Source: a virus. From it: a stretch of 64,000 bases of DNA. Both the position numbers and the translations under genes were made by a program. The notes under the pieces were generated by a model. The model worked only from the letters and a program-made list of their open reading frames with translations, was not told the origin of the DNA and ran no database searches. Within the stretch, counting starts at the first letter, position 1. The number at the start of each line of letters is the position of its first letter. The stretch is taken from positions 1 to 64,000 of IMG/VR virus record IMGVR_UViG_3300050821_017219; one strand, 5' to 3'. This document shows positions 1-64,000 of this stretch, one piece after another.

Positions 1-14
1 TGAATCTTCGCCGT

Positions 15-41
15 TTGCGTCCGTCCAACAGACGTACGCAA
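15..41. other. Short stem-loop at left edge
   Basis: TTGCGT (15-20) pairs with ACGCAA (36-41) and CGTC (22-25) with GACG (31-34), with one C/T mismatch and a five-base loop. There is no T-run, so it is not a clear terminator. The first 73 bases hold no gene that I can see. Confidence 0.3.
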
Positions 42-73
42 GAGGCGGGCGAATCAACCGCAACGGTCAACGG

Positions 74-1279
74 ATGCCGCAACATCCGCGCAACGAAAGT
101 CGAGTCAATCACATGGCGAATCTCAACGCAGCATCGTCTCAATGGGCGTCGCGCCCGGCAGACGAACGATTCTGGAATCTCCGCGACATGAAAGCCGCTT
201 GCCTCGCAAGCCGCGCCGGTAGCAAAGTCGTCAAGGCTAAGTTTGGAAGCCTCCGCGCCGAAAACCGCGACGGTAGCCTCGTCGTCGTCGGTGACCGGGG
301 TGTGCCGGCTCACCTGACCCACTACGCCTTCGGCCAGTTCGCCGGGTCTGTCGGCGCGCCGGCCGGCTACTTGCGAGAATTGCCCCCGAGCATCGCGGCG
401 GATTGCCTCAACGTTGGCCTCGCGAAAGCGAGCGAGGAAAACAGGATCGATCGCGACCTGCTCTTTCATACCAATGGCCGTCTCACGCTTCGCGCGTCAC
501 TCAGTGAGCGATACGAGCGGGTGTGGGACTCGGAAGTCTGCGCCTACTTGGAAGGCCTGACCAATGAAGGCTGGAAGAATCCGGCCGGTCGAACTCCGGC
601 GATCCAAGGCGTCGAAAGCCGCGCCGCGACCGACGCTGACATCTTGCCAGGTCAGATCAATATTCACGTTGGCGATTCAATCTCGCCGGCCGGTCTGTAC
701 GCAAGTGATCACGACATGTTCGCCTTCCTGGTCGCGCCGGACCGCACCATCGGCAAGGGAAGTGACACGCTCATGCGCGGCGTTTTCGTCAGAAACAGCG
801 AAGTCGGTGACAGCAGCCTGGTCTTCACGTTCTTCCTCATGCAAGCGGTGTGTGGCAATCATATCGTGTGGGGTGCCGAAGGCGTTCACGAGGTCCGCGT
901 GCGTCACACGGGGGGCGATCCGATGCGAAAGGCGCTTCGCCAGTTCGAGGGAGAATTGCGGCGGTATTCGGATGCTGCGCCCGAGGAAGAGCGAATGATC
1001 GTCGCCGCGAAGTCGCTTCGTCTCGGCGCGAAAAAGGAAGACGTGTTGGATGCGCTCGTGAAGTATGCCAAAACGCATTCGATTCCGCTTTCGCGGCAAC
1101 GCCTCGCGGAGGGCTACGCAACGGCCGAGCGACACGTCGACTGGTATGGCGATCCGAACACCCTTTGGGCGAACGTCGCTGGGTTGACCGAAGCGTCGCA
1201 AACGGTCGGCTTCTCGGATGACCGGTCAACGATTGACCGCGCGGCGGGGAAGCTGCTGGACATGACGGCGGGTTTCTAA
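74..1279 (+). CDS. DUF932 family phage/plasmid-like protein
   Basis: A 401-residue protein matching the DUF932 (phage/plasmid-like, TIGR03299-type) family in length and in its central block, where a histidine-threonine-asparagine-glycine stretch leads into LRASLSERYERVWDSEV. The family occurs on phages and plasmids and its biochemical role is unknown. An in-frame ATG at 113 (protein starting MANLNAASS) is an equally possible start, since neither ATG has a clear ribosome-binding site. It is the largest gene at the head of a long rightward run of tiny genes, an early-region position. The family call is from recall of the conserved pattern; the function is not inferred. Confidence 0.8.
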   Translation: MPQHPRNESRVNHMANLNAASSQWASRPADERFWNLRDMKAACLASRAGSKVVKAKFGSLRAENRDGSLVVVGDRGVPAHLTHYAFGQFAGSVGAPAGYLRELPPSIAADCLNVGLAKASEENRIDRDLLFHTNGRLTLRASLSERYERVWDSEVCAYLEGLTNEGWKNPAGRTPAIQGVESRAATDADILPGQINIHVGDSISPAGLYASDHDMFAFLVAPDRTIGKGSDTLMRGVFVRNSEVGDSSLVFTFFLMQAVCGNHIVWGAEGVHEVRVRHTGGDPMRKALRQFEGELRRYSDAAPEEERMIVAAKSLRLGAKKEDVLDALVKYAKTHSIPLSRQRLAEGYATAERHVDWYGDPNTLWANVAGLTEASQTVGFSDDRSTIDRAAGKLLDMTAGF

Positions 1280-1297
1280 ACGAAAGGAGGTAGGCGA

Positions 1298-1418
1298 GCC
1301 GAGGGTTCAACCTTCGGCCGCCGCAATCAACATCCTGGAGGCTTTAGCGGTACGGGCTTCCGACCCTCTTTGTAGGGTCGTCCTAAGGGCCGACGACTTC
1401 GGGGTGTTGATTGCGGCG
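1298..1418 (+). ncRNA. Structured intergenic RNA candidate
   Basis: The gap between the DUF932 gene and the next gene folds strongly. A perfect 14-bp inverted repeat (1319-1332 with 1405-1418) encloses a perfect 7-bp hairpin (CGACCCT 1361-1367, AGGGTCG 1374-1380, six-base loop). A separate small hairpin lies at about 1298-1318. A strong AGGAGG at about 1284-1289 has no start codon at normal distance. It may be a small RNA, a 5' leader element controlling the downstream genes, or an RNA-processing signal. No known riboswitch or tRNA pattern is recognised. Confidence 0.45.
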
Positions 1419-1443
1419 AGGGAAGCCGCGGAGGGATGAGACG

Positions 1444-1689
1444 ATGTCAAAAGAGCTGGACAAGATTCTCGAAGCAGCCGCGATTGAATCGGCCGCCATC
1501 GAAACGCTACGCGATGACTTGAGCGCAGCCGAGAAGCGGCTCGACGCGTTGCGCGCGCAAGCGGAGAAGCAGTTGCAGGCCGACCTTGCGAAGCTGACGG
1601 GCAAGAAGACGCCGCCTAAGAATACGCACAAGCCTGCGAAGGCTGACGCCATCGATACCACCTACAATGAAGCGATGGCGCGGTCATGA
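1444..1689 (+). CDS. Small coiled-coil protein, unknown function
   Basis: An 81-residue protein. Residues 5-50 are a heptad-like, Ala/Glu/Leu-rich helix with strong coiled-coil character, followed by a Lys/Pro-rich linker. The ATG at 1444 is preferred over an upstream TTG because a GGAGGGATGAG ribosome-binding site lies just before it. It overlaps the next gene by ATGA. No family is recognised. Confidence 0.65.
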   Translation: MSKELDKILEAAAIESAAIETLRDDLSAAEKRLDALRAQAEKQLQADLAKLTGKKTPPKNTHKPAKADAIDTTYNEAMARS

Positions 1690-1880
1690 AAACGCGCCAA
1701 TACGAAGGCGTGACCTACTACCGGTACCGCCTCACGTTCAAGTCAACCGACGGCAAGCGCCATCGGGTGACGCACTGGTCGCCGGGCCATCCGTGGTTCA
1801 GCAGCGAAGTGACGCGCCGGCTCAACGATCGGAGTGACGTCGCCGAAGGGGCGCGCGTCGTCGTGGCGGGGCCGTCATGA
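1686..1880 (+). CDS. Hypothetical protein (64 aa)
   Basis: Starts in the ATGA overlap with the preceding stop and ends in the same kind of overlap with the next start, so it is translationally coupled in the early cluster. Basic and aromatic (RQYEGVTYYRYRLTF); no family recognised. Confidence 0.6.
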   Translation: MKTRQYEGVTYYRYRLTFKSTDGKRHRVTHWSPGHPWFSSEVTRRLNDRSDVAEGARVVVAGPS

Positions 1881-2092
1881 GCCGACGTAGCGCGCACGCG
1901 CAACATTGGCCCTTCACGGATAGCTCGGTAGCCGGTCTCGGCGTCCCTCCGCACAACGACAACGGTACGCCGATCATGACGCTGAGCTACGCGATGGATC
2001 GGTGGGCGTCCGATACGTTCGGGGGGCTCGGGATGGTCGAGTCGATGCTCCAAGAAGAGCGCTACATCAAAGCGAGAAAGGCCTCGCCATGA
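1877..2092 (+). CDS. Hypothetical protein (71 aa)
   Basis: Coupled by ATGA overlaps on both sides. Residues 35-60 look like an amphipathic segment; no signal peptide, membrane segment or known motif is seen. Confidence 0.55.
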   Translation: MSRRSAHAQHWPFTDSSVAGLGVPPHNDNGTPIMTLSYAMDRWASDTFGGLGMVESMLQEERYIKARKASP

Positions 2093-2283
2093 CCGCCTCA
2101 CGCCTCGGAGACGAGTGCTGCCCGGAATGTCACGGCGAAGCCGAAGTCTTTCTCGTCAAGTGGGATCGCCTCGTGAAGCGCTGCCGCGACTGTAGGCACA
2201 AGTGGCTCGAAGAAGTCGTGAGGCCCGCCGTCGAATTCGTCGGCCGCGGAGGTTGGGTCAGATTCAACTTGAAGGAGGGATGA
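2089..2283 (+). CDS. Zinc-ribbon mini-protein (64 aa)
   Basis: The start at 2089 lies in the ATGA overlap with the preceding gene. Two CxxC pairs (CPEC near residue 11 and CRDC near residue 34) with about 20 residues between them make a zinc ribbon, a fold used for nucleic-acid or protein binding. Short basic and aromatic segments follow. The role is unknown. Confidence 0.65.
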   Translation: MTASRLGDECCPECHGEAEVFLVKWDRLVKRCRDCRHKWLEEVVRPAVEFVGRGGWVRFNLKEG

Positions 2284-2486
2284 TGGCATCGGTAACGTTT
2301 TACAATGTCACAATCACGTATGATGTTGAAGGCAACGGGTCTCTCGTTGCGAAGGAGGCTTACCGCAAACTCTGCGAAGCGCTCTCCACGCTTGATCGGG
2401 TTGGTGCCCACGTCGAATGGGAGACGGATATCTATTCGATCAACAACGGCGAGCATCGCTCTACAGAGGAGCTTCGACGACGATGA
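2283..2486 (+). CDS. Hypothetical protein (67 aa)
   Basis: Two adjacent ATGs (2280, 2283) follow an AAGGAGGG ribosome-binding site; 2283 has the better spacing and a TGATG overlap. The small alpha/beta protein begins with a beta strand (ASVTFYNVTITYDV). No family recognised. Confidence 0.55.
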   Translation: MASVTFYNVTITYDVEGNGSLVAKEAYRKLCEALSTLDRVGAHVEWETDIYSINNGEHRSTEELRRR

Positions 2487-2671
2487 AACCGATAAAGAAG
2501 CCGATGATTCGCGACGGCTTCGGTGGTTGGACTGAAGCAAGCGGCGGAGCGCAACGATTCTGGCGAGTCTACAACGCCGACTATGCTTTGGCGTACCGCA
2601 GCTTCGCCGTCGTCGCCTCCGATGCGTCGAAGGTGCTCGGACCCACCCGAACCGGAAAGGCGGTTGACTGA
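2483..2671 (+). CDS. Hypothetical protein (62 aa)
   Basis: ATGA overlap with the preceding stop. The sequence is aromatic-rich in the middle (GGWTEASGGAQRFWRVYNADY). It is the last gene of the first coupled run, followed by a 171-base gap holding a long hairpin. Confidence 0.5.
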   Translation: MKPIKKPMIRDGFGGWTEASGGAQRFWRVYNADYALAYRSFAVVASDASKVLGPTRTGKAVD

Positions 2672-2710
2672 AAGCGATCACCGAAGCCTTCGCGGGTTTC
2701 GGCGTCGCTA

Positions 2711-2807
2711 GCAGCCGTCGAGCAGACCATCCCCAGCGAGCACGCCACCCTCCCCACATAGGCGCGCTCACTCATCCCCCCAGCTGGGACAACTGCTCGG
2801 CGGCTGC
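2711..2807 (+). ncRNA. Long intergenic hairpin, RNA candidate
   Basis: The 2672-2842 gap has no convincing gene but forms a long nested hairpin. A 15-base outer arm (2711-2725) pairs with 2793-2807 through 14 Watson-Crick pairs and one G-U. Inside it CCCAGC (2732-2737) pairs with GCTGGG (2783-2788), GAGC (2738-2741) with GCTC (2766-2769) and CGCC (2743-2746) with GGCG (2761-2764), leaving a 14-base apical loop. There is no T-tract, so this is not a simple terminator. It may be a small RNA or a processing site. Confidence 0.45.
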
Positions 2808-2842
2808 TTGCGGCGACTTCAAAAACGAAAGGAGAATCGACG

Positions 2843-3046
2843 ATGGATCGGATTAGAACATACAGCGTGAGTATCACCCGCAAAGATTTGCTAAGGATGC
2901 TCGAAGAGACCTTCGCCATCGGACCGGGCGAGGGAGAAGAGATTGAAGTGTCACCGCATTGCGGCGGCCACAATCAGATGCCTGATCAAGTGGTCGTGCG
3001 GGTGACTTTCTCCCGGCGGCCACCGCCGCTCGCCACCGAGACTTGA
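2843..3046 (+). CDS. Hypothetical protein (67 aa)
   Basis: A GAAAGGAGA ribosome-binding site precedes the ATG. A small alpha/beta protein with one acidic segment (GPGEGEEIEV). No family recognised. Confidence 0.55.
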   Translation: MDRIRTYSVSITRKDLLRMLEETFAIGPGEGEEIEVSPHCGGHNQMPDQVVVRVTFSRRPPPLATET

Positions 3047-3076
3047 CGGAGACGCCACCAAACCGCAAGCAGGCTC

Positions 3077-3082
3077 TACAAT
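3077..3082 (+). promoter_or_regulatory. Possible -10 element TACAAT
   Basis: TACAAT lies in the 61-base gap before the gene at 3108 with a normal-length leader and a GGAG ribosome-binding site downstream. A -35 at normal spacing is not obvious; a TTGACG lies 28 bases upstream. Confidence 0.3.
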
Positions 3083-3107
3083 ACACCTCAAACCGACGGA
3101 GAAGACG

Positions 3108-3572
3108 ATGGCATCGACAACCGCGACAACGACAACCGAGACGCTCTATAGCTGCACAATCCACCGCAACGGCCGCCAGCCGTTCGACTTGATCTCTCCC
3201 CAAACGGCCGTCGAAGTCGCGCACCTTCGCGAGACGCATCCAACCTGGCGCATCGAGGCGACGCCGATCATCCCGATCAACAGCGTCGGCAACAAGCGCA
3301 AGCCGAACGCCTACAGTCGCGCGCTCGTCGCCGTCTCGGACCTCTTCAGCCACGCGGGGGAGACCGGCGACGTGGAGCTGCAAGCGCGCGCCGGCAAGGC
3401 CATCGCGGCGCTGCTCAAGAACAGCGGCTTGTCGGCCGATGATGAGCTGCCGAGCTCGACGAAAATGAAGACGGCGCCGCCGAATGGGCCGCAGCAGCCG
3501 TCGCGGCGTTTTGCTTCATTCGAGGCGGACATCTTCACCGATACGACGATGCCGGGGTTGGGCAAGCGATGA
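3108..3572 (+). CDS. Hypothetical protein (154 aa)
   Basis: Starts after a CGGAGAAG ribosome-binding site. Residues 1-14 are almost all Thr, Ala and Ser. Residues 15-60 look like a small beta domain, 70-110 are helical, and the C-terminus is Pro/Lys/Ser-rich and probably disordered. No known motif. Confidence 0.6.
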   Translation: MASTTATTTTETLYSCTIHRNGRQPFDLISPQTAVEVAHLRETHPTWRIEATPIIPINSVGNKRKPNAYSRALVAVSDLFSHAGETGDVELQARAGKAIAALLKNSGLSADDELPSSTKMKTAPPNGPQQPSRRFASFEADIFTDTTMPGLGKR

Positions 3573-3700
3573 GACGCTTCGTTATTGACTTCGCCGTCGC
3601 AATCATCGTCGTCTCTGTTTGTTTCGGAGTCGTCGCTGCTCGAAACAAAATCGCATCGATGCCCGAGACGCGCCACTTCGACGCCGGCAGTAGCGACTGA
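3569..3700 (+). CDS. Small single-TM protein (43 aa)
   Basis: ATGA overlap with the preceding gene. Residues 4-24 (VIDFAVAIIVVSVCFGVVAA) form one membrane segment between an Arg-containing N-terminus and a polar tail. Its place next to another tiny TM peptide suggests an envelope role. Confidence 0.5.
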   Translation: MRRFVIDFAVAIIVVSVCFGVVAARNKIASMPETRHFDAGSSD

Positions 3701-3702
3701 AC

Positions 3703-3786
3703 GTGACCGCGAGTGACGCCATCTTCGTCTTCTGGTGCCTTCTCGCTGCTGCTCTACTCGTCGACCACTTCAAACGCCATCACTGA
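3703..3786 (+). CDS. Very small TM peptide (27 aa)
   Basis: A GTG-started frame two bases after the preceding stop encodes a hydrophobic segment (AIFVFWCLLAAALLV) followed by a basic His/Lys/Arg tail. The small size makes this uncertain, but composition and packing fit a real membrane peptide. Confidence 0.35.
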   Translation: MTASDAIFVFWCLLAAALLVDHFKRHH

Positions 3787-3793
3787 GGTTCCA

Positions 3794-3991
3794 ATGATTG
3801 ATTTCGATACGCCAGAGGAAGGAAGTGTGTGGGCGCAAGCGATGGCGAGCGCTATCACTTATGCGGCGGCGCTTCGCGGCAAAATCGACAGTCAAGTTTT
3901 ACATGATGATGTCTACACCATCGCCGATGACGCCGTCGTCGCCTTCCGTAAGCGCGATGCTACTCGACGGCAACGTAACGAAAGCCGATGA
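3794..3991 (+). CDS. Hypothetical protein (65 aa)
   Basis: The ATG at 3794 follows a weak GAGG site seven bases after the preceding stop and is preferred to an upstream frame start that would overlap the TM peptide. An acidic helical protein with a basic C-terminus; no family. Confidence 0.5.
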   Translation: MIDFDTPEEGSVWAQAMASAITYAAALRGKIDSQVLHDDVYTIADDAVVAFRKRDATRRQRNESR

Positions 3992-4392
3992 TGGCGCGCC
4001 CTGAGCATCGCGACTGCATCGCTCCCCCCGCACCGCGCCGCGGGCTGCTCCGGCTGCTTCGCCGATCGAAGGCGACGCTGATTCCCAAGCCGATGCCGCC
4101 GTCGAAGAAGTGGCGCGACATTGAAGAGACCGCCGTCGATACCGTCAGACCAGGCGTCAGATTGAAGGAAGAAAAGGGTATGCAGTTCGAAGTCTGCGAG
4201 GTCAAGTCAAACGATCGAATCGGTATCGTCGAAGGCGACAATTATGTTACGGCGGCGCTATCTGCGGCTTCGATGTTCTTCAACAAGCAAACGGCGCGTC
4301 GCGAGACGGGCTGGGGTGGGCAGCCGGGGGTGTTCGCCGCGTTCGATTTGGATGAGGAGAAAACCGTCAACTTTTTGTTGAGGCAGCTATGA
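3988..4392 (+). CDS. Hypothetical protein (134 aa)
   Basis: Starts at ATGATGG overlapping the preceding stop; the second ATG (3991) is an alternative. Residues 1-45 are basic and Pro-rich and the remainder is a compact alpha/beta region. No family recognised; coupled at both ends. Confidence 0.6.
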   Translation: MMARPEHRDCIAPPAPRRGLLRLLRRSKATLIPKPMPPSKKWRDIEETAVDTVRPGVRLKEEKGMQFEVCEVKSNDRIGIVEGDNYVTAALSAASMFFNKQTARRETGWGGQPGVFAAFDLDEEKTVNFLLRQL

Positions 4393-4598
4393 GCAAACGG
4401 AGCGCGATCATCGTAGCCGCGACCGTCGAAGTGCAGTGCCCGTACTGCGGAGATCCGCAACCCTCGCCAGACAACGGGTCGCACGCGTGGATGCCCTCGC
4501 AGATAGTAACGTTGCAGGGGCCGCGGGTCTGCGTTTCATGCGAAGAGCAGTTCATTCTACATACCCAAAGTCGCGTTAGCGTAGAGAAGCAACTATGA
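4389..4598 (+). CDS. Zinc-finger mini-protein (69 aa)
   Basis: Two CxxC knuckles (CPYC near residue 17 and CVSC near residue 48) predict one zinc-binding site in a beta-rich protein. ATGA overlaps at both ends. The target is unknown. Confidence 0.6.
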   Translation: MSKRSAIIVAATVEVQCPYCGDPQPSPDNGSHAWMPSQIVTLQGPRVCVSCEEQFILHTQSRVSVEKQL

Positions 4599-5089
4599 GC
4601 AAGCACCACACCTACGCCGGGGAAGCGACTCACCATCACACCGATGGCTCGATTCATCGCTTTACGCCAGCGAAAAATTCGAGACTGAAGACGTATCACG
4701 AAGCGGTTCGCGAGAATCCAACGACTCGCCTCAGTAGCGGCGGTCTCTCGGCGCGTCTTTTCGTCGGCCTCAACGTCGGACAGAAGCGCGGCTACACCGT
4801 CGATGACGTCGTCGAGATCGTCTGGAAGGTTCGCAAGAAACAGAAGCGCAGCGGCGATGCTTCAATCCTAGCGCAGAAGGGCATCTACGAAGACCGCTCG
4901 GGCAAGCGCGTGACGGAGCCTTCGGTTCAAATAATCATCATCGACTTCTCCGGTGCGGCGAAGGATGTCTTCACGTCGGAGATGGAAGGGTTGGCCGAAA
5001 CGCTTTGCAAGCAGATGAAACAAGAGACGGTCATTCTCGAAATCCAGAAGCGTGGCGTCGTCGAAGACGTCTACTCGGTGACGGCATGA
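4595..5089 (+). CDS. Hypothetical alpha/beta protein (164 aa)
   Basis: Residues 1-20 contain a His cluster (HHHTDGSIH). Residues 55-164 look like a compact alpha/beta domain with a hydrophobic strand (VQIIIIDF) followed by a long helix and a final strand. It resembles a small Rossmann-like or regulatory fold, but no catalytic motif can be named. Coupled by ATGA on both sides. Confidence 0.6.
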   Translation: MSKHHTYAGEATHHHTDGSIHRFTPAKNSRLKTYHEAVRENPTTRLSSGGLSARLFVGLNVGQKRGYTVDDVVEIVWKVRKKQKRSGDASILAQKGIYEDRSGKRVTEPSVQIIIIDFSGAAKDVFTSEMEGLAETLCKQMKQETVILEIQKRGVVEDVYSVTA

Positions 5090-5307
5090 AGCGGCGACGC
5101 GGCTATGGTTTGAAAAATCGTCGCGATTCGTCTTGCGTCGAAGCGGCGACTTGCGAAGTCTGCGAAGCCGTCGAGGCAACGCCCGGCGACTTTAGCTGTC
5201 TCGAAGGGTTTCTCGTCTGCGAGAGATGCGCAACGAATTCGTCAAAGTTGAAAACGATGCGCAAGAAGGCTGATGCAACATCTCAAAAAGAAAGAGAGTC
5301 GCCATGA
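5086..5307 (+). CDS. Cys-rich zinc-finger protein (73 aa)
   Basis: Begins in an ATGA overlap with a strongly basic N-terminus (KRRRGYGLKNRR), then CEVC and CERC pairs that predict a zinc ribbon, and a Lys-rich tail. This fits a small nucleic-acid-binding protein. Confidence 0.6.
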   Translation: MKRRRGYGLKNRRDSSCVEAATCEVCEAVEATPGDFSCLEGFLVCERCATNSSKLKTMRKKADATSQKERESP

Positions 5308-5546
5308 AGTGGATCCGCACCACCGACGGCGACAAGGCGCACGCCATCTTCAAACGCCACGACGATAAAACAGTATGTGGAATTCGATTGCGTCACGCGG
5401 CAACGATTGTTTCACCTGCCGAAGACAATCGCTGCGAAAATTGCGATCATGAATGGCGGCGACAGGCGAGGAAGAATAAACCGAAGGCGAAGCCGTCGAA
5501 TGATTATACATCGCGGTTTACCTTTCGCGATTGGGAGGAGTCATGA
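5304..5546 (+). CDS. Hypothetical Cys-containing protein (80 aa)
   Basis: The ATG overlaps the preceding stop; a GAAAGAGAG ribosome-binding site is upstream. Contains HAIFKRHDDKTVCGI and CENC about 20 residues apart, a possible half-zinc site seen in small phage proteins. Basic C-terminus. Confidence 0.55.
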   Translation: MKWIRTTDGDKAHAIFKRHDDKTVCGIRLRHAATIVSPAEDNRCENCDHEWRRQARKNKPKAKPSNDYTSRFTFRDWEES

Positions 5547-5806
5547 CGGCGACACGCAACACCGACGAGCGTTTCGCAATCCGGACTCTCGTCGACAACC
5601 GCGAGAATGGGCTTTCGTTGGCCATCTCATTTTTCTTCAATACCATCGTGACGGCTGACGATATAAAAGCAATCTATTCTGGCCGACCAGTCGACGACGA
5701 AAAATGGTCGATTGTGAAACGCGTTTTGAAAGAGCGGCTTGCGAAGGATCCGTCGGCCGAAGAGGTGCGGGCGACGCTCGACCGGGCGATGAAGGAGCAG
5801 CGATGA
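5543..5806 (+). CDS. Hypothetical helical protein (87 aa)
   Basis: The start at 5543 is supported by GGGAGGAG upstream and an ATGA overlap. Mostly helical with a charged C-terminal half; no motif. Confidence 0.6.
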   Translation: MTATRNTDERFAIRTLVDNRENGLSLAISFFFNTIVTADDIKAIYSGRPVDDEKWSIVKRVLKERLAKDPSAEEVRATLDRAMKEQR

Positions 5807-6021
5807 GCGAAGGCGCATTCAAAGGCCGACCACCGGATCTGATCCTGAAGGCCAAATCGAAGGCGAGTGGTGGCGGACGCCGCATCGGAGCCGGCTGGGT
5901 CAACGACAACGGTAAGTTAGGGCAGACCGTCTCGATTCAACTCGACACTTGCGTCACCATCTCGTGGAACGACGACGTCTTTCTTCTGCTTGTCCCCTCG
6001 AAGGAAGAGGCGAGAGAATGA
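5803..6021 (+). CDS. Hypothetical protein (72 aa)
   Basis: ATGA overlaps at both ends and an AAGGAGC ribosome-binding site. Basic Gly-rich N-terminal half, then beta strands (TVSIQLDTCVTISW). No family. Confidence 0.55.
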   Translation: MSEGAFKGRPPDLILKAKSKASGGGRRIGAGWVNDNGKLGQTVSIQLDTCVTISWNDDVFLLLVPSKEEARE

Positions 6022-6233
6022 TTCGCACACCTCCGCCCGACGGCAACAACGACGAGCTCATCAACGCCTGCGAAAAAGCACGCCGTCTTTTAGAGCTACT
6101 GTCTGAGCTGGTCGACGAGTCGCAGCGCGTCTGTCCGCACCCACTCGAGCATCGCCGCAGAGCGCATTTTACAGCATCTAACGATACGCCGTGGTGTCGC
6201 CTATGCCACAAGAAGCTACTGGAGGTGCCGTGA
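6018..6233 (+). CDS. Small Cys/His protein (71 aa)
   Basis: A helical N-terminal half is followed by a possible zinc site made of CPH, EHR and CRLC. It overlaps the SNF2 gene by GTGA, so the two are probably translated together. Confidence 0.55.
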   Translation: MIRTPPPDGNNDELINACEKARRLLELLSELVDESQRVCPHPLEHRRRAHFTASNDTPWCRLCHKKLLEVP

Positions 6234-7840
6234 TTCGCATCAGCCATCGCGGCGGCCCCCTCTACGCGTTGGTCGGCCCGTGGAATGAAACCGTCAAAGA
6301 CGTCTGCAAGTCGACGCCGGGAATGCAGTGGCAGCCTATACAACGCGCGTGGGTCGGCTACAGCGACGCCGTTGATTGTGTATCGACGCGTCTGCGAAAC
6401 GAAGGCGTCGAAGTCGCAGGCGACATCAAAATCGATTCGTCTAAAGACGTATCGACATTCGCCATCTGCTACGAAAGCTTGCGCGATTATCAGCGAACTG
6501 GTGTCGAATTCTTGGTCGATCATGCGCGCGAGGGCTGCATCCTCGCCGACGATATGGCGCTCGGGAAGACGATCCAATCGATTCGCGCCGCTCGCGCCTT
6601 CAAAGATAAGACGGTCGTTGTCTGCCCGTCGTTCGTCAAGAATCACTGGCTGGACGAGCTGAAGAAGTGGTGGCCATCGGCAACGACGCGAATTCTTTCA
6701 GGCGTCAAAACAACTGACATCATCGATAACTCCGTCGATGTCGTCATCGTCAACTACGACATACTACACGCGTGGCTTCCGACGCTCATCGTATGGCAGG
6801 CGAAGACGCTCATCGTCGACGAGCTGCATTATCTGATGACGCCGTCGTCACGACGAACGAACGCCGCACGCGACTTGGCGCGAACCTGCCAACAGCGCAT
6901 CGGCTTGACTGGCACACCCAAACCGAGTCACGTCAAGAATCTTTGGGCGGCCGTCGATGTCTTATCCGAAAGCCGCTTCGGCAAAACCTTCTTCGGCTTT
7001 GGCCTTCGCTACTGCAACGGTCATCAAGTCTCGATTGACATATTTCAGGAGGGTATCAAAGCGACACGCAACGTTTGGGATTTTTCCGGTAGCAGTCACG
7101 AAGATGAATTACGTCATCGCCTCTCGTTCTTCATGCTTCGCCGTCTGAAGTCAGAAGTGTCTATTCAATTGCCGGCGGTGACGCGTCAGATCATCGAAGT
7201 GGAAGTCAAGGCGCCAAAGTTTTCGCTATCGAAATCGCTGCAGTCTGATCGCGCGTTGCGGAAGGCGCTCGACATCGCAGCAGACCAAAAAATCCCACAA
7301 GCCATCGATTTGGTCAGAAGCTACGTCGAGTCTGGTCGCAAAGTCGTCTGCTTCGGCTACCGCAAAGCCATCGCAGCGGCAATCGCCGAAGGCGTCAGGC
7401 AACATCTAAAATCAAAAATAGAAGTTGTTACCGGCGACATCGACGTCAAAAAACGGTTGGCCATCGTCGCATCGCAGCCTGACTTACTTTGCGCAACGAT
7501 GGATTCGCTAGGCGTCGGGGTGAGCCTCGCCTACGCCGACGTCGGCATCTTCGTCGAGTTGCATTACACCCCGTCGACGCTTATGCAGTGCGAAGCGCGT
7601 ATCCCACGGTCCGACTCGAAGGCGAGCAACGTCTTGATCGTCTACTTGATCGCGCGTGGAACCGCCGATGACATCATCAAACGAATCGTCATCTCGAAGA
7701 TGGCGATCGACGAGAAGATCATCGGCAAGTCGACGTCGAAACTTTTCGACGAATTGAATGCGGCGGCGTCGGTGTCCGTCTCAGAGAAGATGCGCAAACT
7801 TTACGAGAGACTTCTCGAGCAAGACGAGGATGCAGCATGA
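6230..7840 (+). CDS. SNF2-family DEAD-like helicase/translocase
   Basis: A 536-residue SF2 ATPase of the SNF2 group. Residues 10-60 resemble the short HARP-like region of SMARCAL1-type bacterial proteins (PGMQWQPIQRAW). Walker A is ADDMALGKT (about 106-114; usual form DEMGLGKT), Walker B is DELH (197-200), motif III is LTGTP (226-230) and the motif VI region reads QCEARIPRSDSK (about 452-463). Such proteins translocate on DNA and remodel forks or remove bound proteins; phage versions may act like T4 UvsW. The GTG at 6230 is chosen for the GTGA overlap and the GGAGG just upstream, against a longer frame from 6191. All helicase motifs are present. Confidence 0.9.
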   Translation: MIRISHRGGPLYALVGPWNETVKDVCKSTPGMQWQPIQRAWVGYSDAVDCVSTRLRNEGVEVAGDIKIDSSKDVSTFAICYESLRDYQRTGVEFLVDHAREGCILADDMALGKTIQSIRAARAFKDKTVVVCPSFVKNHWLDELKKWWPSATTRILSGVKTTDIIDNSVDVVIVNYDILHAWLPTLIVWQAKTLIVDELHYLMTPSSRRTNAARDLARTCQQRIGLTGTPKPSHVKNLWAAVDVLSESRFGKTFFGFGLRYCNGHQVSIDIFQEGIKATRNVWDFSGSSHEDELRHRLSFFMLRRLKSEVSIQLPAVTRQIIEVEVKAPKFSLSKSLQSDRALRKALDIAADQKIPQAIDLVRSYVESGRKVVCFGYRKAIAAAIAEGVRQHLKSKIEVVTGDIDVKKRLAIVASQPDLLCATMDSLGVGVSLAYADVGIFVELHYTPSTLMQCEARIPRSDSKASNVLIVYLIARGTADDIIKRIVISKMAIDEKIIGKSTSKLFDELNAAASVSVSEKMRKLYERLLEQDEDAA

Positions 7841-7977
7841 GCTACCGCCAGAAATGCGCCGGTCGTCGGATGCGCCGAAGGCTACGCGAGCGTCTCTGGT
7901 TCATCCGTAACGGCTGGACATTCGTCTACTACGACATCGCCGACGCATGCTACTGGAGCAAAGGCAAAGGCAAATGA
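7837..7977 (+). CDS. Small basic protein (46 aa)
   Basis: Starts in an ATGA overlap with the SNF2 gene and ends in one with the next gene. Very Arg-rich residues 1-24 are followed by an aromatic segment (WTFVYYDIADACYW). No family. Confidence 0.5.
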   Translation: MSYRQKCAGRRMRRRLRERLWFIRNGWTFVYYDIADACYWSKGKGK

Positions 7978-8228
7978 GTCGTTGTGGAGACGAAACTGAG
8001 ACGTCGCCGTCGCGGAAAAATTGGCGGCAAGCAGCCTCTGCAGCTAGCCTTAGGCTGCTTTTCATTTTCGGCGGTTGGCTCTTCGACGCGGGGGTTGCTC
8101 TGATGGCACTCTCGTTCAGCGCAGAGTGGGAGAAGACGAGGCGAAGTCATGCGACGTGGCATCAGAAAAGCGAATTCGATCGCCGTTACGTCTTCAAGAA
8201 TCCGAAGCCTCGTCATGACGTCAATTAG
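7974..8228 (+). CDS. Small membrane protein (84 aa)
   Basis: Residues 26-48 (LRLLFIFGGWLFDAGVALMA) form one predicted membrane segment between polar, charged ends. ATGA overlap with the preceding gene. Function unknown. Confidence 0.5.
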   Translation: MSRCGDETETSPSRKNWRQAASAASLRLLFIFGGWLFDAGVALMALSFSAEWEKTRRSHATWHQKSEFDRRYVFKNPKPRHDVN

Positions 8229-8778
8229 TCTCGCAGCGACGGCTTGTGGCGGCGCGCCGTTTCAGCTTGGCGTTGTGTATGATGGTGGTGTCGTCGGAGA
8301 CGATGTCGTTACGGCTGACGTCGTGTCGGATTCAATCGTCGTCGATGCCGGTCGAGACGTGAAGCTGGCGTTGCGTCATGACAGCGGCGCTGAAGCTAAC
8401 GTTTTCATTGAAGCTGACGTCGATGCTTCGATTGATTCTTCTTTCATTGACGTCATTGATATCGACGTCATCGATGCGAAGAAAGAAGCCGAAGCTGACG
8501 TCGCTATCGAAGCTGCGCCTGTATGCACGCCAGTGACACCCGTAGCGACTATTTGTGGATCAAACCAAGCCGTCGTCTCGGCGCCGCAGTCTTACTGCTG
8601 GTTGACGGGTCTCGGCGGTACATCCACCAGTGGCGAAGCGCGCGCGATGCCGCAAGGGTGCCGCTGCCAAGAGACGTACGACTGCGGCTGCTTGCTGGCG
8701 GCGGGAATCTCATGCGGTGCGGCAATGGCGTTGCATTGTGGTTTGAGCAACGGAATCGTCGTAGTGAGTTGCACATGA
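8149..8778 (+). CDS. Asp-rich, Cys-rich putative lipoprotein
   Basis: The signal region SSRIRSLVMTSISLAATAC ends in a lipobox-like ATAC followed by GG, so the mature protein is probably lipid-anchored. It then has an Asp/Val/Ala-rich low-complexity stretch and a C-terminal domain with about ten cysteines in close spacing (CRCQ, CGC), typical of disulfide-bonded extracellular modules. The start is unsure: ATG 8149 gives an Arg-containing n-region but overlaps the upstream gene by 80 bases, while ATG 8215 overlaps by only 14 but leaves a ten-residue signal. First of six lipoproteins in this cassette. Confidence 0.55.
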   Translation: MRRGIRKANSIAVTSSRIRSLVMTSISLAATACGGAPFQLGVVYDGGVVGDDVVTADVVSDSIVVDAGRDVKLALRHDSGAEANVFIEADVDASIDSSFIDVIDIDVIDAKKEAEADVAIEAAPVCTPVTPVATICGSNQAVVSAPQSYCWLTGLGGTSTSGEARAMPQGCRCQETYDCGCLLAAGISCGAAMALHCGLSNGIVVVSCT

Positions 8779-9053
8779 AGAAAAAAGACGATTTCTCCGC
8801 GCAGTGCGAAGCGCTGGGGGGCTTCATGACCCTCCCCGAACGCATCGCCGTGCTTCGCGAGATCGCGTCCTATTACGCCGTCGGGCCGAATCGCGCGCAT
8901 CGACGCCGTGATGTCGTGCGACTCGCCAGGGCCGTCCTCGCGCTGACAGACTTCGTTACCGAAGCCGAACGTCGCGAGCGAGCTGCGTTTCGCGTCCAAT
9001 TAGACGACGTCCTCGACGCGCTCGACCGCGCCCTGGCGAAGGAGAGTAAGTGA
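8775..9053 (+). CDS. Hypothetical helical protein (92 aa)
   Basis: ATGA overlap with the lipoprotein gene. Basic start, then long amphipathic helices. Probably cytoplasmic; no family recognised. Confidence 0.55.
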   Translation: MKKKDDFSAQCEALGGFMTLPERIAVLREIASYYAVGPNRAHRRRDVVRLARAVLALTDFVTEAERRERAAFRVQLDDVLDALDRALAKESK

Positions 9054-9235
9054 TGACCACCAGATATGACCGGGCCGACAGGAGTAGAGCTCGCATGGCT
9101 CTACGGTGTAGCCTCTCTGTCGGCGCGCGCATTGCGGAACTGGAGCGCACCGTCGACGTGCTCAGGAACCTGTCGCTACCGGAGGGCCGCGCTGCGTTCG
9201 TTCAGCTCGGCCCGGCGAAGGAGCAGAAGACGTGA
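9053..9235 (+). CDS. Small helical protein (60 aa)
   Basis: The ATG at 9053 directly follows the preceding stop (TGATG) after a GGAGAG site; a GTG at 9050 is an alternative. Residues 24-45 (VGARIAELERTVDVLRNLSL) are helical with coiled-coil character. Confidence 0.5.
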   Translation: MTTRYDRADRSRARMALRCSLSVGARIAELERTVDVLRNLSLPEGRAAFVQLGPAKEQKT

Positions 9236-9744
9236 CCGACTCAGTAGAACGCGACGTGCAATGTCAGGCGTGCGGCCGATGGCACCCGAGAGAGCGCGCT
9301 TGCCAGGTGAGCACCGAAGATCTGCTGAAGCGCGCAGCCCTGGCAGAGAGCGCGAAGCCTCCGGCGTCGGCGGAGACGGACATACTCGGGCTACAGCTTG
9401 CCGAAATCGCGAGACTCAGTGCCGCGCTGGACGCAGAGCGCGCCGCGCACGAAGCGACGAAGCACAAGGCCGCCGCCGACCTCTCCGAGGCGCACCGACT
9501 CTACGCGCGAGGGATGGGCGAGCTGCGCGCGGACGTCGAGCGCCTCACCCGAGAACGCGACGAATCGCGTTCGGAACTCGCGAACGTGAAGATGGGCGCG
9601 AACGAACTACATCACGAAGTGCAGCGACTCACCCGGAAGCTGGCGGAGATGCGGAAGCTGCTTGAGTGTTGGGTGGACCACGGCGGGGCTCTCGATCTGT
9701 GGGATGACACGCGCGCCGCGCTCGCGCGGCGGAGCGGCAAGTGA
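9232..9744 (+). CDS. Coiled-coil protein with N-terminal CxxC
   Basis: A 170-residue protein that starts at a GTGA overlap. The N-terminus has CQACGRWHPRERAC, a compact Cys/His knuckle. Residues 45-145 are a long, highly charged coiled coil (ERLTRERDESRSELANVK) and the C-terminus is short and aromatic. It resembles small structural or scaffold-like proteins; no named family. Confidence 0.6.
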   Translation: MTDSVERDVQCQACGRWHPRERACQVSTEDLLKRAALAESAKPPASAETDILGLQLAEIARLSAALDAERAAHEATKHKAAADLSEAHRLYARGMGELRADVERLTRERDESRSELANVKMGANELHHEVQRLTRKLAEMRKLLECWVDHGGALDLWDDTRAALARRSGK

Positions 9745-9762
9745 ACAACGGAAGGACTGACC

Positions 9763-10620
9763 ATGAAACTCATCGCAATACTCGCACTCACGCTCGTAGC
9801 GTGTGGATCCTCGACGTCGCCAACCGATGGGGAGGTAGCGTCACAGGCCTCGGCCTCGTCGTGCTTTTGCGGAGGGCGCATCGTCGCGTGCTACGACTGT
9901 CCGCCATACCATTCGGCACCCGCTGGCACGCCGAGCAACATCCATCAGTGGCTATCCATGCAACAGACGCCGCCGGACACCTATAATGGTCAGCCGACGC
10001 AGGTCCCGCAAATGTGGAAATTCGTGTACGCGGAAATGACCGTGCCTCCAGTTCCGCCAACCGGTGGCGACCATGAGGTCGGGTACTGGGCGAGTATCCA
10101 TTCTTTCGATGGCACGTTTATCGTCCAGCCGTTCATCCAGTTCGGATCGCGTTGGGACTGTCAACCGCATCCGAGCGATGGCTGGTACATGATGGCCTAC
10201 GCGCTCGACAACCGCACCACTGCTTCCTGCGGATCCGGCGCGGTCGCCGTCAACCCCGGCGATCTGATCACGTTCCAGATCACCCTGCTCTCCACCGACG
10301 GAGCCGATGATACGTGGGGGCTCTCCGCAGAGGACGTCAATTCGCGCGTTTTCGTCAGCAATACGCACGTCGCTCCGCGCGTGCCGAATATGCTCGATTT
10401 TTCCCAAGAATGGCTCAACGTGTCATGCGACGGCACGCCGTCGGCGACATTGAATTACATTTCGGCGCTGTCCGGTCCTGCGGACGCAACGATCGCTAGT
10501 GCGGCCTCCGCGATGAGCTTCTCGAAGGTCATTATCGACGACGGCACTTGCGGCCGTGATATATCGGCGGACCTGCAGTTCGGTATCCCAACGTTGGCGG
10601 AGGTCTGGTGGACACTCTGA
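9763..10620 (+). CDS. Putative lipoprotein, beta-sandwich-like
   Basis: A 285-residue protein with a clear lipoprotein signal (MKLIAILALTLVAC, lipobox LVAC then GSS). The mature region has six or more cysteines and alternating beta strands. The pattern YWASIHSFDGTFIVQPFIQFG ... GWYMMAYALDN ... VNPGDLITFQITL weakly recalls the jelly-roll of eqolisin (G1) glutamic peptidases, but the catalytic Gln/Glu cannot be assigned with confidence. A GGAAGGAC site precedes the ATG. Codon choice from here to 12.5 kb is less rich in GTC/GAC runs than in neighbouring genes, a sign of separate origin. Confidence 0.65.
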   Translation: MKLIAILALTLVACGSSTSPTDGEVASQASASSCFCGGRIVACYDCPPYHSAPAGTPSNIHQWLSMQQTPPDTYNGQPTQVPQMWKFVYAEMTVPPVPPTGGDHEVGYWASIHSFDGTFIVQPFIQFGSRWDCQPHPSDGWYMMAYALDNRTTASCGSGAVAVNPGDLITFQITLLSTDGADDTWGLSAEDVNSRVFVSNTHVAPRVPNMLDFSQEWLNVSCDGTPSATLNYISALSGPADATIASAASAMSFSKVIIDDGTCGRDISADLQFGIPTLAEVWWTL

Positions 10621-10775
10621 TAGTTGTGGTCGTAGTACTCGTCGTCTCCGTACTCTCGGGGTGCACATCGGAGACGGCGCCGCCGTGCCAGGAACCGGTG
10701 TGCTACCACACCTATCCGGCACCATGGGACGGGGGAGTGGTGACCGATGGTGGTGCACAAGATGGTCCGGACTAG
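10608..10775 (+). CDS. Short lipoprotein (55 aa)
   Basis: A GTG-started frame overlapping the end of the preceding gene by 13 bases. The n-region is followed by an extreme Val-rich core (LIVVVVVLVVSV) and a lipobox LSGC then TSE. The mature peptide is only about 37 residues, with two cysteines and a Gly/Asp-rich tail. The signal is strong for such a short frame. Confidence 0.6.
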   Translation: MDTLIVVVVVLVVSVLSGCTSETAPPCQEPVCYHTYPAPWDGGVVTDGGAQDGPD

Positions 10776-10801
10776 GACATTCAGCCCGCTAGGAGAACAT
10801 T

Positions 10802-11410
10802 ATGAAGTTATCAATCTGCGCTTTCACGCTCACCGCAGCATGCGGAAGTGTTTCCAACGCGTTCGCTAGTAACCGCATCGACTGCCCGAGCCAGACGAAC
10901 TGGTATGCTGCGGTGTTCTCGAACGATCTCGACAACAACGTACATGGTTCGGGAACGTTTAGTTGGGATCCGAAACTCGCCACTGCGCGTTTCGCCCCTG
11001 ACTCCATGTACGGGTTCGAGACTCCCACGTGCGATGTGAGCGGCAGTAACGAGTATTTCGTGTGGGGCAACGCTAGGCCGCCTGGCAGTTCGTGCCCCGC
11101 GAACGCTTCACTTTATATCGAGCAGTCGGTCACGGACACGTATGGGGTTGCATGGGCCTCCTACAACTGGGGGACGATCGTGACCGCGTCCGTTACCTCG
11201 CTTGACTTCGGATATGTATATTGCGGCTATTATTACGGAGCCGGTAACACGATTGAGAGGCACTTGGACTGCGTGACTCAATCATGCACGTCAAGCTTTG
11301 ATTGCGCGGTCGAGGACGGGTACGTCAACAATCCGCCGCCCATTCACGCGACGAGTCACTATTTTCTCGATTACCACTTGATTAGGGGCTGCAACGGAGG
11401 TTCGCTATGA
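10802..11410 (+). CDS. Secreted Cys-rich protein, probable lipoprotein
   Basis: A 202-residue protein after an AGGAGAAC ribosome-binding site. The signal MKLSICAFTLTAAC fits a lipobox (TAAC then GS); cleavage after AFA a few residues later would instead make a free secreted protein. Ten further Cys and many Tyr/Trp/Asn residues suggest a disulfide-bonded beta domain outside the cell. It overlaps the next lipoprotein by ATGA. Confidence 0.6.
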   Translation: MKLSICAFTLTAACGSVSNAFASNRIDCPSQTNWYAAVFSNDLDNNVHGSGTFSWDPKLATARFAPDSMYGFETPTCDVSGSNEYFVWGNARPPGSSCPANASLYIEQSVTDTYGVAWASYNWGTIVTASVTSLDFGYVYCGYYYGAGNTIERHLDCVTQSCTSSFDCAVEDGYVNNPPPIHATSHYFLDYHLIRGCNGGSL

Positions 11411-12477
11411 GAACGTCAATCATTGTACTGCCGTTCGCGCTCGTAGCGTGTAGCAGTCATCCAGAAACGCTACAGGACACGTCGCACCCTCGTGTCGAAC
11501 CTGAAGATTATCGTATGGCGGCCGGTGCGCTTACGTCCGACTCGGCCGGCTATATCGCCACGTACGGAGGGCTCATCGAGCCGCCAACGGCTAAGCAATA
11601 CGTGCTCACTGCTGTGGGCGACTCATTTGTCGAGGGGAACGAGGTCGACTTCGAGCCATTGCGTTATAGCGTTGGTCAACGCTGGAACGCCACGAACTTG
11701 TGTTCGTCTTCTGGCTACTGCGACATGCAAACGCTCTATAACCGCGCCAATCCTGGGTGGCACATCTACACGCGCACTGACGGCCGACTCGGTATTACTC
11801 GAAGCTCTCAGGCGCAGGTGTTCGGATTTGAGTTCAACGTCGCATTCAACATGGGGCCGCCGTACACGTTCGGCTGTCTTGGCACCGAGACTGGTACCCC
11901 TAGCGGGCACACGACGTGGTCCACTAACTGTATCTCCAACCGATCGCAAATCATCTGGCCGCTAGGTTTCCCGACTGCGTTCGTTGCGAACAACTTCATT
12001 GGCCCGAGTTCGCCCACGCGGTATATGACCCATGGATTTGACAACGTCGATGGCCACGACACCCCAGTGAATCTAGGGCTCAACGGCGAAAACTGCTCGT
12101 TCGTCAACCCGCCAACCGCCTGCACTTGGCAGCCACCGCAAGACCCGACCCACTACAATGATGGCCGCTGGCAGCTCTACCCTGGCACGTCCTCCGCTGG
12201 ATCGCAGATTGCGTACTTGGGTGTGGTCACGTCGGCCGTGCATTTTCTGTCCTCCCAAACAGGCACGCTGCAGAACGGCCCTACGGACTACGAGGCGTGG
12301 TCCGGAAGTCTAGGAGGCGGCGCCTGTCCGACGAATCTGGTCGCGACTCGTTCGTCCTTCACCGGCGCTACGCTGATCAGCGTGTTTACGGACCACTGGT
12401 TAGCCTCATCTGAGGCGGTCAACTGTAACTCGATCGGTAGCGGCTCATTCTGGCCAGTCATCGCCCCGCTACCCTAG
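11407..12477 (+). CDS. Large putative lipoprotein (356 aa)
   Basis: Signal MRTSIIVLPFALVAC with lipobox LVAC then SSH. The mature region is rich in Gly, Ser, Thr, Asn and aromatic residues with about ten cysteines, typical of a secreted beta-rich domain; no catalytic signature seen. Translationally coupled to the preceding gene, so these two surface proteins are probably made together. Confidence 0.65.
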   Translation: MRTSIIVLPFALVACSSHPETLQDTSHPRVEPEDYRMAAGALTSDSAGYIATYGGLIEPPTAKQYVLTAVGDSFVEGNEVDFEPLRYSVGQRWNATNLCSSSGYCDMQTLYNRANPGWHIYTRTDGRLGITRSSQAQVFGFEFNVAFNMGPPYTFGCLGTETGTPSGHTTWSTNCISNRSQIIWPLGFPTAFVANNFIGPSSPTRYMTHGFDNVDGHDTPVNLGLNGENCSFVNPPTACTWQPPQDPTHYNDGRWQLYPGTSSAGSQIAYLGVVTSAVHFLSSQTGTLQNGPTDYEAWSGSLGGGACPTNLVATRSSFTGATLISVFTDHWLASSEAVNCNSIGSGSFWPVIAPLP

Positions 12478-12507
12478 TCGGCTCAATAGCTCTAAATAAG
12501 GAAAGCC

Positions 12508-12735
12508 ATGAAACCGTCAATCGTCATTACCACGCTCGCTCTCGCCGCGTGCGGTAGCCGACCGCCGACGGCAATCATCGAAGAGCCGCCAGATCGCCTC
12601 GCTGCCGCCGGAACCGGTCTGCTACTCGAGCGGCGCGCCGCAGGACAGCTCGCGAATCATCACGGAGTGGGTGCTCACGCTCTAACTCGTATCGTCTCGT
12701 CTACGTCTCAAACGCCGCCAGCGCCAACGCGTTGA
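12508..12735 (+). CDS. Small lipoprotein (75 aa)
   Basis: Signal MKPSIVITTLALAAC with lipobox LAAC then GS, after a TAAGGAAA ribosome-binding site. The mature part is short, polar and Pro/Ala-rich. Could be a surface-exclusion or lysis-related lipoprotein, but nothing specific identifies it. Confidence 0.55.
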   Translation: MKPSIVITTLALAACGSRPPTAIIEEPPDRLAAAGTGLLLERRAAGQLANHHGVGAHALTRIVSSTSQTPPAPTR

Positions 12736-13166
12736 CGGCGTTTCTCTTTTGTGAAACGCTGAACCGTGTGACGACGCCGCCTGTTTCGCCGGTGACGCCC
12801 GACGAGCGTCTCGCAGCCATCTCAGGGAAACTCGACATAGTCATCCGCCATGTCGAGATCGATAGGCGTCTCGTCGACGGCTTCGACGACCGCATCGCGC
12901 GTCTGGAAGACGTCGCCAAAAAGCAAGCGGAAACGGCGAAGATGCTCGCCGACGCTGCGATGCGGTTGTCGATCGCGCGCGTCGCGAGCGTGCCGTCGCT
13001 GCGTATCTTGACGTTGCTCGTCATCGCCGCAGTTGCTGGAGGAGCAGCCGGCGGAGTCGCAGTAGCCGGCCGTCGTCAATCAAATTCGCCGCAAAATCAG
13101 ACGATACAGCCGACAAATCTGTCGTTGCCGACGCCGAATTTGTCGCTGTCACCGTCACAAAAGTGA
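12732..13166 (+). CDS. Coiled-coil protein with C-terminal TM
   Basis: A 144-residue protein. Residues 24-85 are helical and charged with coiled-coil spacing, residues 90-117 (LRILTLLVIAAVAGGAAGGV) form a membrane segment, and a Ser/Asn/Gln/Pro tail follows. The TTG at 12732 overlaps the preceding stop; a GTG at 12768 is an alternative start. The topology resembles the minus-strand gene at 22950-23366. A terminator hairpin overlaps its stop codon. Confidence 0.6.
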   Translation: MTAFLFCETLNRVTTPPVSPVTPDERLAAISGKLDIVIRHVEIDRRLVDGFDDRIARLEDVAKKQAETAKMLADAAMRLSIARVASVPSLRILTLLVIAAVAGGAAGGVAVAGRRQSNSPQNQTIQPTNLSLPTPNLSLSPSQK

Positions 13167-13190
13167 CGCGGGTGACAGCTGTGACTTTTT
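13147..13190 (+). terminator. Probable Rho-independent terminator
   Basis: TGTCACC (13147-13153) plus GTCAC pair with GTGAC plus GGTGACA (13063-independent arm at 13163-13177) around an AAAA loop, giving 12 pairs with a three-base bulge. A TTTTT run follows about eight bases later. It overlaps the stop codon of the preceding gene and separates the lipoprotein cassette from the fibre operon. Confidence 0.5.
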
Positions 13191-13195
13191 CGTGG

Positions 13196-13201
13196 TAGCC
13201 T
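13196..13201 (+). promoter_or_regulatory. -10-like TAGCCT abutting a start codon
   Basis: TAGCCT ends seven bases before the ATG at 13209, with no ribosome-binding site between. The position matches TAGACT/TACACT-type hexamers before 25452 (minus), 48635, 53707, 58523 and 59461. It would start transcription at or near the ATG. Confidence 0.4.
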
Positions 13202-13208
13202 TCGTCTA

Positions 13209-13610
13209 ATGCGCCCGCGACCCCCCGCTGACCCTCGGACGTTCGCTCGCCTCAGTTACACGACGCTTTTCGATCACGTCGTCCCGACAAGCGTCGTCAT
13301 TCCGACGCTATACGGCAAGCTCTACGCGATCAACGGTGCGGGAAACCTCCGCTTCTTGCTGCCACCGTCGTCGTTCCTCACGAAGGCGAACGGCCAGAAG
13401 GACACCTACCACGTCGGGTTCATCAACTGCGACGGCGCCAACCAAGTCAACATCGGGACGAGCGACGGCAAGCTGATCAACTTCTCGGGCGCCGACGTCA
13501 TCATCACCGCCGGAGAGCCGGGGGGGTTCGCCATCTGTTTTTGGGCGAACGACGCTGGAGTAGGCGGGGGTTGGGTCGCGATGCTCGGTTGCTGCGCGCC
13601 ACCGACGTAA
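13209..13610 (+). CDS. Hypothetical beta-rich protein (133 aa)
   Basis: First gene after the terminator and probable promoter, directly before the collagen-like fibre genes. Mainly beta strands and turns (SVVIPTLYGKLYAINGAGNLRF is the clearest stretch), C-terminal GWVAMLGCC. Probably a virion or fibre-associated protein by position; no family recognised. Confidence 0.55.
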   Translation: MRPRPPADPRTFARLSYTTLFDHVVPTSVVIPTLYGKLYAINGAGNLRFLLPPSSFLTKANGQKDTYHVGFINCDGANQVNIGTSDGKLINFSGADVIITAGEPGGFAICFWANDAGVGGGWVAMLGCCAPPT

Positions 13611-13655
13611 TTCTGCGAATTTGAAACAAATCCGCAAACATTCAAGGAATCAACG

Positions 13656-14249
13656 ATGAAATCGACACTTCTTGTTCGCCGTGCGCGTGTTTCGATCTCC
13701 TACGAGCCGCAGTCGGGGGCGACCGGCGCAACAGGATCGCCGGGGGGTGCAACCGGAGCAACCGGCGCAGCGGGCTCACCTGGAGGAGCAACAGGCGCAA
13801 CGGGAGCCGCAGGCGGAGGGGCGATCGTCAACTTCGCCTCCTTCTTCGCGCTCATGCCCGGCGACAACGCGTCGACCATCGCCGTAGGCGCGGCGATTCA
13901 GTTTCCGCAAACCGGACCGACGGCCGGGCTCTCCCCGCCGACGCGCGCTTCAGCATCGACGTTTACTCTCCCAAACGTCGGCGTCTACGAAGTCACGTGG
14001 CAGGCGAGCATCACCGAAGCCGGACAGCTGCAGCTCGCGCTCGCTGGGGTCGGTCTGGCCAGCACAGTCGTTGGTCGAGCAACGGGCACCAACCAGATCT
14101 TCGGATCGACCATCATCAACAACCTCGTCGCTGGTCAAGTTCTGTCGGTCATCAATCCGGCCGGCAACTCAACGGCGTTGACGATGACGGTCATTGCCGG
14201 AGGAACGCATTCGGTTTCGGCGACGCTGAGCATCAAACAGCTGTCGTAA
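13656..14249 (+). CDS. Collagen-like fibre with TNF/BclA-like head
   Basis: A 197-residue protein. The N-terminal tag STLLVRRARVSIS is shared with three other fibre genes here. Residues 21-56 are Gly-X-Thr/Gly-X-Y collagen repeats. Residues 58-197 form a beta-rich head whose FTLPNVGVYEVTWQASI segment and following strands resemble the C-terminal trimeric (TNF/C1q-like) domain of BclA spore-filament proteins. Trimeric spikes or fibres of this type contact host surfaces. Domain assignment is from pattern resemblance only. Confidence 0.75.
   Translation: MKSTLLVRRARVSISYEPQSGATGATGSPGGATGATGAAGSPGGATGATGAAGGGAIVNFASFFALMPGDNASTIAVGAAIQFPQTGPTAGLSPPTRASASTFTLPNVGVYEVTWQASITEAGQLQLALAGVGLASTVVGRATGTNQIFGSTIINNLVAGQVLSVINPAGNSTALTMTVIAGGTHSVSATLSIKQLS
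13716..13823 (+). repeat. Collagen-like GXY coding repeat
   Basis: Codons for about twelve Gly-X-Y triplets dominated by Gly-Ala-Thr, encoded by mixed synonymous codons, so the repetition is in the protein more than in the DNA. Confidence 0.8.
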
Positions 14250-14274
14250 ATTCAAAGACGTATCTAAAACGCCG

Positions 14275-14481
14275 ATGAATTTGTCGAGACAAACGCAGCT
14301 TCTCGTCGATCAGGCGAACACCATCAAGGCCGCCTACGACGATCTACTGCAACAAATCAGACGAGATGGCCGCTTCGACTTCAGCGCGGCAGTAAAAGCC
14401 GCCGACGTGGAGATGCGCTGGAAGATAGCGCGACTCGCCGCACTAGAGGCTATCGCCAAAGACGCCGAGATAGAGGTTTGA
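14275..14481 (+). CDS. Small helical protein (68 aa)
   Basis: A charged, fully helical protein between two fibre genes; the next gene starts at the base after its stop. Possibly a fibre chaperone or connector by position only. Confidence 0.5.
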   Translation: MNLSRQTQLLVDQANTIKAAYDDLLQQIRRDGRFDFSAAVKAADVEMRWKIARLAALEAIAKDAEIEV

Positions 14482-17121
14482 TTGAGTGCCAACGGCCCCC
14501 CCGGTAATCCCCAGCTCGATGTGCTCCGTGCTCGCGTAGCCATCGGCGGCATCGGCGGGGGTGCGTCCGGCCCTACCGGTGCGACGGGTCCGGCCGGTTC
14601 ACCAGGGGGAGCGACGGGCGCAACTGGTGCCCCCGGAGCAACAGGCGCAGGCGCAACCGGAGCAGTCGGGGCTACAGGTGCGATCGGCGCTACTGGCGCA
14701 GTCGGGGCAACTGGCGCTACCGGCTCTGGCGCTACCGGGGCAACCGGAGCAACAGGTTCCGCCCCTCTCTTTTCGATCACAAATCCAGCGTTTGCGGGAG
14801 GCGCCAGCGCCGCTGCCACACCGACGCAGAACGTCGCCGCTATCAATGCGACAATCGCGGCAGCAAATGCCGCGGGGGGCACGGTCTATGTCCCGAACGA
14901 TCCGGCCGGGGCATACCGCATCAACGCGCCGATCTCGATCCCTCATGACACGGTGATCGTCGGGGAAGCCTCGTCGATCGGTACGCCCAAAAGCGTATTG
15001 CAAGCGGCCGTTGCTATGCCGGCCATGCTGCAAGTTGAAACGCAGCAAAATCAAACCCTGCCGACCCCTGCGCAGATCCGCGCGATCACGCTCGACCAAA
15101 ATCTTCTCGCGATCTGGGGCATCGATCGCCGAAGTGACCTCTCGAGCCGATATAGCAGTGTGCAGTGTCGTAACGCGCCGCTCGATGGCTTCCACTCGAG
15201 CTCACATTCGGTGGCCGTCGCGATTTCGGCTATCGTTCCGGGCGGTGGCGCTGGCGCAGGACAGCTCACGCTCTCGCAACCGGATGTCAGCTACGCGGGC
15301 GACATCTCAAGTTCGGGTACGCACTACGCCATCAAGTTTGTGGTCGCTGGAGGGTACGGCGTCGGGCAATTCGTACTGTCGCAAGACGGGGGCGTAACCT
15401 TCGCTACGGCGCGGCAGACAGTCCAGGCCGTCTCCAATCTCATTGTGACACAGGCTGCTCAGTATACCCACGCGATGGGGTTGCAGGCAACCTTTGCCAA
15501 TATCGTATACGGTCTCAACTGGACTTATACATGGACGGCCACGGGTGGGCTTGAGCCCAACACGAGCAATACGACAATCAACGCGCTCGTGCGCTTCGAC
15601 GATTGCTCTGTCGTCAATCTCGGTGTGGCGTATTGCTCGGACGCCGGTACGCGCGCGATCTACAGCAATCTTTTGGCTCAGGCCTTCACGACTGGTGGGA
15701 CCGTCACCTCGACGCCAGGCTCGCAGCTCTTGGTCGGCACCGGGACGGCGTTTCTCACAGGCTCGCAACCGAATTTGGCGCCTCGACCCGGCGATACTAT
15801 CTGGCTGAATAACAGCCCGGCGGACCCTCGGATCGCCAACTTTCAGATCCTCGCCGTCATGGACGACTTCACGGTGGTCGTATCCGTGGGCGATGCCCCC
15901 AACTTGCCCGCCCTCGCGGGTGTGCACTTCGCGCTCGTCGTCGGAGCCGGCTGCTACGTCACCGATGGCGGCGACAACATCGGAGAGGCTTGGCACGACG
16001 GCTACATGGAGACGGTCGCCAATGGTTGGCGGCTAAGCGGCGTCTCGCCCATGAGCCTCTATAGCCCATTTCTCGAAGCCGACTCCGCCGGTATTGGCGT
16101 GGGGATTGGCGGCCAGATGAGCGCGGGTGCTCAAACTATCGTACAAGCGCCCTACATCAAACTATCAACGCAAGGCCGCCAGTATTACGTCCAGCAGGCT
16201 TCCCTCTGCGAAATCATCGACCCCGAGGGGCCGTTCGGGCCCGATGGGCTAGGGGGCTCGGGCTTCGCGCGCGTCACGTTCAACGGCCAGCCGTACGCCT
16301 ATAACTTCGTCCAGAATGACTTTCAACCCAAAGCCAATTTGGTTTTGCAGGCAAGCGTCGTCTCGGTCACTGTGCCCAATCAAGTCCTCGTCGGCCCTCC
16401 CCTCGATGTGTTCCAGGGGGGCGCCACGGCGTACACGGTGCTTGTCCCGAATGCGGATTACATCGGGACGGCCAACACGCCGCTTTTGCCCGCGCCGAGC
16501 GTGCCCGGACAGCTTTGGCTCATCGAAAATCAGTTGAACAGCGCTCACGTCTTCGAGTTCTTCGATAACGGGACATTCGGGGCATCTCACCTGAACCTGG
16601 CGTGTCAGTCGCTTTTTATGTTTCCGGGCGAGCGGATGCTACTCGTCGCCTCGGAGGTCGCCGGCTCTGTTGCCTCGTGGCAGATCATGGGGGACGTCCA
16701 GCGGAGCTACCGCGGCCAGAGCGGCGAGGGAAGCAAGTGCGGGCCGGGCTCGGGCGTGGCGATCGGCGTCGGAACGATCAACGTGCAGCTCTGGGACGTC
16801 GTGTTTGTTCCAACGAGAGGTTTTGCCGCAAAGCTCAACGTCAGCGTCAAGGACGCGGCATCGGCCTCGTTTGCGTGTTGGCTCGGCTGCACGGTGGGCG
16901 TCGACGGCACGGGGGCCATCATCGGGCAATTCGTACCGACGACGCAGGCGCAAGGCGCCTTCGGCAGCAACGCGGGGCTGCCCCCCGTCGGTTGGGCAAT
17001 GCAATTCGCTATCGTAGTAATCGGGGGCAGTAACCAAGTGGCTGCGCAGGTGACAACGACAGGCGGCATCACGGCAAAAGCGCTTTCCCAGAGCGAGCAG
17101 ATCGCTGCATACCCAATTTAG
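14482..17121 (+). CDS. Collagen-like tailspike with beta-helix domain
   Basis: An 879-residue protein. The TTG at 14482 follows the preceding stop directly. The N-terminus contains LDVLRARV, a relative of the RRARV tag. Residues 30-93 are GXY repeats. Residues 105-150 contain the start of a pectate-lyase-3-like right-handed beta-helix (AINATIAAANAAGGTVYVPNDP), followed by some 500 residues of beta-rich sequence and a separate C-terminal beta domain. This architecture is typical of phage spikes that bind or cleave polysaccharides. Catalytic residues cannot be assigned by eye. Confidence 0.75.
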   Translation: MSANGPPGNPQLDVLRARVAIGGIGGGASGPTGATGPAGSPGGATGATGAPGATGAGATGAVGATGAIGATGAVGATGATGSGATGATGATGSAPLFSITNPAFAGGASAAATPTQNVAAINATIAAANAAGGTVYVPNDPAGAYRINAPISIPHDTVIVGEASSIGTPKSVLQAAVAMPAMLQVETQQNQTLPTPAQIRAITLDQNLLAIWGIDRRSDLSSRYSSVQCRNAPLDGFHSSSHSVAVAISAIVPGGGAGAGQLTLSQPDVSYAGDISSSGTHYAIKFVVAGGYGVGQFVLSQDGGVTFATARQTVQAVSNLIVTQAAQYTHAMGLQATFANIVYGLNWTYTWTATGGLEPNTSNTTINALVRFDDCSVVNLGVAYCSDAGTRAIYSNLLAQAFTTGGTVTSTPGSQLLVGTGTAFLTGSQPNLAPRPGDTIWLNNSPADPRIANFQILAVMDDFTVVVSVGDAPNLPALAGVHFALVVGAGCYVTDGGDNIGEAWHDGYMETVANGWRLSGVSPMSLYSPFLEADSAGIGVGIGGQMSAGAQTIVQAPYIKLSTQGRQYYVQQASLCEIIDPEGPFGPDGLGGSGFARVTFNGQPYAYNFVQNDFQPKANLVLQASVVSVTVPNQVLVGPPLDVFQGGATAYTVLVPNADYIGTANTPLLPAPSVPGQLWLIENQLNSAHVFEFFDNGTFGASHLNLACQSLFMFPGERMLLVASEVAGSVASWQIMGDVQRSYRGQSGEGSKCGPGSGVAIGVGTINVQLWDVVFVPTRGFAAKLNVSVKDAASASFACWLGCTVGVDGTGAIIGQFVPTTQAQGAFGSNAGLPPVGWAMQFAIVVIGGSNQVAAQVTTTGGITAKALSQSEQIAAYPI
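14569..14760 (+). repeat. Collagen-like GXY coding repeat
   Basis: About twenty Gly-X-Y triplets, mostly Gly-Ala-Thr and Gly-Ala-Val/Ile, forming the shaft of the spike protein. Confidence 0.8.
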
Positions 17122-17148
17122 CGTCTGAATTCCGAAAGCAAAATTCCA

Positions 17149-18042
17149 ATGGCAGTCGACCATCCCTTCGTTCGTCGTTCCCGCGTCGCCAACGTCGCTC
17201 TCACCGGCGGAAGTGGCGGCGGTGCCACCGGCGCTTCAGGTAGCAATGGAGCGACTGGCGCTACCGGCTCAAACGGAGCGACAGGTGCGACCGGCGCGGG
17301 GGTAACCGGCGCGACGGGCAGTGCTGGCGCTACAGGATCTCTCGGCGCAACCGGCGCGACCGGAAGTGGAGCAACAGGCGCTACCGGAAGCCAAGGCGCG
17401 ACGGGACCTGGCGCAGGGGCGACCGGGGCTACGGGAGCGACCGGACCGGCCGGCGTTGGCGCTACAGGTGCGACTGGAGCGGGCGTTACGGGAGCCACCG
17501 GAGCCGTAGGCGCAACTGGGTCGGCGGGGGTCGGAGCAACCGGTGCAACTGGCGCAGGAACGGTCGGTGCGACTGGCGCAACGGGCGCGGGCGGCGCAAC
17601 AGGCGCTGCTGGTGCAACGGGGGCGGGCGGGGCCACCGGAGCTACGGGGGCGACACCCGCCGCGACGCTCGTTCAGACCACAAGTGTTTCTAGTGGAAAT
17701 ACGGGGCTAACAACGACCGGCCAAACTCTCACTTCTGTAGGGATTACAATAGCGACTGGGCAGCGCGTCTTTATTTGGGCCTCTTGCTCATCGCAAATCA
17801 CTGCGGGCGTCACATCGACGGCTACCTACAAAATCACGCGAAATGGAACTCAACTTCAGGCGGCGGTGTTCCATAACCAGACCAATGCGGCTACGAGCAG
17901 CACTCCGGTATGTATGTTCGCTTTTGATACTGCGGGCGTAGCCGGTGTGCAGACCTACGCCTTTGTCGGAACGACGAGCGGTGTCAACGGTGACATCACC
18001 GCGATCGCACCGGAGATGATATTCTTCATCACTACTGTCTAA
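17149..18042 (+). CDS. Collagen-like fibre protein (297 aa)
   Basis: The N-terminal tag [12 protein letters not shown] is followed by a long collagen-like shaft (about residues 24-168) and a C-terminal beta domain of about 125 residues ([20 protein letters not shown] onward) that looks like a small trimeric head. Weak GAAAG ribosome-binding site. A surface-exposed fibre is the natural reading; the receptor is unknown. Confidence 0.75.
17218..17652 (+). repeat. Long collagen-like GXY coding repeat
   Basis: The longest GXY tract of the window, about 48 triplets with Gly-Ala-Thr dominant and a few Ser, Asn and Pro substitutions. The opposite strand reads as an open Ala-Pro-Val repeat, which is an artefact. 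Confidence 0.8.
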
Positions 18043-18077
18043 TCGGCTCTAGAAGGTTTCAAGAAAGCAAATACAAA

Positions 18078-19820
18078 ATGGGTCGTTCAACGCTACTTGT
18101 CCGTCGATCTCGCATCAGCGTCGATCCCTCGCCGTCGGGTGGAGGCGGAGGGACGGGGGCCACCGGATCTCCCGGCGCGACCGGGGCCAACGGCGCTACG
18201 GGTGCGACCGGCGCCGGTGTCACGGGAGCGACGGGCAGCGCGGGGGCGACCGGTTCTGCGGGAGCCACGGGGGCTACGGGAGCCGGAGTGACCGGTGCAA
18301 CCGGCTCGCAAGGTGCGACCGGACCGGGCGGTGGTGCGACCGGCGCTACAGGCGCGACCGGAAGTAATGGTGCGACGGGCGCTACCGGAGCCGGTGTTAC
18401 TGGCGCTACCGGCGCCGCTGGAGCTACTGGCGCGGCGGGCGCTGGAGCAACCGGAGCGACGGGGGCAGGTACAGCGGGAGCTACGGGAGCAACTGGGGCA
18501 GGCGGGGGCGGTGCCCTCACGGCGTTCGGAGCGGACCTCGTTGGGTCGGCTGCGACAACGCAGTGGATCGCATCGATCAGCGGGCAAGGTGGTACTGGCG
18601 GGACCGTTCCCATCGGAGGGTCCGCCAATACGGTGATGCAGTTCCGGGCCGGCGCCGTTCAATCTTCGGCGGGGCTTTCGCAGGCACAGCAGACGAGTGA
18701 CATCCCGACGGTCGACCTCGTCTTCGGGTCGCAGCGAGGATTCGCGACTGCAACAGGAACCAACCGCACCGCGGGCAGCATCGTCGCTGCGATTCCAGCG
18801 GTCACCAACGCTGGTACGGCTGCAGGGGCCTTCCGTGTGACGGAATCAGGCGCTGGAGTCATCGCCATCGCGCCTGGAGGCTTCGGGCAAGCGCCAACGT
18901 CTGGCGCTGCTGCTGCCGCAATTTGGTTGAACCTCACTCGCGGTACAGAGTCCGGTACGAACTACTCCATCGCAGCAAACTCTATCAATACGACCGTAAA
19001 TGGAGTCTCTACCGTTCGTCTCGACGTCGCTGGTTTCGATCAGCTTTCCATGACGTCGGTTGGTGCGCAGTTCTTCCGCACCAACGGAACGGTCGCATTC
19101 GGCGGTGGGACCGGCGGAATTATCTCGATCGACAGCTCAGCGATCGTCCCACCGACGGCACTTCCGACGACTGCGGTGCTGGTTTACGCCAATACCGGCT
19201 CCCCAGGCAGCCTAGGGCTGATGGCGACGGGGATCCAGTTCAACAAGACGCTCGGGACGGTTACCGCAACGATCGGATCGGACGGACCCACGACGGATGT
19301 CATACCAAACGGCATCCTAGTGCAAGCGGCATCGGCCTTTGCTGCTGCAGTCACCAACACCACTGGTGGGTCGGTGATTATCGCTGCTGGGGCCGCCTCT
19401 GCGCTCTCCAACGGAACGCAGATCTCACTGTCCGGCGGGGTCACCGGTGGTGGTGTACCCACCAATCTCGGGACGGTTCAGTTCCGAACGTCGGGCGTCG
19501 GCGGCAACTTGTCGGACCCATCGACGCTGTCGGTACCGTTCGCGTGGATCACGGCGCCGTCGTTCTCCATCGCGTCGGGTGGAACGATTACCCTCTCGGG
19601 CGCGCAGGCGGCATCGCCGGTGCTGACGATGACTGGGACGACGGCCGGAACGACGATCGCGTTTCCGAACGTTCCTGGCTTCTGGCTAGTCGACTTCAGC
19701 ACCGTAACAGGTCCGCTCACCTTCACGAGCGGATCTGGAACGACGGCCGCGTTGACGGCAGTGGCGGGAGCCATCGTGACCGTCGTCACCATGGGTGGAA
19801 ACAGAATCCGCATCAAGTAA
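18078..19820 (+). CDS. Collagen-like fibre protein (580 aa)
   Basis: Begins [19 protein letters not shown], the clearest copy of the shared N-terminal tag. Residues 23-150 are GXY repeats; the remaining 430 residues are Gly/Thr/Ser/Ala-rich beta strands suggestive of a long repetitive beta structure. Last gene of the rightward fibre operon; it converges with a minus-strand gene 21 bases away. Confidence 0.75.
18144..18515 (+). repeat. Collagen-like GXY coding repeat
   Basis: About forty Gly-X-Y triplets, mostly Gly-Ala-Thr, forming the shaft of the 580-residue fibre protein. Confidence 0.8.
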
Positions 19821-19841
19821 GACGTTTGCAATCGACGACGT

Positions 19842-20219
19842 CTATGGCGACGCCGTCTTCGACGAGGCCGCATTCGACGGCTTCGTCTCCGGCGCATCCA
19901 AGACGGCCTGGGTGAACGGGAGCAGCCGTACGGCGATGGTGGGGGGGAAGAACGCCTTCGGCTGCTCCGCGATGCTCCGAAGCGTCGCGTAGTCTTCGTC
20001 TTCCAACGCCAACACGTCGCCGGCTTTGACGGCATCGAAGGCATCGATGACATGGCTCCACCGTACGAGCCTCGTGAAGGCACCTTGCGTCGCGCGCTCG
20101 TCGTTCAGCCAGATGTTGAGCGCGTACTTCTTGAACGAGACCGCCTCGGGTCGCGCGTCGGGCGCGATCTCGCGGTGGGGGGTGACGATGATGTCGGCGG
20201 GGATGGTGATGTAACGCAT
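19842..20219 (-). CDS. Hypothetical protein (125 aa)
   Basis: An AAAGGCG ribosome-binding site lies upstream of the start at 20219. An alpha/beta protein with an acidic middle part and a Ser/Ala/Lys-rich, probably disordered tail. Last gene of the leftward cassette. Confidence 0.55.
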   Translation of the reverse strand: MRYITIPADIIVTPHREIAPDARPEAVSFKKYALNIWLNDERATQGAFTRLVRWSHVIDAFDAVKAGDVLALEDEDYATLRSIAEQPKAFFPPTIAVRLLPFTQAVLDAPETKPSNAASSKTASP

Positions 20220-20264
20220 TAGTTTCGCCTTTCGATTGTTGAAATCGTTTTGAATTTACAAAAT

Positions 20265-20831
20265 TTATAGAATCCACGCGCGGCCAAAACATTCAGACTC
20301 GCCGCGTAGTGTGACGACTCTGCCTTGTTGGTTTGTCCAACTGTTCAACGCAGCTTCGGTCAAAGTTTGCGGATGGCCTTCGTGTGGCGGCGTGTCTATC
20401 CACTCGAAGATCTTCAGCTGCTTCGCGCAGGCCTTCGCGTTGGCGATGATCTTCGCTGGGTCGTCGGTATGTTGGAGGCAATTGTAGATGAGCGCAACGT
20501 CGAAAACAGACGCCTGGACGATGTCTTCGCCGCGAGCTTGCAGGGAGACGATATTGGCCGAACGATATCTGTCGTAAACCCATTGTGGGTAGACGCCAGG
20601 ATCGACAACGAGGCAATGCCTCACATTCTCGAATTTCAATAAGACACTGCAAGGACCACCGCCGATGTCGATGAAGGATTGATTGTTGCCGTTGAAACTC
20701 CAGGCCGTTCGCCAAGTGGGGTAGGATAGAAATCCCATCTCTCGAAGGTAGAGAAGCTGCTTCGTCTCTTCGTTGTAGCTGTTACAGCAGTTACCCCAGA
20801 AGCGAGATTCGAGATCATCATGCGAATCCAT
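20265..20831 (-). CDS. SAM-dependent methyltransferase
   Basis: A 188-residue class I methyltransferase. Motif I is FIDIGGGPCSVLLKF (about residues 46-60), followed by LVVDPG (acidic ribose-binding position) and motif IV DVALIYNCLQHTDD. The start at 20831 gives the usual short helix before motif I; a longer frame would overlap the upstream gene. Two bases separate it from the next methyltransferase. Substrate unknown; glycan or small-molecule methylation is suggested by the adjacent glycosyltransferase. Confidence 0.75.
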   Translation of the reverse strand: MDSHDDLESRFWGNCCNSYNEETKQLLYLREMGFLSYPTWRTAWSFNGNNQSFIDIGGGPCSVLLKFENVRHCLVVDPGVYPQWVYDRYRSANIVSLQARGEDIVQASVFDVALIYNCLQHTDDPAKIIANAKACAKQLKIFEWIDTPPHEGHPQTLTEAALNSWTNQQGRVVTLRGESECFGRAWIL

Positions 20832-20833
20832 GT

Positions 20834-21718
20834 TTAGCCTCGTTTGAAGATTAGACCGTTTTGGGTCAACCAACCGAGATGGTAGCCACCGCGCATCCAA
20901 TCGAGCCATTCGTCGGTAGCGTCAGGGTCTAGCCAATAGCTAGCGTGGTGTAGCTTCTCCACCCAGTAGGCTTTCGGTTGGCAGTTGATATGGCCTTCGC
21001 CGCCTTGACCGGGGCGAGCCGCGCTGAAGTAGACCGTCGACGGATTGTTTGCAGCGATAAATTCGACGTAGGCGTCGGCTTTTTCTGCGGGTATATGCTC
21101 GCCGACTTCGAGACTCAGTACGACGCCTGGTTGCGGACACCAACTGCAAAAGCCCGGCTTGTCATCAGCGATGATATCGACTCGTTTGAGATGATCGCCT
21201 TCGACCAATCGCGAGTCGTTGTCTACGCCAAATGCGATCAAGCCGGCGTCGCGCATCGCTTTGACGTAGATGCCTGGGCCGCATCCGACGTCTAAGATTG
21301 TTGCGTCTTTACGATGAAGACGAAACCAGTCGGCGATGCGTATTGCCTGCGGCGTCTCTTCGCGCGTAATTCTATCGAAGTCACATTTTTCGACTTGATT
21401 CATCTGTCTTTTCTTTCGCTGAGACTTTCGTGTCAATTCGGCCGATTTTTGGCGATGCTCGACGCAGTAGTAGAAGCCTTCCGACGAATTATTGCAGCGA
21501 CTCCAACCGCAGATTTTAGTTTCGTCGTCTGTTAGCGGCGTCGCGCAAGCGTCGATGGCTTCTTGTAGCCATCTCTGACTGGCGATGCGCGTTTCGTTTT
21601 CGACGGCGGCGATGTTGGCGTGGCTGAGCAGACCGAGGCGAACGGCGAGGCGCTGCATCGACAGATTGGCCTTGTGTCTAGCCTTTCGTAAGTCGAAGCC
21701 TGTCAACCGCGACGCCAT
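20834..21718 (-). CDS. HTH-zinc-methyltransferase fusion
   Basis: A 294-residue three-part protein. Residues 7-55 look like an XRE-type helix-turn-helix (LRKARHKANLSMQRLAVRLG). Residues about 70-92 hold a Cys/His cluster (CGWSRC ... CVEHR). From residue 135 there is a class I methyltransferase with motif I ILDVGCGPGIYVKAM and a VD acidic position. It could recognise nucleic acid through its N-terminus or use the HTH for autoregulation. It lies between a glycosyltransferase and a second methyltransferase. Confidence 0.7.
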   Translation of the reverse strand: MASRLTGFDLRKARHKANLSMQRLAVRLGLLSHANIAAVENETRIASQRWLQEAIDACATPLTDDETKICGWSRCNNSSEGFYYCVEHRQKSAELTRKSQRKKRQMNQVEKCDFDRITREETPQAIRIADWFRLHRKDATILDVGCGPGIYVKAMRDAGLIAFGVDNDSRLVEGDHLKRVDIIADDKPGFCSWCPQPGVVLSLEVGEHIPAEKADAYVEFIAANNPSTVYFSAARPGQGGEGHINCQPKAYWVEKLHHASYWLDPDATDEWLDWMRGGYHLGWLTQNGLIFKRG

Positions 21719-21720
21719 CG

Positions 21721-22896
21721 CTACGGTAACGTCAGTGTTTCCAGATTGCGCATCTCGTAGTAACCTTCAAACCATCTCGCGTAGAGACGATCAAAATAAC
21801 GCTCGTATTTCACCGCGATTGCATCGAGCGAATACAACGACGACGCCTTCAGTTTGATGTTGGCGCGATCAGCTGACGTCAACTTCTGCGCGCGCAACGC
21901 TGCTTCGACAAATTCTCGGTGACTCGCACATCTCCAGCCTTCTTCAACTGTCTGCGTAAAGGCGCCATGGTCTGTCGTGATCGCTGGTGATCCGGCGAGT
22001 TGCGCTTCGACGGCCGTTCCGCCGAAGGGCTCACGAAAGTCGGTGGGGCAGAAGCAAGCGATGGCCCCGCTCATCAACCGCGCGCGCTCGGCGGTATCGG
22101 CGCGGCCGAAGAAGAAGACGTGGTCGTTACGCGAATCGTCGAGAAACTCTTGCCCGACGCCGCCTTGACCGGCGATGATGAGTTTTGCGCCGATGTCGCG
22201 GCAGACGTCGACGGCTACGTTCCATCCTTTGTCAACGATGATACGACCTAAAAAAAGATAATAGTCGCTACCGACGCCTTCGATGAATTCGTTCGCGTCG
22301 TCTGAGATTGGTTTGACGACAAAGTCTTCTAAATCCCAGTAATTCTCACAGACGATCGTGTCGTTATCTGATACCTTGTGACCGGCGGCGCCCATCATCC
22401 ATTCGCGATGCGCATGCGACTCAAAGACACGGTAACGACTGAAGGTACCGTAATACCCTACCCCCGCCTCAACGAAGAAAGGCCCCGTTGCGATGCCAGT
22501 GTGACTGCCAGGGAAAGCCATTGCGATTGGCGCTTGGCAGTTGCCGGACCATGAGCAGATGAAGTCACCCTTGGCGACGCGTAGCTTCAACGCTTCGATG
22601 CAGCGATCGTTGAAGAGCCGCCAGTAAGGCTCATTGGCGTCCCAGCGGAGATCATACAATTTCTGCGGATCGTGTTTACCAAACCAACTTGCGCGTTCAG
22701 CTTCGGAAAGAATATCAACGCATTCGATATCGACGCCGACGTCGGCGCCTTCGTTGGAGTAGAGGATTACTTCATGGCCGCGCGGCGCAAGCATCCCAGC
22801 GAGCTTTAGGATCTTCTGGCTGTAGGCGCAACAATTGAACTCTTTCGTGATTGTCGTATGCGGTAGGCCAAGCAAATGTAGACAGTGCGTTTTCAT
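21721..22896 (-). CDS. GT4-like glycosyltransferase
   Basis: A 391-residue GT-B glycosyltransferase. The C-terminal half has the donor-site pattern YYLFLGRIIVDKGW and, later, FREPFGGTAVEAQLAGSPAI, the EPFG...EA...G.P signature of the GT4/glycos_transf_1 family. It transfers a sugar from a nucleotide-sugar donor to an unknown acceptor; viral versions modify host surface glycans or virion proteins. The start at 22896 (MKTHCLHLLGLPHTT) places a Rossmann-like strand at the N-terminus. Confidence 0.85.
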   Translation of the reverse strand: MKTHCLHLLGLPHTTITKEFNCCAYSQKILKLAGMLAPRGHEVILYSNEGADVGVDIECVDILSEAERASWFGKHDPQKLYDLRWDANEPYWRLFNDRCIEALKLRVAKGDFICSWSGNCQAPIAMAFPGSHTGIATGPFFVEAGVGYYGTFSRYRVFESHAHREWMMGAAGHKVSDNDTIVCENYWDLEDFVVKPISDDANEFIEGVGSDYYLFLGRIIVDKGWNVAVDVCRDIGAKLIIAGQGGVGQEFLDDSRNDHVFFFGRADTAERARLMSGAIACFCPTDFREPFGGTAVEAQLAGSPAITTDHGAFTQTVEEGWRCASHREFVEAALRAQKLTSADRANIKLKASSLYSLDAIAVKYERYFDRLYARWFEGYYEMRNLETLTLP

Positions 22897-22949
22897 TGAC
22901 GACAAGCCTACCGCCGCGTCTGCTTCTCCGCAAGCCGAAAGCGGACGCG

Positions 22950-23366
22950 TCAGTGCAGCAGCTTCAGCAGCGCGTGGATCAAAACGGTTGCAAGCGCAAC
23001 CAAGATGATCGTCGCTGGCTTCTCCGTCACCCGCGCGAGCCACGGCGGCGTCGACGGCCGTTTGGACCGCAGCGGCGTGACGATCGGCAGGGCAACCGGG
23101 GGGATGTTGAACCTTCCGGTCGCCTCCCCTTGCGCTCGCGAGATGGCTTGCTCAAGTTCACGGATGCGTTCGTCGATGGCGTCGTGACGCCTCTCGTCAG
23201 CACTGAGATGCTCGTTGTGACGTTTCTCGGCGAAAGCGCCGTGCTCGGACAGCTGACGGTTGAGCGCACGAAGGTTGATGCCGTCGAAGGTGTCGCGGCG
23301 GCGCTCTTCGAGTAGCTCTCGGATCTGCTCCAAGACCAGGTCGTTGCTGCTCGATCGGTCAGGCAT
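22950..23366 (-). CDS. Coiled-coil protein with C-terminal TM
   Basis: A 138-residue protein starting MPDRSSSND. Residues 10-85 are highly charged and helical; residues 112-135 (ATIILVALATVLIHALLKLL) are a membrane segment at the very C-terminus. The topology is like that of the gene at 12732-13166. Tail-anchored; function unknown. Confidence 0.6.
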   Translation of the reverse strand: MPDRSSSNDLVLEQIRELLEERRRDTFDGINLRALNRQLSEHGAFAEKRHNEHLSADERRHDAIDERIRELEQAISRAQGEATGRFNIPPVALPIVTPLRSKRPSTPPWLARVTEKPATIILVALATVLIHALLKLLH

Positions 23367-23375
23367 CGAGATGAA

Positions 23376-23381
23376 ATTGTA
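23376..23381 (-). promoter_or_regulatory. -10-like TACAAT, minus strand
   Basis: GCTACAAT ends nine bases before the minus-strand ATG at 23366, in a 72-base divergent gap. It is preceded by TTATGC, an extended -10-like context. Confidence 0.4.
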
Positions 23382-23438
23382 GCATAATCGGCTACGGATG
23401 CTTAGATTCATCCGCAACCGTGACGTTGCAGTTGGTCG

Positions 23439-23636
23439 ATGCCTCCGAAGTTTCCGTCTGAACCCCCGACGAACCCCGACCTCCGCCGCTTCGCCTGCCC
23501 GGAATGCGCCGGTGTCGGCAGCATTGCATCCGTTGACGAACGCGGCGCCGCTTGCCGACGTGGCTGCGACGCTTGCTTCGGCAAGAAGTGGCTCGACCGG
23601 CAGGGGTACGATCGATGGAGGAAAAACCGTGGATAG
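23439..23636 (+). CDS. Zinc-finger mini-protein (65 aa)
   Basis: CPEC near residue 20 and a second group with GAACRRGCDACFGKKW about 18 residues later resemble a DnaJ-type zinc knuckle. Basic C-terminus. It is the only plus-strand gene between two leftward cassettes, which lowers confidence. Confidence 0.5.
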   Translation: MPPKFPSEPPTNPDLRRFACPECAGVGSIASVDERGAACRRGCDACFGKKWLDRQGYDRWRKNRG

Positions 23637-23852
23637 TTACAGTTTCTTCTTTCGTCGCTGCGTTATCGACTCAGCCTCAAACGTCGGTGGTGGATCAGTA
23701 TCTATCTTCGTCAGAATCCACTGGTAGCGCGTGGTCGCCGCCAACAACGCGAGAGACGCTGCATCTTTCGGCGTAGCACTTCGCGTGTTTGCCCATTCGA
23801 CGCAGAGCTTCAACACCAACGCTTCGGCTTCAAGCAACTGGCGTCTACGCAT
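23637..23852 (-). CDS. Hypothetical basic protein (71 aa)
   Basis: Overlaps the end of the wall-hydrolase gene by eight bases and runs in the same direction. N- and C-termini are Arg/Lys-rich (MRRRQL, QRRKKKL) with a helical middle. Its stop abuts the stop of the convergent zinc-finger gene. Confidence 0.5.
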   Translation of the reverse strand: MRRRQLLEAEALVLKLCVEWANTRSATPKDAASLALLAATTRYQWILTKIDTDPPPTFEAESITQRRKKKL

Positions 23853-24492
23853 TCACAATAATAGCAGATTTGATCGACCATGTCGGCAGATCGCCAAAGT
23901 TGTCCGGCTGGATGAAGTCGTGGTCGACCTGAACACCGTCGAGCCAAACATCGAGGGGGTAGCCTTGGACGTTGCAGAAGCCTCGCTGCTCCGGCGTAGG
24001 CACGTTCGACCCTGACTTCCAATAGCGCGTCATCTTCAGCGCGTGAAACCACTGCGCCGCCGTCAGAATCGACTGGAAGCCGACGTAGACGCCCGGCTGA
24101 AACCCTGCGGCGGCAACGGCGTCAAACCAGGCGTTGGCGTAGACGATGACGTCGAGACTTGAGCATTCCAGCGAGACGCCTTCGATGTCACACCAGAGAG
24201 TCGTTCCAGCGGCGAAGCCGGCGCGTTGGGCGAAGTTGGCGAGGTTCATCCCGTCGAGCGCGCCCATACCGGCGTTGGGCTTCCAGGGAGGGTAGCGCAC
24301 ATGCCCCGCGCCCATGATCGCCAAACCGGCGTCGATAATGACGTTGAATTCGGCGGGTTGCACGTCGCGCGCGTAGCGAATGACGAAATCGACGCCGTCT
24401 GATTTGAGTTTTTGACAAATCTCCGCCGTCAAGACGGTGTTGCAGTCGATGCCCTTCGCGCCGGGTCGGGCCAATGTTGCGATGGCTGTCAT
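23845..24492 (-). CDS. DUF1906-type glycoside hydrolase-like endolysin
   Basis: A 215-residue TIM-barrel-type protein resembling the DUF1906/Rv2525c-like group, related to GH25 lysozymes. GIDCNTVLTAEICQKLKSDG near the N-terminus, DFVIRYARDV, then GTTLWCDIEG and GVYVGFQ are spaced like the family's barrel strands. The acidic residues in WCDIEG are plausible catalytic groups. It is followed on its 5' side by small membrane proteins, so a host-lysis role is likely. There is no signal peptide, so release would need a holin or comparable route. Confidence 0.7.
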   Translation of the reverse strand: MTAIATLARPGAKGIDCNTVLTAEICQKLKSDGVDFVIRYARDVQPAEFNVIIDAGLAIMGAGHVRYPPWKPNAGMGALDGMNLANFAQRAGFAAGTTLWCDIEGVSLECSSLDVIVYANAWFDAVAAAGFQPGVYVGFQSILTAAQWFHALKMTRYWKSGSNVPTPEQRGFCNVQGYPLDVWLDGVQVDHDFIQPDNFGDLPTWSIKSAIIVNA

Positions 24493-24725
24493 GACACCTT
24501 CTCGAATGACACCTTCTCGAAGAGCCCGAGCGCGATCTCAATGTCTTCGACGAGGGTCGCTGGGGTATTCGTCAAGTCAGTTTCGTCGAACCAAAACCAC
24601 TGCGGGTCATCATTGACCCAAACGCAGACGCCGCACTTCTCATCCCAGAGAAACAAACCGTGGCGCCGCTCGCCAGGCGGAAATTTGGCCGTCAGAAGAC
24701 GAAGAAACTCGTAGGCGTTTGTCAT
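24489..24725 (-). CDS. Hypothetical protein (78 aa)
   Basis: Overlaps the hydrolase start by ATGA and the upstream TM protein gene by four bases. Aromatic and acidic (WVNDDPQWFWFDETD), ending FEKVSFEKVS from a 15-base tandem duplication. No family recognised. Confidence 0.6.
   Translation of the reverse strand: MTNAYEFLRLLTAKFPPGERRHGLFLWDEKCGVCVWVNDDPQWFWFDETDLTNTPATLVEDIEIALGLFEKVSFEKVS
24491..24520. repeat. Perfect 15-bp tandem duplication
   Basis: ATGACACCTTCTCGA occurs twice in direct succession (24491-24505, 24506-24520). On the minus strand it encodes FEKVS twice at the C-terminus of one gene and duplicates the GAAGGTG ribosome-binding site of the hydrolase gene. Confidence 0.9.
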
Positions 24726-24955
24726 TTCCCCAACCAATGGCTGATCCAGCCAGCCGCAATGAGAACTCCACCCGTCACCTCGACGGTCTTCGCGAGGCGC
24801 GCCGCCTTCTCGTCGGCGACGCATTGAATTTTGTCAGCATCTGTCACTTGCGGATTGTTGAGGCAGGGCAAGAACGCACCCTTGCGCAGCGTCAGAAGCA
24901 GACCGGTTCCACCAACAACGGCGCCACCGATGAGCAGAGCCGTCGACACGCGCAT
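24722..24955 (-). CDS. Two-TM small protein, holin candidate
   Basis: A 77-residue protein with membrane segments at residues 4-23 (STALLIGGAVVGGTGLLLTL) and about 58-75 (VEVTGGVLIAAGWISHW), separated by a polar loop with two cysteines. Two-TM proteins of this size beside an endolysin are often holins, but no sequence motif proves it. It could equally be a virion membrane protein like those at 58-60 kb. Confidence 0.5.
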   Translation of the reverse strand: MRVSTALLIGGAVVGGTGLLLTLRKGAFLPCLNNPQVTDADKIQCVADEKAARLAKTVEVTGGVLIAAGWISHWLGK

Positions 24956-25452
24956 CAGACAGGCTTGCCGGCGTTCGCCGCGATGTTCGTCGCGAGGTTG
25001 ACCAGGATAAGCGCGCCCAATCCGATGCCCGCCGTCGCGAAGCCGACGTTGCGATTGGCGGGGGAGACCAGACCGACGACGAAGCCGCCGAGCGCCGTCG
25101 CACCGACGCCGACGCTGCCCCCACCGACTGCTCCGCCGAGGATGTCGACGGGCTTCGCCATCGCCCCTCCGAACGCGCCGAGACCCCCGCCGACCGCGGC
25201 GCCGAGACCGAGGTAGCCGAGGGCGCCACCGATGGCGCTGTTGCTGGTAGGGTTGGCGTAGGCGAGACCGCGGTCGCGACGACGAGAAAGTCGGTGAGAC
25301 ATGTTTCGCTTCTTTTTCTGCTGCTTTGACGCTGCTTTGCGTTGAATGCGGTAGGCGATGGCTGCGGCTTGCGCGGGTGGGTAGCCGTCGCGGCGAAGGG
25401 TCGCGATGTTGCGGCTTCGGGTAGCGTCGCTTGAGCCTCGGAGGAGAGGCAT
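24955..25452 (-). CDS. Basic N-terminus, Gly-rich membrane protein
   Basis: A 165-residue protein. Residues 8-40 resemble a small phage motif (SRNIATLRRDGYPPAQAAAIAY). A very basic stretch (KQQKKKRNMSHRLSRRRDRG) leads into ANPTSNS and then several Gly/Ala-rich hydrophobic segments that could cross a membrane two to four times. The order basic patch, NP, then TM recurs in the genes at 55044 and 63016. A minus-strand promoter-like element lies just before its ATG. Probably a virion membrane protein. Confidence 0.6.
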   Translation of the reverse strand: MPLLRGSSDATRSRNIATLRRDGYPPAQAAAIAYRIQRKAASKQQKKKRNMSHRLSRRRDRGLAYANPTSNSAIGGALGYLGLGAAVGGGLGAFGGAMAKPVDILGGAVGGGSVGVGATALGGFVVGLVSPANRNVGFATAGIGLGALILVNLATNIAANAGKPV

Positions 25453-25458
25453 GCGTCT

Positions 25459-25494
25459 ACTCTAGCAGCGACGTCGATTCGGCGGTAGAGTCAA
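25459..25494 (-). promoter_or_regulatory. Promoter-like TTGACT-N24-TAGAGT, leaderless type
   Basis: Read on the minus strand, TTGACT (25494-25489) and TAGAGT (25464-25459) are 24 bases apart and TAGAGT ends six bases before the ATG at 25452. The same layout, TTGACT-N24-TAGACT-N7-ATG, occurs before the gene at 59461. No ribosome-binding site fits between. Confidence 0.45.
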
Positions 25495-25533
25495 GTAGTA
25501 GACATGCGCCGTCAGACGAGACGTTGCTGAGAC

Positions 25534-26271
25534 ATGCTTGACTTCCCCGCCGCCGCCGCTGCACTCTGGGCGATCACCGCTGCGACGGGGGTAAAGCCCG
25601 AGCATCTGTTGCCGCCGTTGTTTTTGGAGAGCGGATTCGATCCGAGCATCCCGAATGCGGCAGGGCAGCCATTTTATGGGATCAACCAGGCATCGACGCA
25701 GCTGATCTCCACCTATGCCGGAGTCGATCCGCAGACGTATCTGACGTGGCCGGCGTCACAGCAGCTCTCGACGGTCGTCAAGGGAATGATCGCAGACATC
25801 GTCCACCGGTACGGTCCGATCCGAAGTGCGACCAGAATGTATCAAGCGAATTTCCTGCCAGCGACGCTACCGACCGCGCGACAGCTTTCGGATGTTCTGA
25901 CGTCGCCGCCGTCACCCTTCTACAATGCCAACTCGGGACTCGACGCGAACCACGACGGCGCCATTACCCTCGGCGACCTCGCGGTAAAGATGACGCAGAT
26001 GGCGCATCGCCCACAGGTGCAGCAGGCGATTCGCGACACCTACGCGGCGCGTGACGGCGCAACCGCTTCGGCGTCAGCTGCGGCATCGCCGACGGACATC
26101 AACGAGATCGTCTACGGCGACGACTTCAGCTTCATGCAGCAAAATCCGACGCTACGAAACGCGTTGGTCGTTGCTGGCATCCTCGCGGTTGGCGGCGGTG
26201 TCATCTACGCCATCGAGACGCGGCGGTTGGATCGATTTATTCTACCGAAGCGAAACCGACGTCGCCGTTGA
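25534..26271 (+). CDS. Membrane-anchored lytic transglycosylase-like protein
   Basis: A 245-residue protein. Residues 25-52 contain LPPLFLESGFDPSIPNAAG, the ES.FDP..N..G pattern of lysozyme-like (SLT) transglycosylases with Glu33 as likely catalyst. DANHDGAITLGDL (about 137-149) is an EF-hand calcium loop. Residues 205-227 form a membrane segment (ALVVAGILAVGGGVIYAI), and the protein ends in a basic tail KRNRRRR. A transglycosylase with a C-terminal TM anchor resembles PRD1 protein P7, which sits in the viral membrane and opens peptidoglycan during entry. The enzyme class is fairly sure; the virion role is inferred. Confidence 0.75.
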   Translation: MLDFPAAAAALWAITAATGVKPEHLLPPLFLESGFDPSIPNAAGQPFYGINQASTQLISTYAGVDPQTYLTWPASQQLSTVVKGMIADIVHRYGPIRSATRMYQANFLPATLPTARQLSDVLTSPPSPFYNANSGLDANHDGAITLGDLAVKMTQMAHRPQVQQAIRDTYAARDGATASASAAASPTDINEIVYGDDFSFMQQNPTLRNALVVAGILAVGGGVIYAIETRRLDRFILPKRNRRRR

Positions 26272-26304
26272 ATCGATTCATCTAAAAGAATCTGAGAATC
26301 ACAA

Positions 26305-27858
26305 ATGGCCGGAACACTCATCGTTCGTCGAGCTCGCGTCGTCACCAACGTCGGCTCGGGTAGCGGCAACGGCGCAACCGGCGCAACTGGACCGGGCGGA
26401 GGCGCGACTGGACCGACGGGGGCGACAGGTGCAACCGGGGCCGTCGGCGCATCAGGTGCCACGGGTGCTTTCGGTGTCACCGGCGCTACGGGGCCGACCG
26501 CACGCACGCCGCTTGGCGCAGTCAGATTCATCGATCCATCCAACTCATCTGGCCTGGCGTCAGACAGCAACAACGGCGCAACCAACGTAACGCCAATTCT
26601 GACGACAGCGCATCTCAATAACCTTCTGTTCTTCAAATCGCTGACGGCCAATACGACGATTACGTATATGAGCGACGATCTTAGCGGCGTTGGGTTGGAT
26701 TATTCAACGATGGCGTTGGGCAATTTCAACTTGACGTTTCAGATGACGCCGGTCGTTACGCATACGGGTGGAACGCTCAACGCCGGCACGGTCGCGATCA
26801 ATCCGTTGGCGGCGTCTGGCGGTCAACGCCAAGTCGTTCATACTTCCGACGTTGTGACGTTCAATCCGTTTGTCTTTACAGGATTGGGCGGAGCGTCGGC
26901 GCATCCACAACGACTCGTCGCGACGAGTGGAGGCGACGTCAATACTGGCGCGTGGATCGTCTCAGCAACAACCCCAGCTTCGCCGTCGATGTCTCGGTCA
27001 ATCACGCCTGGTGGAACCAACGGCAATCTAACGATTGGCGACACCTACAAGATTCAGCGTGGGGGGATCATCAACGTCACGCAAGGCCAACCTCCCACAC
27101 AAGACGCCGGGCCGTCTGGAGGTGGCGGTGGTCTAGTGTTCTTCAACGACGCCGCCTTTGGCCTAACGAGCTGGGGCATCGGAGGTATACAATACGCCCG
27201 ATGTAGCTTTGAGAATTCACTTGTCGTTGCTGCGGGTCTTACCGATTGCTTCGTCGGCGCTGGTATTATCGAGATTCTACCGATTGGATCTATCTCGATG
27301 ACAGCCGGTGTTCTTGTGACGACTATCTTCGATTTACTTCATTCGTCCATTAGTTTTGCTGACGATACGTACATCACCGGATCAGCCTTTATTCTTTCGG
27401 GCAACGTCTATGGTAGCGTAACGGCTCTGCCAGGTAGTGGTAACGGGATTCAAATCCAAGATATGACGAACCCTACCGGCGCGCTCATCGTTTTGACCGC
27501 CATCCCGTTTGCGAATCAGACGGGGTCGCCGTCGAACCCGCTCATCTGGGGAAACGGTAACGTCGGACCGGGTATCACGATCGGACCGGGAGCGTGTATC
27601 ACGGTGGCTGACGAGGTTGGGGTTGTACCGAGCGTCACCGGAACCGGCGGAGACTTCGCATTCATCGCCGAAAATAGCGGACCGCTTGTGACGGTAGCGC
27701 GCGCTTGGAACAACGCGACGGGCGCCTACACGGAAGCGGGGGGCGTTGCGACCAGAACGACGACCTGGGCGCATTTCGCTGCTAGTATCTCCCCCGGTGG
27801 CGGTTTTCTCTTTCAAGCGCATAACGTAGCGACAGCAGCGTCAATCATTGCGGTCTGA
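26305..27858 (+). CDS. Collagen-like fibre with beta-helix region
   Basis: A 517-residue protein beginning MAGTLIVRRARVVTNVGSG, the shared fibre tag. Residues 22-68 are GXY repeats. From residue 70, VRFIDPSNSSGLASDSNNG is a typical entry to a right-handed beta-helix, followed by long beta-rich coils. Paired with the upstream transglycosylase-like gene; probably a receptor-binding or depolymerising spike. Confidence 0.75.
   Translation: MAGTLIVRRARVVTNVGSGSGNGATGATGPGGGATGPTGATGATGAVGASGATGAFGVTGATGPTARTPLGAVRFIDPSNSSGLASDSNNGATNVTPILTTAHLNNLLFFKSLTANTTITYMSDDLSGVGLDYSTMALGNFNLTFQMTPVVTHTGGTLNAGTVAINPLAASGGQRQVVHTSDVVTFNPFVFTGLGGASAHPQRLVATSGGDVNTGAWIVSATTPASPSMSRSITPGGTNGNLTIGDTYKIQRGGIINVTQGQPPTQDAGPSGGGGGLVFFNDAAFGLTSWGIGGIQYARCSFENSLVVAAGLTDCFVGAGIIEILPIGSISMTAGVLVTTIFDLLHSSISFADDTYITGSAFILSGNVYGSVTALPGSGNGIQIQDMTNPTGALIVLTAIPFANQTGSPSNPLIWGNGNVGPGITIGPGACITVADEVGVVPSVTGTGGDFAFIAENSGPLVTVARAWNNATGAYTEAGGVATRTTTWAHFAASISPGGGFLFQAHNVATAASIIAV
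26368..26508 (+). repeat. Collagen-like GXY coding repeat
   Basis: About fifteen Gly-X-Y triplets in the shaft of the 517-residue fibre protein. Confidence 0.75.
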
Positions 27859-27872
27859 AAAGGAGACTAAAA

Positions 27873-28280
27873 ATGTTCAAGCAAAGCTATCCAATACCGG
27901 CGCCTACCTACTTCTCGGCATCGTCGGCTCAACCGTTCAATCTTGTCCTAAACCTAGCGACCGGGCCTAATCCGATTCCAGTCGCAGCGACACAAGCTCG
28001 GATGCTCATTATCAAAGCTAAGTTCATATTCTTATGCCCTACCCCAGCCAATTCTGGCGCGGACGGCTGGGACGATTTGGTGTTTACGGTAATATCCGGT
28101 TCAACGCTGAGCGTCTCAACGCACAACACCGGCGGCGGTGGCGGATTCTCTAATGCAATAGCAGCTGCTTCGATCAATGCTAACGGAGACTTGCAGATCA
28201 GTCTCGGGTCGGCAGGTGGCGTAACCCCGTATGATATTTGGTTTGAAGTCGACGAGATGACACTATATGGCGATACTTGA
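27873..28280 (+). CDS. Beta-rich putative virion protein (135 aa)
   Basis: Follows the fibre gene after an AAAGGAG ribosome-binding site. Composition and strands (ATQARMLIIKAKFIFLC, DLVFTVISGSTLSVS) suggest a small jelly-roll or beta-sandwich. Possibly a fibre cap or capsid accessory; no family. Confidence 0.55.
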   Translation: MFKQSYPIPAPTYFSASSAQPFNLVLNLATGPNPIPVAATQARMLIIKAKFIFLCPTPANSGADGWDDLVFTVISGSTLSVSTHNTGGGGGFSNAIAAASINANGDLQISLGSAGGVTPYDIWFEVDEMTLYGDT

Positions 28281-28290
28281 ATCGCGACGT

Positions 28291-29529
28291 TTATTTGACG
28301 CGCAATTCTTTGCGTTCGCCAGATTCGATACAGCCTAGTTTTTTCAACTTCTCAATCATTCGGCCGCCTTCGAGTTGGCCGAGCGCGCGTATGATGCTGG
28401 CCTGGCTAAGATTCGTGAATGGCCGCGAAACGAAATCGACCGGTCTTCCGTCTGGTCTGATCGCCTCGCCGTTTTGACGAATCCAAGCGCGAATTTCGGC
28501 GTCGATGACGTCGGCCATCGATTCAAATCGTTTCTTCATCTCCGACAGCTTTTGATGCGCCGCGCCGACATCTTCAGCCGTTTGAAGTTGCTTTCCATTT
28601 CGTAATTCAATCAAGGCTGGCTGATTGACTGGACATGCCGAGAATGTCTGGCAGTAGCGGCAGTAGAAGTCGGGCCGAATGAAGCCACTGTCGCGTCGAC
28701 TTTCGGCTTCTTTCAATGCGTCGGCGTGTCGATTCAAGTCGTCTGAATCTAATGTGTCGGCGTAAACCGTCGGCGTCATACCAGCTGGCGCATGCATGAA
28801 AGCGATGATCGCGAAGTCAGCTTCATAGAGACGCGTCGCAGCCAACGCCAATGTCTTCAGCTGGCCTGACTCCATCGGCGAGCCGACGTCGAAGCCGCTC
28901 TTGTGGTCTAACACCAAGACGTAGCTACGTTGGCGATACATACCGACGCCAAGCAGGTCGATGGCGCCTGGAATCTCGTGCGTCTGACGGTCGCGATACT
29001 CGTGAGTGTCACTCGTTGGCGGATCGCATCGACGCGCTTCGCCGGTTTCGATGTTGTAGGCGATCGTCTCTTCGTAGGAGAGACGCCATGTTTTCACTTG
29101 AAAATTGATTCGCCACGGATTCTCTCCGCCAAGCCACGCGCGTAGGATTGGAAGAGCAGCTTCGACGCGTTCGCCGACGGCTTTCGCATCGACGTCGAAT
29201 TTGGCTGCGGTCGTCTTCAAGGTTGTAGCTGCGTCTCTGCCTCGTTTTCTTTTGAGGCGAGACTCTAAGACGGCATGAAAGGCAGAACCGAAACGCGCAG
29301 GCTCGCCGACTTCGTTGTCAGTTTGAGGCTTACCCCACGGAAACGAGCAGCCGAGGAAGCGATCTGTTTTCGACGCGGTTGGCTCAACCACCACCGGCGC
29401 GACGTCGATAGCATATGCTTCAGGAAGTCGGCAGTAGGGAAGCGATGACGGTTCGATGGTTTTGGCGGCATCTAAGGCGGCGAGACTCTCCATCAATTCT
29501 CGCGAAGCCGCTTCGACGCGTTTCTTCAC
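28291..29529 (-). CDS. Cas4/RecB-like PD-(D/E)XK nuclease
   Basis: A 412-residue nuclease of the PD-(D/E)XK superfamily. FGSAFHAVLESRL (motif with the active-site His), GAIDLLG with the catalytic Asp, and VLVLDHKSG with the D...K pair are visible in order. FYCRYCQTFSACP near the C-terminus is the Cys cluster of the Fe-S form found in Cas4, AddB and phage RecB-like exonucleases. It likely processes DNA ends for recombination with the Sak4-like ATPase at 37884 and the SSB-like protein at 38802. Confidence 0.85.
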   Translation of the reverse strand: MKKRVEAASRELMESLAALDAAKTIEPSSLPYCRLPEAYAIDVAPVVVEPTASKTDRFLGCSFPWGKPQTDNEVGEPARFGSAFHAVLESRLKRKRGRDAATTLKTTAAKFDVDAKAVGERVEAALPILRAWLGGENPWRINFQVKTWRLSYEETIAYNIETGEARRCDPPTSDTHEYRDRQTHEIPGAIDLLGVGMYRQRSYVLVLDHKSGFDVGSPMESGQLKTLALAATRLYEADFAIIAFMHAPAGMTPTVYADTLDSDDLNRHADALKEAESRRDSGFIRPDFYCRYCQTFSACPVNQPALIELRNGKQLQTAEDVGAAHQKLSEMKKRFESMADVIDAEIRAWIRQNGEAIRPDGRPVDFVSRPFTNLSQASIIRALGQLEGGRMIEKLKKLGCIESGERKELRVK

Positions 29530-29542
29530 GACGCCGTCTCCA

Positions 29543-29965
29543 TCAGCCGCATCGCCTCGTAGATTCGCTTCGCCTGTCTACCAGATCGAAAGCGTCGTCG
29601 ACGGCGGCTTTCAGCGCTTCCCAGGTCTCGCGCGTGTGATCGACTGAGGCGAGGCGCAGGGTCGGCGGGAAGGGCCCGTGGGCGTGCGGCGCGGGCGTCT
29701 CTTCGTCGACGGCCTGGTCGACGAGCACGGCGAGCTCGACGGGCGCCGTGCGGCCCGGGAGCACGGCCCGGACCGACAGCGTGCGATCGCGCACGCGCCA
29801 TTCGCGGGCCAGGTACCCGCGAATGTGCCAATCGGCGATCCGCAAGCACCCATCGGGCGCGACGGCGATCGCGCCCGCCTGGACGACGGCGACGCCGGCG
29901 GCGCCGAGCAGCTCCGCGCAGACGCGCGCCGCGAGGGCCTCGTCGAAGGGCTTCAGGACGGCCAC
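29543..29965 (-). CDS. Hypothetical GC-rich protein (140 aa)
   Basis: The GTG at 29965 lies inside the end of the upstream TM gene. Mixed alpha/beta; the C-terminal segment DHTRETWEALKAAVDDAFD matches DLTRADWETVKRAVDRAFD of the gene at 30129, so the two share a C-terminal module. The longer open frame running upstream to 30481 is a GC-rich artefact. Third codon positions are unusually G/C-rich. Confidence 0.6.
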   Translation of the reverse strand: MAVLKPFDEALAARVCAELLGAAGVAVVQAGAIAVAPDGCLRIADWHIRGYLAREWRVRDRTLSVRAVLPGRTAPVELAVLVDQAVDEETPAPHAHGPFPPTLRLASVDHTRETWEALKAAVDDAFDLVDRRSESTRRCG

Positions 29966-30132
29966 CCTTTCGAGAGAAAGCCGACGAGGTAGACGAGGCC
30001 CATGCCCCACACGGTGGCCGTCGCCCAGGGCGGCCACTTGTCGCCCTGGCCGAGCGTGTAGCCGGCGGCGAAGCTGAGCGAGGCGCACGCGACCGCCCCG
30101 GCGACCGCCCCCGTGCGTCGGCCGGCGTTCAT
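29953..30132 (-). CDS. Small membrane protein (59 aa)
   Basis: ATGA overlap with the upstream gene supports the start at 30132. Two hydrophobic segments (GAVAGAVACASLSFAAGYTL and TATVWGMGLVYLVGFL) suggest a two-TM protein of unknown function. Confidence 0.55.
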   Translation of the reverse strand: MNAGRRTGAVAGAVACASLSFAAGYTLGQGDKWPPWATATVWGMGLVYLVGFLSKGWPS

Positions 30133-30524
30133 GGCGACGGCCACTTTCCCTCGAACGCGTCGAAGGCCCGATCGACCGCCCGCTTGACCGTTTCCCAGTC
30201 GGCGCGCGTGAGGTCGCGGAGGTCCACGAGCGTGACGCGCGGCGGGTCGTCAAAGACGCCGGCGCGGTTCGAGTGCTGCGCGACCGTGCCGAGGTGCGTG
30301 GTGGGGGGGCGGTCTCCGAACACCACGAAGGATGCCCGGCGCACGCGGTCGAGCCGCTCGGATTCGACGAGCTCGAGCTCGATCGCCGGGGCGTCGGAGG
30401 GGTTCGAGACGCTGTGCACGGCGTCGGGCGGGGGCGGGGTGTGGACCATGGGAAATCCGTGGAGGAAAAGGTTGATTGCATCCCAGTCGATGATGCATCG
30501 CTGGGCGGGCGGCGGCTGACGCAT
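30129..30524 (-). CDS. Hypothetical protein, shares C-terminal module
   Basis: A 131-residue protein starting MRQPPPAQRC. Its C-terminus (LTRADWETVKRAVDRAFDAF) is paralogous to that of the gene at 29543. Very GC-rich coding. No known family; the shared module may be a small helical interaction domain. Confidence 0.6.
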   Translation of the reverse strand: MRQPPPAQRCIIDWDAINLFLHGFPMVHTPPPPDAVHSVSNPSDAPAIELELVESERLDRVRRASFVVFGDRPPTTHLGTVAQHSNRAGVFDDPPRVTLVDLRDLTRADWETVKRAVDRAFDAFEGKWPSP

Positions 30525-30564
30525 GTTTAACCGTGCCGTCCGTTGGCGGCCTTGCCGGTCTTTC

Positions 30565-30792
30565 TCATCCCGAACGACCGATTGACCCCCGAGGGGCGCG
30601 CGAGGCCGAGCCCAGCTCGTCAGCCTGATCGGCGGACTCAACGAGCATTCTGGCAAGCTCGCGCGCGTCGCGAGATGAAAGAAGCGTCTCTATGGCGGTG
30701 TGATCCGACTGAGAATCGACGAGAAGGCGTACGACGTTCCCCGGTGACGGCCCGACGAGTGATCTAACCACCACTTCAAACATCGTCTTCAT
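30565..30792 (-). CDS. Hypothetical protein (75 aa)
   Basis: ATGA overlap with the upstream minus-strand gene. Starts with a beta-like segment (MFEVVVRSLVG), then a charged helix and a basic tail. Confidence 0.55.
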   Translation of the reverse strand: MKTMFEVVVRSLVGPSPGNVVRLLVDSQSDHTAIETLLSSRDARELARMLVESADQADELGSASRAPRGSIGRSG

Positions 30793-31013
30793 TTGCGGCT
30801 CACCACCGGCGCTTCGTCGACGGAGACGCGCGCATCAGCATCCACCATTGGGATTTCGACGACGCTCACGATGCTGCCGACGCCGTTCATCCACTGCTTC
30901 GCGTTGCTCGATGCACCGGCCGACGTGGCAGCGTAGACGATTACTTTGCGTTCGATCGTCACCTCCCACCGTCTAACCTTCGATGCTGCTTCCGTCGTCG
31001 TTTCGTCGGTCAT
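30789..31013 (-). CDS. Hypothetical protein (74 aa)
   Basis: First gene of the leftward run, opposite the gene at 31142. A good AGGGAGA-type ribosome-binding site is upstream. Beta-rich middle (VTIERKVIVYAATSAG). No family. Confidence 0.55.
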   Translation of the reverse strand: MTDETTTEAASKVRRWEVTIERKVIVYAATSAGASSNAKQWMNGVGSIVSVVEIPMVDADARVSVDEAPVVSRK

Positions 31014-31141
31014 TTCGACGTCTCCCTTCGGTCTCCCACTTGCTGAGTCACAACCGTCACGGTAGTGTCTGCTTGTCGTTTCGTGCTGCCCGACTTAGTC
31101 TAAGCAGACGCGGCAGTAACGCAAGCGAAAAGGCGGCTAGA
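31014..31141. promoter_or_regulatory. Divergent intergenic region with inverted repeat
   Basis: The 128-base gap between divergent operons carries an 8-bp inverted repeat, GTCTGCTT (31067-31074) and AAGCAGAC (31102-31109), plus CTGCC/GGCAG just inside and outside it. It must hold promoters in both directions and is a plausible operator. No clear -35/-10 pair. Confidence 0.4.
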
Positions 31142-31330
31142 ATGAAAAACGTATCGACTGAAAAAGTCGACGAGTTGTTTCGTGCGGTCGAAGCGCATCT
31201 CGCGCAAGCGCCGGATTTGGCGGATCGGCTAGAGGCGGAGCTTCAGCATCATCTCGCCCGCGCGCGAGAAATCGAGACGGCGCTCGTTCATATACGACCG
31301 ATTGCCCTTGCGCATCGAAGCCGTCGATGA
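31142..31330 (+). CDS. Small helical protein (62 aa)
   Basis: An AAAGGCGG site precedes the ATG. Entirely helical and charged; first gene of the long rightward replication block, overlapping the next gene by ATGA. Confidence 0.55.
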   Translation: MKNVSTEKVDELFRAVEAHLAQAPDLADRLEAELQHHLARAREIETALVHIRPIALAHRSRR

Positions 31331-31704
31331 CGAAGCGCATCCTCGTCGTCGGGGGTCGCTCCTTCAAAGACTGGCGTCTCCTGTTTCGCATCCTCGGCGA
31401 GATCAAGGCAGCGCTCGACGAGAAGCCCGTCATCGTCACCTGGAACGCCATCGGCGAGAAGACCGACGGCGCCGTTAGGCTGGCGCGGAAGTTCGCGCGT
31501 GAGAACGACCTGCTTTGGGTCGAGAATCTCTTCGCGGAGCTACAGCTTGTCGTCGCCTTCCCGGGGGCCGGCACAGAGCGAGCGCTGCAGCATGCATGGC
31601 GCAAGCGCATCCCGGCGCTGAAGGTCTTCGCCGACGGCAACGTCATCGTCGTCGGAAGTAGCTGCAAACAATTCTTTGCGACACGGAAGGCGGCACCACG
31701 ATGA
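31327..31704 (+). CDS. SLOG-fold (DUF2493-like) protein, diverged
   Basis: A 125-residue protein with the Rossmann-type start ILVVGGRSFKDW and later VVAFPGAGTERAL, both hallmarks of the YspA/DUF2493 branch of SLOG proteins, which bind nucleotides or nucleotide-derived ligands. The central RGADxxA-like segment is replaced by WNAIGEKTDGAVRLA. Lies directly before a more canonical paralogue. Confidence 0.65.
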   Translation: MTKRILVVGGRSFKDWRLLFRILGEIKAALDEKPVIVTWNAIGEKTDGAVRLARKFARENDLLWVENLFAELQLVVAFPGAGTERALQHAWRKRIPALKVFADGNVIVVGSSCKQFFATRKAAPR

Positions 31705-32123
31705 GGGTTCTGGTCTGCGGCGGTCGCGACTATCGCGGCATCGAATGCGTCAACGCGACGCTCGATCGCCTCCACGCCGTCTACGGCATCGAGGTGGTCA
31801 TCCATAGCGGCGTCGGTAGTCTTACTGATTTTTACGCCGGAGGATGGGCGACTCATCACGGCGTTGGCCAGCATGTTTTTCGCGCAGATTTCAGAAGCTA
31901 CGGCAAGTCTGCCGGCCCGCGCCGCAACGCCGAGATGCTCCGCAAAGGGAAGCCTGACCTGGTCGTGGTCTTCCCGGGGAGATGCGGAACGCGCGACATG
32001 TTTCACAAGTCGATCCGCGTCGGTGTCGCTGTCGTCGAAATAATGTCGTCGCGCGTCGTAAAAATTCATGGCGAGGCCGTTCGATACGCGCGCGCCTTCG
32101 CTGAAGAAAAGGCGACGCCATGA
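31701..32123 (+). CDS. DUF2493/YspA-like SLOG protein
   Basis: A 140-residue protein with the canonical DUF2493 order: MRVLVCGGRDYRG, then EVVIHSGVGSLTDFYAGGWA, then ADFRSYGKSAGPRRNAEML, then PDLVVVFPGRCGTRDM. The family adopts the SLOG fold; ligands are probably nucleotide-like. Phages often carry these genes with unproven roles. Coupled to its paralogue and to the next gene by ATGA overlaps. Confidence 0.8.
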   Translation: MRVLVCGGRDYRGIECVNATLDRLHAVYGIEVVIHSGVGSLTDFYAGGWATHHGVGQHVFRADFRSYGKSAGPRRNAEMLRKGKPDLVVVFPGRCGTRDMFHKSIRVGVAVVEIMSSRVVKIHGEAVRYARAFAEEKATP

Positions 32124-32254
32124 CGCTGCCGATTTTTTGGATGATTCTGCTGCTCGGCGCCTTCGCTATCGTTTTCTGCGGTCTGCTGATCTGGCTGTCA
32201 TTCGTCGAGACGAAGTTTTTAGACGGCTCCAACAAAAACGGCGACGGCGAATGA
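32120..32254 (+). CDS. Small single-TM protein (44 aa)
   Basis: ATGA overlaps at both ends. One long hydrophobic segment (IFWMILLLGAFAIVFCGLLI) then a polar acidic tail with Asn and Gly. Placed directly before the primase-helicase gene. Confidence 0.5.
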   Translation: MTLPIFWMILLLGAFAIVFCGLLIWLSFVETKFLDGSNKNGDGE

Positions 32255-33966
32255 CCGCCGCCAACCCGAAACGGCCGTCACCCCTGGCGGCTGCGGCAGC
32301 CATCGTTGACGACGACAGCAACGCCAACGGCGGCGACTTCGACGGCATCAGCGGCATCGTCGCTAAAATTCAACAACAGAATCAATCGTCGACGACTCCG
32401 ACTGCTTCTGCTTCGACACCGCCACCAACAACGCCGCCGAAGCAACGCCAGCAGCCACCGGCGAACACCAAGCGCTTCGCGAAGACCGACACCGGCAACG
32501 CCGAGCGACTCGCCTACTACTTCGGGCAGCGCTTCCGCTACGTCGAGGAGTGGGACGAATTTCTGGTCTGGCGATCGACCCACTGGCAACGCGACCCCCA
32601 GCACGTTCGGGTGGAGGCGTTGACGAAGGAGGTCATCGCCAAAATTCGCGACGAAGCGCGTGGCTTCGGATCAACGACAGCAGAAGGTCGCGCGCTCTAC
32701 GCATGGAGTTTAGAAAGTCAGAAGCGGGCGAAGCGTCAGGCGATGGCCGCGCTCTCCCGAAGCGAGCTGGGGGTAGCCGTCTCCCACGAGAAGTTGGACG
32801 CCAACGCGTGGCTGCTGAACGTCAAGAACGGCGTTTTAGATCTACGCAGCGGTGAACTGTCGCCGCATCGACCGACCGACTTGATCACACGCGTCGCCGA
32901 CGTCAGATTCGATCGCAAAGCTAAAGCCGAAAATTTCAAACGATTTCTGTCGCGTGTGTTGCCGGATGAAGAGACGCGTCTATTTTTGCAGCGCTTCATC
33001 GGCTACAGCCTCACGGGGGATGTGGGGGAGCGCGTTTTCGTCGTTTGCTACGGCGGTGGCCGCAACGGCAAGTCGGTGTTGCTGCGCATCATCCAAGCGA
33101 TGCTCGGCAAATATTCGACGACCTGCGCGCCTGGTCTTTTGATGGCGCGCAAGGATGAAGCTCACCCCGCCGACGTCGCCGACTTATTTGGCGCGAGGTT
33201 GGCGGTGGCTTCTGAAGTCAAAAAAGGCCGAACGTTCGACGAAGAGAAGGTCAAGCGCATCACCGGCAACGACATGCTCAAGGCGCGGCGGATGCGCGAG
33301 AATTTCTGGGAGTTCTTGCCGACGCACAAGATCATCTTGGCGACCAACCACAAGCCGAGGGTGGCGGATGCGACCGACAGTTTTTGGGACCGCATCGCGC
33401 TCATCCCGTTCGACGTGCGCATCGACGATGGTGAAGTCGATCGAAGTCTCGCCGAGCGTCTGATCAAGGAGGAGCTCTCCGGCATCCTTACGTGGGCGAT
33501 GGAGGGCTGCTTGGCGTGGCAGAAGGAGGGGCTGCGCATCCCGAAGGCCATCGTCGACGCGACGCGGGAGTATCGCGCTGCCGAGGACGTCGTAGGGGGC
33601 TTCGTGGGCGAACGCTGCTTGTTCAGCACCATTGAGTTTGAGTCGATAGCGACGCTCATGGCGGCGGCGCAGAAGTGGTGCGCGACCAACGAACGCTTTC
33701 CCTTCAGCAAAAAAGACCTGGGCGAGTGGTTGAAGCAGCACAAGTGCATCGAGGGCCGAGATAAAGCCTGCAAAGTGCGTGGATGGAAGGGAATTCGCCT
33801 ACGAACGCTCTCCGAAATGGCTCCAGACGTTCAAGACGTTCTAGACTCAAATTTACCCTTATCGGTAGGATCGGGAGTTACAGATCCCAATACGCGCGCC
33901 ATAGGTAAAACAGCGTCTGAAACGGCTAGAACGTCTAACGCTAAAAAAGGCGATAAAATCAACTAG
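32251..33966 (+). CDS. D5/P4-type primase-helicase
   Basis: A 571-residue SF3 helicase of the poxvirus D5/phage P4 type. After a low-complexity Thr/Pro/Gln N-terminus, a D5_N region precedes Walker A GGGRNGKSVLL (about residues 268-278), a Walker B-like RLAVASEV and the sensor/motif C ILATNHKPRV. A C-terminal DNA-binding module (about 460-512) contains AAAQKWCATNERFPFSKKDL and GWKGIRLR. A catalytic primase domain is not evident at the N-terminus, so it may be helicase only. Replicative helicase is the expected role. The start overlaps the TM gene. Confidence 0.88.
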   Translation: MTAANPKRPSPLAAAAAIVDDDSNANGGDFDGISGIVAKIQQQNQSSTTPTASASTPPPTTPPKQRQQPPANTKRFAKTDTGNAERLAYYFGQRFRYVEEWDEFLVWRSTHWQRDPQHVRVEALTKEVIAKIRDEARGFGSTTAEGRALYAWSLESQKRAKRQAMAALSRSELGVAVSHEKLDANAWLLNVKNGVLDLRSGELSPHRPTDLITRVADVRFDRKAKAENFKRFLSRVLPDEETRLFLQRFIGYSLTGDVGERVFVVCYGGGRNGKSVLLRIIQAMLGKYSTTCAPGLLMARKDEAHPADVADLFGARLAVASEVKKGRTFDEEKVKRITGNDMLKARRMRENFWEFLPTHKIILATNHKPRVADATDSFWDRIALIPFDVRIDDGEVDRSLAERLIKEELSGILTWAMEGCLAWQKEGLRIPKAIVDATREYRAAEDVVGGFVGERCLFSTIEFESIATLMAAAQKWCATNERFPFSKKDLGEWLKQHKCIEGRDKACKVRGWKGIRLRTLSEMAPDVQDVLDSNLPLSVGSGVTDPNTRAIGKTASETARTSNAKKGDKIN

Positions 33967-33982
33967 TTGCAGAAACGTCTAC

Positions 33983-34396
33983 GTGACCGATCTCACAAAC
34001 AGCCACGGTTTTATAGCTCAGCCGGAAAGCCGCCAGATGAAGACCGCCAAGCACTACGCCGACCTTCTCGTCAACAACGTCACAAAAACGGTGGCGGCGC
34101 CGACCATCGAAGACTGGCGCGCCGAAGCCGAAAAAATCTTCGCCTTCATTCTGTTCCAACCGCAGCATCGGCCCAACATTCGCGTCAACGAGCAGATCAT
34201 CGCTACGACGGTCATCTACATCGACAGCGTCGGCAACAAGTGGGGCGAGATCGAGACGGCAGAAGCGATTCGTCGCGCGAAGGCGTTAGGGTTGTCACTC
34301 GTCGAGATCAACCCGCGCGCGTCGCCACCGGTCTGCAAGGCGATCAAGTGGCCCTACAGAAAAAAGCCGACCGAACCACCGCCGGAGATCGTATGA
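33983..34396 (+). CDS. IF3 N-terminal-domain protein
   Basis: A 137-residue protein. Residues 63-126 match the N-terminal domain of bacterial translation initiation factor IF3: RPNIRVNEQI, then GNKWGEIETAEAIRRAKALG, then LSLVEINPRASPPVCKAIKW, which parallels the family's AxxxxLDLVE.SP.A.PPVC pattern. The C-terminal IF3 domain, which carries most of the 30S-binding and anti-association activity, is absent. Residues 1-60 are an unrelated helical extension. The GTG at 33983 lacks a clear ribosome-binding site; ATG 34037 is an alternative. It overlaps the next gene by four bases. The domain call is strong; the effect on the ribosome is unknown. Confidence 0.85.
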   Translation: MTDLTNSHGFIAQPESRQMKTAKHYADLLVNNVTKTVAAPTIEDWRAEAEKIFAFILFQPQHRPNIRVNEQIIATTVIYIDSVGNKWGEIETAEAIRRAKALGLSLVEINPRASPPVCKAIKWPYRKKPTEPPPEIV

Positions 34397-34704
34397 GCAA
34401 CGTCAACGGCAAGACGAATGGCATCGCCAAAAAATCCGAAGCTGATGCCGCTTCCGACGACGACGTCGATACGCTTCCGACCATCGAAGCCGTCGTCGAA
34501 GCCTTCCTCGCCGACTCGACGTCGCCCGATCGTGCCTCCTTCACGTCGACGGCGGACATCATGGCGGCGGCGCGCGCGTGGTGCGACGACCGCGGCGAGT
34601 TTCGCTTCGGCCGGCGCTTGCTCGCGAAGCAGCTGCAGCAGCGTGGGTGCAAGCCGCAGCGGACGAACACACAGCGGGGATGGAGAGGAGTGAGGTTGCG
34701 ATGA
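34393..34704 (+). CDS. Stand-alone copy of D5 helicase C-terminal domain
   Basis: A 103-residue protein. Its C-terminal half (IMAAARAWCDDRGEFRFGRRL, then GWRGVRLR) aligns with the end of the primase-helicase at 32251 (LMAAAQKWCATNERFPFSKK, then GWKGIRLR). That region in D5/P4 proteins is a winged-helix DNA-binding module. It may bind the same origin or compete with the helicase. Starts in an ATGA overlap with the IF3-like gene. Confidence 0.75.
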   Translation: MSNVNGKTNGIAKKSEADAASDDDVDTLPTIEAVVEAFLADSTSPDRASFTSTADIMAAARAWCDDRGEFRFGRRLLAKQLQQRGCKPQRTNTQRGWRGVRLR

Positions 34705-34946
34705 CGAAGGAATGGTTTGAAGGCGTCACGCGAGAATTCGGCATGCCGGGCCGCGCGGAGGAACGCATCCGCCGATGCCCTAGAACGCCGGGTTGGTACA
34801 TCGCCGAGCTCGAGTTCGCTTGCTGCGGCGTCGGTGGGGCCGCCCACCTGATCCCTATCGGCGCGTGGATCTACGTCGCCGACGATGACGGATACGTTTG
34901 CTGCGAGAATCATCCGCCTTACGGCGGGTTTCCAGTACGTCGATGA
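34701..34946 (+). CDS. Hypothetical Cys-containing protein (81 aa)
   Basis: ATGA overlap and a GAGAGGAG site. FACCGVGGAAHLI and VCCENHPP contain paired Cys residues that may bind metal. No family. Confidence 0.55.
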   Translation: MTKEWFEGVTREFGMPGRAEERIRRCPRTPGWYIAELEFACCGVGGAAHLIPIGAWIYVADDDGYVCCENHPPYGGFPVRR

Positions 34947-35140
34947 ACTACGTCGTCAAAGACGAGCACAACCGCTACCACCGCGAGGTGCACGAGCTGC
35001 GCGGGAAGCGTTGGCATCGCCGCTTCGAGTGGGTCACGTCGCGGCTCGAAGCGACGGTCTTCACGACTTACACGGCGGCGAAGTTTCGGCGCGACAGCCT
35101 CTACACGACGGCGGCGATTTTCGTCGTCGAGCTGACGTGA
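34943..35140 (+). CDS. Hypothetical protein (65 aa)
   Basis: ATGA overlap with the preceding gene. Basic, His-rich N-terminal half and beta-like C-terminus. No family. Confidence 0.55.
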   Translation: MNYVVKDEHNRYHREVHELRGKRWHRRFEWVTSRLEATVFTTYTAAKFRRDSLYTTAAIFVVELT

Positions 35141-35155
35141 ATAGAAGCGCGGCGG

Positions 35156-35452
35156 GTGACGTCTAACGAGGCGGAGGCTGAGTCTTCGATGAAAACAGAG
35201 CGCAACTACGAGACCGAGAAGGCTGCGCATGAAAAGACACGTCTGGAGCGCAACGACGCCCAGAAGCGCGCGCAAAGCCTGATCGGAACCGTCAGAGGCC
35301 TCGAAGCGAAGGTGAAGCGTCTCGAAGAGCAGAACTTGCGGCAGGAAAAATTGATCGCTGGTCTCGAAAGCGGAGAGAGACGTGAGTTTCAGCAGCGATG
35401 CCGCCTTCTAGATCAACTTCGACAACTAGTGACGGAGGCAGACGACCGATGA
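35156..35452 (+). CDS. Coiled-coil protein (98 aa)
   Basis: Almost entirely a charged coiled coil (GLEAKVKRLEEQNLRQEKL). The GTG at 35156 gives the full frame; ATG 35190 with an upstream GGAGG is an alternative. Overlaps the next gene by ATGA. Confidence 0.55.
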   Translation: MTSNEAEAESSMKTERNYETEKAAHEKTRLERNDAQKRAQSLIGTVRGLEAKVKRLEEQNLRQEKLIAGLESGERREFQQRCRLLDQLRQLVTEADDR

Positions 35453-35630
35453 CTGAGCCGCTCCGGTGTGATTTCTGCAGGCGCACGGATGGTGGGCCAT
35501 TCGCTGAAAAGACGAGGCGCGGGCGTATTTTGAAGCAGGCTGACTTCCCGTGGATCATCTGCAAGCGTTGCTGCGACGCGGCATCGAGGTCAAGTGGGGA
35601 CCGACGTACACATTCAAGGTGGAGCCATGA
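35449..35630 (+). pseudogene. Zinc-ribbon gene with apparent frameshift
   Basis: Starts in an ATGA overlap and encodes MTEPLRCDFCRRTDGG ... WIICKRC, a CxxC/CxxC zinc ribbon. Staying in that frame runs about 70 bases into the next gene, unlike any other junction here. Near 35562-35572 another frame opens and ends RRGIEVKWGPTYTFKVEP with its stop exactly overlapping the next ATG. One indel would join the two into a 60-residue protein. It may be a sequencing error, a real mutation or programmed slippage. Confidence 0.4.
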
Positions 35631-36196
35631 ACGACGAAGACAAGAAGCTGATCGAAGAGGCGGAGCGACTCGACGCGGAAGCGACGCCGGGGTGGGCTAG
35701 CTATCCAGTGGGGTTCTGCGGGTACGCCTACGAAACCGTTTGGGCGAAAAACGTAGACGACGAACCTCTGTTTGAATCGTACAGCCAACCCGACACGCGC
35801 TTCGTCGTCGCCGCTCGTACGCTGCTGCCTCAGCTCGCGAAGCGTCTGCGCGAAGCGTTGAACGTTCCCGACGTTCCGCCGGAGCCGCCGAAGCTGCCGG
35901 AGCCGCTCGTCGACGGCTACTACTGGGTCCGCCTCCCTAGCGACGCGCCGATCATCGCCGAGCGCGAAACGTATGGCGGACGCGCTCACTGGTTCCATTT
36001 CGGTGCCGATGGTTCTGACAACGTCGAACCGCTGTTCGGCCCACTGCAGCCACCCGCCGTCACAAACACGTCGCCGATTGTTCCATGGCCTGTCGATCTA
36101 CCTCCGCGTTTCAATGGCGGAGTTCAATGCGATGCCCTCGAAGGCCCGTGCGCATGCGGCGCGTGGCACTCTAAGGTCACAAACGTCACGAAATAA
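35627..36196 (+). CDS. Hypothetical protein (189 aa)
   Basis: The ATG at 35627 follows AAGGTGGAG. Residues 1-90 are alpha/beta with ADTRFVVAARTLLPQLAKRL-like helices; a Pro-rich linker (PPEPPKLPEPL) leads to an aromatic C-terminal part. The N-terminal third resembles small phage proteins found next to SSB or ead/Ea22-like genes, but I cannot assign it. Confidence 0.55.
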   Translation: MNDEDKKLIEEAERLDAEATPGWASYPVGFCGYAYETVWAKNVDDEPLFESYSQPDTRFVVAARTLLPQLAKRLREALNVPDVPPEPPKLPEPLVDGYYWVRLPSDAPIIAERETYGGRAHWFHFGADGSDNVEPLFGPLQPPAVTNTSPIVPWPVDLPPRFNGGVQCDALEGPCACGAWHSKVTNVTK

Positions 36197-36222
36197 CAGC
36201 CAGATTTGACGGAGCGACCAAA

Positions 36223-36444
36223 ATGTCTCATCATCGACTCAACGATCGGCGACGCGTCGTGGCGGATGTCGGTCTCGCGCTTCCGTCGCCCCCCTCGCCT
36301 AGCCGCCAGGGGGGCGACGGTTTCTCAGGCGCAGACGTCAAGATGCCGTTGACTCCGCCAGCGGCAATCTACGTCACGACGATGCGTCTCGTGGGCGGCG
36401 AAGGCGGCGTCTGGGTTTGGTTCAACGTCGAGGTGCCATTGTGA
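36223..36444 (+). CDS. Hypothetical protein (73 aa)
   Basis: Follows a GACGGAGCG site. Pro/Ser/Arg-rich first half, then a short beta region ending GGVWVWFNVEVPL. Overlaps the next start. Confidence 0.5.
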   Translation: MSHHRLNDRRRVVADVGLALPSPPSPSRQGGDGFSGADVKMPLTPPAAIYVTTMRLVGGEGGVWVWFNVEVPL

Positions 36445-36701
36445 TGCGCCACGGCTACTTCCTTCCCGGGCGCGGTCTCTTCGGCGACATCGACCTCGCT
36501 GTTGATGCGCAAACGTTCTGGTCCCTAAGCCCAGCGGGGGACTTCCTCTGGAAGCACCTCGGCCACTACGACGGCGCTTCGATATGGATCACCAATGACG
36601 GCCGAACCACCATCCGTTTGTGCCTCCAAGACTTCTTCAGCGAGAAGTTCCGCGTCGAGGTTCGCGACTGGAGTGGTATCAGTTGGGAGCGCGCGCGATG
36701 A
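36444..36701 (+). CDS. Hypothetical protein (85 aa)
   Basis: ATG 36444 overlaps the preceding stop; a GTG at 36441 is an alternative. Aromatic-rich beta protein (FWSLSPAGDFLWKHLGHYDG). Ends in an ATGA overlap. Confidence 0.55.
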   Translation: MRHGYFLPGRGLFGDIDLAVDAQTFWSLSPAGDFLWKHLGHYDGASIWITNDGRTTIRLCLQDFFSEKFRVEVRDWSGISWERAR

Positions 36702-36928
36702 AACACTCGCCACTCGTCGGCGACTCCGTCAGCATCACTCGGGGCGTCTCCCTCGTCTGCCCATTCTGCGGCGGTACCGTCGACATGGGCGACCTCTCCT
36801 GTGGTGGCGTTGGCGCGATCCATACGTTCCCCACCTGCGACACGTTCGATCGTCTCACCGTCGACGAGTTTGCCTACGCCTGCCGCATCGCCATCGAAGC
36901 GACGGTGAAGGCGGAAAAAGCATCGTGA
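36698..36928 (+). CDS. Zinc-finger mini-protein (76 aa)
   Basis: Contains CPFCGG and, about 20-25 residues later, CGG..AIHTFPTC, a CxxC plus His/Cys set that could bind zinc. GTGA overlap with the next gene. Confidence 0.55.
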   Translation: MKHSPLVGDSVSITRGVSLVCPFCGGTVDMGDLSCGGVGAIHTFPTCDTFDRLTVDEFAYACRIAIEATVKAEKAS

Positions 36929-37266
36929 TCGATCTTCATGAAGGCGTCGCCGAAATCTTCGCTGCGGCGCAACAAGACGACGGCGTCGACCACGGCGACC
37001 TTCGGTTCGACTCAGACACCGCGCGGAGCCTCACCTACGAAGCCGCTTTCATTGCGCAGGCGCGCCTCGCCGAAGGTGTCACGCGATGGCGTTGCGCTAC
37101 CTGCGGCGAGGAAGTAGAACAACGACCCGGCGTTCGTGTGGCGTTTCACATGGGAAACCTACGCGACTCGAACTGTGGCCGACGAGAAGCGCCTAGAGAC
37201 TTTCAAGAGACGCAAAATCGTCTTGCTGTCGCGCCCGCTTTGACTTACCGTAACTCCTCACGCTGA
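36925..37266 (+). CDS. Zinc-finger protein (113 aa)
   Basis: GTG start in a GTGA overlap. Residues 1-55 are helical and acidic; residues 56-90 have WRCATCGEEV and a distal His and Cys (AFHMGNLRDSNCG), a C2HC-like zinc site. Function unknown. Confidence 0.55.
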   Translation: MIDLHEGVAEIFAAAQQDDGVDHGDLRFDSDTARSLTYEAAFIAQARLAEGVTRWRCATCGEEVEQRPGVRVAFHMGNLRDSNCGRREAPRDFQETQNRLAVAPALTYRNSSR

Positions 37267-37361
37267 CGCCGCCGCTTCGTGCCGCCGCGTCGGTAGCTAC
37301 CGCGAGACTTGAAGTCGACGAAAATTCAATCGTCGAAAACCACGACTGAAAGGCGTTGCCG
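37267..37361. other. Intergenic gap with palindrome and hairpin
   Basis: Contains a perfect 12-bp palindrome CGGTAGCTACCG (37291-37302) and a 7-bp hairpin TCGACGA/TCGTCGA (37315-37321, 37330-37336). There is no T-run. May be a regulator site before the recombination genes; no coding sequence seen. Confidence 0.35.
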
Positions 37362-37562
37362 ATGGCGTCGAAGTTTCGACAGATTTCTGTGTCGTCTGTT
37401 CCCGACGATAATGATGGCGTCATCGATAGCGTCTACGCGCTCGATGAAGCCGGCGTCGTCTGGCTGTTCAACAACACCGACGAGCGGTGGGAGGCGCTCT
37501 CGAAGCAGCGGTATGTCGCTGGCGCGTCGAACGACGATGCCGGCGAAGACGAGGGGGAGTGA
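37362..37562 (+). CDS. Small beta protein (66 aa)
   Basis: KFRQISVSSVP ... DSVYALDEAGVVWLFNNTDERWEAL is a pattern seen in small bacterial and phage proteins of unknown function, with a strand-turn-strand repeat around two Trp residues. The ATG at 37362 is preferred over a TTG six bases upstream. Confidence 0.6.
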   Translation: MASKFRQISVSSVPDDNDGVIDSVYALDEAGVVWLFNNTDERWEALSKQRYVAGASNDDAGEDEGE

Positions 37563-37636
37563 TGCCACCGACAAAAGAAGAAGTTGCTGACGTTCAGGAA
37601 ACTTGGTTCGGTTGGTTGCTGAAGGATGGTGGTTGA
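37562..37636 (+). CDS. Very small peptide (24 aa)
   Basis: The ATG overlaps the preceding stop (TGATG) and its stop overlaps the next start in the same way, which is the only real support. Sequence MPPTKEEVADVQETWFGWLL. Confidence 0.35.
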   Translation: MPPTKEEVADVQETWFGWLLKDGG

Positions 37637-37884
37637 TGCCATCTTACAACGACTGGCCGACGAACGACGAAGATTGGGCCTTCCGTCAACAGCTTCGTCT
37701 TCGCGACGCGCGATGGCAGCGGTTGGAGCCGACCTACAACGAGCTCGAAGCGGCGCTCAACAAGGCCACCGCCGAAATCATCGCGCTGAAGGCCGCGCAC
37801 AAAGCCGCGATGGAGACGGCGCTAAAGGCGCAACAGGAATACTACGACGGGCAAGCAATCCACCAAGCCTCGTGGGGCGGCTGA
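37636..37884 (+). CDS. Coiled-coil protein (82 aa)
   Basis: TGATG overlaps on both sides. Aromatic/acidic N-terminus, then a long Ala/Glu/Lys helix (NELEAALNKATAEIIALKAA). Directly before the Sak4-like ATPase gene. Confidence 0.55.
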   Translation: MPSYNDWPTNDEDWAFRQQLRLRDARWQRLEPTYNELEAALNKATAEIIALKAAHKAAMETALKAQQEYYDGQAIHQASWGG

Positions 37885-38705
37885 TGCCCATCCCCTCTTC
37901 CGCGCTCGAGAACGATCCGTTCCTCCGCGTCTTGGTGATGGGACCACCGAAGCTCGGAAAGACGACCACCGCCATCACTACCTCCGAAGGCAAGACGCGC
38001 GTTCTGCTCTGCGAAGCCGACTCGGCGCTCTCCGAGGCCAAGCGCCGCAAGGGCAACTTCGACTTCGAGCGTTGCCTTAGCGATAAAGCCTACGAGCAGA
38101 TGACGACCTTCCTTGCGCAAGCGAAGGAGGACGCCAAATCCGGAAGCATCCAGAATCTTCTGATCGATCCGTTGAGCGACTTTGCGGATCGACTGTTGGC
38201 GCAGTCGCACAAACTCAACCTGACGAAGGGTGGAGAAGAAGACGGACGGCGCGCCTACCCGCAGTGCACCAAACGGCTGCTACACTGCCTCGACCTCGCC
38301 TTTACTATTCCCTGCCACGTCATCGTCGTCTGCCACTACATCGACGTCGGCGGCCAAGAGTTACCCGGCGCGCTGGAAAAGACCGGAGACGGCATCGTTC
38401 CTCTTCTTCCCGGGCAAGCACGCGCTCGCGTGGCGGCGAAGTTCAACGACGTCGTCTGGTTCGACATCGACAAGGCCGACAACGAGAAGCGCATCTTCGT
38501 TACCGGCCCGCAAGGCGCGTGGGGGCCGGGATGCCGAAGTCTGAGCCGCTTCGCGATCCTGCCGGCCGACTTCACGAAGCTGATCGAAACCTTCAAGACC
38601 GGTCTGCCGAAAAAGGCTGCGCCAACGACGACGCCAACGAATGGCGTTGCGAAGTCGCCGTTGAAATCGCCAACAAAACCGCAGCCGCCGCAGCCACGCA
38701 AATAA
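37884..38705 (+). CDS. RecA-fold ATPase, Sak4-like
   Basis: A 273-residue AAA_24/Sak4-type protein. Walker A GPPKLGKTT lies at about residues 19-27, LLCEAD follows, a Walker B-like LLIDPLSDF is at about 93-101, and VIVVCHYID is a further core strand. The C-terminus is Lys/Pro/Thr-rich and disordered. Phage Sak4 proteins are single-strand annealing recombinases that work with a cognate SSB; the SSB-like gene next door supports this. Confidence 0.75.
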   Translation: MPIPSSALENDPFLRVLVMGPPKLGKTTTAITTSEGKTRVLLCEADSALSEAKRRKGNFDFERCLSDKAYEQMTTFLAQAKEDAKSGSIQNLLIDPLSDFADRLLAQSHKLNLTKGGEEDGRRAYPQCTKRLLHCLDLAFTIPCHVIVVCHYIDVGGQELPGALEKTGDGIVPLLPGQARARVAAKFNDVVWFDIDKADNEKRIFVTGPQGAWGPGCRSLSRFAILPADFTKLIETFKTGLPKKAAPTTTPTNGVAKSPLKSPTKPQPPQPRK

Positions 38706-38717
38706 AGACGTTGCCTC

Positions 38718-38749
38718 GATTGTCGCTGCCTTCAGACTCATCGACAATC
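38718..38749 (+). promoter_or_regulatory. Inverted repeat, possible promoter/operator
   Basis: GATTGTCG (38718-38725) and CGACAATC (38742-38749) form an 8-bp inverted repeat in the 96-base gap before the SSB-like gene. TTGTCG and GACAAT within it are 17 bases apart, so a promoter overlapped by a symmetric operator is possible. Confidence 0.35.
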
Positions 38750-38801
38750 TAAGCGCGAAACCGACACGACAACCTCAAACCGAGACAAGAGAACATCATC
38801 A

Positions 38802-39407
38802 ATGCCTCCCTCCAATCACGCAGAAGAGCAGCAATCCTACGGCGGTCAGTCCTTCCAGCCCTTCGAGTTCGACGAGACGGTCGAGCCCGATCTCTACGAC
38901 GGCAGCTACGAGCTCGAAATCTCCGACGTCAAGTTTCGGATGTCGAACCCCGATGCGTCGACGGGCGTCGCCTACCCGCAGCTCGTCATCGAGTGGAAGG
39001 CCATCGAGACCACCGAGGAGAGCGAAGAGTGTCGCCGCAGCGTCGGTAACACCATCAGCGAGTTCCTCACCTTCCGACCGAAGGGCGACCGCAAGGGGAA
39101 CATGTCGAAGCAGCGGTTGACCCTACTGCGCAACAAATTCGGCATCGGCAGCGACGTCATGCCGACGCAGATCACTTCCCCCAGCGACTTCGACGACCTC
39201 CGCGGCGCGCTGAAGGGCCAACGCATGACGGCGACAGCGGTCAACAAGACCGACAAGACCGGCGCGTTGCGAACGAATCTCGTCATCGAAGCGGCGGGCG
39301 GTGGCGCCGTCGAGGCGGAGGAAGAGGAGACGGTTGCGAAGCCTGCAGCGAAGTCGCCGAAGGCAACCGCAGCCAAATCGAAGGCGGCGCCGTCGAAGCG
39401 TCGATAA
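38802..39407 (+). CDS. DUF669-like single-stranded DNA-binding protein
   Basis: A 201-residue protein. Residues 18-165 form an OB-fold-like core with the DUF669-type start FEFDETVEPDLYDGSYELEI, a central strand LVIEWKAIE and the block MSKQRLTLLRNKFGIG. An Ala/Lys/Glu-rich tail ends in SKRR. Most SSBs have acidic tips, and this one is basic. Expected to coat ssDNA for replication and Sak4-type recombination. Confidence 0.7.
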   Translation: MPPSNHAEEQQSYGGQSFQPFEFDETVEPDLYDGSYELEISDVKFRMSNPDASTGVAYPQLVIEWKAIETTEESEECRRSVGNTISEFLTFRPKGDRKGNMSKQRLTLLRNKFGIGSDVMPTQITSPSDFDDLRGALKGQRMTATAVNKTDKTGALRTNLVIEAAGGGAVEAEEEETVAKPAAKSPKATAAKSKAAPSKRR

Positions 39408-39676
39408 AGACGTCGGTCGACGGTTAGTTGAGTGTCGTTTTCGATTCTCATCGGCCATCGAGTCTGAATAGCGGCGCCGCAGCGCTACGACGAAGGCTTC
39501 TGCGGCATCTTGAGGCGGCTGCTTCGGTCATACGAGCAGCAGACATAGACCCGTGGAGGGTTGAAAGCGGTGGTTCGTAACCCCGTCGCCTCTCTGACGC
39601 TTCGATAGCGTTTATTTGCGCGCGCAGACAGACGCAATCGATGCGTCACATTTGAATTCGATTTTGGAGAAACAAA
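39408..39676. other. 269-base gap, no convincing gene
   Basis: Contains a small hairpin GACGCA/TGCGTC (39631-39636, 39642-39647) and a GGGTT/AACCC pair near 39553-39578. The last 20 bases carry a GGAG ribosome-binding site for the next gene. No tRNA or riboswitch recognised. Confidence 0.4.
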
Positions 39677-39940
39677 ATGTCTGAAAACCACGACAACGAT
39701 TCGTCTACGCCGAAGAAGCTTCACGGCTTCGCAGCTTGGTCGAAAGAGCGTCAACGTGAGGCTGCCTCGAAGGGCGGTAAGACCGCTCACGCTCTGGGTA
39801 CAGCTCACAAATTCTCTGGCGACGAAGCGAGAGAAGCCGGCCGACGCGGCGGGTTGGCCATCGCAGCGAAGAAGCGGCGCATGAAAGAAGAAGCAGAATT
39901 GAAGACATTCGTCGAAATCGAAGAAACGACGCCGCGATGA
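39677..39940 (+). CDS. KGG-repeat (YciG-like) stress-type protein
   Basis: An 87-residue protein with the KGG family pattern: GFAAWSKERQREAASKGGK, then GTAHKFSGDEAREAGRRGG. Bacterial KGG proteins such as YciG are small, hydrophilic and stress-induced; the function is not established. The last third is a charged helix. Good GGAG ribosome-binding site. Confidence 0.75.
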   Translation: MSENHDNDSSTPKKLHGFAAWSKERQREAASKGGKTAHALGTAHKFSGDEAREAGRRGGLAIAAKKRRMKEEAELKTFVEIEETTPR

Positions 39941-40404
39941 TGCCGATGATGCCGCGAGTATTTCTCGTCACGCCTTACGCCGAAGTCATCGCAGACAAAT
40001 ACAAGACAGATGGATACAACTGGCTTCATCGGCCAAACGTCATCTTCGCGCAGCGTTGCATGGCTGATTGTCTTCGTCGCGAGGAAGCCGTCTTCGCTTG
40101 CCACTTGCTCTACACGCAACCCGGCGTCTTAGACGACGCCAAAACCGACGAAAGGCATCTCGGTCTAACCGCCGGTCGTCGGTTCCTCGCGGTCTGCGAC
40201 CGCGCCGTCTGCTACGTCGATCGCGGCATCTCGAGCGGAATGCGCGGCGACTTGGAAGAGGCGTTGAGACTGAAGACGCCGATCAACTTTCGGCGGCTCG
40301 ACGGAGCGATGGTCGGTGGAACGTTTCTTCATACGTATTCGGTTCCGCATTGGCCGTGCGGTTTGTGTCTAGACGTGGCGTTGTCGAAAGTCTCGGCGAG
40401 ATGA
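39937..40404 (+). CDS. DUF7768-like nucleoside deoxyribosyltransferase-fold protein
   Basis: A 155-residue protein with VFLVTPYA at the start, then RCMADCLRREEAVFACHLLYTQPGVLDD, ERHLGLTAGRRFLAVCDRAVCYVDRGISSGM. This order recalls phage DUF4406/DUF7768 proteins, related to nucleoside 2-deoxyribosyltransferases. It may act on nucleosides or nucleotide signals; activity is unproven. Starts with tandem ATGATG-type codons in the overlap. Confidence 0.65.
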   Translation: MMPMMPRVFLVTPYAEVIADKYKTDGYNWLHRPNVIFAQRCMADCLRREEAVFACHLLYTQPGVLDDAKTDERHLGLTAGRRFLAVCDRAVCYVDRGISSGMRGDLEEALRLKTPINFRRLDGAMVGGTFLHTYSVPHWPCGLCLDVALSKVSAR

Positions 40405-40625
40405 TGCAATCCTTCATCGTTGGCTTCGAGGATTTCGCCGACAAGCCGGCTTGCGTCATCAAATCCAACGACGGCGAAAACGCGTTCATTCTCGTTGCGC
40501 TGACGCGTGGCGAGATGACGATCGAGCGGCGCAATCGCATCGCGCGGTTGGCGCAATCGCTCGCCGTCGAATGTACGGGCGGGATGCCGCTAGAGATCAG
40601 CAACAACCCGAAGGATGCGTCGTGA
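40401..40625 (+). CDS. Hypothetical protein (74 aa)
   Basis: ATGATG start overlapping the preceding stop. Small alpha/beta protein (QSFIVGFEDFADKPACVIKS). GTGA overlap with the next gene. Confidence 0.55.
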   Translation: MMQSFIVGFEDFADKPACVIKSNDGENAFILVALTRGEMTIERRNRIARLAQSLAVECTGGMPLEISNNPKDAS

Positions 40626-40843
40626 AAGTCGAAGATTTGGTCGGCAAACGCGTGCGACTCCACCTCTCGGGCGGGCGCGTCGTCGAAGGTGTCTGCGGCG
40701 ATACGGTCTCCCACGGTATTCGAGGCAACAGTTTCGTAGTGTTTCCGTCGCCGGACAAGCGAGGAATGTACTACGTCGATGCGTCGCGCCAGGTCGACGT
40801 TTGGCGCGACGAGGCGTGGATGGCGGTGGAGTTTGACAAGTGA
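40622..40843 (+). CDS. Small beta-barrel-like protein (73 aa)
   Basis: GTG start in a GTGA overlap. VGKRVRLHLSGGRVVEGVCGD resembles the strand-turn-strand of SH3/Sm-like barrels that bind RNA or protein. Family not certain. Confidence 0.55.
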   Translation: MKVEDLVGKRVRLHLSGGRVVEGVCGDTVSHGIRGNSFVVFPSPDKRGMYYVDASRQVDVWRDEAWMAVEFDK

Positions 40844-40848
40844 TCCCA

Positions 40849-41019
40849 ATGCCTGACGAATTGGTGGGTCAATCAGAAGGATTCGATCTTCATCGAATTC
40901 TACTGATCCTAGGTGGAATGGCCTTCGTTATGCCGTTCTCGGTGGCATTCGTCTATTCTCTTGCGTGGCTAGTAAAGCGAGTCGACAACGAATTGTATCG
41001 TCGTGGTTACCGCAAATGA
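40849..41019 (+). CDS. Small membrane protein (56 aa)
   Basis: One or two membrane segments (RILLILGGMAFVMPFSVAFV) with a basic C-terminus. Its TGA overlaps the ATG of the polymerase gene (ATGA), which fixes both genes. The role beside a polymerase is unclear. Confidence 0.6.
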   Translation: MPDELVGQSEGFDLHRILLILGGMAFVMPFSVAFVYSLAWLVKRVDNELYRRGYRK

Positions 41020-43586
41020 ACGCCCTTCCAACCGGCGTCGCCTACGACGCTCGCGCGCATCTCGCCGAATGCGATAGGTGTCCGCTCGGTGGGAATGTTG
41101 TCGTTCCCCCCGACCCCCCGCGTCGGGCGTTGAAGCTCATCGTAATTGGCGAAGGCCCAGGCCGTTTAGAAGAACGATACGGAAGAGCCTTCGTCGGTCC
41201 GAGCGGCAAGATGCTCGATGCGGCGCTGCTCGAAGCCGGCGGCCATCGCCAAAACAGCTACGTCACCAACGTCATGCTTTGCCGCGTCGACGACGACAAG
41301 CAGATGGATGCAGCCATCGCCTGTTGCGCGCCACGTCTCGCCAAAGAATTGTCTGAATTGCCATCAGACATACCGATTCTATCGCTTGGCGCTGGCGCCT
41401 CTCGGATGACCATCGGCAAGTCGGGCATCCAAAAGTATCGCGGCTTCGTCTGGAAGGCGCCAGAGATAAAACAACAACAGATAAGAAATGCTGAAAGGCT
41501 TTACGAAAAACGCATCGAAAAAAAGCGAAGCCTCAAAGACGTCGAGAAGGCGTTGAACAGCTGGACGATTCTGAAGGCGAGACAGCAGATTCAAGGCCGA
41601 ACCGTTATTCCGACAGTACATCCGGCCTACTTGCTTAGGGGTGCAGACGGGTGGTATCCGATCTTCCGCGTGGACGTCAAGCGCGCCATCGCCTTGTCGC
41701 TGAATCCTCATACGATTCTCGAAGATGAAGGCGCGTTCGTCAAGACGACGTCGCCGAAGGAGGCAGCAAAACTACTCCGAGGCTTCTCGCAAACAGTCTT
41801 GGTCGACATCGAGACCGACGCCCCCGACGCCATGCGAGCCGGCATCACCTGCGTTGGCGTCGCCGACGTCGGCGATCCGACCAAGATTGTCGTGATGGAT
41901 CGCCGCAGCGAAAATCATCCGTGGCCTCGTGGCTTCATCAAAGTGTTGAAGCGATTCTTGCGCCGCCGAACCGTCGTCGGCCACAACATCAAAAACTTCG
42001 ACGAGCCGGTATTGAACCGCTACGGCATCTTTCTCGGCAGCGTCGAGGATACACTAGTGGCGCATCGAAGTTACGCGAGTCATTTGCCGCAGTCGCTGGC
42101 GCACGTAGCTTCGGTTTATTGCACGAGCGCGCCGTGGAAGTTGAAATTCAAGACGTCGGAAGAGAAAGGAGCGGTCGCTGGGTTTGGCGTCAAGGCAGAG
42201 GACCTCGCCATGTACAACGCCGCTGACTGTAGGCTCAACGCCTTCGCTTGGTTGCGGATGCAACCCGACTTGAAGCGAGAGATGAGCGTCTACCGCGACG
42301 ACACGGCGATGGCGGGGCTGTTCAGCCAGATGCAGCGGACCGGATTGCTTGTCGACGTCGAGAAGCAGCGTCAGCTCTCCAAGAAGTTGAAGCATCGCGC
42401 CGCCGCTTTGGTAGGTGAGATGCGCCAACTATTGCGCCGCCGCCAATTCAGCCCCGGTAAAACGGCCGACATCCGCAAGGCGTTGTACGGTCAGCTGAAG
42501 GCACCGCTTTGGCTCGCCCCGCCAACCCCCACCGGCCTTCCATCGACCGCCGCCATCGTCTTGGAGGCCCTAAAGGAGAGCGACACGCGCGCCGGCAAGC
42601 TCGCCGACTTGATCATCCGCTGGCGCTCCGCCAATGACAGCCGCAGCGAATACTTGGACGTGTATGTTCACCCTGATGGCCGCGTCAAACCAAGTTGGGG
42701 GCAAGTCGAAACTGGGCGGCCCCGCACGCGTGGGCCGAACATCCTCAACATCCCCCGCATCGCTTTCTGCTCGGGTTGCGGCGCGAAGCTGCTCGACGGC
42801 GTCATCCACAAAGACACCTGCAAAAAACGAGACGTACCGCAACCGGAGGAGATGCTCCGCGACATCTACGTTTGCGCGCCGGGGTGTAGCTTTGTTTACT
42901 ATGATATTTCTCAGGCGGAGATGCGCCTAGCGGCCTATCTGTCTGATGACGAAAACTTCATCGCGTCGTGCGCGAAGGATATCCATACGGAGAACGCATG
43001 CGTGTTGTTCCCCGATGGCGCCGACTTGATCAGAAGTGATCCGCAGGGTCGAGGCAAGAAGTTCCGTGAGATCGCAAAAAGCTGCGGTTTCGCAGTCAGC
43101 TACCTCGCGGAGGCGCCTAAGATTTTCGCTACGCTCCGAGGAAAAGGTTTCGACGTGTCGATGGATGACGTCGAGACGATGCTCGACAACCTTCGCTCGT
43201 CCTACCGGCGCTACTACGCCTACGTCGAAGGCAACGTCGAGTTTTGCCGCAAGCATGGGTTTCTCAGAACGCCATTCGCCGGTCGGATCAGGTGGCTTGG
43301 TTATTTCCCCCGACCTACGCAGGTGGCCAACTTTCCGATTCAGTCGGGCGTCGCCGACATCGTCAACCGACGGCTCTTGGAGATGGAGAAGAGACGCACT
43401 AAAAACGCTCGGTTGGTCGTCTACCACTACGATGCTGCGATCTACGAGACGCCAGCTGCGGAGGTCGAGACGATGAAAGGTCTCATCAAGGAATTGTGGG
43501 AGGAACCGGTGGTCGTTCCGACGAACGGGCGCAGCTTCGTACTACCGATTGAGCTCAAAGATGGGAGTAGGTTGAGTGACTTCTGA
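41016..43586 (+). CDS. Uracil-DNA glycosylase / family A DNA polymerase fusion
   Basis: An 856-residue fusion. Residues 1-225 are a family 4-like UDG with Fe-S cysteines (C19, C22, C89, C103 or C104), GEGPG (45-49), FVGPSGKMLD and HPAYLLR (from 202). Residues 255-410 are a DEDDy proofreading exonuclease (DIE 264-266, NIKNFD with D329, YNAAD 400-404). Residues 430-856 are polymerase: ILNIPR, motif A DISQAEMR (630-637), motif B from R679, motif C YDA at 805-807, where the usual HDE has lost His and Glu but kept Asp. A Cys/His insert (C585, C588, H598, C602) lies before motif A. ATG 41016 is chosen over GTG 40965 for the ATGA overlap. It would copy DNA and remove uracil. Confidence 0.9.
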   Translation: MNALPTGVAYDARAHLAECDRCPLGGNVVVPPDPPRRALKLIVIGEGPGRLEERYGRAFVGPSGKMLDAALLEAGGHRQNSYVTNVMLCRVDDDKQMDAAIACCAPRLAKELSELPSDIPILSLGAGASRMTIGKSGIQKYRGFVWKAPEIKQQQIRNAERLYEKRIEKKRSLKDVEKALNSWTILKARQQIQGRTVIPTVHPAYLLRGADGWYPIFRVDVKRAIALSLNPHTILEDEGAFVKTTSPKEAAKLLRGFSQTVLVDIETDAPDAMRAGITCVGVADVGDPTKIVVMDRRSENHPWPRGFIKVLKRFLRRRTVVGHNIKNFDEPVLNRYGIFLGSVEDTLVAHRSYASHLPQSLAHVASVYCTSAPWKLKFKTSEEKGAVAGFGVKAEDLAMYNAADCRLNAFAWLRMQPDLKREMSVYRDDTAMAGLFSQMQRTGLLVDVEKQRQLSKKLKHRAAALVGEMRQLLRRRQFSPGKTADIRKALYGQLKAPLWLAPPTPTGLPSTAAIVLEALKESDTRAGKLADLIIRWRSANDSRSEYLDVYVHPDGRVKPSWGQVETGRPRTRGPNILNIPRIAFCSGCGAKLLDGVIHKDTCKKRDVPQPEEMLRDIYVCAPGCSFVYYDISQAEMRLAAYLSDDENFIASCAKDIHTENACVLFPDGADLIRSDPQGRGKKFREIAKSCGFAVSYLAEAPKIFATLRGKGFDVSMDDVETMLDNLRSSYRRYYAYVEGNVEFCRKHGFLRTPFAGRIRWLGYFPRPTQVANFPIQSGVADIVNRRLLEMEKRRTKNARLVVYHYDAAIYETPAAEVETMKGLIKELWEEPVVVPTNGRSFVLPIELKDGSRLSDF

Positions 43587-43734
43587 AAGCGACAAACCTG
43601 ATGCTCGCGAGCGAGAGCAGACGGCCCGCGCTTTGATCGTACGTCTTCGCGACAAGGCGTTTCTATACTCGGCCGACCCGATTCTTGAAGAGGCGGCTGA
43701 CGAAATAGAACGCCTGCTGTCGGAGACGAAATGA
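43576..43734 (+). CDS. Small helical protein (52 aa)
   Basis: GTG start inside the end of the polymerase gene and an ATGA overlap with the next gene. Charged helices (ALIVRLRDKAFLYSADPILEE). No family. Confidence 0.55.
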   Translation: MTSESDKPDAREREQTARALIVRLRDKAFLYSADPILEEAADEIERLLSETK

Positions 43735-44507
43735 CCACCGACAAGCAGCTGACACGCGAAGACTTGTCGCCGGACCAGCGCGAGGTCTACGAAGCGATAA
43801 TTAGATGGTGCCACGGTAGCCTCGGCGAACGTTATGGCAACTCGATGCTTCTCACGATCGGCGGATTTGCTGGCGTTGGAAAATCTAGCCTTTTAGGCGT
43901 CTTCGCAGCCGAGACCAAGCTGCGCGTCGCCTACTGCGCCTTCACCGGCCGAGCCGCATCTGTCTTGCAGCGAAAACTCCGCGCCGCTGGCTGCAACGCA
44001 GCGGTGACGACAATCCACCGCCTAATTTATCTTCCGGTCATCGATTCAAAAACCGAAGAAGTCTTAGGCTGGAAGAAGCGACAGCATCTCGACGGTATCG
44101 ACTTGATTGTCATCGATGAAGCGTCGATGGTCAGCGGTAAGATGCTTGACGACTTGAAAATCTATGGCAAGCCGATCCTCGCCGTCGGCGACCACGGCCA
44201 ACTCCCACCGGTGATGGATTCGGGCGACTTGATGAAGAACCCCGACTTGAGGCTTGAAAAAATACATCGCCAAGCTGAGTCATCGCCGATTATTCAATTC
44301 TCGAAGGTTGTTCGCGAGACCGGCTGCCTCGATCGGCGGTTGGCCGATGGCGACAAGATTCGTTTTGCGTCGAGACGTGACATTGAATCTGTTTTGGCTG
44401 ATGCTTACAGATTCGTCGATCCTAGCTGGGAGCTCGTCTCCTACGCGTATCAAGAGCCGGGCTATGCGCTGATGTTCTTCAAACGGCAGCGAAAGGAAAA
44501 CACATGA
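43731..44507 (+). CDS. RecD/Dda-like SF1B ATPase, C-terminally short
   Basis: A 258-residue protein with the first helicase core domain only: Walker A GFAGVGKSS (45-53), FTGRAASVL (motif Ia), Walker B VIDEASMV, motif III GDHGQLPPV and motif IV-like LEKIHRQAESSPII. Dda/RecD2 helicases are usually 400 residues or more and need motifs V and VI from a second RecA domain, which are absent here and in the next gene. It may be a partial helicase, a regulator or an ATPase subunit. Confidence 0.75.
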   Translation: MTTDKQLTREDLSPDQREVYEAIIRWCHGSLGERYGNSMLLTIGGFAGVGKSSLLGVFAAETKLRVAYCAFTGRAASVLQRKLRAAGCNAAVTTIHRLIYLPVIDSKTEEVLGWKKRQHLDGIDLIVIDEASMVSGKMLDDLKIYGKPILAVGDHGQLPPVMDSGDLMKNPDLRLEKIHRQAESSPIIQFSKVVRETGCLDRRLADGDKIRFASRRDIESVLADAYRFVDPSWELVSYAYQEPGYALMFFKRQRKENT

Positions 44508-44779
44508 GAGTCAACATTTACGCCGAAGAGATGACAGACCGCGTCGAGATCATCTCGAAGGAAATTGAAGGTCAGAAGTTCACCGGGTTGCGCCTCTACT
44601 TGGAGCTGCCAGTTACGTTACCGCCAGAAATGGGAGTCGGTAGCGTGAGGGGACCGTTTCTGCATCACGCGGGCGACGACGACTCGGCGGCGGTGACCTT
44701 CTGGGGGAAGCGTGACCTCCGAGACGTTTTGCGCAAGATGCTCACGATGCTCGATGAGCACTACGCGAAGGGCGCTTGA
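44504..44779 (+). CDS. Hypothetical protein (91 aa)
   Basis: ATGA overlap with the helicase-like gene. Beta-rich N-terminal half and a helical end; not a helicase motif V/VI domain. No family. Confidence 0.55.
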   Translation: MRVNIYAEEMTDRVEIISKEIEGQKFTGLRLYLELPVTLPPEMGVGSVRGPFLHHAGDDDSAAVTFWGKRDLRDVLRKMLTMLDEHYAKGA

Positions 44780-44814
44780 CAGAAACCGGAAGCGAGCTCA
44801 TCATTGGAGGCAAC

Positions 44815-45486
44815 ATGAGCGACTGGAGCGAGGCTGAGTATCAAAACGCGTACGCCGATCCACCAGACCCGGAAGACGAGGAAGAAGACATGGACGAGTT
44901 GAGCCACTTTCGACGCATCGGAGGCGCAGAAGGCGCCGCCAAGCGAACCGGCGCTGGCTTCAACCGCGGCGCATCCAAACAAGACTATGCGACGCCTGTC
45001 GAATTCATCAAGGCCGTCAAGCGTAAATTCGCCATCAAGCGCTTCGCGTTTGATCTCGCTGCGACGCGCGACAACGCCGTCGACAACCTCGGACCGGCCG
45101 ATCTTTATCTCGGACCCGACCACACCAACGCAACGTGCCGCGACGCGCTCACGTTCGCTTGGTCGAGACTGCCGAATGGTGACCTATGGCTCAACCCGCC
45201 ATTTTCGCGCATCGAGCCATGGGCCAAAAAGTCTTACGAGTCATCTCTGATTCGTTTGAATGCTTCTGATTTGCCGCCGACGCCTCGACTGTTTCTGCTG
45301 ATCCCCGCCGCCGTCGGAGCCAACTGGTGGTCGCGGTGGGTTCACAAGAAGTGTCGCGTTTACTTCTTGAATGGGCGCATCAGCTTCGACGGAAAGAATG
45401 GGTATCCGAAGGATTGTGCGATTTGCTTGTATGGCGCGCCTATTGGCTATCGCGTCTGGCGTTGGAAGGAGACGAAGGCGAAATGA
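44815..45486 (+). CDS. Phage DNA N6-adenine methyltransferase (Dam-type)
   Basis: A 223-residue protein of the phage Dam family (PF05869-like). DYATPVEFIKAVKRKFAIKRFAFDLAA, then LTFAW ... WLNPPFSRIEPWAKK, with NPPF as the catalytic motif IV, then LFLLIPAAVGANWW and GRISFDGKNG. It methylates adenine N6 in DNA, marking viral DNA or blocking restriction. The ATG at 44815 with TTGGAGG upstream is chosen over a TTG at 44776. An acidic N-terminus precedes the domain. Confidence 0.88.
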   Translation: MSDWSEAEYQNAYADPPDPEDEEEDMDELSHFRRIGGAEGAAKRTGAGFNRGASKQDYATPVEFIKAVKRKFAIKRFAFDLAATRDNAVDNLGPADLYLGPDHTNATCRDALTFAWSRLPNGDLWLNPPFSRIEPWAKKSYESSLIRLNASDLPPTPRLFLLIPAAVGANWWSRWVHKKCRVYFLNGRISFDGKNGYPKDCAICLYGAPIGYRVWRWKETKAK

Positions 45487-45710
45487 AACTGACAGACGAA
45501 GAGTTGCGCCGTCTTCGGTTGGAGACGCCGCGTGGCGTAACGCGAGAGGCATTCGCCGAATATCTAACGCGCGAGCGATTCAACGATATCATCGATGAGC
45601 TGCTCGCGGCGCGGCGTGTCGTCGAAGCGGCGAGGCAACATCTCGTTGCAGCTGTTTCGCAGCAAAGAATAATCGACGCCATCGTCGACTACGACAAGGC
45701 GACGCGATGA
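45483..45710 (+). CDS. Hypothetical helical protein (75 aa)
   Basis: ATGA overlaps at both ends. Charged helical protein (ARRVVEAARQHLVAAVSQQR). Possibly DNA-associated; no family. Confidence 0.55.
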   Translation: MKLTDEELRRLRLETPRGVTREAFAEYLTRERFNDIIDELLAARRVVEAARQHLVAAVSQQRIIDAIVDYDKATR

Positions 45711-46156
45711 CACCGACGACAATGCCTATCTGCGGCGTCAAACTTCGCGACTCCGGCGTCTGCGGTAGCGCCGCCACCTGGGTGGTCGTCACCCCCTGGA
45801 ATCAACGCCGACTCGTCTGCGACGACTGCGCGCGTCACTACGCAGCAGTGTCGGGGTTCATCGCAAGGCCGATCGACCAGGTCTGTGATAGCTGCAATCA
45901 ACCGCTGCCGAAGAACTACGGCTTCTATTGCTGGTGTGGTTCAGCGACCAACGTCAAGCGTTACAACGTCGACGGCTTGTGGTTCACGTTGTGTGAAACA
46001 CATCAGCCGCTACGGCTGTCTATTCTCTGGCGTCGGCTGTGGCTTCGTCTGAAATTTCGATTGATTAGTCTTTTCAAGAAGCCGAAGGAGATGTCTGCTG
46101 CAGACATCGCTGATTTGACGGAGATGGCGCGACGGCGCGCGAAGGGAAGCAAATGA
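45707..46156 (+). CDS. Multi-zinc-ribbon protein (149 aa)
   Basis: Four Cys groups: CGVKLRDSGVCG, CDDC, CDSC and CWCG, plus C and His near 100, which could bind two zinc ions. A hydrophobic, basic segment (RLSILWRRLWLRLKFRLISL) at 100-125 could be a membrane helix or amphipathic anchor. ATGA overlaps with both neighbours. Confidence 0.6.
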   Translation: MTPTTMPICGVKLRDSGVCGSAATWVVVTPWNQRRLVCDDCARHYAAVSGFIARPIDQVCDSCNQPLPKNYGFYCWCGSATNVKRYNVDGLWFTLCETHQPLRLSILWRRLWLRLKFRLISLFKKPKEMSAADIADLTEMARRRAKGSK

Positions 46157-46800
46157 ATCTTATCGGCATCTGCGGTCGAGCCGGCGCAGGAAAGGATACT
46201 GCCGCCGACGTCTTGGTGAAGGATTTCGGCCACGTCAAAGTCGCCTTGGCCGACCCGATGAAACGCGCATGCGCTGAATGGTTCGGCTGGGATGAACAAA
46301 CGCTGTGGGGTCCAAGTGAACGGCGGAACGAGCCTCACGCGCGTCTCGGTGGTCTGACGCCGCGTCACGCGCTGCAGACGCTCGGCACCGAGTGGGGTCG
46401 CCGATGCTACAAAGACGTTTGGGTAGACATCGCGATCCGAACGGCGGCGAAGCTGCTGGACAATCAAACGCTATCGCAAATTGACCGGCGAGATGGGCAA
46501 TGGATGTATAATCCACAAGAAGGCGCGTACTGGCTTTATTTCAACGTAGAGACTTTGCCGCAACACCGCGGCGTCGTCATCTCCGACGTGCGCTTCCCGA
46601 ACGAAGTCGCCGCCATCAAAGCCGCCGGAGGCCGCATCTGGAAAATCGTTCGGTCTGAGTGGTCTATAAAAGACTTCGCGTGGAAACACCACGCGAGCGA
46701 ATCATACGCCGACGGTATCGAAGCTGATCTCGACATCGCCAACGTCGGGTCGCTCGAAACGTTCCAACAGATGATTCGAGATTTGATGAGGACGGGATGA
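46153..46800 (+). CDS. Deoxynucleoside monophosphate kinase
   Basis: A 215-residue P-loop kinase: LIGICGRAGAGKDTAADVL at the start with the P-loop, then KVALADPMKRACAEWFGWD and a C-terminal VVISDVRFPNEVAAIKAAGG. This is the order of T4 gp1-type dNMP kinases, which phosphorylate dNMPs toward dNTPs. Coupled to thyX by ATGA, consistent with joint dNTP supply. Confidence 0.85.
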   Translation: MNLIGICGRAGAGKDTAADVLVKDFGHVKVALADPMKRACAEWFGWDEQTLWGPSERRNEPHARLGGLTPRHALQTLGTEWGRRCYKDVWVDIAIRTAAKLLDNQTLSQIDRRDGQWMYNPQEGAYWLYFNVETLPQHRGVVISDVRFPNEVAAIKAAGGRIWKIVRSEWSIKDFAWKHHASESYADGIEADLDIANVGSLETFQQMIRDLMRTG

Positions 46801-47567
46801 CGAATCGAACCGACTGTATTTACGTCTTAGATCACGGCTTCGTCAAAGTCGTCGAATCGTGGGGGAGCGACGAGCGCATCATCGAAGCCGCGCGGATGTC
46901 GACGGGGAAGGGCTTCTTGGGATGGGGGCCGAAGCATTCGAGCGAATGCGCATGCGGCGGAAATGTCGATGCTGATTCGACTTGCGTTGGCGTCTCCGGC
47001 GACGAGAAGTTGCTTCGCTATCTCTACGAGAACAAGCACGCGACCCCCTTCGAGTTCGCCGGTCTCATCGTCGAGGTGCAAGCGCCTATCTTCGTCTTTC
47101 GAGAATGGTTGCGCCATCGGACACAAAGTTTCAACGAAATGTCCGCTCGTTACACGCCGCTGCCCGACCTCAACTACATTCCAACCGTCGAAAGATTGCT
47201 CATCCAAAGCGGCACCAACAAGCAAGCGGCTTCGACCGGCGCGACGCTGACGGAAGAAAACGCCAAACGCTTTCAGAAGCAACTCGGCGAAGTCTATCGT
47301 CACCAGCAAGACATCTACGAGAACGCGCTCGCCGCTGGTGTTCCGAAAGAACTGGCGCGGATTCATCTCCCCGTCGGCCGCTACAGCCGCATGCGCGCAT
47401 CGGCGAATCTCCGCAACTGGCTTGCCTTCCTGACGCTACGGATGGCCCCAACGGCTCAATTCGAGATTCGCCAATACGCCGACTGTGTTTGTCAAATTGT
47501 CAGAGAGAAGTTTCCGCGCACGTGGCAGCTATTTATCGAAGCAGATGAAGCATCAAGACGCCGATGA
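46797..47567 (+). CDS. thyX: FAD-dependent thymidylate synthase ThyX
   Basis: A 256-residue ThyX. The signature RHRTQSFNEMSARY (about residues 107-120) matches RHRxxSxNExSxRY, the flavin/dUMP-binding motif. The C-terminal half (ARIHLPVGRYSRMRASANLRNW) is the conserved substrate region. It methylates dUMP to dTMP using FAD and methylenetetrahydrofolate. Overlaps the dNMP kinase and the following protease gene by ATGA. Confidence 0.92.
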   Translation: MTNRTDCIYVLDHGFVKVVESWGSDERIIEAARMSTGKGFLGWGPKHSSECACGGNVDADSTCVGVSGDEKLLRYLYENKHATPFEFAGLIVEVQAPIFVFREWLRHRTQSFNEMSARYTPLPDLNYIPTVERLLIQSGTNKQAASTGATLTEENAKRFQKQLGEVYRHQQDIYENALAAGVPKELARIHLPVGRYSRMRASANLRNWLAFLTLRMAPTAQFEIRQYADCVCQIVREKFPRTWQLFIEADEASRRR

Positions 47568-48094
47568 TTCGTCTCACTGCCATCATCTGCTTCACAATGA
47601 CGACGTCGTGTCTTGACTATCCATCGTCTTACTCCGTCGGCATCTCCGGCTTCACCACCGACCGCAAAGCCGTCGTCATCGAGGCCATCGACAAGTGGAG
47701 CGACGCCACCGACGCGCGCCTCGTCACCTACGACGGCTGCGATGGCAACAGCGACAACGACATCTGCGTTTACGGCATCGACAACGCCGAGACGGCCCGA
47801 CGTGGCTTCGTCGACGCTCATCAGCCGCGACTTGGCTTCACTTACATCATGACGCGCCAAAATCCGTTCGACCCGTTCGGACCGCAGGTCTTCATCAACA
47901 ACGACAAGACGGGCCTACTCGGCGTCTTGAGCCACGTCGTGCAGCACGAGATGGGGCACGCGATGGGATTGGAGCACACCGGCGTCGGGACGGTCATGTA
48001 CCACGCCACCAGCGGCATCGTCGAAACGCAGACGGTGGCAGCGCAAGACGTGACGACGGCAGACGTAGAGCAGTGGCGGAGGCTACGGAGGTAG
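47564..48094 (+). CDS. Matrixin-like metalloprotease, putative lipoprotein
   Basis: A 176-residue metzincin: HEMGHAMGLEH (about 128-138) with the zinc-binding HExGHxxGLxH, followed by TVMYH, a Met-turn. The N-terminal signal MIRLTAIICFTMTTSC fits a lipobox (TTSC then LD). It would be a secreted or lipid-anchored protease. Its insertion directly after thyX, overlapping by four bases, is unexpected in a nucleotide operon. Confidence 0.75.
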   Translation: MIRLTAIICFTMTTSCLDYPSSYSVGISGFTTDRKAVVIEAIDKWSDATDARLVTYDGCDGNSDNDICVYGIDNAETARRGFVDAHQPRLGFTYIMTRQNPFDPFGPQVFINNDKTGLLGVLSHVVQHEMGHAMGLEHTGVGTVMYHATSGIVETQTVAAQDVTTADVEQWRRLRR

Positions 48095-48095
48095 A

Positions 48096-48227
48096 ATGTT
48101 TCGCTTTATCGTTTCGTCGGTGGTCGAGCGCGTTGTCTTCGCGCTGCCGCTCTACCTGTCGGCCCGACGGCTTGGATTGAGTCGATGGCGAGCGCTCCGC
48201 ATCGCTGTAGCGCCGTTGAAGAAGTAA
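48096..48227 (+). CDS. Small basic hydrophobic protein (43 aa)
   Basis: GGAGGTAG ribosome-binding site just upstream. One hydrophobic segment (FIVSSVVERVVFALPLYLSA) with Arg-rich C-terminal half, ending AVAPLKK. The next gene starts at the base after its stop. Confidence 0.5.
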   Translation: MFRFIVSSVVERVVFALPLYLSARRLGLSRWRALRIAVAPLKK

Positions 48228-48620
48228 ATGAAAGCCGATAGTTCAATCGCGCTTGTCATTAGCTGGTACGCCCAACCGATGCTTTTGGCCGTTCGCGAAC
48301 CACGTGGTTTGTGTTTGCCAGGTGGAAAAGTAGAGCCCGATGAGACGCCACAAGCAGCGTGCTGCCGTGAGCTTCGCGAAGAGACCGGCATCAAAACATT
48401 ACCTGGGCACATCGTCTATATCGCCGAGGGCTTGAGCGGCACCGAAGACGATCGGTTGGTGCGCATCTACCACGTCCGAGAAGCAATTCTACGTGGAGCG
48501 TGTGGTCAGTGGACGACCTTCGAGAAGCTGCTCGCCGAATCGCCGTTCGCCGACTTCTACAGGCGCCATCTGCCGAGCGGCATTGTTCACCTACCGCTGA
48601 CGCGCTTCCACGTTGGCTGA
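48228..48620 (+). CDS. Nudix hydrolase
   Basis: A 130-residue protein with a complete Nudix box at residues 33-55: GGKVEPDETPQA followed by CRELREETGI. It hydrolyses nucleoside diphosphate-linked compounds such as oxidised dNTPs, NADH or ADP-ribose; substrate unknown. Fits the nucleotide metabolism cluster. Confidence 0.85.
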   Translation: MKADSSIALVISWYAQPMLLAVREPRGLCLPGGKVEPDETPQAACCRELREETGIKTLPGHIVYIAEGLSGTEDDRLVRIYHVREAILRGACGQWTTFEKLLAESPFADFYRRHLPSGIVHLPLTRFHVG

Positions 48621-48622
48621 GC

Positions 48623-48628
48623 TACACT
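48623..48628 (+). promoter_or_regulatory. -10-like TACACT abutting a start codon
   Basis: GCTACACT ends six bases before the ATG at 48635, with no ribosome-binding site between. Same layout as the elements before 53707, 58523 and 59461. Confidence 0.45.
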
Positions 48629-48634
48629 GACGCC

Positions 48635-50773
48635 ATGCCTTCCACCCGCCTCTCCAGCGCCGAAAAGCCCACCATCGAAGGTCTCGTTGCAGAACGCCGC
48701 ACCTACGACGGCAAGTGGGTAGGATTTTGGAACGACGGTACGATCGTTGTCGGTCATCCGGTGGTGAACAAAACGATCGCGCGGAACGTACCCAAAGCGC
48801 TCTGGTTTATCATCGCCGATGACGTTTCGCTCTACGACGAAGCTGAACTAAAAGGACTCGTCAAAGCGGCGCGGAAGGCATATGACCTCCACAAGCGCGA
48901 GCCACATCGAGTCCGAAGCGAAGATCTACTCCGTCTCATGCGTTCGTATGCGCCGCCAACGCATGCGGCAGCATCAGAGACGACGCGTCTCTCCAGCGGC
49001 GACGTCTCCTCGTCCGATCGCCCGACGACGACCCCCGACGAGTCCGGCCCCCGCATCGTCGCCGCCGGTACCTACGAGGCGGTGCTGCGCCGTTGTCTCT
49101 CAGATTTAGGATCGAACGACCCGGACATCTTGCTGCGGATGAGCGGCGACTTCTGGAAGCGTTGCCGCGACGCCGGAGTCGATCCGAAGGTGGCGGCGAC
49201 GACCATCTACACCGCCGAGCGGCATCACCATGAAGTCGCGCGCGTCGTGATCAAAGAAGCATCCGAAACATCTTCAGCGTCAGAATCGCCAACGATGCTC
49301 GGCGAAGAGTGGGAAGTCATCGTCAGGCGTCACGGCGCATCGATGAACAAGATCGTCGAAGCTGCTGGTAAGAAGGCTGACGCCGTCGAAGGCCCGAACG
49401 TCATCTTCGGAGACTTCCGCGACGATGAGAAGGCAGCGGCGTTTGCGCGCAAGATGACGAAGGCTGGTTTTGTTAGCTACTATGGCCCGCACAAACAAAT
49501 CTCTGCTGAGGCCAAAGAGACTTCGACGTCGCCGTTTCAGCGGCCAGACGCGCTAACGCATGCGCGCGGCTACTACAAGCAGTATCTACAGGTCGAGAAG
49601 GAAGATCCGGGCGGTCTCCACTCGAGCGAGCTTCGCGGCTACCTTCTCGCGCAATTGCTTCGCCAAGATGGATCGATCCCCACCTGGGATGAAGCGGTCG
49701 CGCTGATCGATGGCGGCGCCGAATTGTCGGACGCAGAAATCGCCGCCATCGCCGCCGCTGTCGTCGCCTCGGGTGGATCGACCGACAAAAACGTGGAGAA
49801 GCTAGGCGGAAGATCATTCAGTCACTATGGCGCGCCACGACGATTGACCGACCACGAATTGGCGCGCGTGCAGCAATGTATCCACGCAGCAGACGAAGCA
49901 ACCGAAGCCGACGACAAAAAACCAGACTGGGCGCAGCGCCGTTTCCTCAAGCTGATCAAAGAGGTCCGCACCAACGGCGGGCGCGCCCGAATCGCCGACC
50001 TGCGCGATCGCCTTCCATTGCTATCGAAGTCGGAGTTCGATCAGACGCTCGTACGGATGCAGCGCGAGGGCTTCATCGTACTCTACCCCATCGACAACCC
50101 TCAAGAGATGAAGCAGCGCGACATCGACTCCGCCGTGAGCATCGCCGGTGACCCGCGGATGCTTATCTACATCGAGCCGGCGTGGGAGAGCTTCGTAGTC
50201 AACGAGGCTGAGGAGATGCCGCGCGGCGAAGGTGGCGTGCAGTCGCAAATCGCAGCGCGAATGCAGCCGGTTGAAGTAACGCCAGACAAATCAGCTTGTG
50301 TGACGTGCATCCCATGGATCAAAGTCTCTCGCGACCCCGCGCAGCACGCGGCCATCGCTGAGCTCGCGAAGAAGTTCGGCAAGATCCGAACGCCGCGCGA
50401 TGTCTACGCCATCGTCGGCGACGACTTGAACCGCGAGACACAAGAGGTCTTCCTCGTCATCGCGCTGAACGTTCACTCGCGGCTGATGTGCGCCCCCTAC
50501 GAGATTGCACGAGGGCAGCGTGACCGAGTCGCCGTCGGCATCGACAACGTCATGGACGCCGCCTCCGACGCGCGATGCGCCGCCTTTCTAGTTTGCCATC
50601 AACATCCTGGAGACTCACCCGAGCCCTCCGAGGCCGACTGGAAGCTCTACAAGGATATCGTCAAGGCGACCCCACCTGGTAGAGTTTGTATCGACAGCCT
50701 CGTCGTCGGACCAGCGAGCATCTATAGCTGCGCCGAGAAAAAGCTCCACAAAATCGCTGCGTCGAGGCGTTGA
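48635..50773 (+). CDS. Large protein with C-terminal RadC-like JAB domain
   Basis: A 712-residue protein. Most of it is unassigned: charged helical regions, a possible winged helix (about 430-500; RFLKLIKEVRTNGGRARIAD, LVRMQREGFIVLYPI), then a C-terminal domain from about 570 with the RadC-like JAMM signature CHQHPGDSPEPSEAD (about 654-668), H-x-H-P...P-S-x-x-D. RadC/JAB proteins are zinc metalloprotease folds; phage copies occur as assembly proteases or DNA-repair-like proteins. The length and the N-terminal fusion are unusual. A -10-like element abuts the start. Confidence 0.7.
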   Translation: MPSTRLSSAEKPTIEGLVAERRTYDGKWVGFWNDGTIVVGHPVVNKTIARNVPKALWFIIADDVSLYDEAELKGLVKAARKAYDLHKREPHRVRSEDLLRLMRSYAPPTHAAASETTRLSSGDVSSSDRPTTTPDESGPRIVAAGTYEAVLRRCLSDLGSNDPDILLRMSGDFWKRCRDAGVDPKVAATTIYTAERHHHEVARVVIKEASETSSASESPTMLGEEWEVIVRRHGASMNKIVEAAGKKADAVEGPNVIFGDFRDDEKAAAFARKMTKAGFVSYYGPHKQISAEAKETSTSPFQRPDALTHARGYYKQYLQVEKEDPGGLHSSELRGYLLAQLLRQDGSIPTWDEAVALIDGGAELSDAEIAAIAAAVVASGGSTDKNVEKLGGRSFSHYGAPRRLTDHELARVQQCIHAADEATEADDKKPDWAQRRFLKLIKEVRTNGGRARIADLRDRLPLLSKSEFDQTLVRMQREGFIVLYPIDNPQEMKQRDIDSAVSIAGDPRMLIYIEPAWESFVVNEAEEMPRGEGGVQSQIAARMQPVEVTPDKSACVTCIPWIKVSRDPAQHAAIAELAKKFGKIRTPRDVYAIVGDDLNRETQEVFLVIALNVHSRLMCAPYEIARGQRDRVAVGIDNVMDAASDARCAAFLVCHQHPGDSPEPSEADWKLYKDIVKATPPGRVCIDSLVVGPASIYSCAEKKLHKIAASRR

Positions 50774-50798
50774 CTTTCGGCGCAAGCAGACTCATCAT
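50770..50798 (+). promoter_or_regulatory. Possible promoter TTGACT-N17-CATCAT
   Basis: TTGACT (50770-50775) and CATCAT (50793-50798) are spaced 17 bases apart in the gap before the gene at 50832. The -10 match is weak. Confidence 0.3.
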
Positions 50799-50831
50799 TG
50801 ACGACGCATCGATTCGTTGGAGAAAGAAAAA

Positions 50832-51377
50832 ATGACAGCCACGACAACGCCGACGCCGGTGACGCCAGAAGCCGCCGATGACATCGTCGACTTCGACGAG
50901 CGAAAATTCGAGACGCAGGAAGACTTCTCGAAGGCGCTCTTCAAGGAGATCCTCGATCGATCCGGCCTGGATTCGTTCGGAGACGTCCCGATCCCCAAGC
51001 GCGCCGTGTGGGAAGACCCCGGTGGGTCGCTGATGAACATCGAGATCAACGAGCCGTCGCCCTTCGACAAAAACTCCATCGTACTTGGGCTCTTCCACGA
51101 CGATGAAGAGGTGCGTGTCTATACCCTCCCGAAACAACGAGGCGAAGCGAAGCGCTACTGTCTCTCCAAGCGCGGTCGCACGTTCGTCGTCGAGACCTTC
51201 TCGTCGCTCGAGATGATCATCGACTCGTTGGCCGAAGAGTATCACGTCTTAGGTATCACTACCGAAGTCATCGACGACGATGACGACGACGACGAAGACG
51301 AAACTCCAGCGAATGGCGTCACAAACGATGGCGTTGCTGCAACGCCTTCGTCGGCAACGCCGTCGGTGACGTCGTGA
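50832..51377 (+). CDS. Acidic hypothetical protein (181 aa)
   Basis: The ATG at 50832 follows GGAGAAAG and is chosen over a TTG at 50817. Alpha/beta core (residues 25-135) with a run of acidic residues (EVIDDDDDDDEDE) and a Thr/Ser/Pro tail. Possibly a virion or assembly protein by position; no family. Confidence 0.6.
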   Translation: MTATTTPTPVTPEAADDIVDFDERKFETQEDFSKALFKEILDRSGLDSFGDVPIPKRAVWEDPGGSLMNIEINEPSPFDKNSIVLGLFHDDEEVRVYTLPKQRGEAKRYCLSKRGRTFVVETFSSLEMIIDSLAEEYHVLGITTEVIDDDDDDDEDETPANGVTNDGVAATPSSATPSVTS

Positions 51378-52183
51378 ATACCACCGTCACGTGCGTCTAT
51401 CGCATCGCGCAAGGCGGCGCGGCGTTGACGACGCTTCAGTCGAAGGTCGCCGCCGTCGTCGTCAACTCTTCCATTCTGTCGACGCTCGGCGCGCGTATCA
51501 CGAGCGACGTCACTACCATCGCCGCCGGTTTCGCCATCCGAACCATCGTCTTTTCGATCGTGCCGACGGTCGCAGCCGGCGCGACGGCAGCGCTCAACTC
51601 CAACGACTTCCTCTCCGGCGTGTCGGTCTTCTCGGCCGGCTCTGACTACATTCTGCCGCCCGTCGTCAAATTCGCTGGTGGAAACCCCTACAAAATCGCG
51701 TCGGCGCGCGCGACGTTGAAGGCCGTCGGCGTCAACGTCGTCGCTGGTGGCTCAGGCTATACCGCAGCGGCGGTCGCAACAGCCGTCGGTGCGATCAACC
51801 CCAACCATGACATCAAGCTCGGCCAAGCCCCACCGAAGCCTGTCTTGATGACGTTGACGCTTGGCGGTGGCGGAGCCATCGTCGGCGTCGCCATCACCGA
51901 TGCGGGCGCTAACTACGAAGGCGTTCCCTCGGTTGTCGTCACCGACGTCGTTGGGGGTGGAAGCGGCGCCATCATCGATCTGTCGATGGGCGTCAGCGCC
52001 GTCGATGTGATCTACCCCGGGCAAGGCTTCCAGGCGGTTCCGGCGTGTCAGCTGATCCCAGCCTTCCGTGTGATGTTCCCCGACGGACCTTCGCAGGCGG
52101 CACCTTTCGCGAACCTCATGACGACGGCGATTGCGCAAGCAGTGATGACGCCGGTCGTTGCGGATGCGCCGGTGTTGTCATGA
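51374..52183 (+). CDS. Beta-rich putative virion protein (269 aa)
   Basis: GTG start overlapping the preceding stop. Repeats of the type GGSGYTAAAV and DAGANYEGVPSVVVTD resemble the GxGYxxxP.V beta repeats seen in viral spike and fibre proteins. No membrane segment. A structural role is inferred. Confidence 0.55.
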   Translation: MNTTVTCVYRIAQGGAALTTLQSKVAAVVVNSSILSTLGARITSDVTTIAAGFAIRTIVFSIVPTVAAGATAALNSNDFLSGVSVFSAGSDYILPPVVKFAGGNPYKIASARATLKAVGVNVVAGGSGYTAAAVATAVGAINPNHDIKLGQAPPKPVLMTLTLGGGGAIVGVAITDAGANYEGVPSVVVTDVVGGGSGAIIDLSMGVSAVDVIYPGQGFQAVPACQLIPAFRVMFPDGPSQAAPFANLMTTAIAQAVMTPVVADAPVLS

Positions 52184-53685
52184 CGCGCGAAGATGACAAC
52201 TACGACGAGCGAGACGACGATGACGGCGAAGGCGAGCCGCCTGAAGAAGTCGTCGAAGCCAAAACGAAGGCAATACCGCCGAAGAAGCGCAATCCGAAAG
52301 CGCGAAACGGCGTCGGTGGAGCGTTGGGTGGTGCGCCCGAAGATTCGCCGCGTGAAGCTGAGCTGCTCTGGCTGTGGATTCTCGCGCGACTTCCCAGCGA
52401 AGGCCGCTCCGCCTACGACGTGACCATCCAAGTCTTGCAGCTCGATCCACCCGCCTCAAACGGCCGCGCCTTCATGGTGGGAAGCTTCGGCGGTGGCGCA
52501 ATCCGCGGCAGCGAAACTGTTGATCCGTCGCAGGCGTTGATCAGCTACGTCACCGACAACTTTCACATGCCGCGGTCTCAGTCGAGACAGTCGGTGACCT
52601 ACCAGATCCGCTTCATCTGGGCATCGAACAGCCAGCAGATGAAGCGCGGCGAGCTGACGCTTCCCCCGCGCGACGAGATCATCGCCGTTCGACAAGAAGA
52701 GGCGCGCCAGCGGCAGGCCAACGGCGAGCCGGTGACCCCCTACAACCCGCCGCCGATGCATCAGCAAGGCGTCGGTGTGCCGCAACCATGGCCGCAGCCG
52801 TTTGGCTTTCCGCCGTCTTACTACCCCCCGCCTGCCGGTGGCGATGCGCAGATGATGCCGCAGCTGCTGACGATGATGCAGGAGATGTGGCGCGCGCAGC
52901 TCGAAGGCCGCCCACCCAATCCCGCAGCTGCCGGTGTCGCTGCGCCACCACCCGCGCCTCTCAACGAAGACAGCATCGTACAGAAAACGACCGCCAGCGT
53001 CTTGATGGCGCTGCAGCAAGCCGGCATCTTGACGAAGCCAACCGCCGGTGTCGCCGCCGCAACGCCAACGCCTGCGGTCTCGCCTGCGTCGCCGGCTGCA
53101 TCGAATCCATTCGCAGGCATGATGGAAAAAGCCGTCGGTCGCATGTTCGAGGCGGCCGTCGGTGAGGTGGAGAAAAGCGTCAAGAAGACCATCGCTGGCG
53201 TCGGCAAGCCGCAAGACGACGACTATTACTTCGACGACGATGACGATGGAAAGAAAGGCGGATCATCTTCGCCTGCATCTGCAGCCGTTGGCGTTGGCGC
53301 GCCACCGACACCGCCGAAAGAAGACGCCTTCGATCTGCCGTGGGCGACGAAGCCAGTCGCCGATGCGAAGTGGGGCGACGGCCGCCCAGTCGTCTACGCC
53401 GAAGACAAAGAGACCGGCAACTTCTCGTGGCAGGGCGCGCTCATGAGCAACCCCACCGTGCTCGAGAAGGGGATGGAAGCCGCGCAGGGTCTCGCCGGAG
53501 CGTTGACGAACATCGTGAAGCAGGTCGGCGCCAAAGCTTCCGCCGGCTTCGCGCAGGCGCCGCAGAATCCGCCGCCGCAGATGACGCCGAAGACGGTTTC
53601 GATACCGCCTGCCGCAACGGTTGTGGCGGAGACGCCCGCGGGCGCGGTGGATGCGACGCCAAAGTCTTGGAAAGACGGCGACTAG
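52180..53685 (+). CDS. Pro/Ala-rich putative structural protein (501 aa)
   Basis: Begins in an ATGA overlap. Residues 1-50 are very acidic then basic, and about 55-170 form a folded domain (ELLWLWILARLPSEGRSAYD, VTYQIRFIWAS). The remainder is Pro/Ala/Gln-rich low complexity with a DDDYYFDDDDDG run. It may be a scaffold or flexible virion component. No family recognised. Confidence 0.55.
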   Translation: MTREDDNYDERDDDDGEGEPPEEVVEAKTKAIPPKKRNPKARNGVGGALGGAPEDSPREAELLWLWILARLPSEGRSAYDVTIQVLQLDPPASNGRAFMVGSFGGGAIRGSETVDPSQALISYVTDNFHMPRSQSRQSVTYQIRFIWASNSQQMKRGELTLPPRDEIIAVRQEEARQRQANGEPVTPYNPPPMHQQGVGVPQPWPQPFGFPPSYYPPPAGGDAQMMPQLLTMMQEMWRAQLEGRPPNPAAAGVAAPPPAPLNEDSIVQKTTASVLMALQQAGILTKPTAGVAAATPTPAVSPASPAASNPFAGMMEKAVGRMFEAAVGEVEKSVKKTIAGVGKPQDDDYYFDDDDDGKKGGSSSPASAAVGVGAPPTPPKEDAFDLPWATKPVADAKWGDGRPVVYAEDKETGNFSWQGALMSNPTVLEKGMEAAQGLAGALTNIVKQVGAKASAGFAQAPQNPPPQMTPKTVSIPPAATVVAETPAGAVDATPKSWKDGD

Positions 53686-53694
53686 CAGCTCTGC

Positions 53695-53700
53695 TACGAT
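53695..53700 (+). promoter_or_regulatory. -10-like TACGAT abutting a start codon
   Basis: GCTACGAT ends six bases before the GTG at 53707; no ribosome-binding site between them. Confidence 0.4.
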
Positions 53701-53706
53701 TGCGGT

Positions 53707-55047
53707 GTGACAACGACGCCGCATTGGCCGCAGGTAGTGGTGCCGCGCCGTGTCGGTGTCGCCGGTCTGACCGATTTTGAGGCGCACTTCGCGTCCGACC
53801 CCAACTTTGCGTCGGCGTGGAACGATGTCGGTGGCCAGCTCCTCGCCGAAGGCGCTAGCAGCTCGCAGGTCGACCAAGCGAAGACGTGGTTCGTCAACGC
53901 CGTCGAGGGAGCTGTCCCTGGGGTAACCGGCGACCAGGCCATCGCCTCCGCGAAGCAGCTCGTGCTGCTTGGGCAGACGGTCATGGGCGCCGTCGCTACG
54001 GTGCAAGGTCTTCTCCAGACCGTCGAAAGTGGGTCGGTCCCACAAATTACGCAGGCGTTTACCGGCGTCTTGATCAGCCTCGGCGTCGGCACTGGGTTAG
54101 TCTCGGCCGGTATCGGCGCGGCCATCGCGCTCGGCATCTCCGTCGTGTTGGCGGCGCTTCAAGACCTTGGATTTTTTACTAGCAACGCCCCTCCGACATT
54201 TGACATCCCTGGGTGCGGCAAGTGGTACTGGGTGCCGGACTACCTCATCGGATGCATGGGCGTTCAAGCGAAGGGCGGCACTGCCAACGATCCGCTCTTG
54301 ACGCAACCCTTTCATGTCGCGCCGGGCTCCCCCAACTGGCGGACGTTCCCGGTGCCGGGCAACATCATCCCATACGTCGAAGGCGCGGACAAAGAATGGT
54401 ACGTCCCTGGGTTGGGGATGGTTGGCCACTGGAAGGGCATCTTCATCGACTACGGCGCCGTCGATGCAAGCGATGGGCGGCGGCCGATCGATCGCGCGTT
54501 TCCGAATTTTCGGCAGCTCGAAGCGGACAGCGGACCGGGAGCAAGCGACTTCCAGCGCGCGTTCGGTGGCGCATGGCGAAGCAACGCGGAGTATGCGTTC
54601 AACGGGTTGAAGCCGCAGCCAGACGAACAGGTGCTGCTCCATACCATTCGATTGTGGAACCGTTCGCACGATGGCCCCGCAGTTACGCTCGATCAAAGCA
54701 ACGCGACCTACGCCAATTCGCTCGTCGACGCCGCCGTCAACAACGTGATGTCGAGTGACATCGGTTTGCTGTCTGGCCAAAGCTTGCTCGTCAACGCCGG
54801 TGGGTTGAAAACCCAAACGCCACGTGTCGTCACGCTGCATCTAGGCGGTAGTTTCGATTCAGCGACGTCGCCAACAACCGGCCTTATGTCGTCGACGGGT
54901 GGAAAAATTCTCGCGGGTACAGCTGCAATCGGCGGCGCCGCACTGCTCGGAAGCGCGGCGTACGCCTTCGCAAAGAAAGAGAGCATCGGCGCCGTCTGGA
55001 AGAACGTCTTCAAGACGGTGACGAAACCTCTGAGAGGTGGAAGATGA
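53707..55047 (+). CDS. Putative virion membrane protein (446 aa)
   Basis: A 446-residue protein. Residues 115-155 contain two hydrophobic stretches (GVLISLGVGTGLVSAGIGAA, IALGISVVLAALQDLG). A central soluble domain (CGKWYWVPDYLIGCMG onward) is rich in Trp, Pro and Asn. A C-terminal membrane segment (ILAGTAAIGGAALLGSAAYA, about 399-418) is followed by a basic end (KPLRGGR). No family recognised; it begins the run of TM proteins. Confidence 0.6.
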   Translation: MTTTPHWPQVVVPRRVGVAGLTDFEAHFASDPNFASAWNDVGGQLLAEGASSSQVDQAKTWFVNAVEGAVPGVTGDQAIASAKQLVLLGQTVMGAVATVQGLLQTVESGSVPQITQAFTGVLISLGVGTGLVSAGIGAAIALGISVVLAALQDLGFFTSNAPPTFDIPGCGKWYWVPDYLIGCMGVQAKGGTANDPLLTQPFHVAPGSPNWRTFPVPGNIIPYVEGADKEWYVPGLGMVGHWKGIFIDYGAVDASDGRRPIDRAFPNFRQLEADSGPGASDFQRAFGGAWRSNAEYAFNGLKPQPDEQVLLHTIRLWNRSHDGPAVTLDQSNATYANSLVDAAVNNVMSSDIGLLSGQSLLVNAGGLKTQTPRVVTLHLGGSFDSATSPTTGLMSSTGGKILAGTAAIGGAALLGSAAYAFAKKESIGAVWKNVFKTVTKPLRGGR

Positions 55048-55370
55048 GACGAAGACACGGTCGTAGAAATCCTTCGACGCAAACGACGACGCTGCTGATC
55101 GCCGGTGGCGGTTTGGCGCTGCTCGGCGTTGGCGTCTACCTCTTCACGAAGAAGCCAGCGGCGGCGACAACGACGACTGCGATCACGGCGACGTCACCAA
55201 ATTCTCGACCGTTCGGTGACCCCGCCAACACGTCGAGCGTCGCGTTCGCGTGCAACACCTGCTGGAAGCTGAACGCACTCGGCCATCCGACGCAGGCGAC
55301 GGCGTGGTGCACGAAATGCACCGCCAACGGTGGGGTAGTACCGCAAAGCGCTGCTCAGTTGTATACTTGA
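55044..55370 (+). CDS. Basic N-terminus, TM, zinc ribbon (108 aa)
   Basis: ATGA overlap with the preceding gene. MRRRHGRRNPSTQTTT leads straight into a membrane segment (LLIAGGGLALLGVGVYLF), then a Thr/Ala linker and CNTC ... CTKC, a zinc ribbon. The order Arg-rich, NP, TM also occurs at 63016 and 24955-25452. Probably a virion membrane protein with its basic end facing nucleic acid. Confidence 0.6.
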   Translation: MRRRHGRRNPSTQTTTLLIAGGGLALLGVGVYLFTKKPAAATTTTAITATSPNSRPFGDPANTSSVAFACNTCWKLNALGHPTQATAWCTKCTANGGVVPQSAAQLYT

Positions 55371-55418
55371 GGCGCCGGTAGTCATTTTTGACGGCGACGC
55401 AAGACGAAAAGATAAAAA

Positions 55419-55775
55419 ATGGCCGACATTTACGACACGCTGACCCCCGCCGACCAGGCAACGGTTCGCTCGAAGCTGCTCGCGATCGTGCAGTCGAAGC
55501 CCTGCCCGAACGTCGACGTGACAGGCATCACCACCGTCGACAGCCTCACCAGCGCGGACAATCGCGGCATCGCCATCGATTGCTTCCAGCAAGCGCACAA
55601 GGTTGGCGCCGTCGCAGGCGCGCTCGATCAGGCGACTTACAGCGCGCTCGTCGGATGGTGGCCCGCGCGGCCGTTGTGGCAGAAAGCGGCGATCGTCGGC
55701 GGAGGCGTCGCAGCGGTGGCGGTTGGATACCATCTCATGGCGAAGCGAAGCCGTCGGCGTCGGCTAAGTCGTTGA
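55419..55775 (+). CDS. C-terminal-TM protein (118 aa)
   Basis: Residues 1-85 form a soluble helical domain with one Cys (KPCPNVDVTG) and a possible peptidoglycan-binding-like pattern (LTSADNRGIAIDCFQQ). Residues 88-107 (QKAAIVGGGVAAVAVGYHLM) are a membrane segment, followed by a basic tail KRSRRRRLSR. Same tail-anchored, Arg-rich design as 25534. Confidence 0.6.
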   Translation: MADIYDTLTPADQATVRSKLLAIVQSKPCPNVDVTGITTVDSLTSADNRGIAIDCFQQAHKVGAVAGALDQATYSALVGWWPARPLWQKAAIVGGGVAAVAVGYHLMAKRSRRRRLSR

Positions 55776-55783
55776 TGTAAACG

Positions 55784-55799
55784 TCTGAAATTTCAGACA
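55784..55799. promoter_or_regulatory. Perfect 16-bp palindrome
   Basis: GTCTGAAATTTCAGAC lies in the 66-base gap between two virion genes. The symmetry suggests a dimeric repressor site or a short RNA hairpin; no T-run follows. Confidence 0.4.
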
Positions 55800-55841
55800 A
55801 TTTTCAACTTTCAAACGCAAAAACAACCAAACGAGACTCCG

Positions 55842-56240
55842 ATGACGAAGAAACATCAGACGTACATGATCGTTGGTGGCGTCGCGCTCGCGGCGCTCGC
55901 CGTCGGTGGCATCGCCTACGCGCGCATGAAGGCGGCAGCGCCTCCAGTTCCTGCCGGTCAGCTTCCCGCCGGGACCCCCGCGACCACTTTCACCGCCGGT
56001 ACGAAGTACACCTTCGCCGCCGTCCTCCCCGCGGGCGCGACCGACCAGGCGACGCTCGTGACGATGCTCCACACCGCAGGGTGGCAGACGCCTGCGGTCA
56101 TCTTCTTCGGTCCGACGAACACCGGAACGATTCCGACCGGTCTCGAGGCCAACACGTCGGGGTACGTCGCGACGGGCATTTGGCAGGGCCCCGCCACACC
56201 GGTACCGGCGGGTGTCATCGCTGTCGTGTCGCCTCCGTGA
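55842..56240 (+). CDS. N-terminal-TM protein (132 aa)
   Basis: Residues 8-27 (TYMIVGGVALAALAVGGIAY) form an N-terminal membrane segment after a Lys-containing tip, then a Pro/Ala linker and a beta-rich domain of about 90 residues. Signal-anchor topology would place the domain outside the membrane. Overlaps the next gene by GTGA. Confidence 0.6.
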   Translation: MTKKHQTYMIVGGVALAALAVGGIAYARMKAAAPPVPAGQLPAGTPATTFTAGTKYTFAAVLPAGATDQATLVTMLHTAGWQTPAVIFFGPTNTGTIPTGLEANTSGYVATGIWQGPATPVPAGVIAVVSPP

Positions 56241-56641
56241 TCGACGCTGCGGTCTCCTCACAGCTTTCGACGCTTCGCTTTCGGCAAAGTCTCGTCGACG
56301 CTGCGCCATCGCCCGGCGGCAGTAGCGAAATCGTCGCGCTCGTTCCGTTCAACTTCGCGACGACGACGTTGGTGCTCGGCCCAATCCACGCTGGGTGGGT
56401 CGTCAACGAGGTCGTCTACGACATCCTGACGCCCTTCGCTGGCGCAACGGCGCTGAAGTTCGGCACGTCGACCAACGCGAGCCTCTTCTTCGAGCTCGAT
56501 ACCCCCATCATCGGCATCGCGCAGCAGTACGTTTCTCCGCTCATCATCGTCGCTCCGATCAACGATATCCTGCTGTTGAACGTCAGCGGTGGCGCTTTGG
56601 CGGGCGCAGGTTTACTGTTCTACCGGATCTTCACGCCGTAG
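56237..56641 (+). CDS. Beta-rich putative virion protein (134 aa)
   Basis: GTG start in a GTGA overlap. Alternating hydrophobic strands (NFATTTLVLGPIHAGWVVNE, PLIIVAPINDILLLNVSGG) suggest a jelly-roll or beta-sandwich. Candidate minor capsid or penton-type protein by size and position; unproven. Confidence 0.55.
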   Translation: MIDAAVSSQLSTLRFRQSLVDAAPSPGGSSEIVALVPFNFATTTLVLGPIHAGWVVNEVVYDILTPFAGATALKFGTSTNASLFFELDTPIIGIAQQYVSPLIIVAPINDILLLNVSGGALAGAGLLFYRIFTP

Positions 56642-56651
56642 GTAAGACCAG

Positions 56652-57467
56652 ATGGCGAACGCATTTCAACGACTTGCCGGCGTCATCGCCAACTTCTTCC
56701 AGATCGGCGGCCCCGCCGGCCCCGGCTGGAACGCGAACGGCGGCGCCATCGAAGGCCGCAACGCCGCCAATTCAGCGTTTGCGATCGTTCGGGGCGCGAC
56801 CCCCGTCGGCGACAACGACCTGACGACGAAGACCTACGTCGATACGATCTTCAAGCCGATCCCCGTCTCGCTTCAGTTCAACGGTGGCAGCGCGCTGCCG
56901 AGCAACAGCGGCACCGAGCAGTACTACGTCGTCACGACGACCGGGGTCAACGCGACCATCGGTCAAGTTCTCTGGGATGACGGGTCTGGCGTTGGAACGG
57001 TCACCGTCCTTCCCGCGAAGACGGGCAACGAGATCGTCACGACGGCTTCGTTCTCTGGCGGCACGATCACGCTTCAGTCGAACCAAAACTACGTCTGGTC
57101 CGGTACGGCGTGGCTCAACATCTCCCCCTCGGTTGCTGGCGCGCTCCTCTGCATCCGTCTGCCGATCACCAATGCGGCATCGCAGAGCTCCGCCACAACG
57201 ATCCCCGCCAACGCCGTCGTCGCGCGAGCGCTCCTCAACATCACGACCCCCTACTCCGGTGGCGCGACCATCTCCGTTGGCCAAACAGGATCGACGGCGC
57301 TGCTGATGGCGACGGGTGACAACGTCGCGACGCTCGCCAACATCTACGACGCCCCCCAAGACACCGCGTGGGGCGCGAGCGCGCTGGCGTTGCTCGTGAC
57401 CGTCGGTGGCGCGCCAGCTGCAGGTGCTGGCTTCGCGGTTGTATATTACAGCATCCCGCAGGTTTGA
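56652..57467 (+). CDS. Beta-rich virion protein candidate (271 aa)
   Basis: An N-terminal helix leads to FFQIGGPAGPGWNANGG, a tag shared with the gene at 57490. DNDLTTKTYVD (about residues 56-66) is a motif frequent in viral structural proteins, and the remaining 200 residues are beta-rich, ending GFAVVYYSIPQV. A capsid or spike component is possible; family not recognised. Confidence 0.6.
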   Translation: MANAFQRLAGVIANFFQIGGPAGPGWNANGGAIEGRNAANSAFAIVRGATPVGDNDLTTKTYVDTIFKPIPVSLQFNGGSALPSNSGTEQYYVVTTTGVNATIGQVLWDDGSGVGTVTVLPAKTGNEIVTTASFSGGTITLQSNQNYVWSGTAWLNISPSVAGALLCIRLPITNAASQSSATTIPANAVVARALLNITTPYSGGATISVGQTGSTALLMATGDNVATLANIYDAPQDTAWGASALALLVTVGGAPAAGAGFAVVYYSIPQV

Positions 57468-57489
57468 CGCATGCAACTTCGAGTCTGAG

Positions 57490-57744
57490 ATGAGCGGTTT
57501 CAACAACAACAGCGGCACGACGCAGTCGTCTTTCGAGATCGGCGGCCCCGCCGGACCGGCGCTGCAAAGCGATCCGCTCGTTCAAGCGATCAATCTGCTC
57601 GACCCGACGGGAACGATCCTTCTCGCACTGCGAGCCGGTTGGGCCGTCAACCCCAACGACGTCGTGACGCTCGTGCGGCTGCAATCGATTCTGAATCCAC
57701 CGCCGCCGTTGGGCGATCCATGGGCGTCTTCTTCCGCAGGATGA
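57490..57744 (+). CDS. Small protein with IGGPAGP tag (84 aa)
   Basis: Contains SSFEIGGPAGPALQSDP, the tag found near the N-terminus of the preceding gene, then a helical segment and a Pro-rich end. No good ribosome-binding site. May be a truncated or diverged relative. Confidence 0.5.
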   Translation: MSGFNNNSGTTQSSFEIGGPAGPALQSDPLVQAINLLDPTGTILLALRAGWAVNPNDVVTLVRLQSILNPPPPLGDPWASSSAG

Positions 57745-57757
57745 TGGGGATGACATC

Positions 57758-58489
57758 GTGAGCCAACAAGGACCGACCGGCTTCATCACCTCGCAGGGGC
57801 TGCCCAACCCGAAGCTGCCCGATGGCCAAGGCGTGTTGGCTCGTGTTGGACCGCACCGTGAGGTCTACACGAACCTTGTGCTGCCCGACTTCAAGACGTC
57901 GGCGGACGAGGGGAGCTACTTCACGGGAACGAACGCAACGTTTGGCGCGGCTATAGCCGCAGCAAATCAAGCGGCCTTCTCGGCGACGTCGGCTATCTTC
58001 ACCTTCTTGAACAAGGCTGGCGTCGGTGGGCCGCGAACCTATCTCGACTACATCCGTTTGATTTGCACGGCAGCTGGAACAGCGTCGGCGAGTATGCAAA
58101 TCGGCGTCGTTACCGACGCGATCGTACGTGGAAGCGCCGGAACCCCCGTGACGTTGGTGTCGCCCAACCAAGACGCTGGTGTCGGCGCGAACACGCAAGT
58201 GCTCTACACCCCGACGGTAGCGGCTGCAGGTCTTGCTGCGAGAAACGTCGATCGCGCTTGCGCCAAAGGCGCAGGACTCGCGATAGGCGATGAAATTCTG
58301 CTCGTCTTCGGAACCGTCGAGAAGTCAGCGAGCGCCGCATTCGCTGCAACAGCCGGGCGATTCGTGGTGCCGATGGCTCCAGTCATCCTTGGGCCTGGCA
58401 GCGTTCAGAGCGCCGTCATTCATGCGTGGTTTCCGAGTATCACCGCAGCAGCATCGTTCGAGTTCGCCGTTGGTCTCCTCGAACGTTGA
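57758..58489 (+). CDS. Beta-rich putative capsid protein candidate (243 aa)
   Basis: GTG start. After a Pro/Gly-rich N-terminus the protein alternates beta strands with Ala-rich segments (GAAIAAANQAAFSATSAIFTF, GLAIGDEILLVFGTVEKS) and ends AASFEFAVGLLER. Length and composition would fit a single jelly-roll capsid protein, but no family match can be named by eye. Confidence 0.5.
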   Translation: MSQQGPTGFITSQGLPNPKLPDGQGVLARVGPHREVYTNLVLPDFKTSADEGSYFTGTNATFGAAIAAANQAAFSATSAIFTFLNKAGVGGPRTYLDYIRLICTAAGTASASMQIGVVTDAIVRGSAGTPVTLVSPNQDAGVGANTQVLYTPTVAAAGLAARNVDRACAKGAGLAIGDEILLVFGTVEKSASAAFAATAGRFVVPMAPVILGPGSVQSAVIHAWFPSITAAASFEFAVGLLER

Positions 58490-58515
58490 TTGTCAAGCGC
58501 TTTCGCTGCTAGACT
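58486..58515 (+). promoter_or_regulatory. Promoter TTGATT-N18-TAGACT, leaderless type
   Basis: TTGATT (58486-58491) and TAGACT (58510-58515) have an 18-base spacer, near the sigma-70 norm. TAGACT ends seven bases before the ATG at 58523, leaving no room for a ribosome-binding site. Confidence 0.5.
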
Positions 58516-58522
58516 GACACCC

Positions 58523-58999
58523 ATGGCGAAGAAACCCGAGCAAGACCGCGCTCTCATCATCGTCGGCATCGTCGGCGCTGCTGCGGTCGTCGGAGGGGCG
58601 CTCTACTTCGCCTTCACGTCGCAGCCGAAGACAGCGACGGCATCGCAGGCCAACCCCACCCCGACGCCGCCAACGACCGACACCGCTTCGGCGACTCCGC
58701 CAACGCAAGCGCCGTCGTCGACGACTTTCGCGATGCAAGTCACCGGCGACACGTCGATCGCGCTGAAGAGCGGTGAATCTGTCGCGCTTTCGTTGCCAAC
58801 CGTTCCTGCGCCAGCGGCGATGTGGCAGGTCGTCATGGAGAACCACGACGGTCGTGCGGAATACACGGTGGTGGATGCGACGCACTTCAACGTGATCGCA
58901 GAGATGCCCGGCGTTTCGGTGCTGCGGTTCACCCCCATCAGCGCGCAGGGCGGATCGATCGGCCTTCCTGGCCTCAACATTACGCTGTCGATCAGCTGA
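58523..58999 (+). CDS. N-terminal-TM protein with beta domain (158 aa)
   Basis: MAKKPEQDR is followed by a membrane segment (ALIIVGIVGAAAVVGGALYF), a Thr/Pro/Ala linker and a C-terminal beta domain of about 90 residues. The start at 58523 follows a leaderless-type promoter. Overlaps the next gene by one base (TGATG). Confidence 0.65.
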   Translation: MAKKPEQDRALIIVGIVGAAAVVGGALYFAFTSQPKTATASQANPTPTPPTTDTASATPPTQAPSSTTFAMQVTGDTSIALKSGESVALSLPTVPAPAAMWQVVMENHDGRAEYTVVDATHFNVIAEMPGVSVLRFTPISAQGGSIGLPGLNITLSIS

Positions 59000-59421
59000 T
59001 GAGCGCCTGGACGGGCATCATCATCGGCGGTCTCGTCGGTGGAGGCTTAGGTTTCGTCGCGACGAAATTCTTGTTGAAGAAGCCTGACGCTGGCGTCATC
59101 GGCGCTGCCGCAGCTGCGGGCGCGCTCGCCGGTGGCGCGTTGACCGCGACCCCCGCAACCGCCTCGTCGTCACCGACGTTGCACATGCTCTTGTTGGCGC
59201 ACGGCGACACCGCCCTCGCGACGAAGATCGGCGACGTCGTCGATTTGCTTCCCGCCGCTGGTTTGACGGTGAGCGCCATCGACGCGCATGGCAGCGACGC
59301 CATCGTCGTTGCGTCGGTCAATCCCGCCACCGTCAATGCGGTGAAGCTCGGCGGTGCGCTGCTGGCGGTGACGCTTTCCGACGCGTCGAAGGTCAACGTC
59401 AAAATCACCGTCGCCGCTTGA
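58999..59421 (+). CDS. Two-TM-segment protein with beta domain (140 aa)
   Basis: MSAWTGIIIGGLVGGGLGFVATKFLLKK starts with a Gly-rich membrane segment; a second Ala/Gly-rich hydrophobic stretch (GVIGAAAAAGALAGGALTA) follows, then a beta domain that resembles in pattern that of the preceding gene. The two may be duplicated. Confidence 0.6.
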   Translation: MSAWTGIIIGGLVGGGLGFVATKFLLKKPDAGVIGAAAAAGALAGGALTATPATASSSPTLHMLLLAHGDTALATKIGDVVDLLPAAGLTVSAIDAHGSDAIVVASVNPATVNAVKLGGALLAVTLSDASKVNVKITVAA

Positions 59422-59453
59422 CTTTCGACGCTAGCGGCGTCTTGCGGTAGACT
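59418..59453 (+). promoter_or_regulatory. Promoter-like TTGACT-N24-TAGACT, leaderless type
   Basis: TTGACT (59418-59423) and TAGACT (59448-59453) are separated by 24 bases, and TAGACT ends seven bases before the ATG at 59461. The spacing equals that of the minus-strand element at 25459-25494. Confidence 0.5.
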
Positions 59454-59460
59454 GAACGCC

Positions 59461-59727
59461 ATGGACATCAATGGCGGCGCTAAGGTAGGGCTCGCGACGG
59501 TGCTCGGAGGCGGCGCCGGTCTCGTCTTCGGGTTCTTCGTCGGTGAAATCCTCGACGTGAAACGTCCCGGTCAAATGTCGCTGGCGTTGGCGGCGCTGGG
59601 TGGGCTCACCGGCGCGATGGTCGGCGGAACCTTTGTCGCTCCGACGCCTGCGTCACCGACAACTCCGGCTCTGCAGCCCATCGCTTCGACGGCCGTGACG
59701 ACTCCGCCGACGCCTGCGACGCCGTAA
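59461..59727 (+). CDS. Gly-rich two-TM protein (88 aa)
   Basis: Two hydrophobic segments (LATVLGGGAGLVFGFFVGEI and LALAALGGLTGAMVGGTFVA) separated by a short polar loop, then a Pro/Thr tail. Possibly a membrane curvature or channel-like virion protein; no family. Confidence 0.6.
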   Translation: MDINGGAKVGLATVLGGGAGLVFGFFVGEILDVKRPGQMSLALAALGGLTGAMVGGTFVAPTPASPTTPALQPIASTAVTTPPTPATP

Positions 59728-59731
59728 AAAG

Positions 59732-62035
59732 ATGAGCGACTTCTCGCCTTCGCTGCAAAACGCGGCCGCCGCCGGTATCCCGACGACGCGGCAGCCGTAT
59801 CTCGACGGCAACGCTGGCGTTCGCCAGAGCCTCGAAGCGATGGCGCTGAAGATGCGCGAGGGCCGCGTTGATCCTGCGGTAGTCGGTTGGGCGGGTGGCG
59901 TTTTGAAGGATGCGGGGTTGGACGGTCGCGACGGCTTTCCGATCCGTCGTCAAGTCTCGGCGTTGCTCGAAGCGTTGCGCAGCCAAGTCATTTACGCGCC
60001 CGATGCGTACGGCGCTGAAGTCGTGTCGAGCGCGGCTGCAACGCTCTGTCTACGACCGAACCTCTGTCTTCACCGCGGCGACTGTTTCCCGAGCGGGACG
60101 TTGCTTCTTCGAGAAGACTACGAGCTCGTTCCGATCGAAAAGATCAAGGTAGGCGAGCGAATCTGGGGGCTCGACGGTTGGACGACCATCAAAGCGACCG
60201 CCTTCAAGGGCAACCTCGCCGTCGACGCGATCGAGATGAACAACGGCTCGACGATGTTTTTGACCGGCGAGCACAAGGTCTTCGTCGGGCGATGCAAACA
60301 CGATCGGACGATCTGCCCGTCGTGCTATCCGGCGCTACGACGAGAGCGCTTCGAGCGGGTCTCTGTTGCGGACCTTCAAGAAGGAGAGGTTCTTCTTCAA
60401 CCCGAGCGAATCGCCTTCGGCTCTGAAGAACCAGATCCCGGACGCATGTATATCGAAGGGCTGTACATCTCCGACGGTTGGTCGGAAGAAAACCGCTTCG
60501 CCATCTCCGGCAAGGACGGCTGTCGAAAAGAAGCGCAGAAGCACGAGGTCAAAGCGATCTGTGAGCGGCTCGGCATCCCGACCTACTGGCACAAGAGGTA
60601 CATCCGCATCAACGATGCCGCATGGGCCAATCGTCTAGCGCAGCGTGGAACGCGTGCACGCTTCAAGCACATCGAGACGCTCAACCTCAACGAAGCCGCC
60701 GCCGAAGCACTGCTCCGCGGGGTTATGGCCGACAGTACCGCGAACACGAACGGCCCCGGTCGAACATTCTCGACGACGTCTCGAGAGCTGATGGTTCAGA
60801 TGCGCATCTTGCAGCGCATGTTCGGCGTATCGACGGGGCTCAAAATGTTGACCCCCGCGCAACACGGCGGCGTTGGAACGCATAATCTGTGGCGTCTCGG
60901 CGTCCGAGCGACGAACGGCCGTACCGAAAAAACGCTGGCCGTGAAGTCGATCGACCGCGCCGTCCGAAAGGTTCCGTGTTGGGACATCCAGACGGAAGAC
61001 CACTACGTCTACCTCGCCGAGCATGATGTGACGGTCTCCAACTGTGACGATCTCGCCGTCGCGCTTGGTTCTGCAACCCTTTCGTTGGGCATTCCGACCG
61101 TCATCGTGAAGCAAAACTTCGGCGGCGAAAATCAAGAGCATGTTCTCATCGCCTTCCAGGACGAGAACCAAGAGTGGACCTACGCTGATCCCTCGACGAA
61201 GCTTCCCGTCGGTCGCGCACCGCAAGGTGCCGTCGATGAGATCTGGATCGACCCGATGGGGCCGGTTGGACCGATTCCAGAGGCTGGCGCTGAAATCGTC
61301 ACGCTTGGATCTGCGATAGCGTCTTCGTTTTCGTCTGAGATTCATTCGCCAGTCGAAAGACGGATGCATTTCGCCGGCAACCATTGGTGGCATCACGATG
61401 CGTCGGGTGTCTCTGTCTACGTCGACGACGCATGGCTTTCGACAGGTCTCTCTGGAATCCCTTCCGAAGTCGGCGTCGGCACCATCTTCGGTGCGCCAAC
61501 GGTCAACGAGATGATCGATTTCGCTTCGGTGGTCGGCGCCGAGATGAAAGACATCGGCGCGGTACCGACGACGTGCACCGGTTGGCCGAAAGACCCCGTC
61601 GGCTACCAAGCGTGGCTGATGGACATGCAAGACACGATGGCCGAGTTTCAGACGGCGAGCGACGCAGCGTTGGCGAAATTCAACTCGACGTCGAAGTATC
61701 TGCGCGACTTCACGTCGGCACCGGAGGAAATGAACGCGCTCGCCGATGTGGCTCGACAAATCACCGACTTGGATCGCCGACTGCGCGCAGCAACGGGTGG
61801 CGCCGGTTGCTCGGCCCCGACCTACGCCGACGTGCAGCAACCCCAGGCTATCGATTGGGACCTGCAGGGCTATCAAGGCGCCGACTTCGCCGCGAAGGTC
61901 GTCGAAAACGCCGGCAAAAAAATCGCAGGCGCGGCGCAACCAGCGGGCATCGCGTTTGGTGGTCTCATCGTCGGCGCTGCGCTCGCCGTCGCCGGCTTGA
62001 TCGTGTTGGACCACATGCTGCCGTCGCGTCGTTAG
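59732..62035 (+). CDS. Transglutaminase-like membrane protein split by an intein
   Basis: A 767-residue precursor; the mature extein would be 447 residues. Residues 1-117 are helical and end LCLHRGD. An intein fills residues 118-437. The downstream extein starts at Cys438 (CDDLAVALGSATLSLGIPTV), then ENQEHVLIAF and WTYADPSTKLPVG give the Cys-His-Asp triad of the transglutaminase/peptidase fold. A C-terminal membrane segment (GIAFGGLIVGAALAVAGLIV) and a basic end (LPSRR) follow. Splicing would rebuild the active-site GDC. It may act as a virion-bound peptidase in entry or maturation. Only four bases separate it from the preceding gene. Confidence 0.85.
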   Translation: MSDFSPSLQNAAAAGIPTTRQPYLDGNAGVRQSLEAMALKMREGRVDPAVVGWAGGVLKDAGLDGRDGFPIRRQVSALLEALRSQVIYAPDAYGAEVVSSAAATLCLRPNLCLHRGDCFPSGTLLLREDYELVPIEKIKVGERIWGLDGWTTIKATAFKGNLAVDAIEMNNGSTMFLTGEHKVFVGRCKHDRTICPSCYPALRRERFERVSVADLQEGEVLLQPERIAFGSEEPDPGRMYIEGLYISDGWSEENRFAISGKDGCRKEAQKHEVKAICERLGIPTYWHKRYIRINDAAWANRLAQRGTRARFKHIETLNLNEAAAEALLRGVMADSTANTNGPGRTFSTTSRELMVQMRILQRMFGVSTGLKMLTPAQHGGVGTHNLWRLGVRATNGRTEKTLAVKSIDRAVRKVPCWDIQTEDHYVYLAEHDVTVSNCDDLAVALGSATLSLGIPTVIVKQNFGGENQEHVLIAFQDENQEWTYADPSTKLPVGRAPQGAVDEIWIDPMGPVGPIPEAGAEIVTLGSAIASSFSSEIHSPVERRMHFAGNHWWHHDASGVSVYVDDAWLSTGLSGIPSEVGVGTIFGAPTVNEMIDFASVVGAEMKDIGAVPTTCTGWPKDPVGYQAWLMDMQDTMAEFQTASDAALAKFNSTSKYLRDFTSAPEEMNALADVARQITDLDRRLRAATGGAGCSAPTYADVQQPQAIDWDLQGYQGADFAAKVVENAGKKIAGAAQPAGIAFGGLIVGAALAVAGLIVLDHMLPSRR
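60083..61042 (+). mobile_element. Intein with LAGLIDADG endonuclease domain
   Basis: 320 residues. It begins CFPSGTLLL (N-terminal Cys1, block A), has NGSTMFLTGEHKVFV (block B with the TxxH-like site) and ends CWDIQTEDHYVYLAEHDVTVSN before extein Cys438 (blocks F and G). The last two residues are Ser-Asn, so the usual penultimate His is replaced. Two LAGLIDADG-like helices are visible: YIEGLYISDGW and AEALLRGVMADS. CKHDRTICPSC is an added Cys cluster. Probably a homing intein that targets the codons of the catalytic Cys. Confidence 0.85.
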
Positions 62036-62042
62036 GCGTCGA

Positions 62043-62507
62043 ATGATCATCGTCAAAGGGAAGGCAGTCAGCTTCGACATGGCGAACGGCGACGAAATCG
62101 ATGCGCCAGCGCGCTCGGCGATGTTGCACGATCCGCGCGGCAAATTCTGGCGTCGAAATTCTATTCTTGTTGCGCCATTCAAACGCGGCGGCGGTGGTGA
62201 AGTCGACGGCGACAGCGACTCGAAAGACTATCTCGGCCGAACGCATCTGACGCGCGTCGGTGATGTACCGCTTCCCCCGAAAGAGTTGTCGGCCTGGACG
62301 TACGAAGGCGAAGTGAGCGAGATTTGGTACACGCGTCACGGCGCAAAGTACGGCGGCAAGCGGTTCCGCCACGCGTTCAACAAGTCGTTGCTCGGCCGGC
62401 TCGTGAAGGGAACCGGCAAGGCGCGGCTGTACAGCCGTGGTAGTCTCTACCGATTGGAGCTACCGCGCGGCGCCATTGTCGATGGGAGAGGATTTTTATG
62501 GCCGTGA
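62043..62507 (+). CDS. Hypothetical basic protein (154 aa)
   Basis: Alpha/beta, rich in Lys, Arg and Gly, with GRTHLTRVGDVPLPPKEL and a basic C-terminal half. Overlapped by ten bases by the HNH gene, suggesting insertion of the latter. No family. Confidence 0.55.
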   Translation: MIIVKGKAVSFDMANGDEIDAPARSAMLHDPRGKFWRRNSILVAPFKRGGGGEVDGDSDSKDYLGRTHLTRVGDVPLPPKELSAWTYEGEVSEIWYTRHGAKYGGKRFRHAFNKSLLGRLVKGTGKARLYSRGSLYRLELPRGAIVDGRGFLWP

Positions 62508-63019
62508 TCTGGAAGTCTGTCGTCGGTTACGAGGGGTTGTACGACGTCTCTGACGAAGGACAGATCCGGCGTGTGGCGCCGGGGCGACGTACACACCCCG
62601 GGCGTATCGTTGTCGGTGGCGTCTCGAAGGGGCGTTACCGCATCGTCAAACTCTATCGAGGAACGACGAAGAGCGACTTCCGCGGGTTCTCCGTTCACGG
62701 TCTCGTCGCGGCAGCCTTTCTTGGCCCGCGTCCGGAAAGGGGCGAGGTGAACCACAAGAACGGCATCAAGACGGACAACAGGCTCGAGAATTTAGAGTAC
62801 ACAACCCGCCTCGGAAACGCGCGCCACGCAGCAGTGAACGGGCTGCTCCGAAACGGCGAACGAGTCGTCGGCTCCAAGCTTACGGCCGACAATGTTCGCT
62901 CCATCCGCGCTCTGTCCGCTTTTGGCGTTCCGAAGCGACGGATCGCGAAGATGTTCGGCATCGCGCATTCGACCACGCAAAGCATCATCGACCGTCGTTG
63001 GTGGAAGCACGTCGCATGA
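62498..63019 (+). CDS. HNH homing endonuclease (NUMOD4-HNH)
   Basis: A 173-residue protein. WKSVVGYEGLYDVSDEGQIR at the N-terminus is a NUMOD4 DNA-binding motif. VNHKNGIKTDNRLENLEYTT is the HNH_3 nuclease core. A C-terminal helix-turn-helix (SAFGVPKRRIAKMFGIAHST) gives sequence specificity. Such free-standing homing endonucleases spread between related phages. It sits near the intein and overlaps both neighbours. Confidence 0.85.
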   Translation: MAVIWKSVVGYEGLYDVSDEGQIRRVAPGRRTHPGRIVVGGVSKGRYRIVKLYRGTTKSDFRGFSVHGLVAAAFLGPRPERGEVNHKNGIKTDNRLENLEYTTRLGNARHAAVNGLLRNGERVVGSKLTADNVRSIRALSAFGVPKRRIAKMFGIAHSTTQSIIDRRWWKHVA

Positions 63020-64000
63020 TCGATTATTCGCGCATGATTGACGCCAGCCGCAACGCGCCCGAACACGCGGCATCTGCGCCCGTCTTCTACGAAACAGCGA
63101 AGACGAAGACGCGCGCGCGTAGCCGTCGTTTGACAAAGCGCAAGAAACAAGCTTCACTTACAAAAGCGCGCGACCGGAAATCCACGAACCGTCGTCGTCG
63201 AAGCACCCCAGGGAAGGCTGCATCGATGGCAAAGCGAAGAATGTCGAGAAAGCAGCGCGCAGCGGCGCTGAAGAACCTCAAGAAGGCTCGCTCCGCCCGT
63301 CGGAGCAAAGCTTCTCGGCGCGGGATGCGCGTTCGGCTTCATCGGAAGTCGCCCCGTCGGCGCCGCTACATGACCGGCGGTGGTGTGAAGACGAAGCGTC
63401 GTCGTCGCCGCAAGGCCAAGCCGGAAGCAGAAGCAACACCGAAGCGTCGTCGGCGTAAGTCGGGCGGCAAGCGGAAGTCGGCCAAGCGAGTCGCGGCTGG
63501 CAAGAAGGCCGCTCGTACGCGCAAGCGCCGTCACTCCCGCAAGGGTGGCGCACCGAAACGCCGTCGTCGTCGGTCGCGCAAAGCCTCGGCGGCTCCCCGG
63601 CGGCGGCGTCGGCGTTCACGTCGGTCGTCTCCCCGTCGTCGTCGGCGCAGCCGCAAGACCGGTCGGGCGATGTCGATGCGACTCCCCCGTCGGGCGCGCA
63701 AGGTCTACGTCGTCGCCGCCGAGAAGCGCCGTCGTCGTGGACGCGGCCGTCGTCGTCACGGCGCGATGGAAAATCCGCTCTCTGGCGTCGAGCTGTTCGT
63801 CGGAAGCCTCTTCGGGTTGACCGGCTTCGCCATCGGCGATCTCACCGACCGCCTCATCGCGACCCACGCGTTGACGTTGAAGAGCGCCGCGACCACCACC
63901 ACGCCGGCCCTCTACGCCGACAACCCCCCGACGACCGGCAGCTACGCTGGCCTCTTCAATCCGACGGCGATCACTTCGCCGATGAACCTCCCCCGATGGG
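63016..64000 (+). CDS. Protamine-like Arg/Lys-rich protein with TM, partial
   Basis: Starts in an ATGA overlap with the HNH gene and runs off the right edge (328 residues visible). Residues 33-245 are dominated by Arg and Lys with Ser/Ala/Gly, in runs such as RRRRRRSRRSSPRRRRR, like histone H1 tails or protamines. Then GAMENPLSGVELFVGSLFG leads into a hydrophobic segment (about 252-276) and a Thr/Ser-rich continuation. It would bind and condense DNA while tied to a membrane. Low complexity makes homology claims unsafe. Confidence 0.7.
   Translation, partial: MIDYSRMIDASRNAPEHAASAPVFYETAKTKTRARSRRLTKRKKQASLTKARDRKSTNRRRRSTPGKAASMAKRRMSRKQRAAALKNLKKARSARRSKASRRGMRVRLHRKSPRRRRYMTGGGVKTKRRRRRKAKPEAEATPKRRRRKSGGKRKSAKRVAAGKKAARTRKRRHSRKGGAPKRRRRRSRKASAAPRRRRRRSRRSSPRRRRRSRKTGRAMSMRLPRRARKVYVVAAEKRRRRGRGRRRHGAMENPLSGVELFVGSLFGLTGFAIGDLTDRLIATHALTLKSAATTTTPALYADNPPTTGSYAGLFNPTAITSPMNLPRW

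What the first reader, a model, noticed from the sequence alone, without database searches (positions are those of the whole stretch)
33983..34396. Virus-encoded stand-alone IF3 N-terminal domain
Residues 63-126 match the N-terminal domain of translation initiation factor IF3, including the LVEINPRASPPVCK block, but the C-terminal IF3 domain is missing and a 60-residue foreign extension is attached. It sits inside a replication operon directly between the primase-helicase and its duplicated C-terminal module. IF3 domain N contacts the 30S platform and initiator tRNA, so this protein could bias start-codon choice toward viral or leaderless mRNAs, or block host initiation. That link is inference.
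Basis: partly seen in the sequence, partly recalled or inferred. Interest (0 to 1): 0.88.

Follow-up and report, generated by a model that had tools for sequence, protein, structure and literature searches.

The report
Phage protein with lone IF3 N-domain
A bacterial virus carries, inside its DNA-replication gene cluster, a small protein made of only the front half of the bacterial translation-start factor IF3 plus a new helical piece; every other IF3 gene I could find and read whole, in viruses or bacteria, has both halves, so this may be a stripped-down ribosome-binding tool, although its function is untested.

Summary
ORF 33983-34396 (+) (GTG start, or more likely ATG 34037) encodes a real IF3 N-terminal domain: Pfam IF3_N E=1.5e-14, 54 bits against a cut-off of 26.9; predicted fold pLDDT 97-98 over the domain, 0.7-1.0 Å from solved IF3-N structures. 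No IF3 C domain exists in any frame of the 78-kb record. The N-terminal extension (two predicted helices) matches nothing known. The gene lies between a D5-type primase-helicase and a copy of that primase's C-terminal module, and overlaps the latter by ATGA. Among 228 IF3_N reading frames in the loci I fetched, and in 141 Myxococcota genomes, every untruncated IF3 other than this one has both domains; known phage IF3s are two-domain and mostly in jumbo phages. The domain keeps its structural core and the PPVCK rRNA-contact segment but has lost conserved R20, R25, D52 and the D69-Y70-G71 turn. Best guess (about 0.4): a phage effector docking at the IF3-N site of the 30S platform and disturbing host IF3. 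It is a singleton, so an exapted fold or a relic remains possible.

The parts
33983..34396 (+). ORF for the stand-alone IF3-N protein (137 aa from GTG)
34037..34039 (+). alternative, likelier start codon ATG (119 aa product); GGAAAG at 34024-34029 with a 7-nt spacer
   Evidence: the first predicted helix begins at residue 17
34031..34153 (+). N-terminal extension: two predicted helices (residues 17-34 and 42-57), no known relative
34175..34351 (+). IF3 N-terminal domain, residues 65-123
   Evidence: Pfam PF05198 1.5e-14; fold match to 1tif and 6o6d
34352..34393 (+). short basic/proline tail PYRKKPTEPPPEIV in place of the IF3 linker and C domain
34393..34396 (+). ATGA stop/start overlap with the next gene
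32068..33966 (+). upstream primase-helicase (D5_N + DUF5906)
34393..34704 (+). downstream stand-alone copy of the primase C-terminal module

Best explanation
The gene encodes a single-domain derivative of translation factor IF3: the N domain is kept, the linker and C domain are gone, and a helical hairpin is added at the front. Most likely it is expressed with the replication genes and acts on the host ribosome: it docks on the 30S platform where host IF3-N sits, using the retained PPVCK segment and basic tail plus the new hairpin as extra anchor, and so competes with or perturbs host IF3, lowering initiation fidelity or efficiency on host mRNAs. Shown here: domain identity, fold, missing C domain, operon position, residue losses and rarity. 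Inferred: expression, 30S binding, competition with IF3, benefit to the phage.
For: Strong domain homology and fold. Of 13 positions conserved in at least 90% of 165 IF3 sequences, 11 are kept, including PPVC. The segment 63-70, reported to contact 16S rRNA (PMC5037330), is retained as PPVCKAI + KW and is more basic; a Tyr aligns with Y75, a platform contact in the same paper. The ORF is intact, has coding GC3, and overlaps the next gene by ATGA. Phages do encode ribosome-directed factors, including two-domain IF3 (PMC7162821, PMC7824862, PMC5259590; own comparisons). Domain N and domain C of IF3 bind the 30S independently (PMC8266586).
Against: The C domain does nearly all known IF3 work, and the N domain mainly adds affinity (PMC4611024), so a lone N domain may bind poorly. 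R20, R25, D52 and the D69-Y70-G71 turn, conserved in most two-domain IF3s (D52 in all 165), are lost, while even divergent jumbo-phage IF3s keep the R25 and D52 equivalents. The neighbours are replication genes, not translation genes; no tRNA gene was found. No ortholog was found, so selection cannot be measured; the branch is about five times the median terminal length.
Confidence: 0.4

Rival explanations
1. The IF3-N fold was exapted: it no longer acts on translation but serves as a small RNA/protein-binding adaptor in the replication complex, paired with the primase and the extra primase C-terminal module.
For: It is sandwiched between primase and its C-module copy and coupled by ATGA. Polar residues conserved in IF3 are lost while the hydrophobic, Gly and Pro core is kept. 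The new helical hairpin could be a protein-interaction piece.
Against: PPVCK, K72 and Y75 equivalents are retained, which a pure scaffold would not need. No relative with the same arrangement was found: none of the viral records and Myxococcota stretches around primase relatives has IF3_N.
Confidence: 0.25
2. It acts with initiator tRNA: it binds the fMet-tRNA elbow or the 30S initiation complex and biases start-codon choice toward phage mRNAs.
For: IF3-N binds the initiator-tRNA elbow in 30S pre-initiation complexes (PMC5037330), and loss of IF3 N-domain function relaxes start-codon choice (recalled from the E. coli infC literature, not read here).
Against: R25 and R20 equivalents are replaced by Ile. 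Several phage genes have SD-like leaders, and no leaderless or special start pattern was seen in the genes checked.
Confidence: 0.15
3. It is a decaying fragment of a captured infC gene without function.
For: Missing C domain, lost conserved residues, long branch, singleton.
Against: Open frame with coding GC3, 11 of 13 near-invariant positions kept, high-confidence fold, an added helical extension and an ATGA overlap with an intact gene; phages usually purge dead genes (general knowledge).
Confidence: 0.15
4. Artefact: a frameshifted or chimaeric full-length IF3.
For: A single metagenome-derived record; no second copy to check.
Against: No IF3_C in any frame of the record; intact adjoining genes on both sides; residues lost inside the N domain itself.
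Confidence: 0.05

Closest known systems
Bacterial translation initiation factor IF3 (infC, TIGR00168), N-terminal domain PF05198
   Same: Homologous N domain: Pfam hit over cut-off, rmsd 0.7-1.0 A to 1tif/6o6d, up to 56% identity over the core
   Different: No linker, no C domain; R20, R25, D52 and D69-Y70-G71 lost; added helical extension; not in a thrS-infC-rpmI-rplT setting
Jumbo-phage IF3 (e.g. Escherichia phage 121Q gp47, Agrobacterium phage Atu_ph07 AUZ94813.1, Klebsiella phage K64-1, huge-phage IF3 of PMC7162821)
   Same: Phage-encoded and with an IF3 N domain
   Different: The four translated are two-domain proteins of about 167-173 aa in genomes over 340 kb, beside ClpS-like, protease or bS21 genes; they keep the R25 and D52 equivalents
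PHROG 9787 'translation initiation factor'
   Same: Weak profile match over the N domain (4e-6)
   Different: The profile spans 168 positions (both domains); only positions 3-58 match

Membership tests
IF3 N-terminal domain (Pfam PF05198) | Profile match above curated cut-off | tested here: met
   54.4 bits vs 26.9
IF3 N-terminal domain (Pfam PF05198) | IF3-N fold | tested here: met
   AlphaFold2 pLDDT 97-98 over the domain, Foldseek hits 6o6d, 1tif, 5lmn
Translation initiation factor IF3 (infC) | C-terminal domain PF00707 | tested here: not met
   absent from the whole record
Translation initiation factor IF3 (infC) | Lys-rich helical linker | tested here: not met
   protein ends 14 residues after the domain
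Translation initiation factor IF3 (infC) | Equivalog score TIGR00168 | tested here: not met
   45 bits vs 60
Translation initiation factor IF3 (infC) | Conserved polar N-domain residues (R20, R25, D52, D69-Y70) | tested here: not met
   replaced or deleted; R14, K66, K72, Y75 equivalents kept
Translation initiation factor IF3 (infC) | 30S binding and anti-association/fidelity activity | not testable with these tools
   needs biochemistry
Phage-encoded IF3 (jumbo phages) | Two-domain IF3 in a phage genome | tested here: not met
   N domain only; compared

The most novel reading that the evidence does not exclude
A phage has reduced IF3 to its platform-binding N domain and fused it to a new helical anchor to make a dedicated, dominant-negative ribosome effector made with the replication proteins: a host-takeover factor that displaces host IF3-N without having IF3 activity of its own.
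Probability: 0.25. Interest if true: 0.78.

Novelty: new variant of a known kind. Interest (0 to 1): 0.58.

Why it matters
The separate role of the IF3 N domain is debated, because in vitro the C domain alone does nearly everything. A naturally occurring lone N domain, kept by a phage, would be a ready-made probe of what IF3-N does on the ribosome and might reveal a new way for phages to redirect host translation. It also does not fit the 'jumbo phage carries a spare host gene' explanation of phage IF3, since here the essential half is missing.

Tried and rejected
Close-relative scans of viral and genome collections with the whole protein found nothing. Scans with IF3_N alignments and DNA patterns gave only two-domain IF3s or frames cut by a contig or stretch end. 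Alignment A2 held two synthetic rows used only to widen the search patterns, not as evidence. Primase relatives in three viral records and about a dozen Myxococcota contig stretches have no IF3_N nearby. The polymerase gave no viral relative. A tree of the N domain does not place it (nearest-tip support 0.67, long branch), so the slight preference for Polyangia/Myxococcota in BLAST ranking is only a hint about the host. A hidden C domain by frameshift was rejected. The extension alone found nothing. No Rfam family, tRNA or defence-system model matched. The fidelity papers on R25/Q33/R66 and on N/C-domain deletions in E. coli are not held (for the one looked up); that point rests on my memory.

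Full report
WHAT IS THERE. The ORF at 33983-34396 (+) is intact and coding: its codon-position GC (0.55/0.43/0.77) has the high third-position value of the neighbouring genes, while the overlapping frame has the opposite pattern. It is an IF3 N-terminal domain by sequence (Pfam PF05198 E=1.5e-14, 54.4 bits, cut-off 26.9; solved IF3 chains E down to 2.3e-6) and by predicted fold (mean pLDDT 97-98 across residues 71-120; best solved matches 6o6d, 1tif, 5lmn with rmsd 0.7-1.0 Å). No IF3 C domain occurs in any frame of the 78,382-base virus record. The equivalog model for full IF3 is not reached (45 vs 60 bits).

ANATOMY. Residues 65-123 are the IF3-N domain. In front lie two predicted helices (17-34, 42-57) without any database match. 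Behind is a short basic, proline-rich tail in place of the lysine-rich linker. ATG at 34037 (residue 19), with GGAAAG seven bases upstream and just at the start of the first helix, is the likelier start; GTG 33983 has no good ribosome-binding site. The stop overlaps the next start as ATGA. Upstream is a D5-type primase-helicase; downstream is a stand-alone copy of that primase's C-terminal module (BLASTP 9e-12; PHROG 6088 4e-6). The same region carries a UDG-family-A polymerase fusion and a Sak4-like protein, so this is a replication/recombination region.

RESIDUES. Against 165 two-domain IF3s (viral and bacterial) the protein keeps 11 of 13 positions that are at least 90% conserved, nearly all core or PPVC residues. 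It has lost D52 (invariant in all 165), D69-Y70-G71 (deleted or realigned), R20 and R25 (now Ile). It keeps R14, a Lys at R66, K72 and a Tyr aligned with Y75. Four divergent jumbo-phage IF3s keep the R25 and D52 equivalents. The segment 63-70 contacts 16S rRNA and Y75 contacts the platform in 30S complexes (PMC5037330). From memory, R25, Q33 and R66 contact the initiator-tRNA elbow; the paper I looked up for this was not held. The pattern therefore fits retained platform or rRNA contact better than a normal tRNA-elbow contact. This is inference from residues only.

RARITY. A locally built N-domain profile found 228 N-domain reading frames in 234 sequences (the window plus all loci fetched by then; some overlap or repeat); 222 also carry the C domain. 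The six without are this gene (three copies of the same place: window, L001, L102) and three frames that run off a contig or stretch end (L055, L126, L207). In 141 Myxococcota genomes the shortest open frame with a match is 177 aa. In the annotated phage collection 70 records match a full phage IF3; all 60 listed matches run well past the N domain, and those I translated are two-domain. The library of viral predicted structures gives only full-length proteins (172-173 aa) as confident hits. I therefore know of no other lone IF3-N protein, but the metagenome collection could not be scanned, and pattern scans can miss divergent relatives.

MECHANISM. IF3's two domains bind the 30S separately (PMC8266586). 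The C domain can do all IF3 functions in vitro, and loss of the N domain costs about two orders of magnitude of affinity (PMC4611024). A lone N domain cannot replace IF3; it could compete for or perturb the N-domain site. Leaderless bias has no support: several genes have SD-like leaders.

KNOWN CONTEXT. Phage IF3 genes are known (huge phages, PMC7162821; jumbo phages, PMC7824862; phage CBB and relatives, PMC5259590). What is new is the single-domain architecture, the replication-operon position, the moderate record size and the helical extension. I call it a new variant of a known kind.

Noticed in passing
window 40965-43586 (+): Uracil-DNA-glycosylase domain (Pfam UDG 2.5e-19) fused in front of a family A DNA polymerase (1.5e-33); no viral relative found by pattern scan.
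   Followed up: partly
window 34393-34704 (+): Stand-alone copy of the primase C-terminal module directly behind the IF3-N gene (BLASTP 9e-12 to the primase).
   Followed up: yes
window 59732-62035 (+): Weak Hint (0.0024) and LAGLIDADG_3 (1.2e-4) matches in a 767-aa protein: possible intein in an unidentified phage gene.
   Followed up: no
window 48500-50773 (+): 757-aa protein with a RadC-like JAB domain only at its C-terminal end (7.3e-17).
   Followed up: no
window 13656-19820 and 26305-27858 (+): Several collagen-like proteins rich in G-A-T-G repeats with related N-termini (LLVRRARV / LIVRRARV).
   Followed up: no
window 9763-12735 (+): Row of four lipoprotein-like ORFs with similar signal peptides (ending in AACGS or VACSS/VACGS).
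   Followed up: no
window 31327-32123 (+): Two adjacent ORFs starting alike (MTKRILVVGGR / MRVLVCGGRD); the second matches phrog_289 'GTP-binding domain' (2.2e-15). Neither matches a PADLOC model.
   Followed up: partly
L258 (Vibrio phage 2.275.O): A jumbo-phage IF3 gene sits beside bS21 (RpsU) and an L7/L12-ClpS-like adaptor gene; in L255 and L257 it sits beside ClpS or ATP-dependent-protease genes.
   Followed up: no

What the first reader, a model, noticed from the sequence alone, without database searches (positions are those of the whole stretch)
53707..64000. Cluster of small TM proteins suggests a membrane-containing virion
At least eight genes in 53.7-64 kb encode one or two TM segments, many Gly-rich and next to Arg/Lys-rich ends. 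With the TM-anchored transglycosylase at 25534, collagen-like spikes and no tail genes in view, the set resembles PRD1-type internal-membrane viruses (TM-anchored transglycosylase P7, collagen-like TNF-headed spike P5, many tiny membrane proteins), but in a genome several times larger than PRD1's 15 kb.
Basis: inference. Interest (0 to 1): 0.82.

Follow-up and report, generated by a model that had tools for sequence, protein, structure and literature searches.

The report
Large tailless, probably membrane-containing bacterial virus
The window belongs to a previously undescribed family of bacterial viruses with large genomes (complete ones 67-80 kb, fragments up to 125 kb) that lack every standard tailed-phage packaging gene tested and carry a conserved set of capsid-like and membrane proteins, so they are probably tailless viruses with a membrane, several times larger than the known ones of bacteria.

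Summary
In detail: 53.7-64 kb is rich in small proteins with hydrophobic segments (12 of 15 genes against 14 of 88 elsewhere). The window is the first 64 kb of a 78,382-bp record that closes on itself (97-bp terminal repeat). Just beyond it (64.7-67.7 kb) lies a three-gene cassette (455, 249, 283 aa). Relatives occur in 41 other IMG/VR contigs of up to 125 kb, in the same order wherever checked; six genomes, the window's included, are closed at 67-80 kb. The cassette has no detectable relative among 50,697 phages, Pfam, PHROGs or the PDB. No terminase or portal was found in 18 records, all six closed ones included. Hydrophobic segments cluster around the cassette in seven of eight genomes, and several membrane proteins share a new N-terminal signature (basic stretch, Asn-Pro, hydrophobic segment). 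A tailless, probably membrane-containing virion is well supported. PRD1 kinship is not shown: no jelly-roll homology was detected, and five of the six closed genomes lack any FtsK/HerA ATPase. A new large-genome lineage that works like, but is not shown to be, a PRD1-type virus.

The parts
13656..14249 (+). Collagen-like protein with BclA_C (TNF-like) head: probable spike
   Evidence: Gly-X-Y repeats in the sequence; Pfam BclA_C E=1.5e-7, 31.8 bits, just under the curated cut-off of 38; 61% identical in G004
14482..17121 (+). Collagen-like protein with a pectate-lyase-like stretch: probable fibre
   Evidence: Gly-X-Y repeats; Pect-lyase_RHGA_epim E=4.4e-7
17149..18042 (+). Collagen-like protein: probable fibre
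   Evidence: Pfam Collagen E=5.4e-7; N-terminal VRRSRV motif
18078..19820 (+). Collagen-like protein: probable fibre
   Evidence: Gly-X-Y repeats and N-terminal [11 protein letters not shown] motif
25534..26271 (+). Transglycosylase-like protein with C-terminal TM and RNRRRR tail
   Evidence: PHROG hits over residues 14-160 (phrog_4928, phrog_196); TM 209-227; 47% identical in closed G003
26305..27858 (+). Collagen-like protein: probable fibre
   Evidence: Gly-X-Y repeats; 47-49% identical in G002 and G003
48635..50773 (+). Protein with C-terminal RadC/JAB domain, start of the conserved block
   Evidence: Pfam RadC E=6.6e-17; the domain region is conserved in all eight genomes compared
51374..52183 (+). 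Gly-rich, probably beta-rich structural protein
   Evidence: Homologues at the same place in G001-G005 and G008
52180..53685 (+). Conserved 501-aa protein of unknown role, acidic and Pro-rich
   Evidence: Homologues in G001-G005 and G008; no family
53737..55047 (+). Conserved 436-aa protein with hydrophobic segments: probable membrane protein
   Evidence: the homologue is on the opposite strand relative to its neighbours in G001 and G003
55044..55370 (+). Small TM protein with basic-NP-TM N-terminus (MRRRHGRRNPST...)
55419..55775 (+). Small protein with C-terminal TM and Arg-rich tail
55842..56240 (+). Small N-terminal TM protein
   Evidence: 48% identical in G001 and G003
56237..57467 (+). 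Two proteins (56237-56641, 56652-57467) with hydrophobic stretches, probably beta-rich fibre-type rather than TM
   Evidence: Homologues beside a collagen-like gene in G004; reading of the sequence
57758..58489 (+). 243-aa protein of the same fibre-type group
   Evidence: 53% identical in G004 at 17345-18079, beside a collagen-like gene
58523..59727 (+). Three small TM proteins (58523-58999, 58999-59421, 59461-59727)
   Evidence: 59461 conserved in G001-G003
59732..62035 (+). Transglutaminase-like enzyme with C-terminal TM, split by an intein (about residues 119-437)
   Evidence: Hint and LAGLIDADG_3 hits; intein absent from relatives; Transglut_core E=2.6e-4 in the relative; invariant Cys, His, Asp
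62043..62507 (+). Conserved 154-aa protein of unknown role
   Evidence: Homologues in G001-G006 and G008
62998..64000 (+). Protamine-like (Arg/Lys-rich) domain followed by AMENPLS and a TM-like segment; the ORF runs on to record base 64548, start codon not determined. The three-gene cassette follows outside the window, in the same numbering: 64707-66074 (455 aa, candidate major capsid protein; L001:4708-6075), 66103-66852 (249 aa; L001:6104-6853), 66858-67709 (283 aa; L001:6859-7710)
   Evidence: Sequence; conserved upstream of the cassette in most relatives; cassette order in all loci checked

Best explanation
The region is the virion module of a large, tailless, probably membrane-containing dsDNA phage family that is absent from the annotated collections searched. 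Proposed working: the 455-aa protein is the major shell protein, and the 249- and 283-aa proteins are further shell or vertex parts. The small TM proteins sit in a virion membrane; several begin with a basic stretch, Asn-Pro and a TM segment, perhaps a common topology, sorting or cleavage signal. The protamine-like domain of the 62998-64548 protein faces and condenses the DNA. Collagen-like spikes, one with a BclA/TNF-like head, bind the host surface; the membrane-anchored transglycosylase-like protein opens peptidoglycan at entry; the membrane-anchored transglutaminase-like enzyme matures or cross-links the particle. Shown: cassette conservation and order, the protein architectures, TM clustering, the NP signature, and absence of detectable terminase and portal and (in five of six closed genomes) FtsK/HerA ATPase. 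Inferred: capsid function, membrane in the virion, DNA condensation, the enzyme roles, and how the DNA is packaged, which remains open.
For: Closed genomes of 67-80 kb without terminase or portal. Three-gene cassette conserved in order across very different genomes and cassette proteins found in 41 contigs. TM clustering around it in seven of eight genomes. Basic-NP-TM signature: 16 hits against 0-9 for 44 control dipeptides, most of them commoner. Protamine-like plus TM protein upstream of the cassette in most members. Transglutaminase-like protein with invariant Cys/His/Asp. Transglycosylase-like TM protein. Collagen plus BclA_C spike. GroES and IF3_N genes fit a bacterial host.
Against: No structure and no proteomics: capsid role rests on conservation, gene order and absence of alternatives. 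No sequence similarity of the cassette to any known capsid protein. Shuffling shows that composition alone yields about half of the TM-like segments. No packaging motor was identified. The protamine-like gene was not seen upstream of the cassette in the subgroup that includes the 117-120 kb contigs (L055, L059/L061/L068, L060, L063), and TM enrichment was not significant in G006.
Confidence: 0.6

Rival explanations
1. A tailed phage (Caudoviricetes) whose head, packaging and tail proteins have diverged beyond recognition; the TM proteins are holins, spanins or superinfection-exclusion proteins.
For: Replication genes are of tailed-phage kind: PolA, D5-type primase, Dda-like helicase, ThyX. Genome size is typical of tailed phages. 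Weak PHROG hits of 51374 to head-closure and other virion proteins and of collagen-like proteins to tail fibres.
Against: No terminase or portal in 18 records, six of them closed; in closed G010 the only plausible Walker-A ORF is a RecD-like helicase. No known head or tail family among 40 unassigned proteins. TM proteins cluster at the capsid-like cassette.
Confidence: 0.12
2. A true PRD1/PM2-type (double jelly-roll, Bamfordvirae) virus or a Helvetiavirae relative, with sequences too diverged for detection, that lost or replaced its packaging ATPase.
For: Same parts list as PRD1: TM transglycosylase, collagen-like spike with TNF-like head, many small TM proteins. The 455-aa length fits a double jelly roll (established knowledge of such proteins). 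The Odin group and FLiP also lack the ATPase (PMC5894146).
Against: No profile similarity to P3, P2, FLiP MCP, VP16 or VP17. Genomes are about 4-7 times the 7-18 kb published for such prokaryotic viruses. FtsK/HerA ATPase absent from five closed genomes.
Confidence: 0.4
3. A plasmid or integrative element, not a virus; the cassette forms a cell-surface or other assembly.
For: Tyrosine recombinase, RadC/JAB protein, collagen-like surface proteins, closed circles, no packaging motor.
Against: The 455-aa protein (L028 version) is absent from 72,556 plasmids. Replication genes match phage families. Glycoside-hydrolase-like and transglycosylase-like lysis-type enzymes. Relatives come from viral contigs apart from one MAG contig, though that collection was itself selected as viral.
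Confidence: 0.1

Closest known systems
PRD1 (Tectiviridae) and other tailless membrane phages such as PM2 and Bam35
   Same: Small TM proteins beside capsid genes, TM-anchored transglycosylase, collagen-like spike with TNF-like head; no terminase of the tailed-phage kind
   Different: Genome 67-80 kb closed (to 125 kb in fragments) against 10-15 kb; no FtsK/HerA packaging ATPase in the window's genome; PolA instead of a protein-primed PolB; no detectable capsid homology
Odin group and FLiP (double-jelly-roll viruses without packaging ATPase; PMC5894146)
   Same: No packaging ATPase found
   Different: Those have small genomes (the paper gives roughly 7-18 kb for all its viruses; FLiP 9.2 kb ssDNA); FLiP MCP shows no profile similarity; Odin-group proteins were not available for comparison
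Thermus phage P23-77 and other Helvetiavirae
   Same: More than one shell-sized protein side by side, membrane proteins nearby
   Different: No similarity to VP16 or VP17; no ATPase of its kind; 17-kb genome
Caudoviricetes
   Same: Replication and recombination gene set, genome size, occasional HerA-like ATPase (tailed phage MW202482)
   Different: No terminase, portal or recognisable head or tail families

Membership tests
[quoted passage not shown]
   No profile similarity to P3, PM2 P2 or FLiP MCP, but such folds often share no sequence; structure prediction switched off
Tectiviridae / Bamfordvirae (PRD1-type) | FtsK/HerA-superfamily packaging ATPase | tested here: not met
Tectiviridae / Bamfordvirae (PRD1-type) | Small genome (7-18 kb in prokaryotic members, PMC5894146) | tested here: not met
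   Closed genomes of 67-80 kb
Tectiviridae / Bamfordvirae (PRD1-type) | Internal lipid membrane with small TM proteins | tested here: inconclusive
   TM genes cluster at the cassette; lipid itself is not testable by sequence
Tectiviridae / Bamfordvirae (PRD1-type) | Membrane-anchored transglycosylase and collagen-like spike with TNF-like head | tested here: met
   25534; 13656 with Gly-X-Y repeats and BclA_C, just under the curated cut-off
Caudoviricetes | Terminase large subunit | tested here: not met
   phrog_2 none in 18 records; Terminase_6N and TerL_ATPase none in five
Caudoviricetes | Portal protein | tested here: not met
   PF04860 none in 18 records; other portal families only through PHROGs scans of the window genome's proteins
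Caudoviricetes | HK97-fold capsid | tested here: inconclusive
   No significant PHROG or Pfam hit for the 455-aa protein; fold not predicted
Helvetiavirae | Two single vertical jelly-roll MCPs related to VP16/VP17 | tested here: inconclusive
   No profile similarity; structure untested

The most novel reading that the evidence does not exclude
A separate high-rank lineage of bacterial dsDNA viruses: tailless, membrane-containing, with genomes of 67 to about 125 kb, its own capsid proteins unrelated in sequence to any known capsid, and DNA condensed by a membrane-anchored protamine-like protein instead of being pumped in by a terminase or FtsK-type motor.
Probability: 0.3. Interest if true: 0.95.

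Novelty: new variant of a known kind. Interest (0 to 1): 0.85.

Why it matters
Published prokaryotic double-jelly-roll virus genomes are about 7-18 kb (PMC5894146). A widespread group with closed genomes of 67-80 kb and fragments to 125 kb, without terminase and mostly without an FtsK/HerA ATPase, would break the link between tailless phages and small genomes. It raises the question of how such a genome gets into a capsid, and might offer a bacterial counterpart to the large tailless DNA viruses of eukaryotes. The three-gene cassette gives a marker for finding such viruses: it was missing from every phage record and protein-family library searched here.

Tried and rejected
Profile searches of the PDB with A5-A7 and A12-A14 gave only chance-level hits. 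hhalign against PRD1, PM2, FLiP and P23-77 proteins gave no signal. AAA_24 protein (37884) as packaging ATPase: rejected, it looks like a Sak4-type recombinase and its G003 homologue has lost the Walker lysine. HerA-like ATPase as the packaging motor: rejected as the general motor because it is missing from five closed genomes and present in a tailed phage with its own terminase. Head-closure hit of 51374: discounted, it rests on a short Gly-rich stretch that also matches unrelated virion proteins. 56237 and 56652 as TM proteins: thought more likely beta-rich fibre proteins. Internal duplication of the 455-aa protein: no significant self-match. Literature searches found no description of this group in the open-access library, which holds only part of the literature.
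Full report
What was checked. The window is bases 1-64000 of a 78,382-base IMG/VR record. I fetched the rest. The record begins and ends with the same 97 bases, so I take it as complete. Genes were called with a codon-usage dynamic-programming script.

The observation. In 53.7-64.6 kb, 12 of 15 called genes have a 19-residue segment with mean hydropathy >= 1.6, against 14 of 88 genes outside the 51.3-71.6 kb module (Fisher p = 2e-6). Shuffled versions of the same proteins give 6.5, so composition explains part of it. The pattern repeats around the homologous place in related genomes: pooled 106/246 near and 117/669 far, individually significant in seven of eight. About nine proteins in the range are convincing membrane proteins. 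56237 and 56652 are, in my reading, beta-rich fibre-type proteins; in relative G004 the homologues of 56237-57758 lie beside a collagen-like gene.

The cassette. The gene block continues beyond the window. Three genes at 64707-66074 (455 aa), 66103-66852 (249 aa) and 66858-67709 (283 aa) have no match in Pfam or PHROGs and none in 50,697 phage genomes (and with relatives' versions of the 455- and 283-aa proteins 80, 105, 106). The 455-aa protein (L028 version) also has none in 72,556 plasmids. Pattern-plus-tblastn scans of IMG/VR found first three relatives, then more distant ones. With the 283-aa profile 23 contigs were found, and with the 455-aa profile 37. Together that is 41 contigs besides the window's own, some of them near-duplicates, up to 124.6 kb. 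One 4.4-kb contig of a Chloroflexota MAG also carries the cassette. In every locus checked the three genes stand in the same order (in L066 and L067 the 455-aa homologue is only a weak hit, E 0.02-0.03, at the expected place). For contigs found only the order was not checked. Six genomes are closed by terminal direct repeats: G000 78.4 kb, G003 76.0, G005 77.3, G006 79.6, G008 78.6, G010 67.0.

What is missing. Terminase: Pfam Terminase_6N and TerL_ATPase none in five genomes, PHROG terminase none in 18 records. Portal: none in 18. Among 40 otherwise unassigned proteins of the window's genome no phage structural family was hit. FtsK_SpoIIIE: nothing over the cut-off in 18. HerA (DUF87): hits in six of 18. 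These are one protein of about 580 aa, clearly HerA-like, intact in some records and broken or cut in others, missing from closed G000, G003, G005, G006 and G010, and present in a tailed phage that has its own terminase and portal. It is therefore not a shared packaging motor. In closed G010 the only plausible Walker-A ORF is a RecD-like helicase. How the DNA is packaged is unknown.

What is shared around the cassette. (a) A transglutaminase-like enzyme (59732; Transglut_core E = 2.6e-4 in its relative) with invariant Cys, His and Asp and a C-terminal TM; homologues lie in all eight genomes compared. In the window it is split by an intein placed just before the presumed catalytic Cys. (b) A protein with about 250 Arg/Lys-rich residues, then AMENPLS and a TM-like segment, directly upstream of the cassette; equivalents occur upstream in most members, but were not seen in the subgroup L055, L059/L061/L068, L060, L063. 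(c) Small membrane proteins that begin with a basic stretch, Asn-Pro and a TM segment. Counting NP preceded by at least five K/R in 14 residues and followed by a TM-like stretch gave 16 hits in six genomes; 44 control dipeptides, most of them commoner, gave 0-9. The threshold was chosen after seeing the first examples, and some hits are homologous to each other. (d) A RadC/JAB domain (48635) found in all eight genomes.

Interpretation. Established knowledge: PRD1 has a TM-anchored transglycosylase, a collagen-like spike with a TNF-like head and many small membrane proteins. Here the same parts list is found: a transglycosylase-like protein with a C-terminal TM, a collagen-like protein with a BclA_C head (E = 1.5e-7, 31.8 bits, just under the curated cut-off of 38) and the TM cluster. 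It most likely works like a tailless membrane phage. It cannot be filed as PRD1-type: the packaging-ATPase test fails and capsid homology could not be shown. Published prokaryotic double-jelly-roll genomes are about 7-18 kb, and only the Odin group and FLiP lack the ATPase (PMC5894146). GroES and IF3 N-domain genes point to a bacterial host.

Confidence. Tailless and not Caudoviricetes: about 0.85. Virion membrane: about 0.65. The 455-aa protein is the major capsid protein: about 0.8. Jelly-roll ancestry: about 0.45. These are my judgements, and the listed explanations overlap, so their scores do not sum to one.

Noticed in passing
window 59732-62035, residues about 119-437: An intein (Hint and LAGLIDADG domains) interrupts a transglutaminase-like virion-block gene just before its presumed catalytic Cys; the relatives lack it.
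   Followed up: partly
window 41016-43586: Family A DNA polymerase fused to an N-terminal uracil-DNA-glycosylase domain.
   Followed up: no
record 70445-70756 (L001:10446-10757): A GroES/Cpn10 co-chaperonin gene (E = 1.8e-13), with homologues in most relatives.
   Followed up: partly
window 34037-34396: Small protein with a translation initiation factor IF-3 N-terminal domain (E = 1.1e-14).
   Followed up: no
window 13656-19820 and 26305-27858: Five collagen-like proteins, most sharing a short N-terminal motif of the kind (T)LLVRRxRV, perhaps a common virion-attachment peptide.
   Followed up: no
window 53737-55047 and homologues in G001 and G003: A conserved virion-block gene that lies inverted relative to its neighbours in two relatives.
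   Followed up: no
G003:8087-8881 (relative): The AAA_24/Sak4-like protein has lost the Walker-A lysine in this relative, although it is otherwise conserved.
   Followed up: no
window 34393-34704: Small protein similar (36%, E = 8e-10) to the C-terminal part of the D5-type primase at 32251-33966, as if a domain had been duplicated.
   Followed up: no
window 47564-48094: Matrixin-like metallopeptidase (E = 1.1e-5).
   Followed up: no
window 8215-12477: Several lipoprotein-like ORFs whose style reminded me of Myxococcota (from memory, untested); the host is unknown.
   Followed up: no

Follow-up and report, generated by a model that had tools for sequence, protein, structure and literature searches.

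A putative homing intein immediately before the predicted catalytic cysteine of a transglutaminase-like viral enzyme

The locus

The window analysed here is a 64,000-nucleotide stretch of viral DNA, bases 1-64000 of the 78,382-base virus record IMGVR_UViG_3300050821_017219. Near its end, an open reading frame on the plus strand (59732-62035) encodes 767 amino acids. Within it lies an insert of 320 amino acids (residues 118-437, nucleotides 60083-61042, CFPSGT...VTVSN), flanked by Asp117 and Cys438. With the junctions marked by slashes, the protein reads ...HRGD/CFPSGT...VTVSN/CDDLAV, and the flanking N- and C-exteins together total 447 amino acids. These values were recounted, and the open reading frame coordinates, the residue 117/438 numbering and the spliced length of 447 given in a preliminary description of this DNA were all correct. 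The features of the locus are as follows.

59732..60082, plus strand: N-extein, residues 1-117, the N-terminal part of the transglutaminase-like enzyme, ending ...NLCLHRGD
60083..61042, plus strand: intein, 320 amino acids, CFPSGT...VTVSN
60083..60109, plus strand: splicing block A including Cys1 (CFPSGTLLL)
60257..60283, plus strand: splicing block B, T-x-x-H (FLTGEHKVF)
60413..60931, plus strand: LAGLIDADG homing endonuclease domain, boundaries approximate; Pfam LAGLIDADG_3 at intein residues 120-189; low dN/dS
60449..60481, plus strand: LAGLIDADG helix 1 (YIEGLYISDGW)
60701..60736, plus strand: LAGLIDADG helix 2 (AEALLRGVMADS)
60977..61015, plus strand: splicing block F (CWDIQTEDHYVYL), Asp and His retained
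61028..61042, plus strand: splicing block G (VTVSN), with a Ser-Asn end (Ser-Asn in 6/6 inteins) and no penultimate His
61043..62035, plus strand: C-extein, residues 438-767, plus stop
61043..61045, plus strand: Cys438, splicing +1 nucleophile and predicted catalytic Cys; invariant in unique relatives; begins model helix 438-451
61139..61141, plus strand: His470, predicted catalytic His (conservation and model)
61187..61189, plus strand: Asp486, predicted catalytic Asp (conservation and model)
61946..62008, plus strand: predicted C-terminal membrane helix, approximately residues 739-759 (hydropathy; window's clade only)

Composition at third codon positions is much the same throughout the gene, with a GC3 of 0.73 in the intein and 0.72 and 0.70 in the exteins. 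A transposon was also considered and rejected, as the ends of the insert have no flanking direct or inverted repeats.

The insert resembles a class 1-type homing intein

The residues expected for class 1-type splicing are present in the window: Cys118 at position 1, Asn437 at the end of the insert, and Cys438 at +1. The position-1 nucleophile, the terminal Asn and the +1 Cys are found in the other full-length copies of the intein as well, and all full-length copies retain the T and H of block B (TGEH) and the D and H of block F (CWDIQTEDH). Two LAGLIDADG helices, each with its acidic residue, can be recognized (EGLYISDG and LLRGVMADS). Across the six inteins of this family, both endonuclease Asp residues are retained and the reading frame is open.

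The window's intein scores 24.3 bits against Pfam LAGLIDADG_3, above the cut-off of 22.5, whereas the single-sequence matches to Hint and Intein_splicing are weak and fall below their cut-offs. A profile built from the intein family matches Prp8 inteins of known structure (E 0.0009). When an AlphaFold model of the precursor was searched with Foldseek, the top rows were mostly inteins and related Hint domains (best probability 1.00, E 1.5e-3); the endonuclease part of this model is of low confidence. No match was obtained for the whole open reading frame 59732-62035 among PHROGs or NCBIfam profiles, or for the spliced protein and the intein among 50,697 phage records.

The penultimate residue is Ser rather than His in all six inteins, which confirms an oddity noted in the preliminary description. 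Mycobacteriophage inteins often have Gly, Lys or Ser in place of this His (PMC5050341). A penultimate His is a common but not obligatory feature of inteins, and its absence is ordinary among those of phages.

The interrupted enzyme has a transglutaminase-like fold

In a 27-row alignment of the enzyme, Cys438, His470 and Asp486 are invariant, and the three residues are present at 29 of 29 unique loci. In the precursor model, Cys438 stands at the start of a helix, a strand carries His470, and Asp486 comes after the following strand, a placement of Cys, His and Asp that is typical of transglutaminases and papain-like enzymes. The two exteins fold together in this model as a transglutaminase fold, with pLDDT mostly 75-97 over the extein domain. 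The closest structural match was the putative protease 3kd4 (Z 13.5, 140 residues, 3.0 A), and others included factor XIII and transglutaminase 3 (Z about 11), the putative Cys protease 3isr (Z 11.0), PNGase (Z 10.8), the pseudomurein endoisopeptidases PeiP (Z 10.2) and PeiW (Z 9.6), and LapG (Z 9.7). These matches span approximately residues 21-513 of the precursor. The viral enzyme shares the fold and the Cys-His-Asp order of the transglutaminase-like superfamily (PF01841; 3kd4, 3isr, PeiP, PeiW), but its identity to the solved structures is only about 10-15%.

Against Pfam Transglut_core, L042, a relative lacking the intein, scores 26.4 bits (cut-off 23), and matches occur in 12 of the 13 members of clade 2, the larger clade of the group described below; the window's own spliced protein scores 16.8 bits, below the cut-off. 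Modelling of both exteins, one of the checks named in the preliminary description, recovered the transglutaminase-superfamily fold, and its central proposal, an insertion exactly before the predicted catalytic Cys of such an enzyme with partner His and Asp residues, is supported. As for the reaction, the model is compatible with the range seen in the superfamily, and the enzyme could be a peptidase, an isopeptidase or a transferase. The further suggestion that it is membrane-anchored applies to only part of the group: hydropathy predicts a C-terminal hydrophobic helix in most of the window's clade, whereas clade-2 enzymes are about 215 amino acids long and have no such helix. Some records of the larger clade contain a second, weaker transglutaminase-like match (G022:81889-82242, G032:15258-15584, G020:97403-97678).

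Most related viruses carry the enzyme without the intein

A single-sequence search of viral contigs gave nothing, and relatives were reached instead through the capsid-like gene that lies downstream of the enzyme gene. With this putative capsid gene (record 64707-66074) as query, we found three close relatives (L003, L004 and L005), which encode the enzyme without the insert and are 58-66% identical to the window over the enzyme domain. In the MAFFT alignment, Asp117 and Cys438 directly border the 320-residue gap. The preliminary description had held that relatives failing to align across residue 117/438 would count against an intein; all three insert-free relatives align straight across. Together with the splicing motifs and the two LAGLIDADG helices, they agree with the homing-type intein that it proposed.

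Using an alignment of the capsid protein, we recovered 35 further IMG/VR contigs, which with the window's record make up the group (contigs up to 125 kb). The enzyme is encoded in 32 of these 35, that is, in every record reaching the locus; the remaining three contigs end just upstream of the capsid gene, at the expected enzyme position. The intein is present in five of the 35 and, counting the window, occupies six of 29 unique loci; the other 23 unique members have the same Cys, His and Asp and no intein. The insertion site is identical in all six inteins (SN/CD at the downstream junction and, where the opposite side is readable, GD/C); one copy (L034/G005) is truncated by the contig end. Two further scans of the viral collection revealed no copies outside these records. 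Genome contigs of 84,980 species contained no match to the enzyme or the intein, and so yielded neither a provirus nor a host, and none of 50,697 phages had a record matching the capsid-like protein. The group may represent an undescribed lineage, possibly of tailless viruses.

The intein is more alike between clades than the proteins around it

A tree of the capsid protein has two deep clades. The window falls in the smaller one (7 rows), where it is the sole intein carrier and its nearest relatives are intein-free, and the other five carriers are scattered through clade 2; this distribution forces at least three changes on the tree. Between the window and clade 2, identity is 60-64% for the intein, compared to 30-38% for the enzyme domain and 30-34% for the putative capsid protein. 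Inside clade 2, the intein (75-83% identity) and the capsid protein (73-79%) have diverged to a similar extent, so the excess similarity is not accounted for by slow intein evolution. The clade-2 copies are all about equally distant from the window's intein. Because the intein is more similar than the host proteins, and because the window's nearest relatives lack it, these sequence comparisons mean that the intein moved horizontally between the clades, directly or via unsampled viruses, and most simply by homing.

In the endonuclease domain, dN/dS is approximately 0.04-0.25, with dS near saturation. These low ratios suggest that the domain is under selection and probably active. The DNA around the insertion site is only moderately conserved, with about 16-18 of 24 bases shared between the window and the better-matching relatives.

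A homing endonuclease-like gene of another type occurs nearby. One gene downstream of the enzyme gene, the window has a free-standing HNH homing endonuclease-like gene (62498-63019; PHROG 59, E 1.4e-36), which was not seen at the corresponding place in L003, L004 or L005. In L013, an HNH-like open reading frame (1212-1862) lies shortly upstream of the enzyme gene.

Proposed mechanism and alternative explanations

The insert is very probably a class 1-type homing intein residing in a host enzyme; splicing, DNA cleavage, homing and inactivity of the precursor are inferred. After translation, the intein would excise itself and join residues 117 and 438, yielding an intact Cys enzyme of 447 amino acids with a transglutaminase fold. 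Cys438 would be used twice, initially as the +1 nucleophile taking over the N-extein and then, once freed, as the catalytic Cys. It is plausible that the precursor is inactive before splicing, because the intein replaces the residues preceding the catalytic Cys. The target of the LAGLIDADG domain would be alleles without the intein, cut at the codons around this invariant Cys. A homing endonuclease requires a target that does not drift; codons for a catalytic motif could supply one. The element could in this way spread among coinfecting relatives, and its imprecise deletion would be expected to destroy the enzyme.

The preliminary description went further, proposing that splicing gates the enzyme. 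Such conditional protein splicing, in which the intein is retained to act as a switch and the enzyme stays inactive until a signal (redox, assembly or entry), would fit an insertion site that parts the catalytic Cys from the residues before it, as well as the retention of the unusual Ser-Asn end in 6/6 inteins, and the penultimate residue is known to alter the splicing rate of the mycobacteriophage RDF intein (PMC5050341). In that one case tested, however, the native residue, Gly, gave faster and not slower splicing than His (PMC5050341), and Ser is among the penultimate residues already reported for phage inteins. Insertion at an active site is likewise the norm (PMC3359363, PMC5050341): the mean distance to an active-site residue is 8.3 A for native intein sites, whereas other Cys/Ser/Thr sites average 21.1 A (PMC3359363). 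Moreover, no regulatory need for the intein is visible, because most unique members of the group function with the same enzyme and no intein. We therefore find the gating claim unsupported and a switch of this kind unlikely; its most elaborate version, in which the intein has been co-opted to control a zymogen, with one thiol in both roles and splicing timed to assembly or entry, strikes us as quite improbable.

Two other readings fare no better. The single insertion site and single intein family would suit an ancestral intein inherited vertically and lost many times, with no horizontal gain by the window's lineage, but this is hard to reconcile with an intein similarity between the window and clade 2 that is about twice that of the host proteins, despite like rates for intein and capsid protein inside clade 2, or with the intein-free state of the window's nearest relatives; we regard it as very unlikely. 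That the intein has decayed and no longer splices, leaving the enzyme broken or bipartite, is extremely unlikely. The missing penultimate His could be taken as a sign of decay, yet Cys1, TxxH, the block F Asp and His, the Asn and the +1 Cys are retained in all full-length copies, all six reading frames are open, dN/dS is low, and the host gene occurs throughout the group. A homing intein that still splices remains the reading we prefer.

Relation to known inteins

An intein situated exactly at a catalytic Cys may have a precedent in UDP-glucose dehydrogenase. Mycobacteriophage LAGLIDADG inteins occupy the active centres of TerL, RDF, TOPRIM and other proteins, and they resemble the present one in their class 1 residues, homing endonuclease, active-centre insertion, horizontal transfer and replacement of the penultimate His (PMC5050341). 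The intein described here differs from them in residing in a transglutaminase-like host of undescribed viruses and in its insertion at the predicted catalytic nucleophile itself. Similarly, in the ribonucleotide reductase R2 of Aquifex aeolicus, a LAGLIDADG intein splits catalytic-site residues, lying between Glu228 and His231 with Cys230 at +1 (PMC8772380); there the +1 Cys sits between metal ligands, whereas here it is the predicted catalytic nucleophile. A full-text literature search, limited in extent, found no earlier report of an intein in a transglutaminase-like enzyme.

The element is ordinary in kind, a known type of selfish element, and very clean in detail. New here are the host enzyme, the proposed employment of a single thiol in two roles, the movement of the intein across a deep split, and the viruses as a group. 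The range of intein hosts is widened to a transglutaminase-like enzyme, and gene flow is revealed across the deep divide between the two clades of these undescribed viruses. Because the alleles of this core enzyme occur both with and without the intein, they also provide a natural series for studying splicing, activity and homing.

Neighbouring genes

In all 31 loci tested, the enzyme and putative capsid genes share a strand, the former 1.7-4.1 kb upstream of the latter. This conserved linkage suggests a late or structural role for the putative transglutaminase-like enzyme, and it makes the virion location given in the preliminary description a possibility. A model of the capsid-like protein (pLDDT 64) matched known structures weakly, and for the most part these were jelly-roll capsid proteins (best Z 4.3); for this reason we refer to the capsid as putative. 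This gene (G000 64707-66074; L002:4708-6075) is conserved group-wide, as are the two that follow it (249 and 283 amino acids). Profile searches of seven records of the group for an FtsK-type ATPase and Terminase_6N found neither.

An open reading frame on the minus strand (L002:15084-16472; record 75083-76471) resembles, by eye, a tyrosine-recombinase integrase, which suggests a temperate lifestyle; genome contigs yielded no provirus. A gene for a protein very rich in Arg and Lys, whose C-terminal half is more ordinary (window 62998-63999, continuing to L002:4549), lies upstream of the capsid-like gene, an order conserved in L003, L004, L005, L013 and L014. Its product may be a DNA-condensing virion protein. 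Elsewhere in the window (13656-19820 and 26305-27858), several proteins have collagen-like GATGATG repeats that follow a similar N-terminal stretch (RRARV/RRSR).
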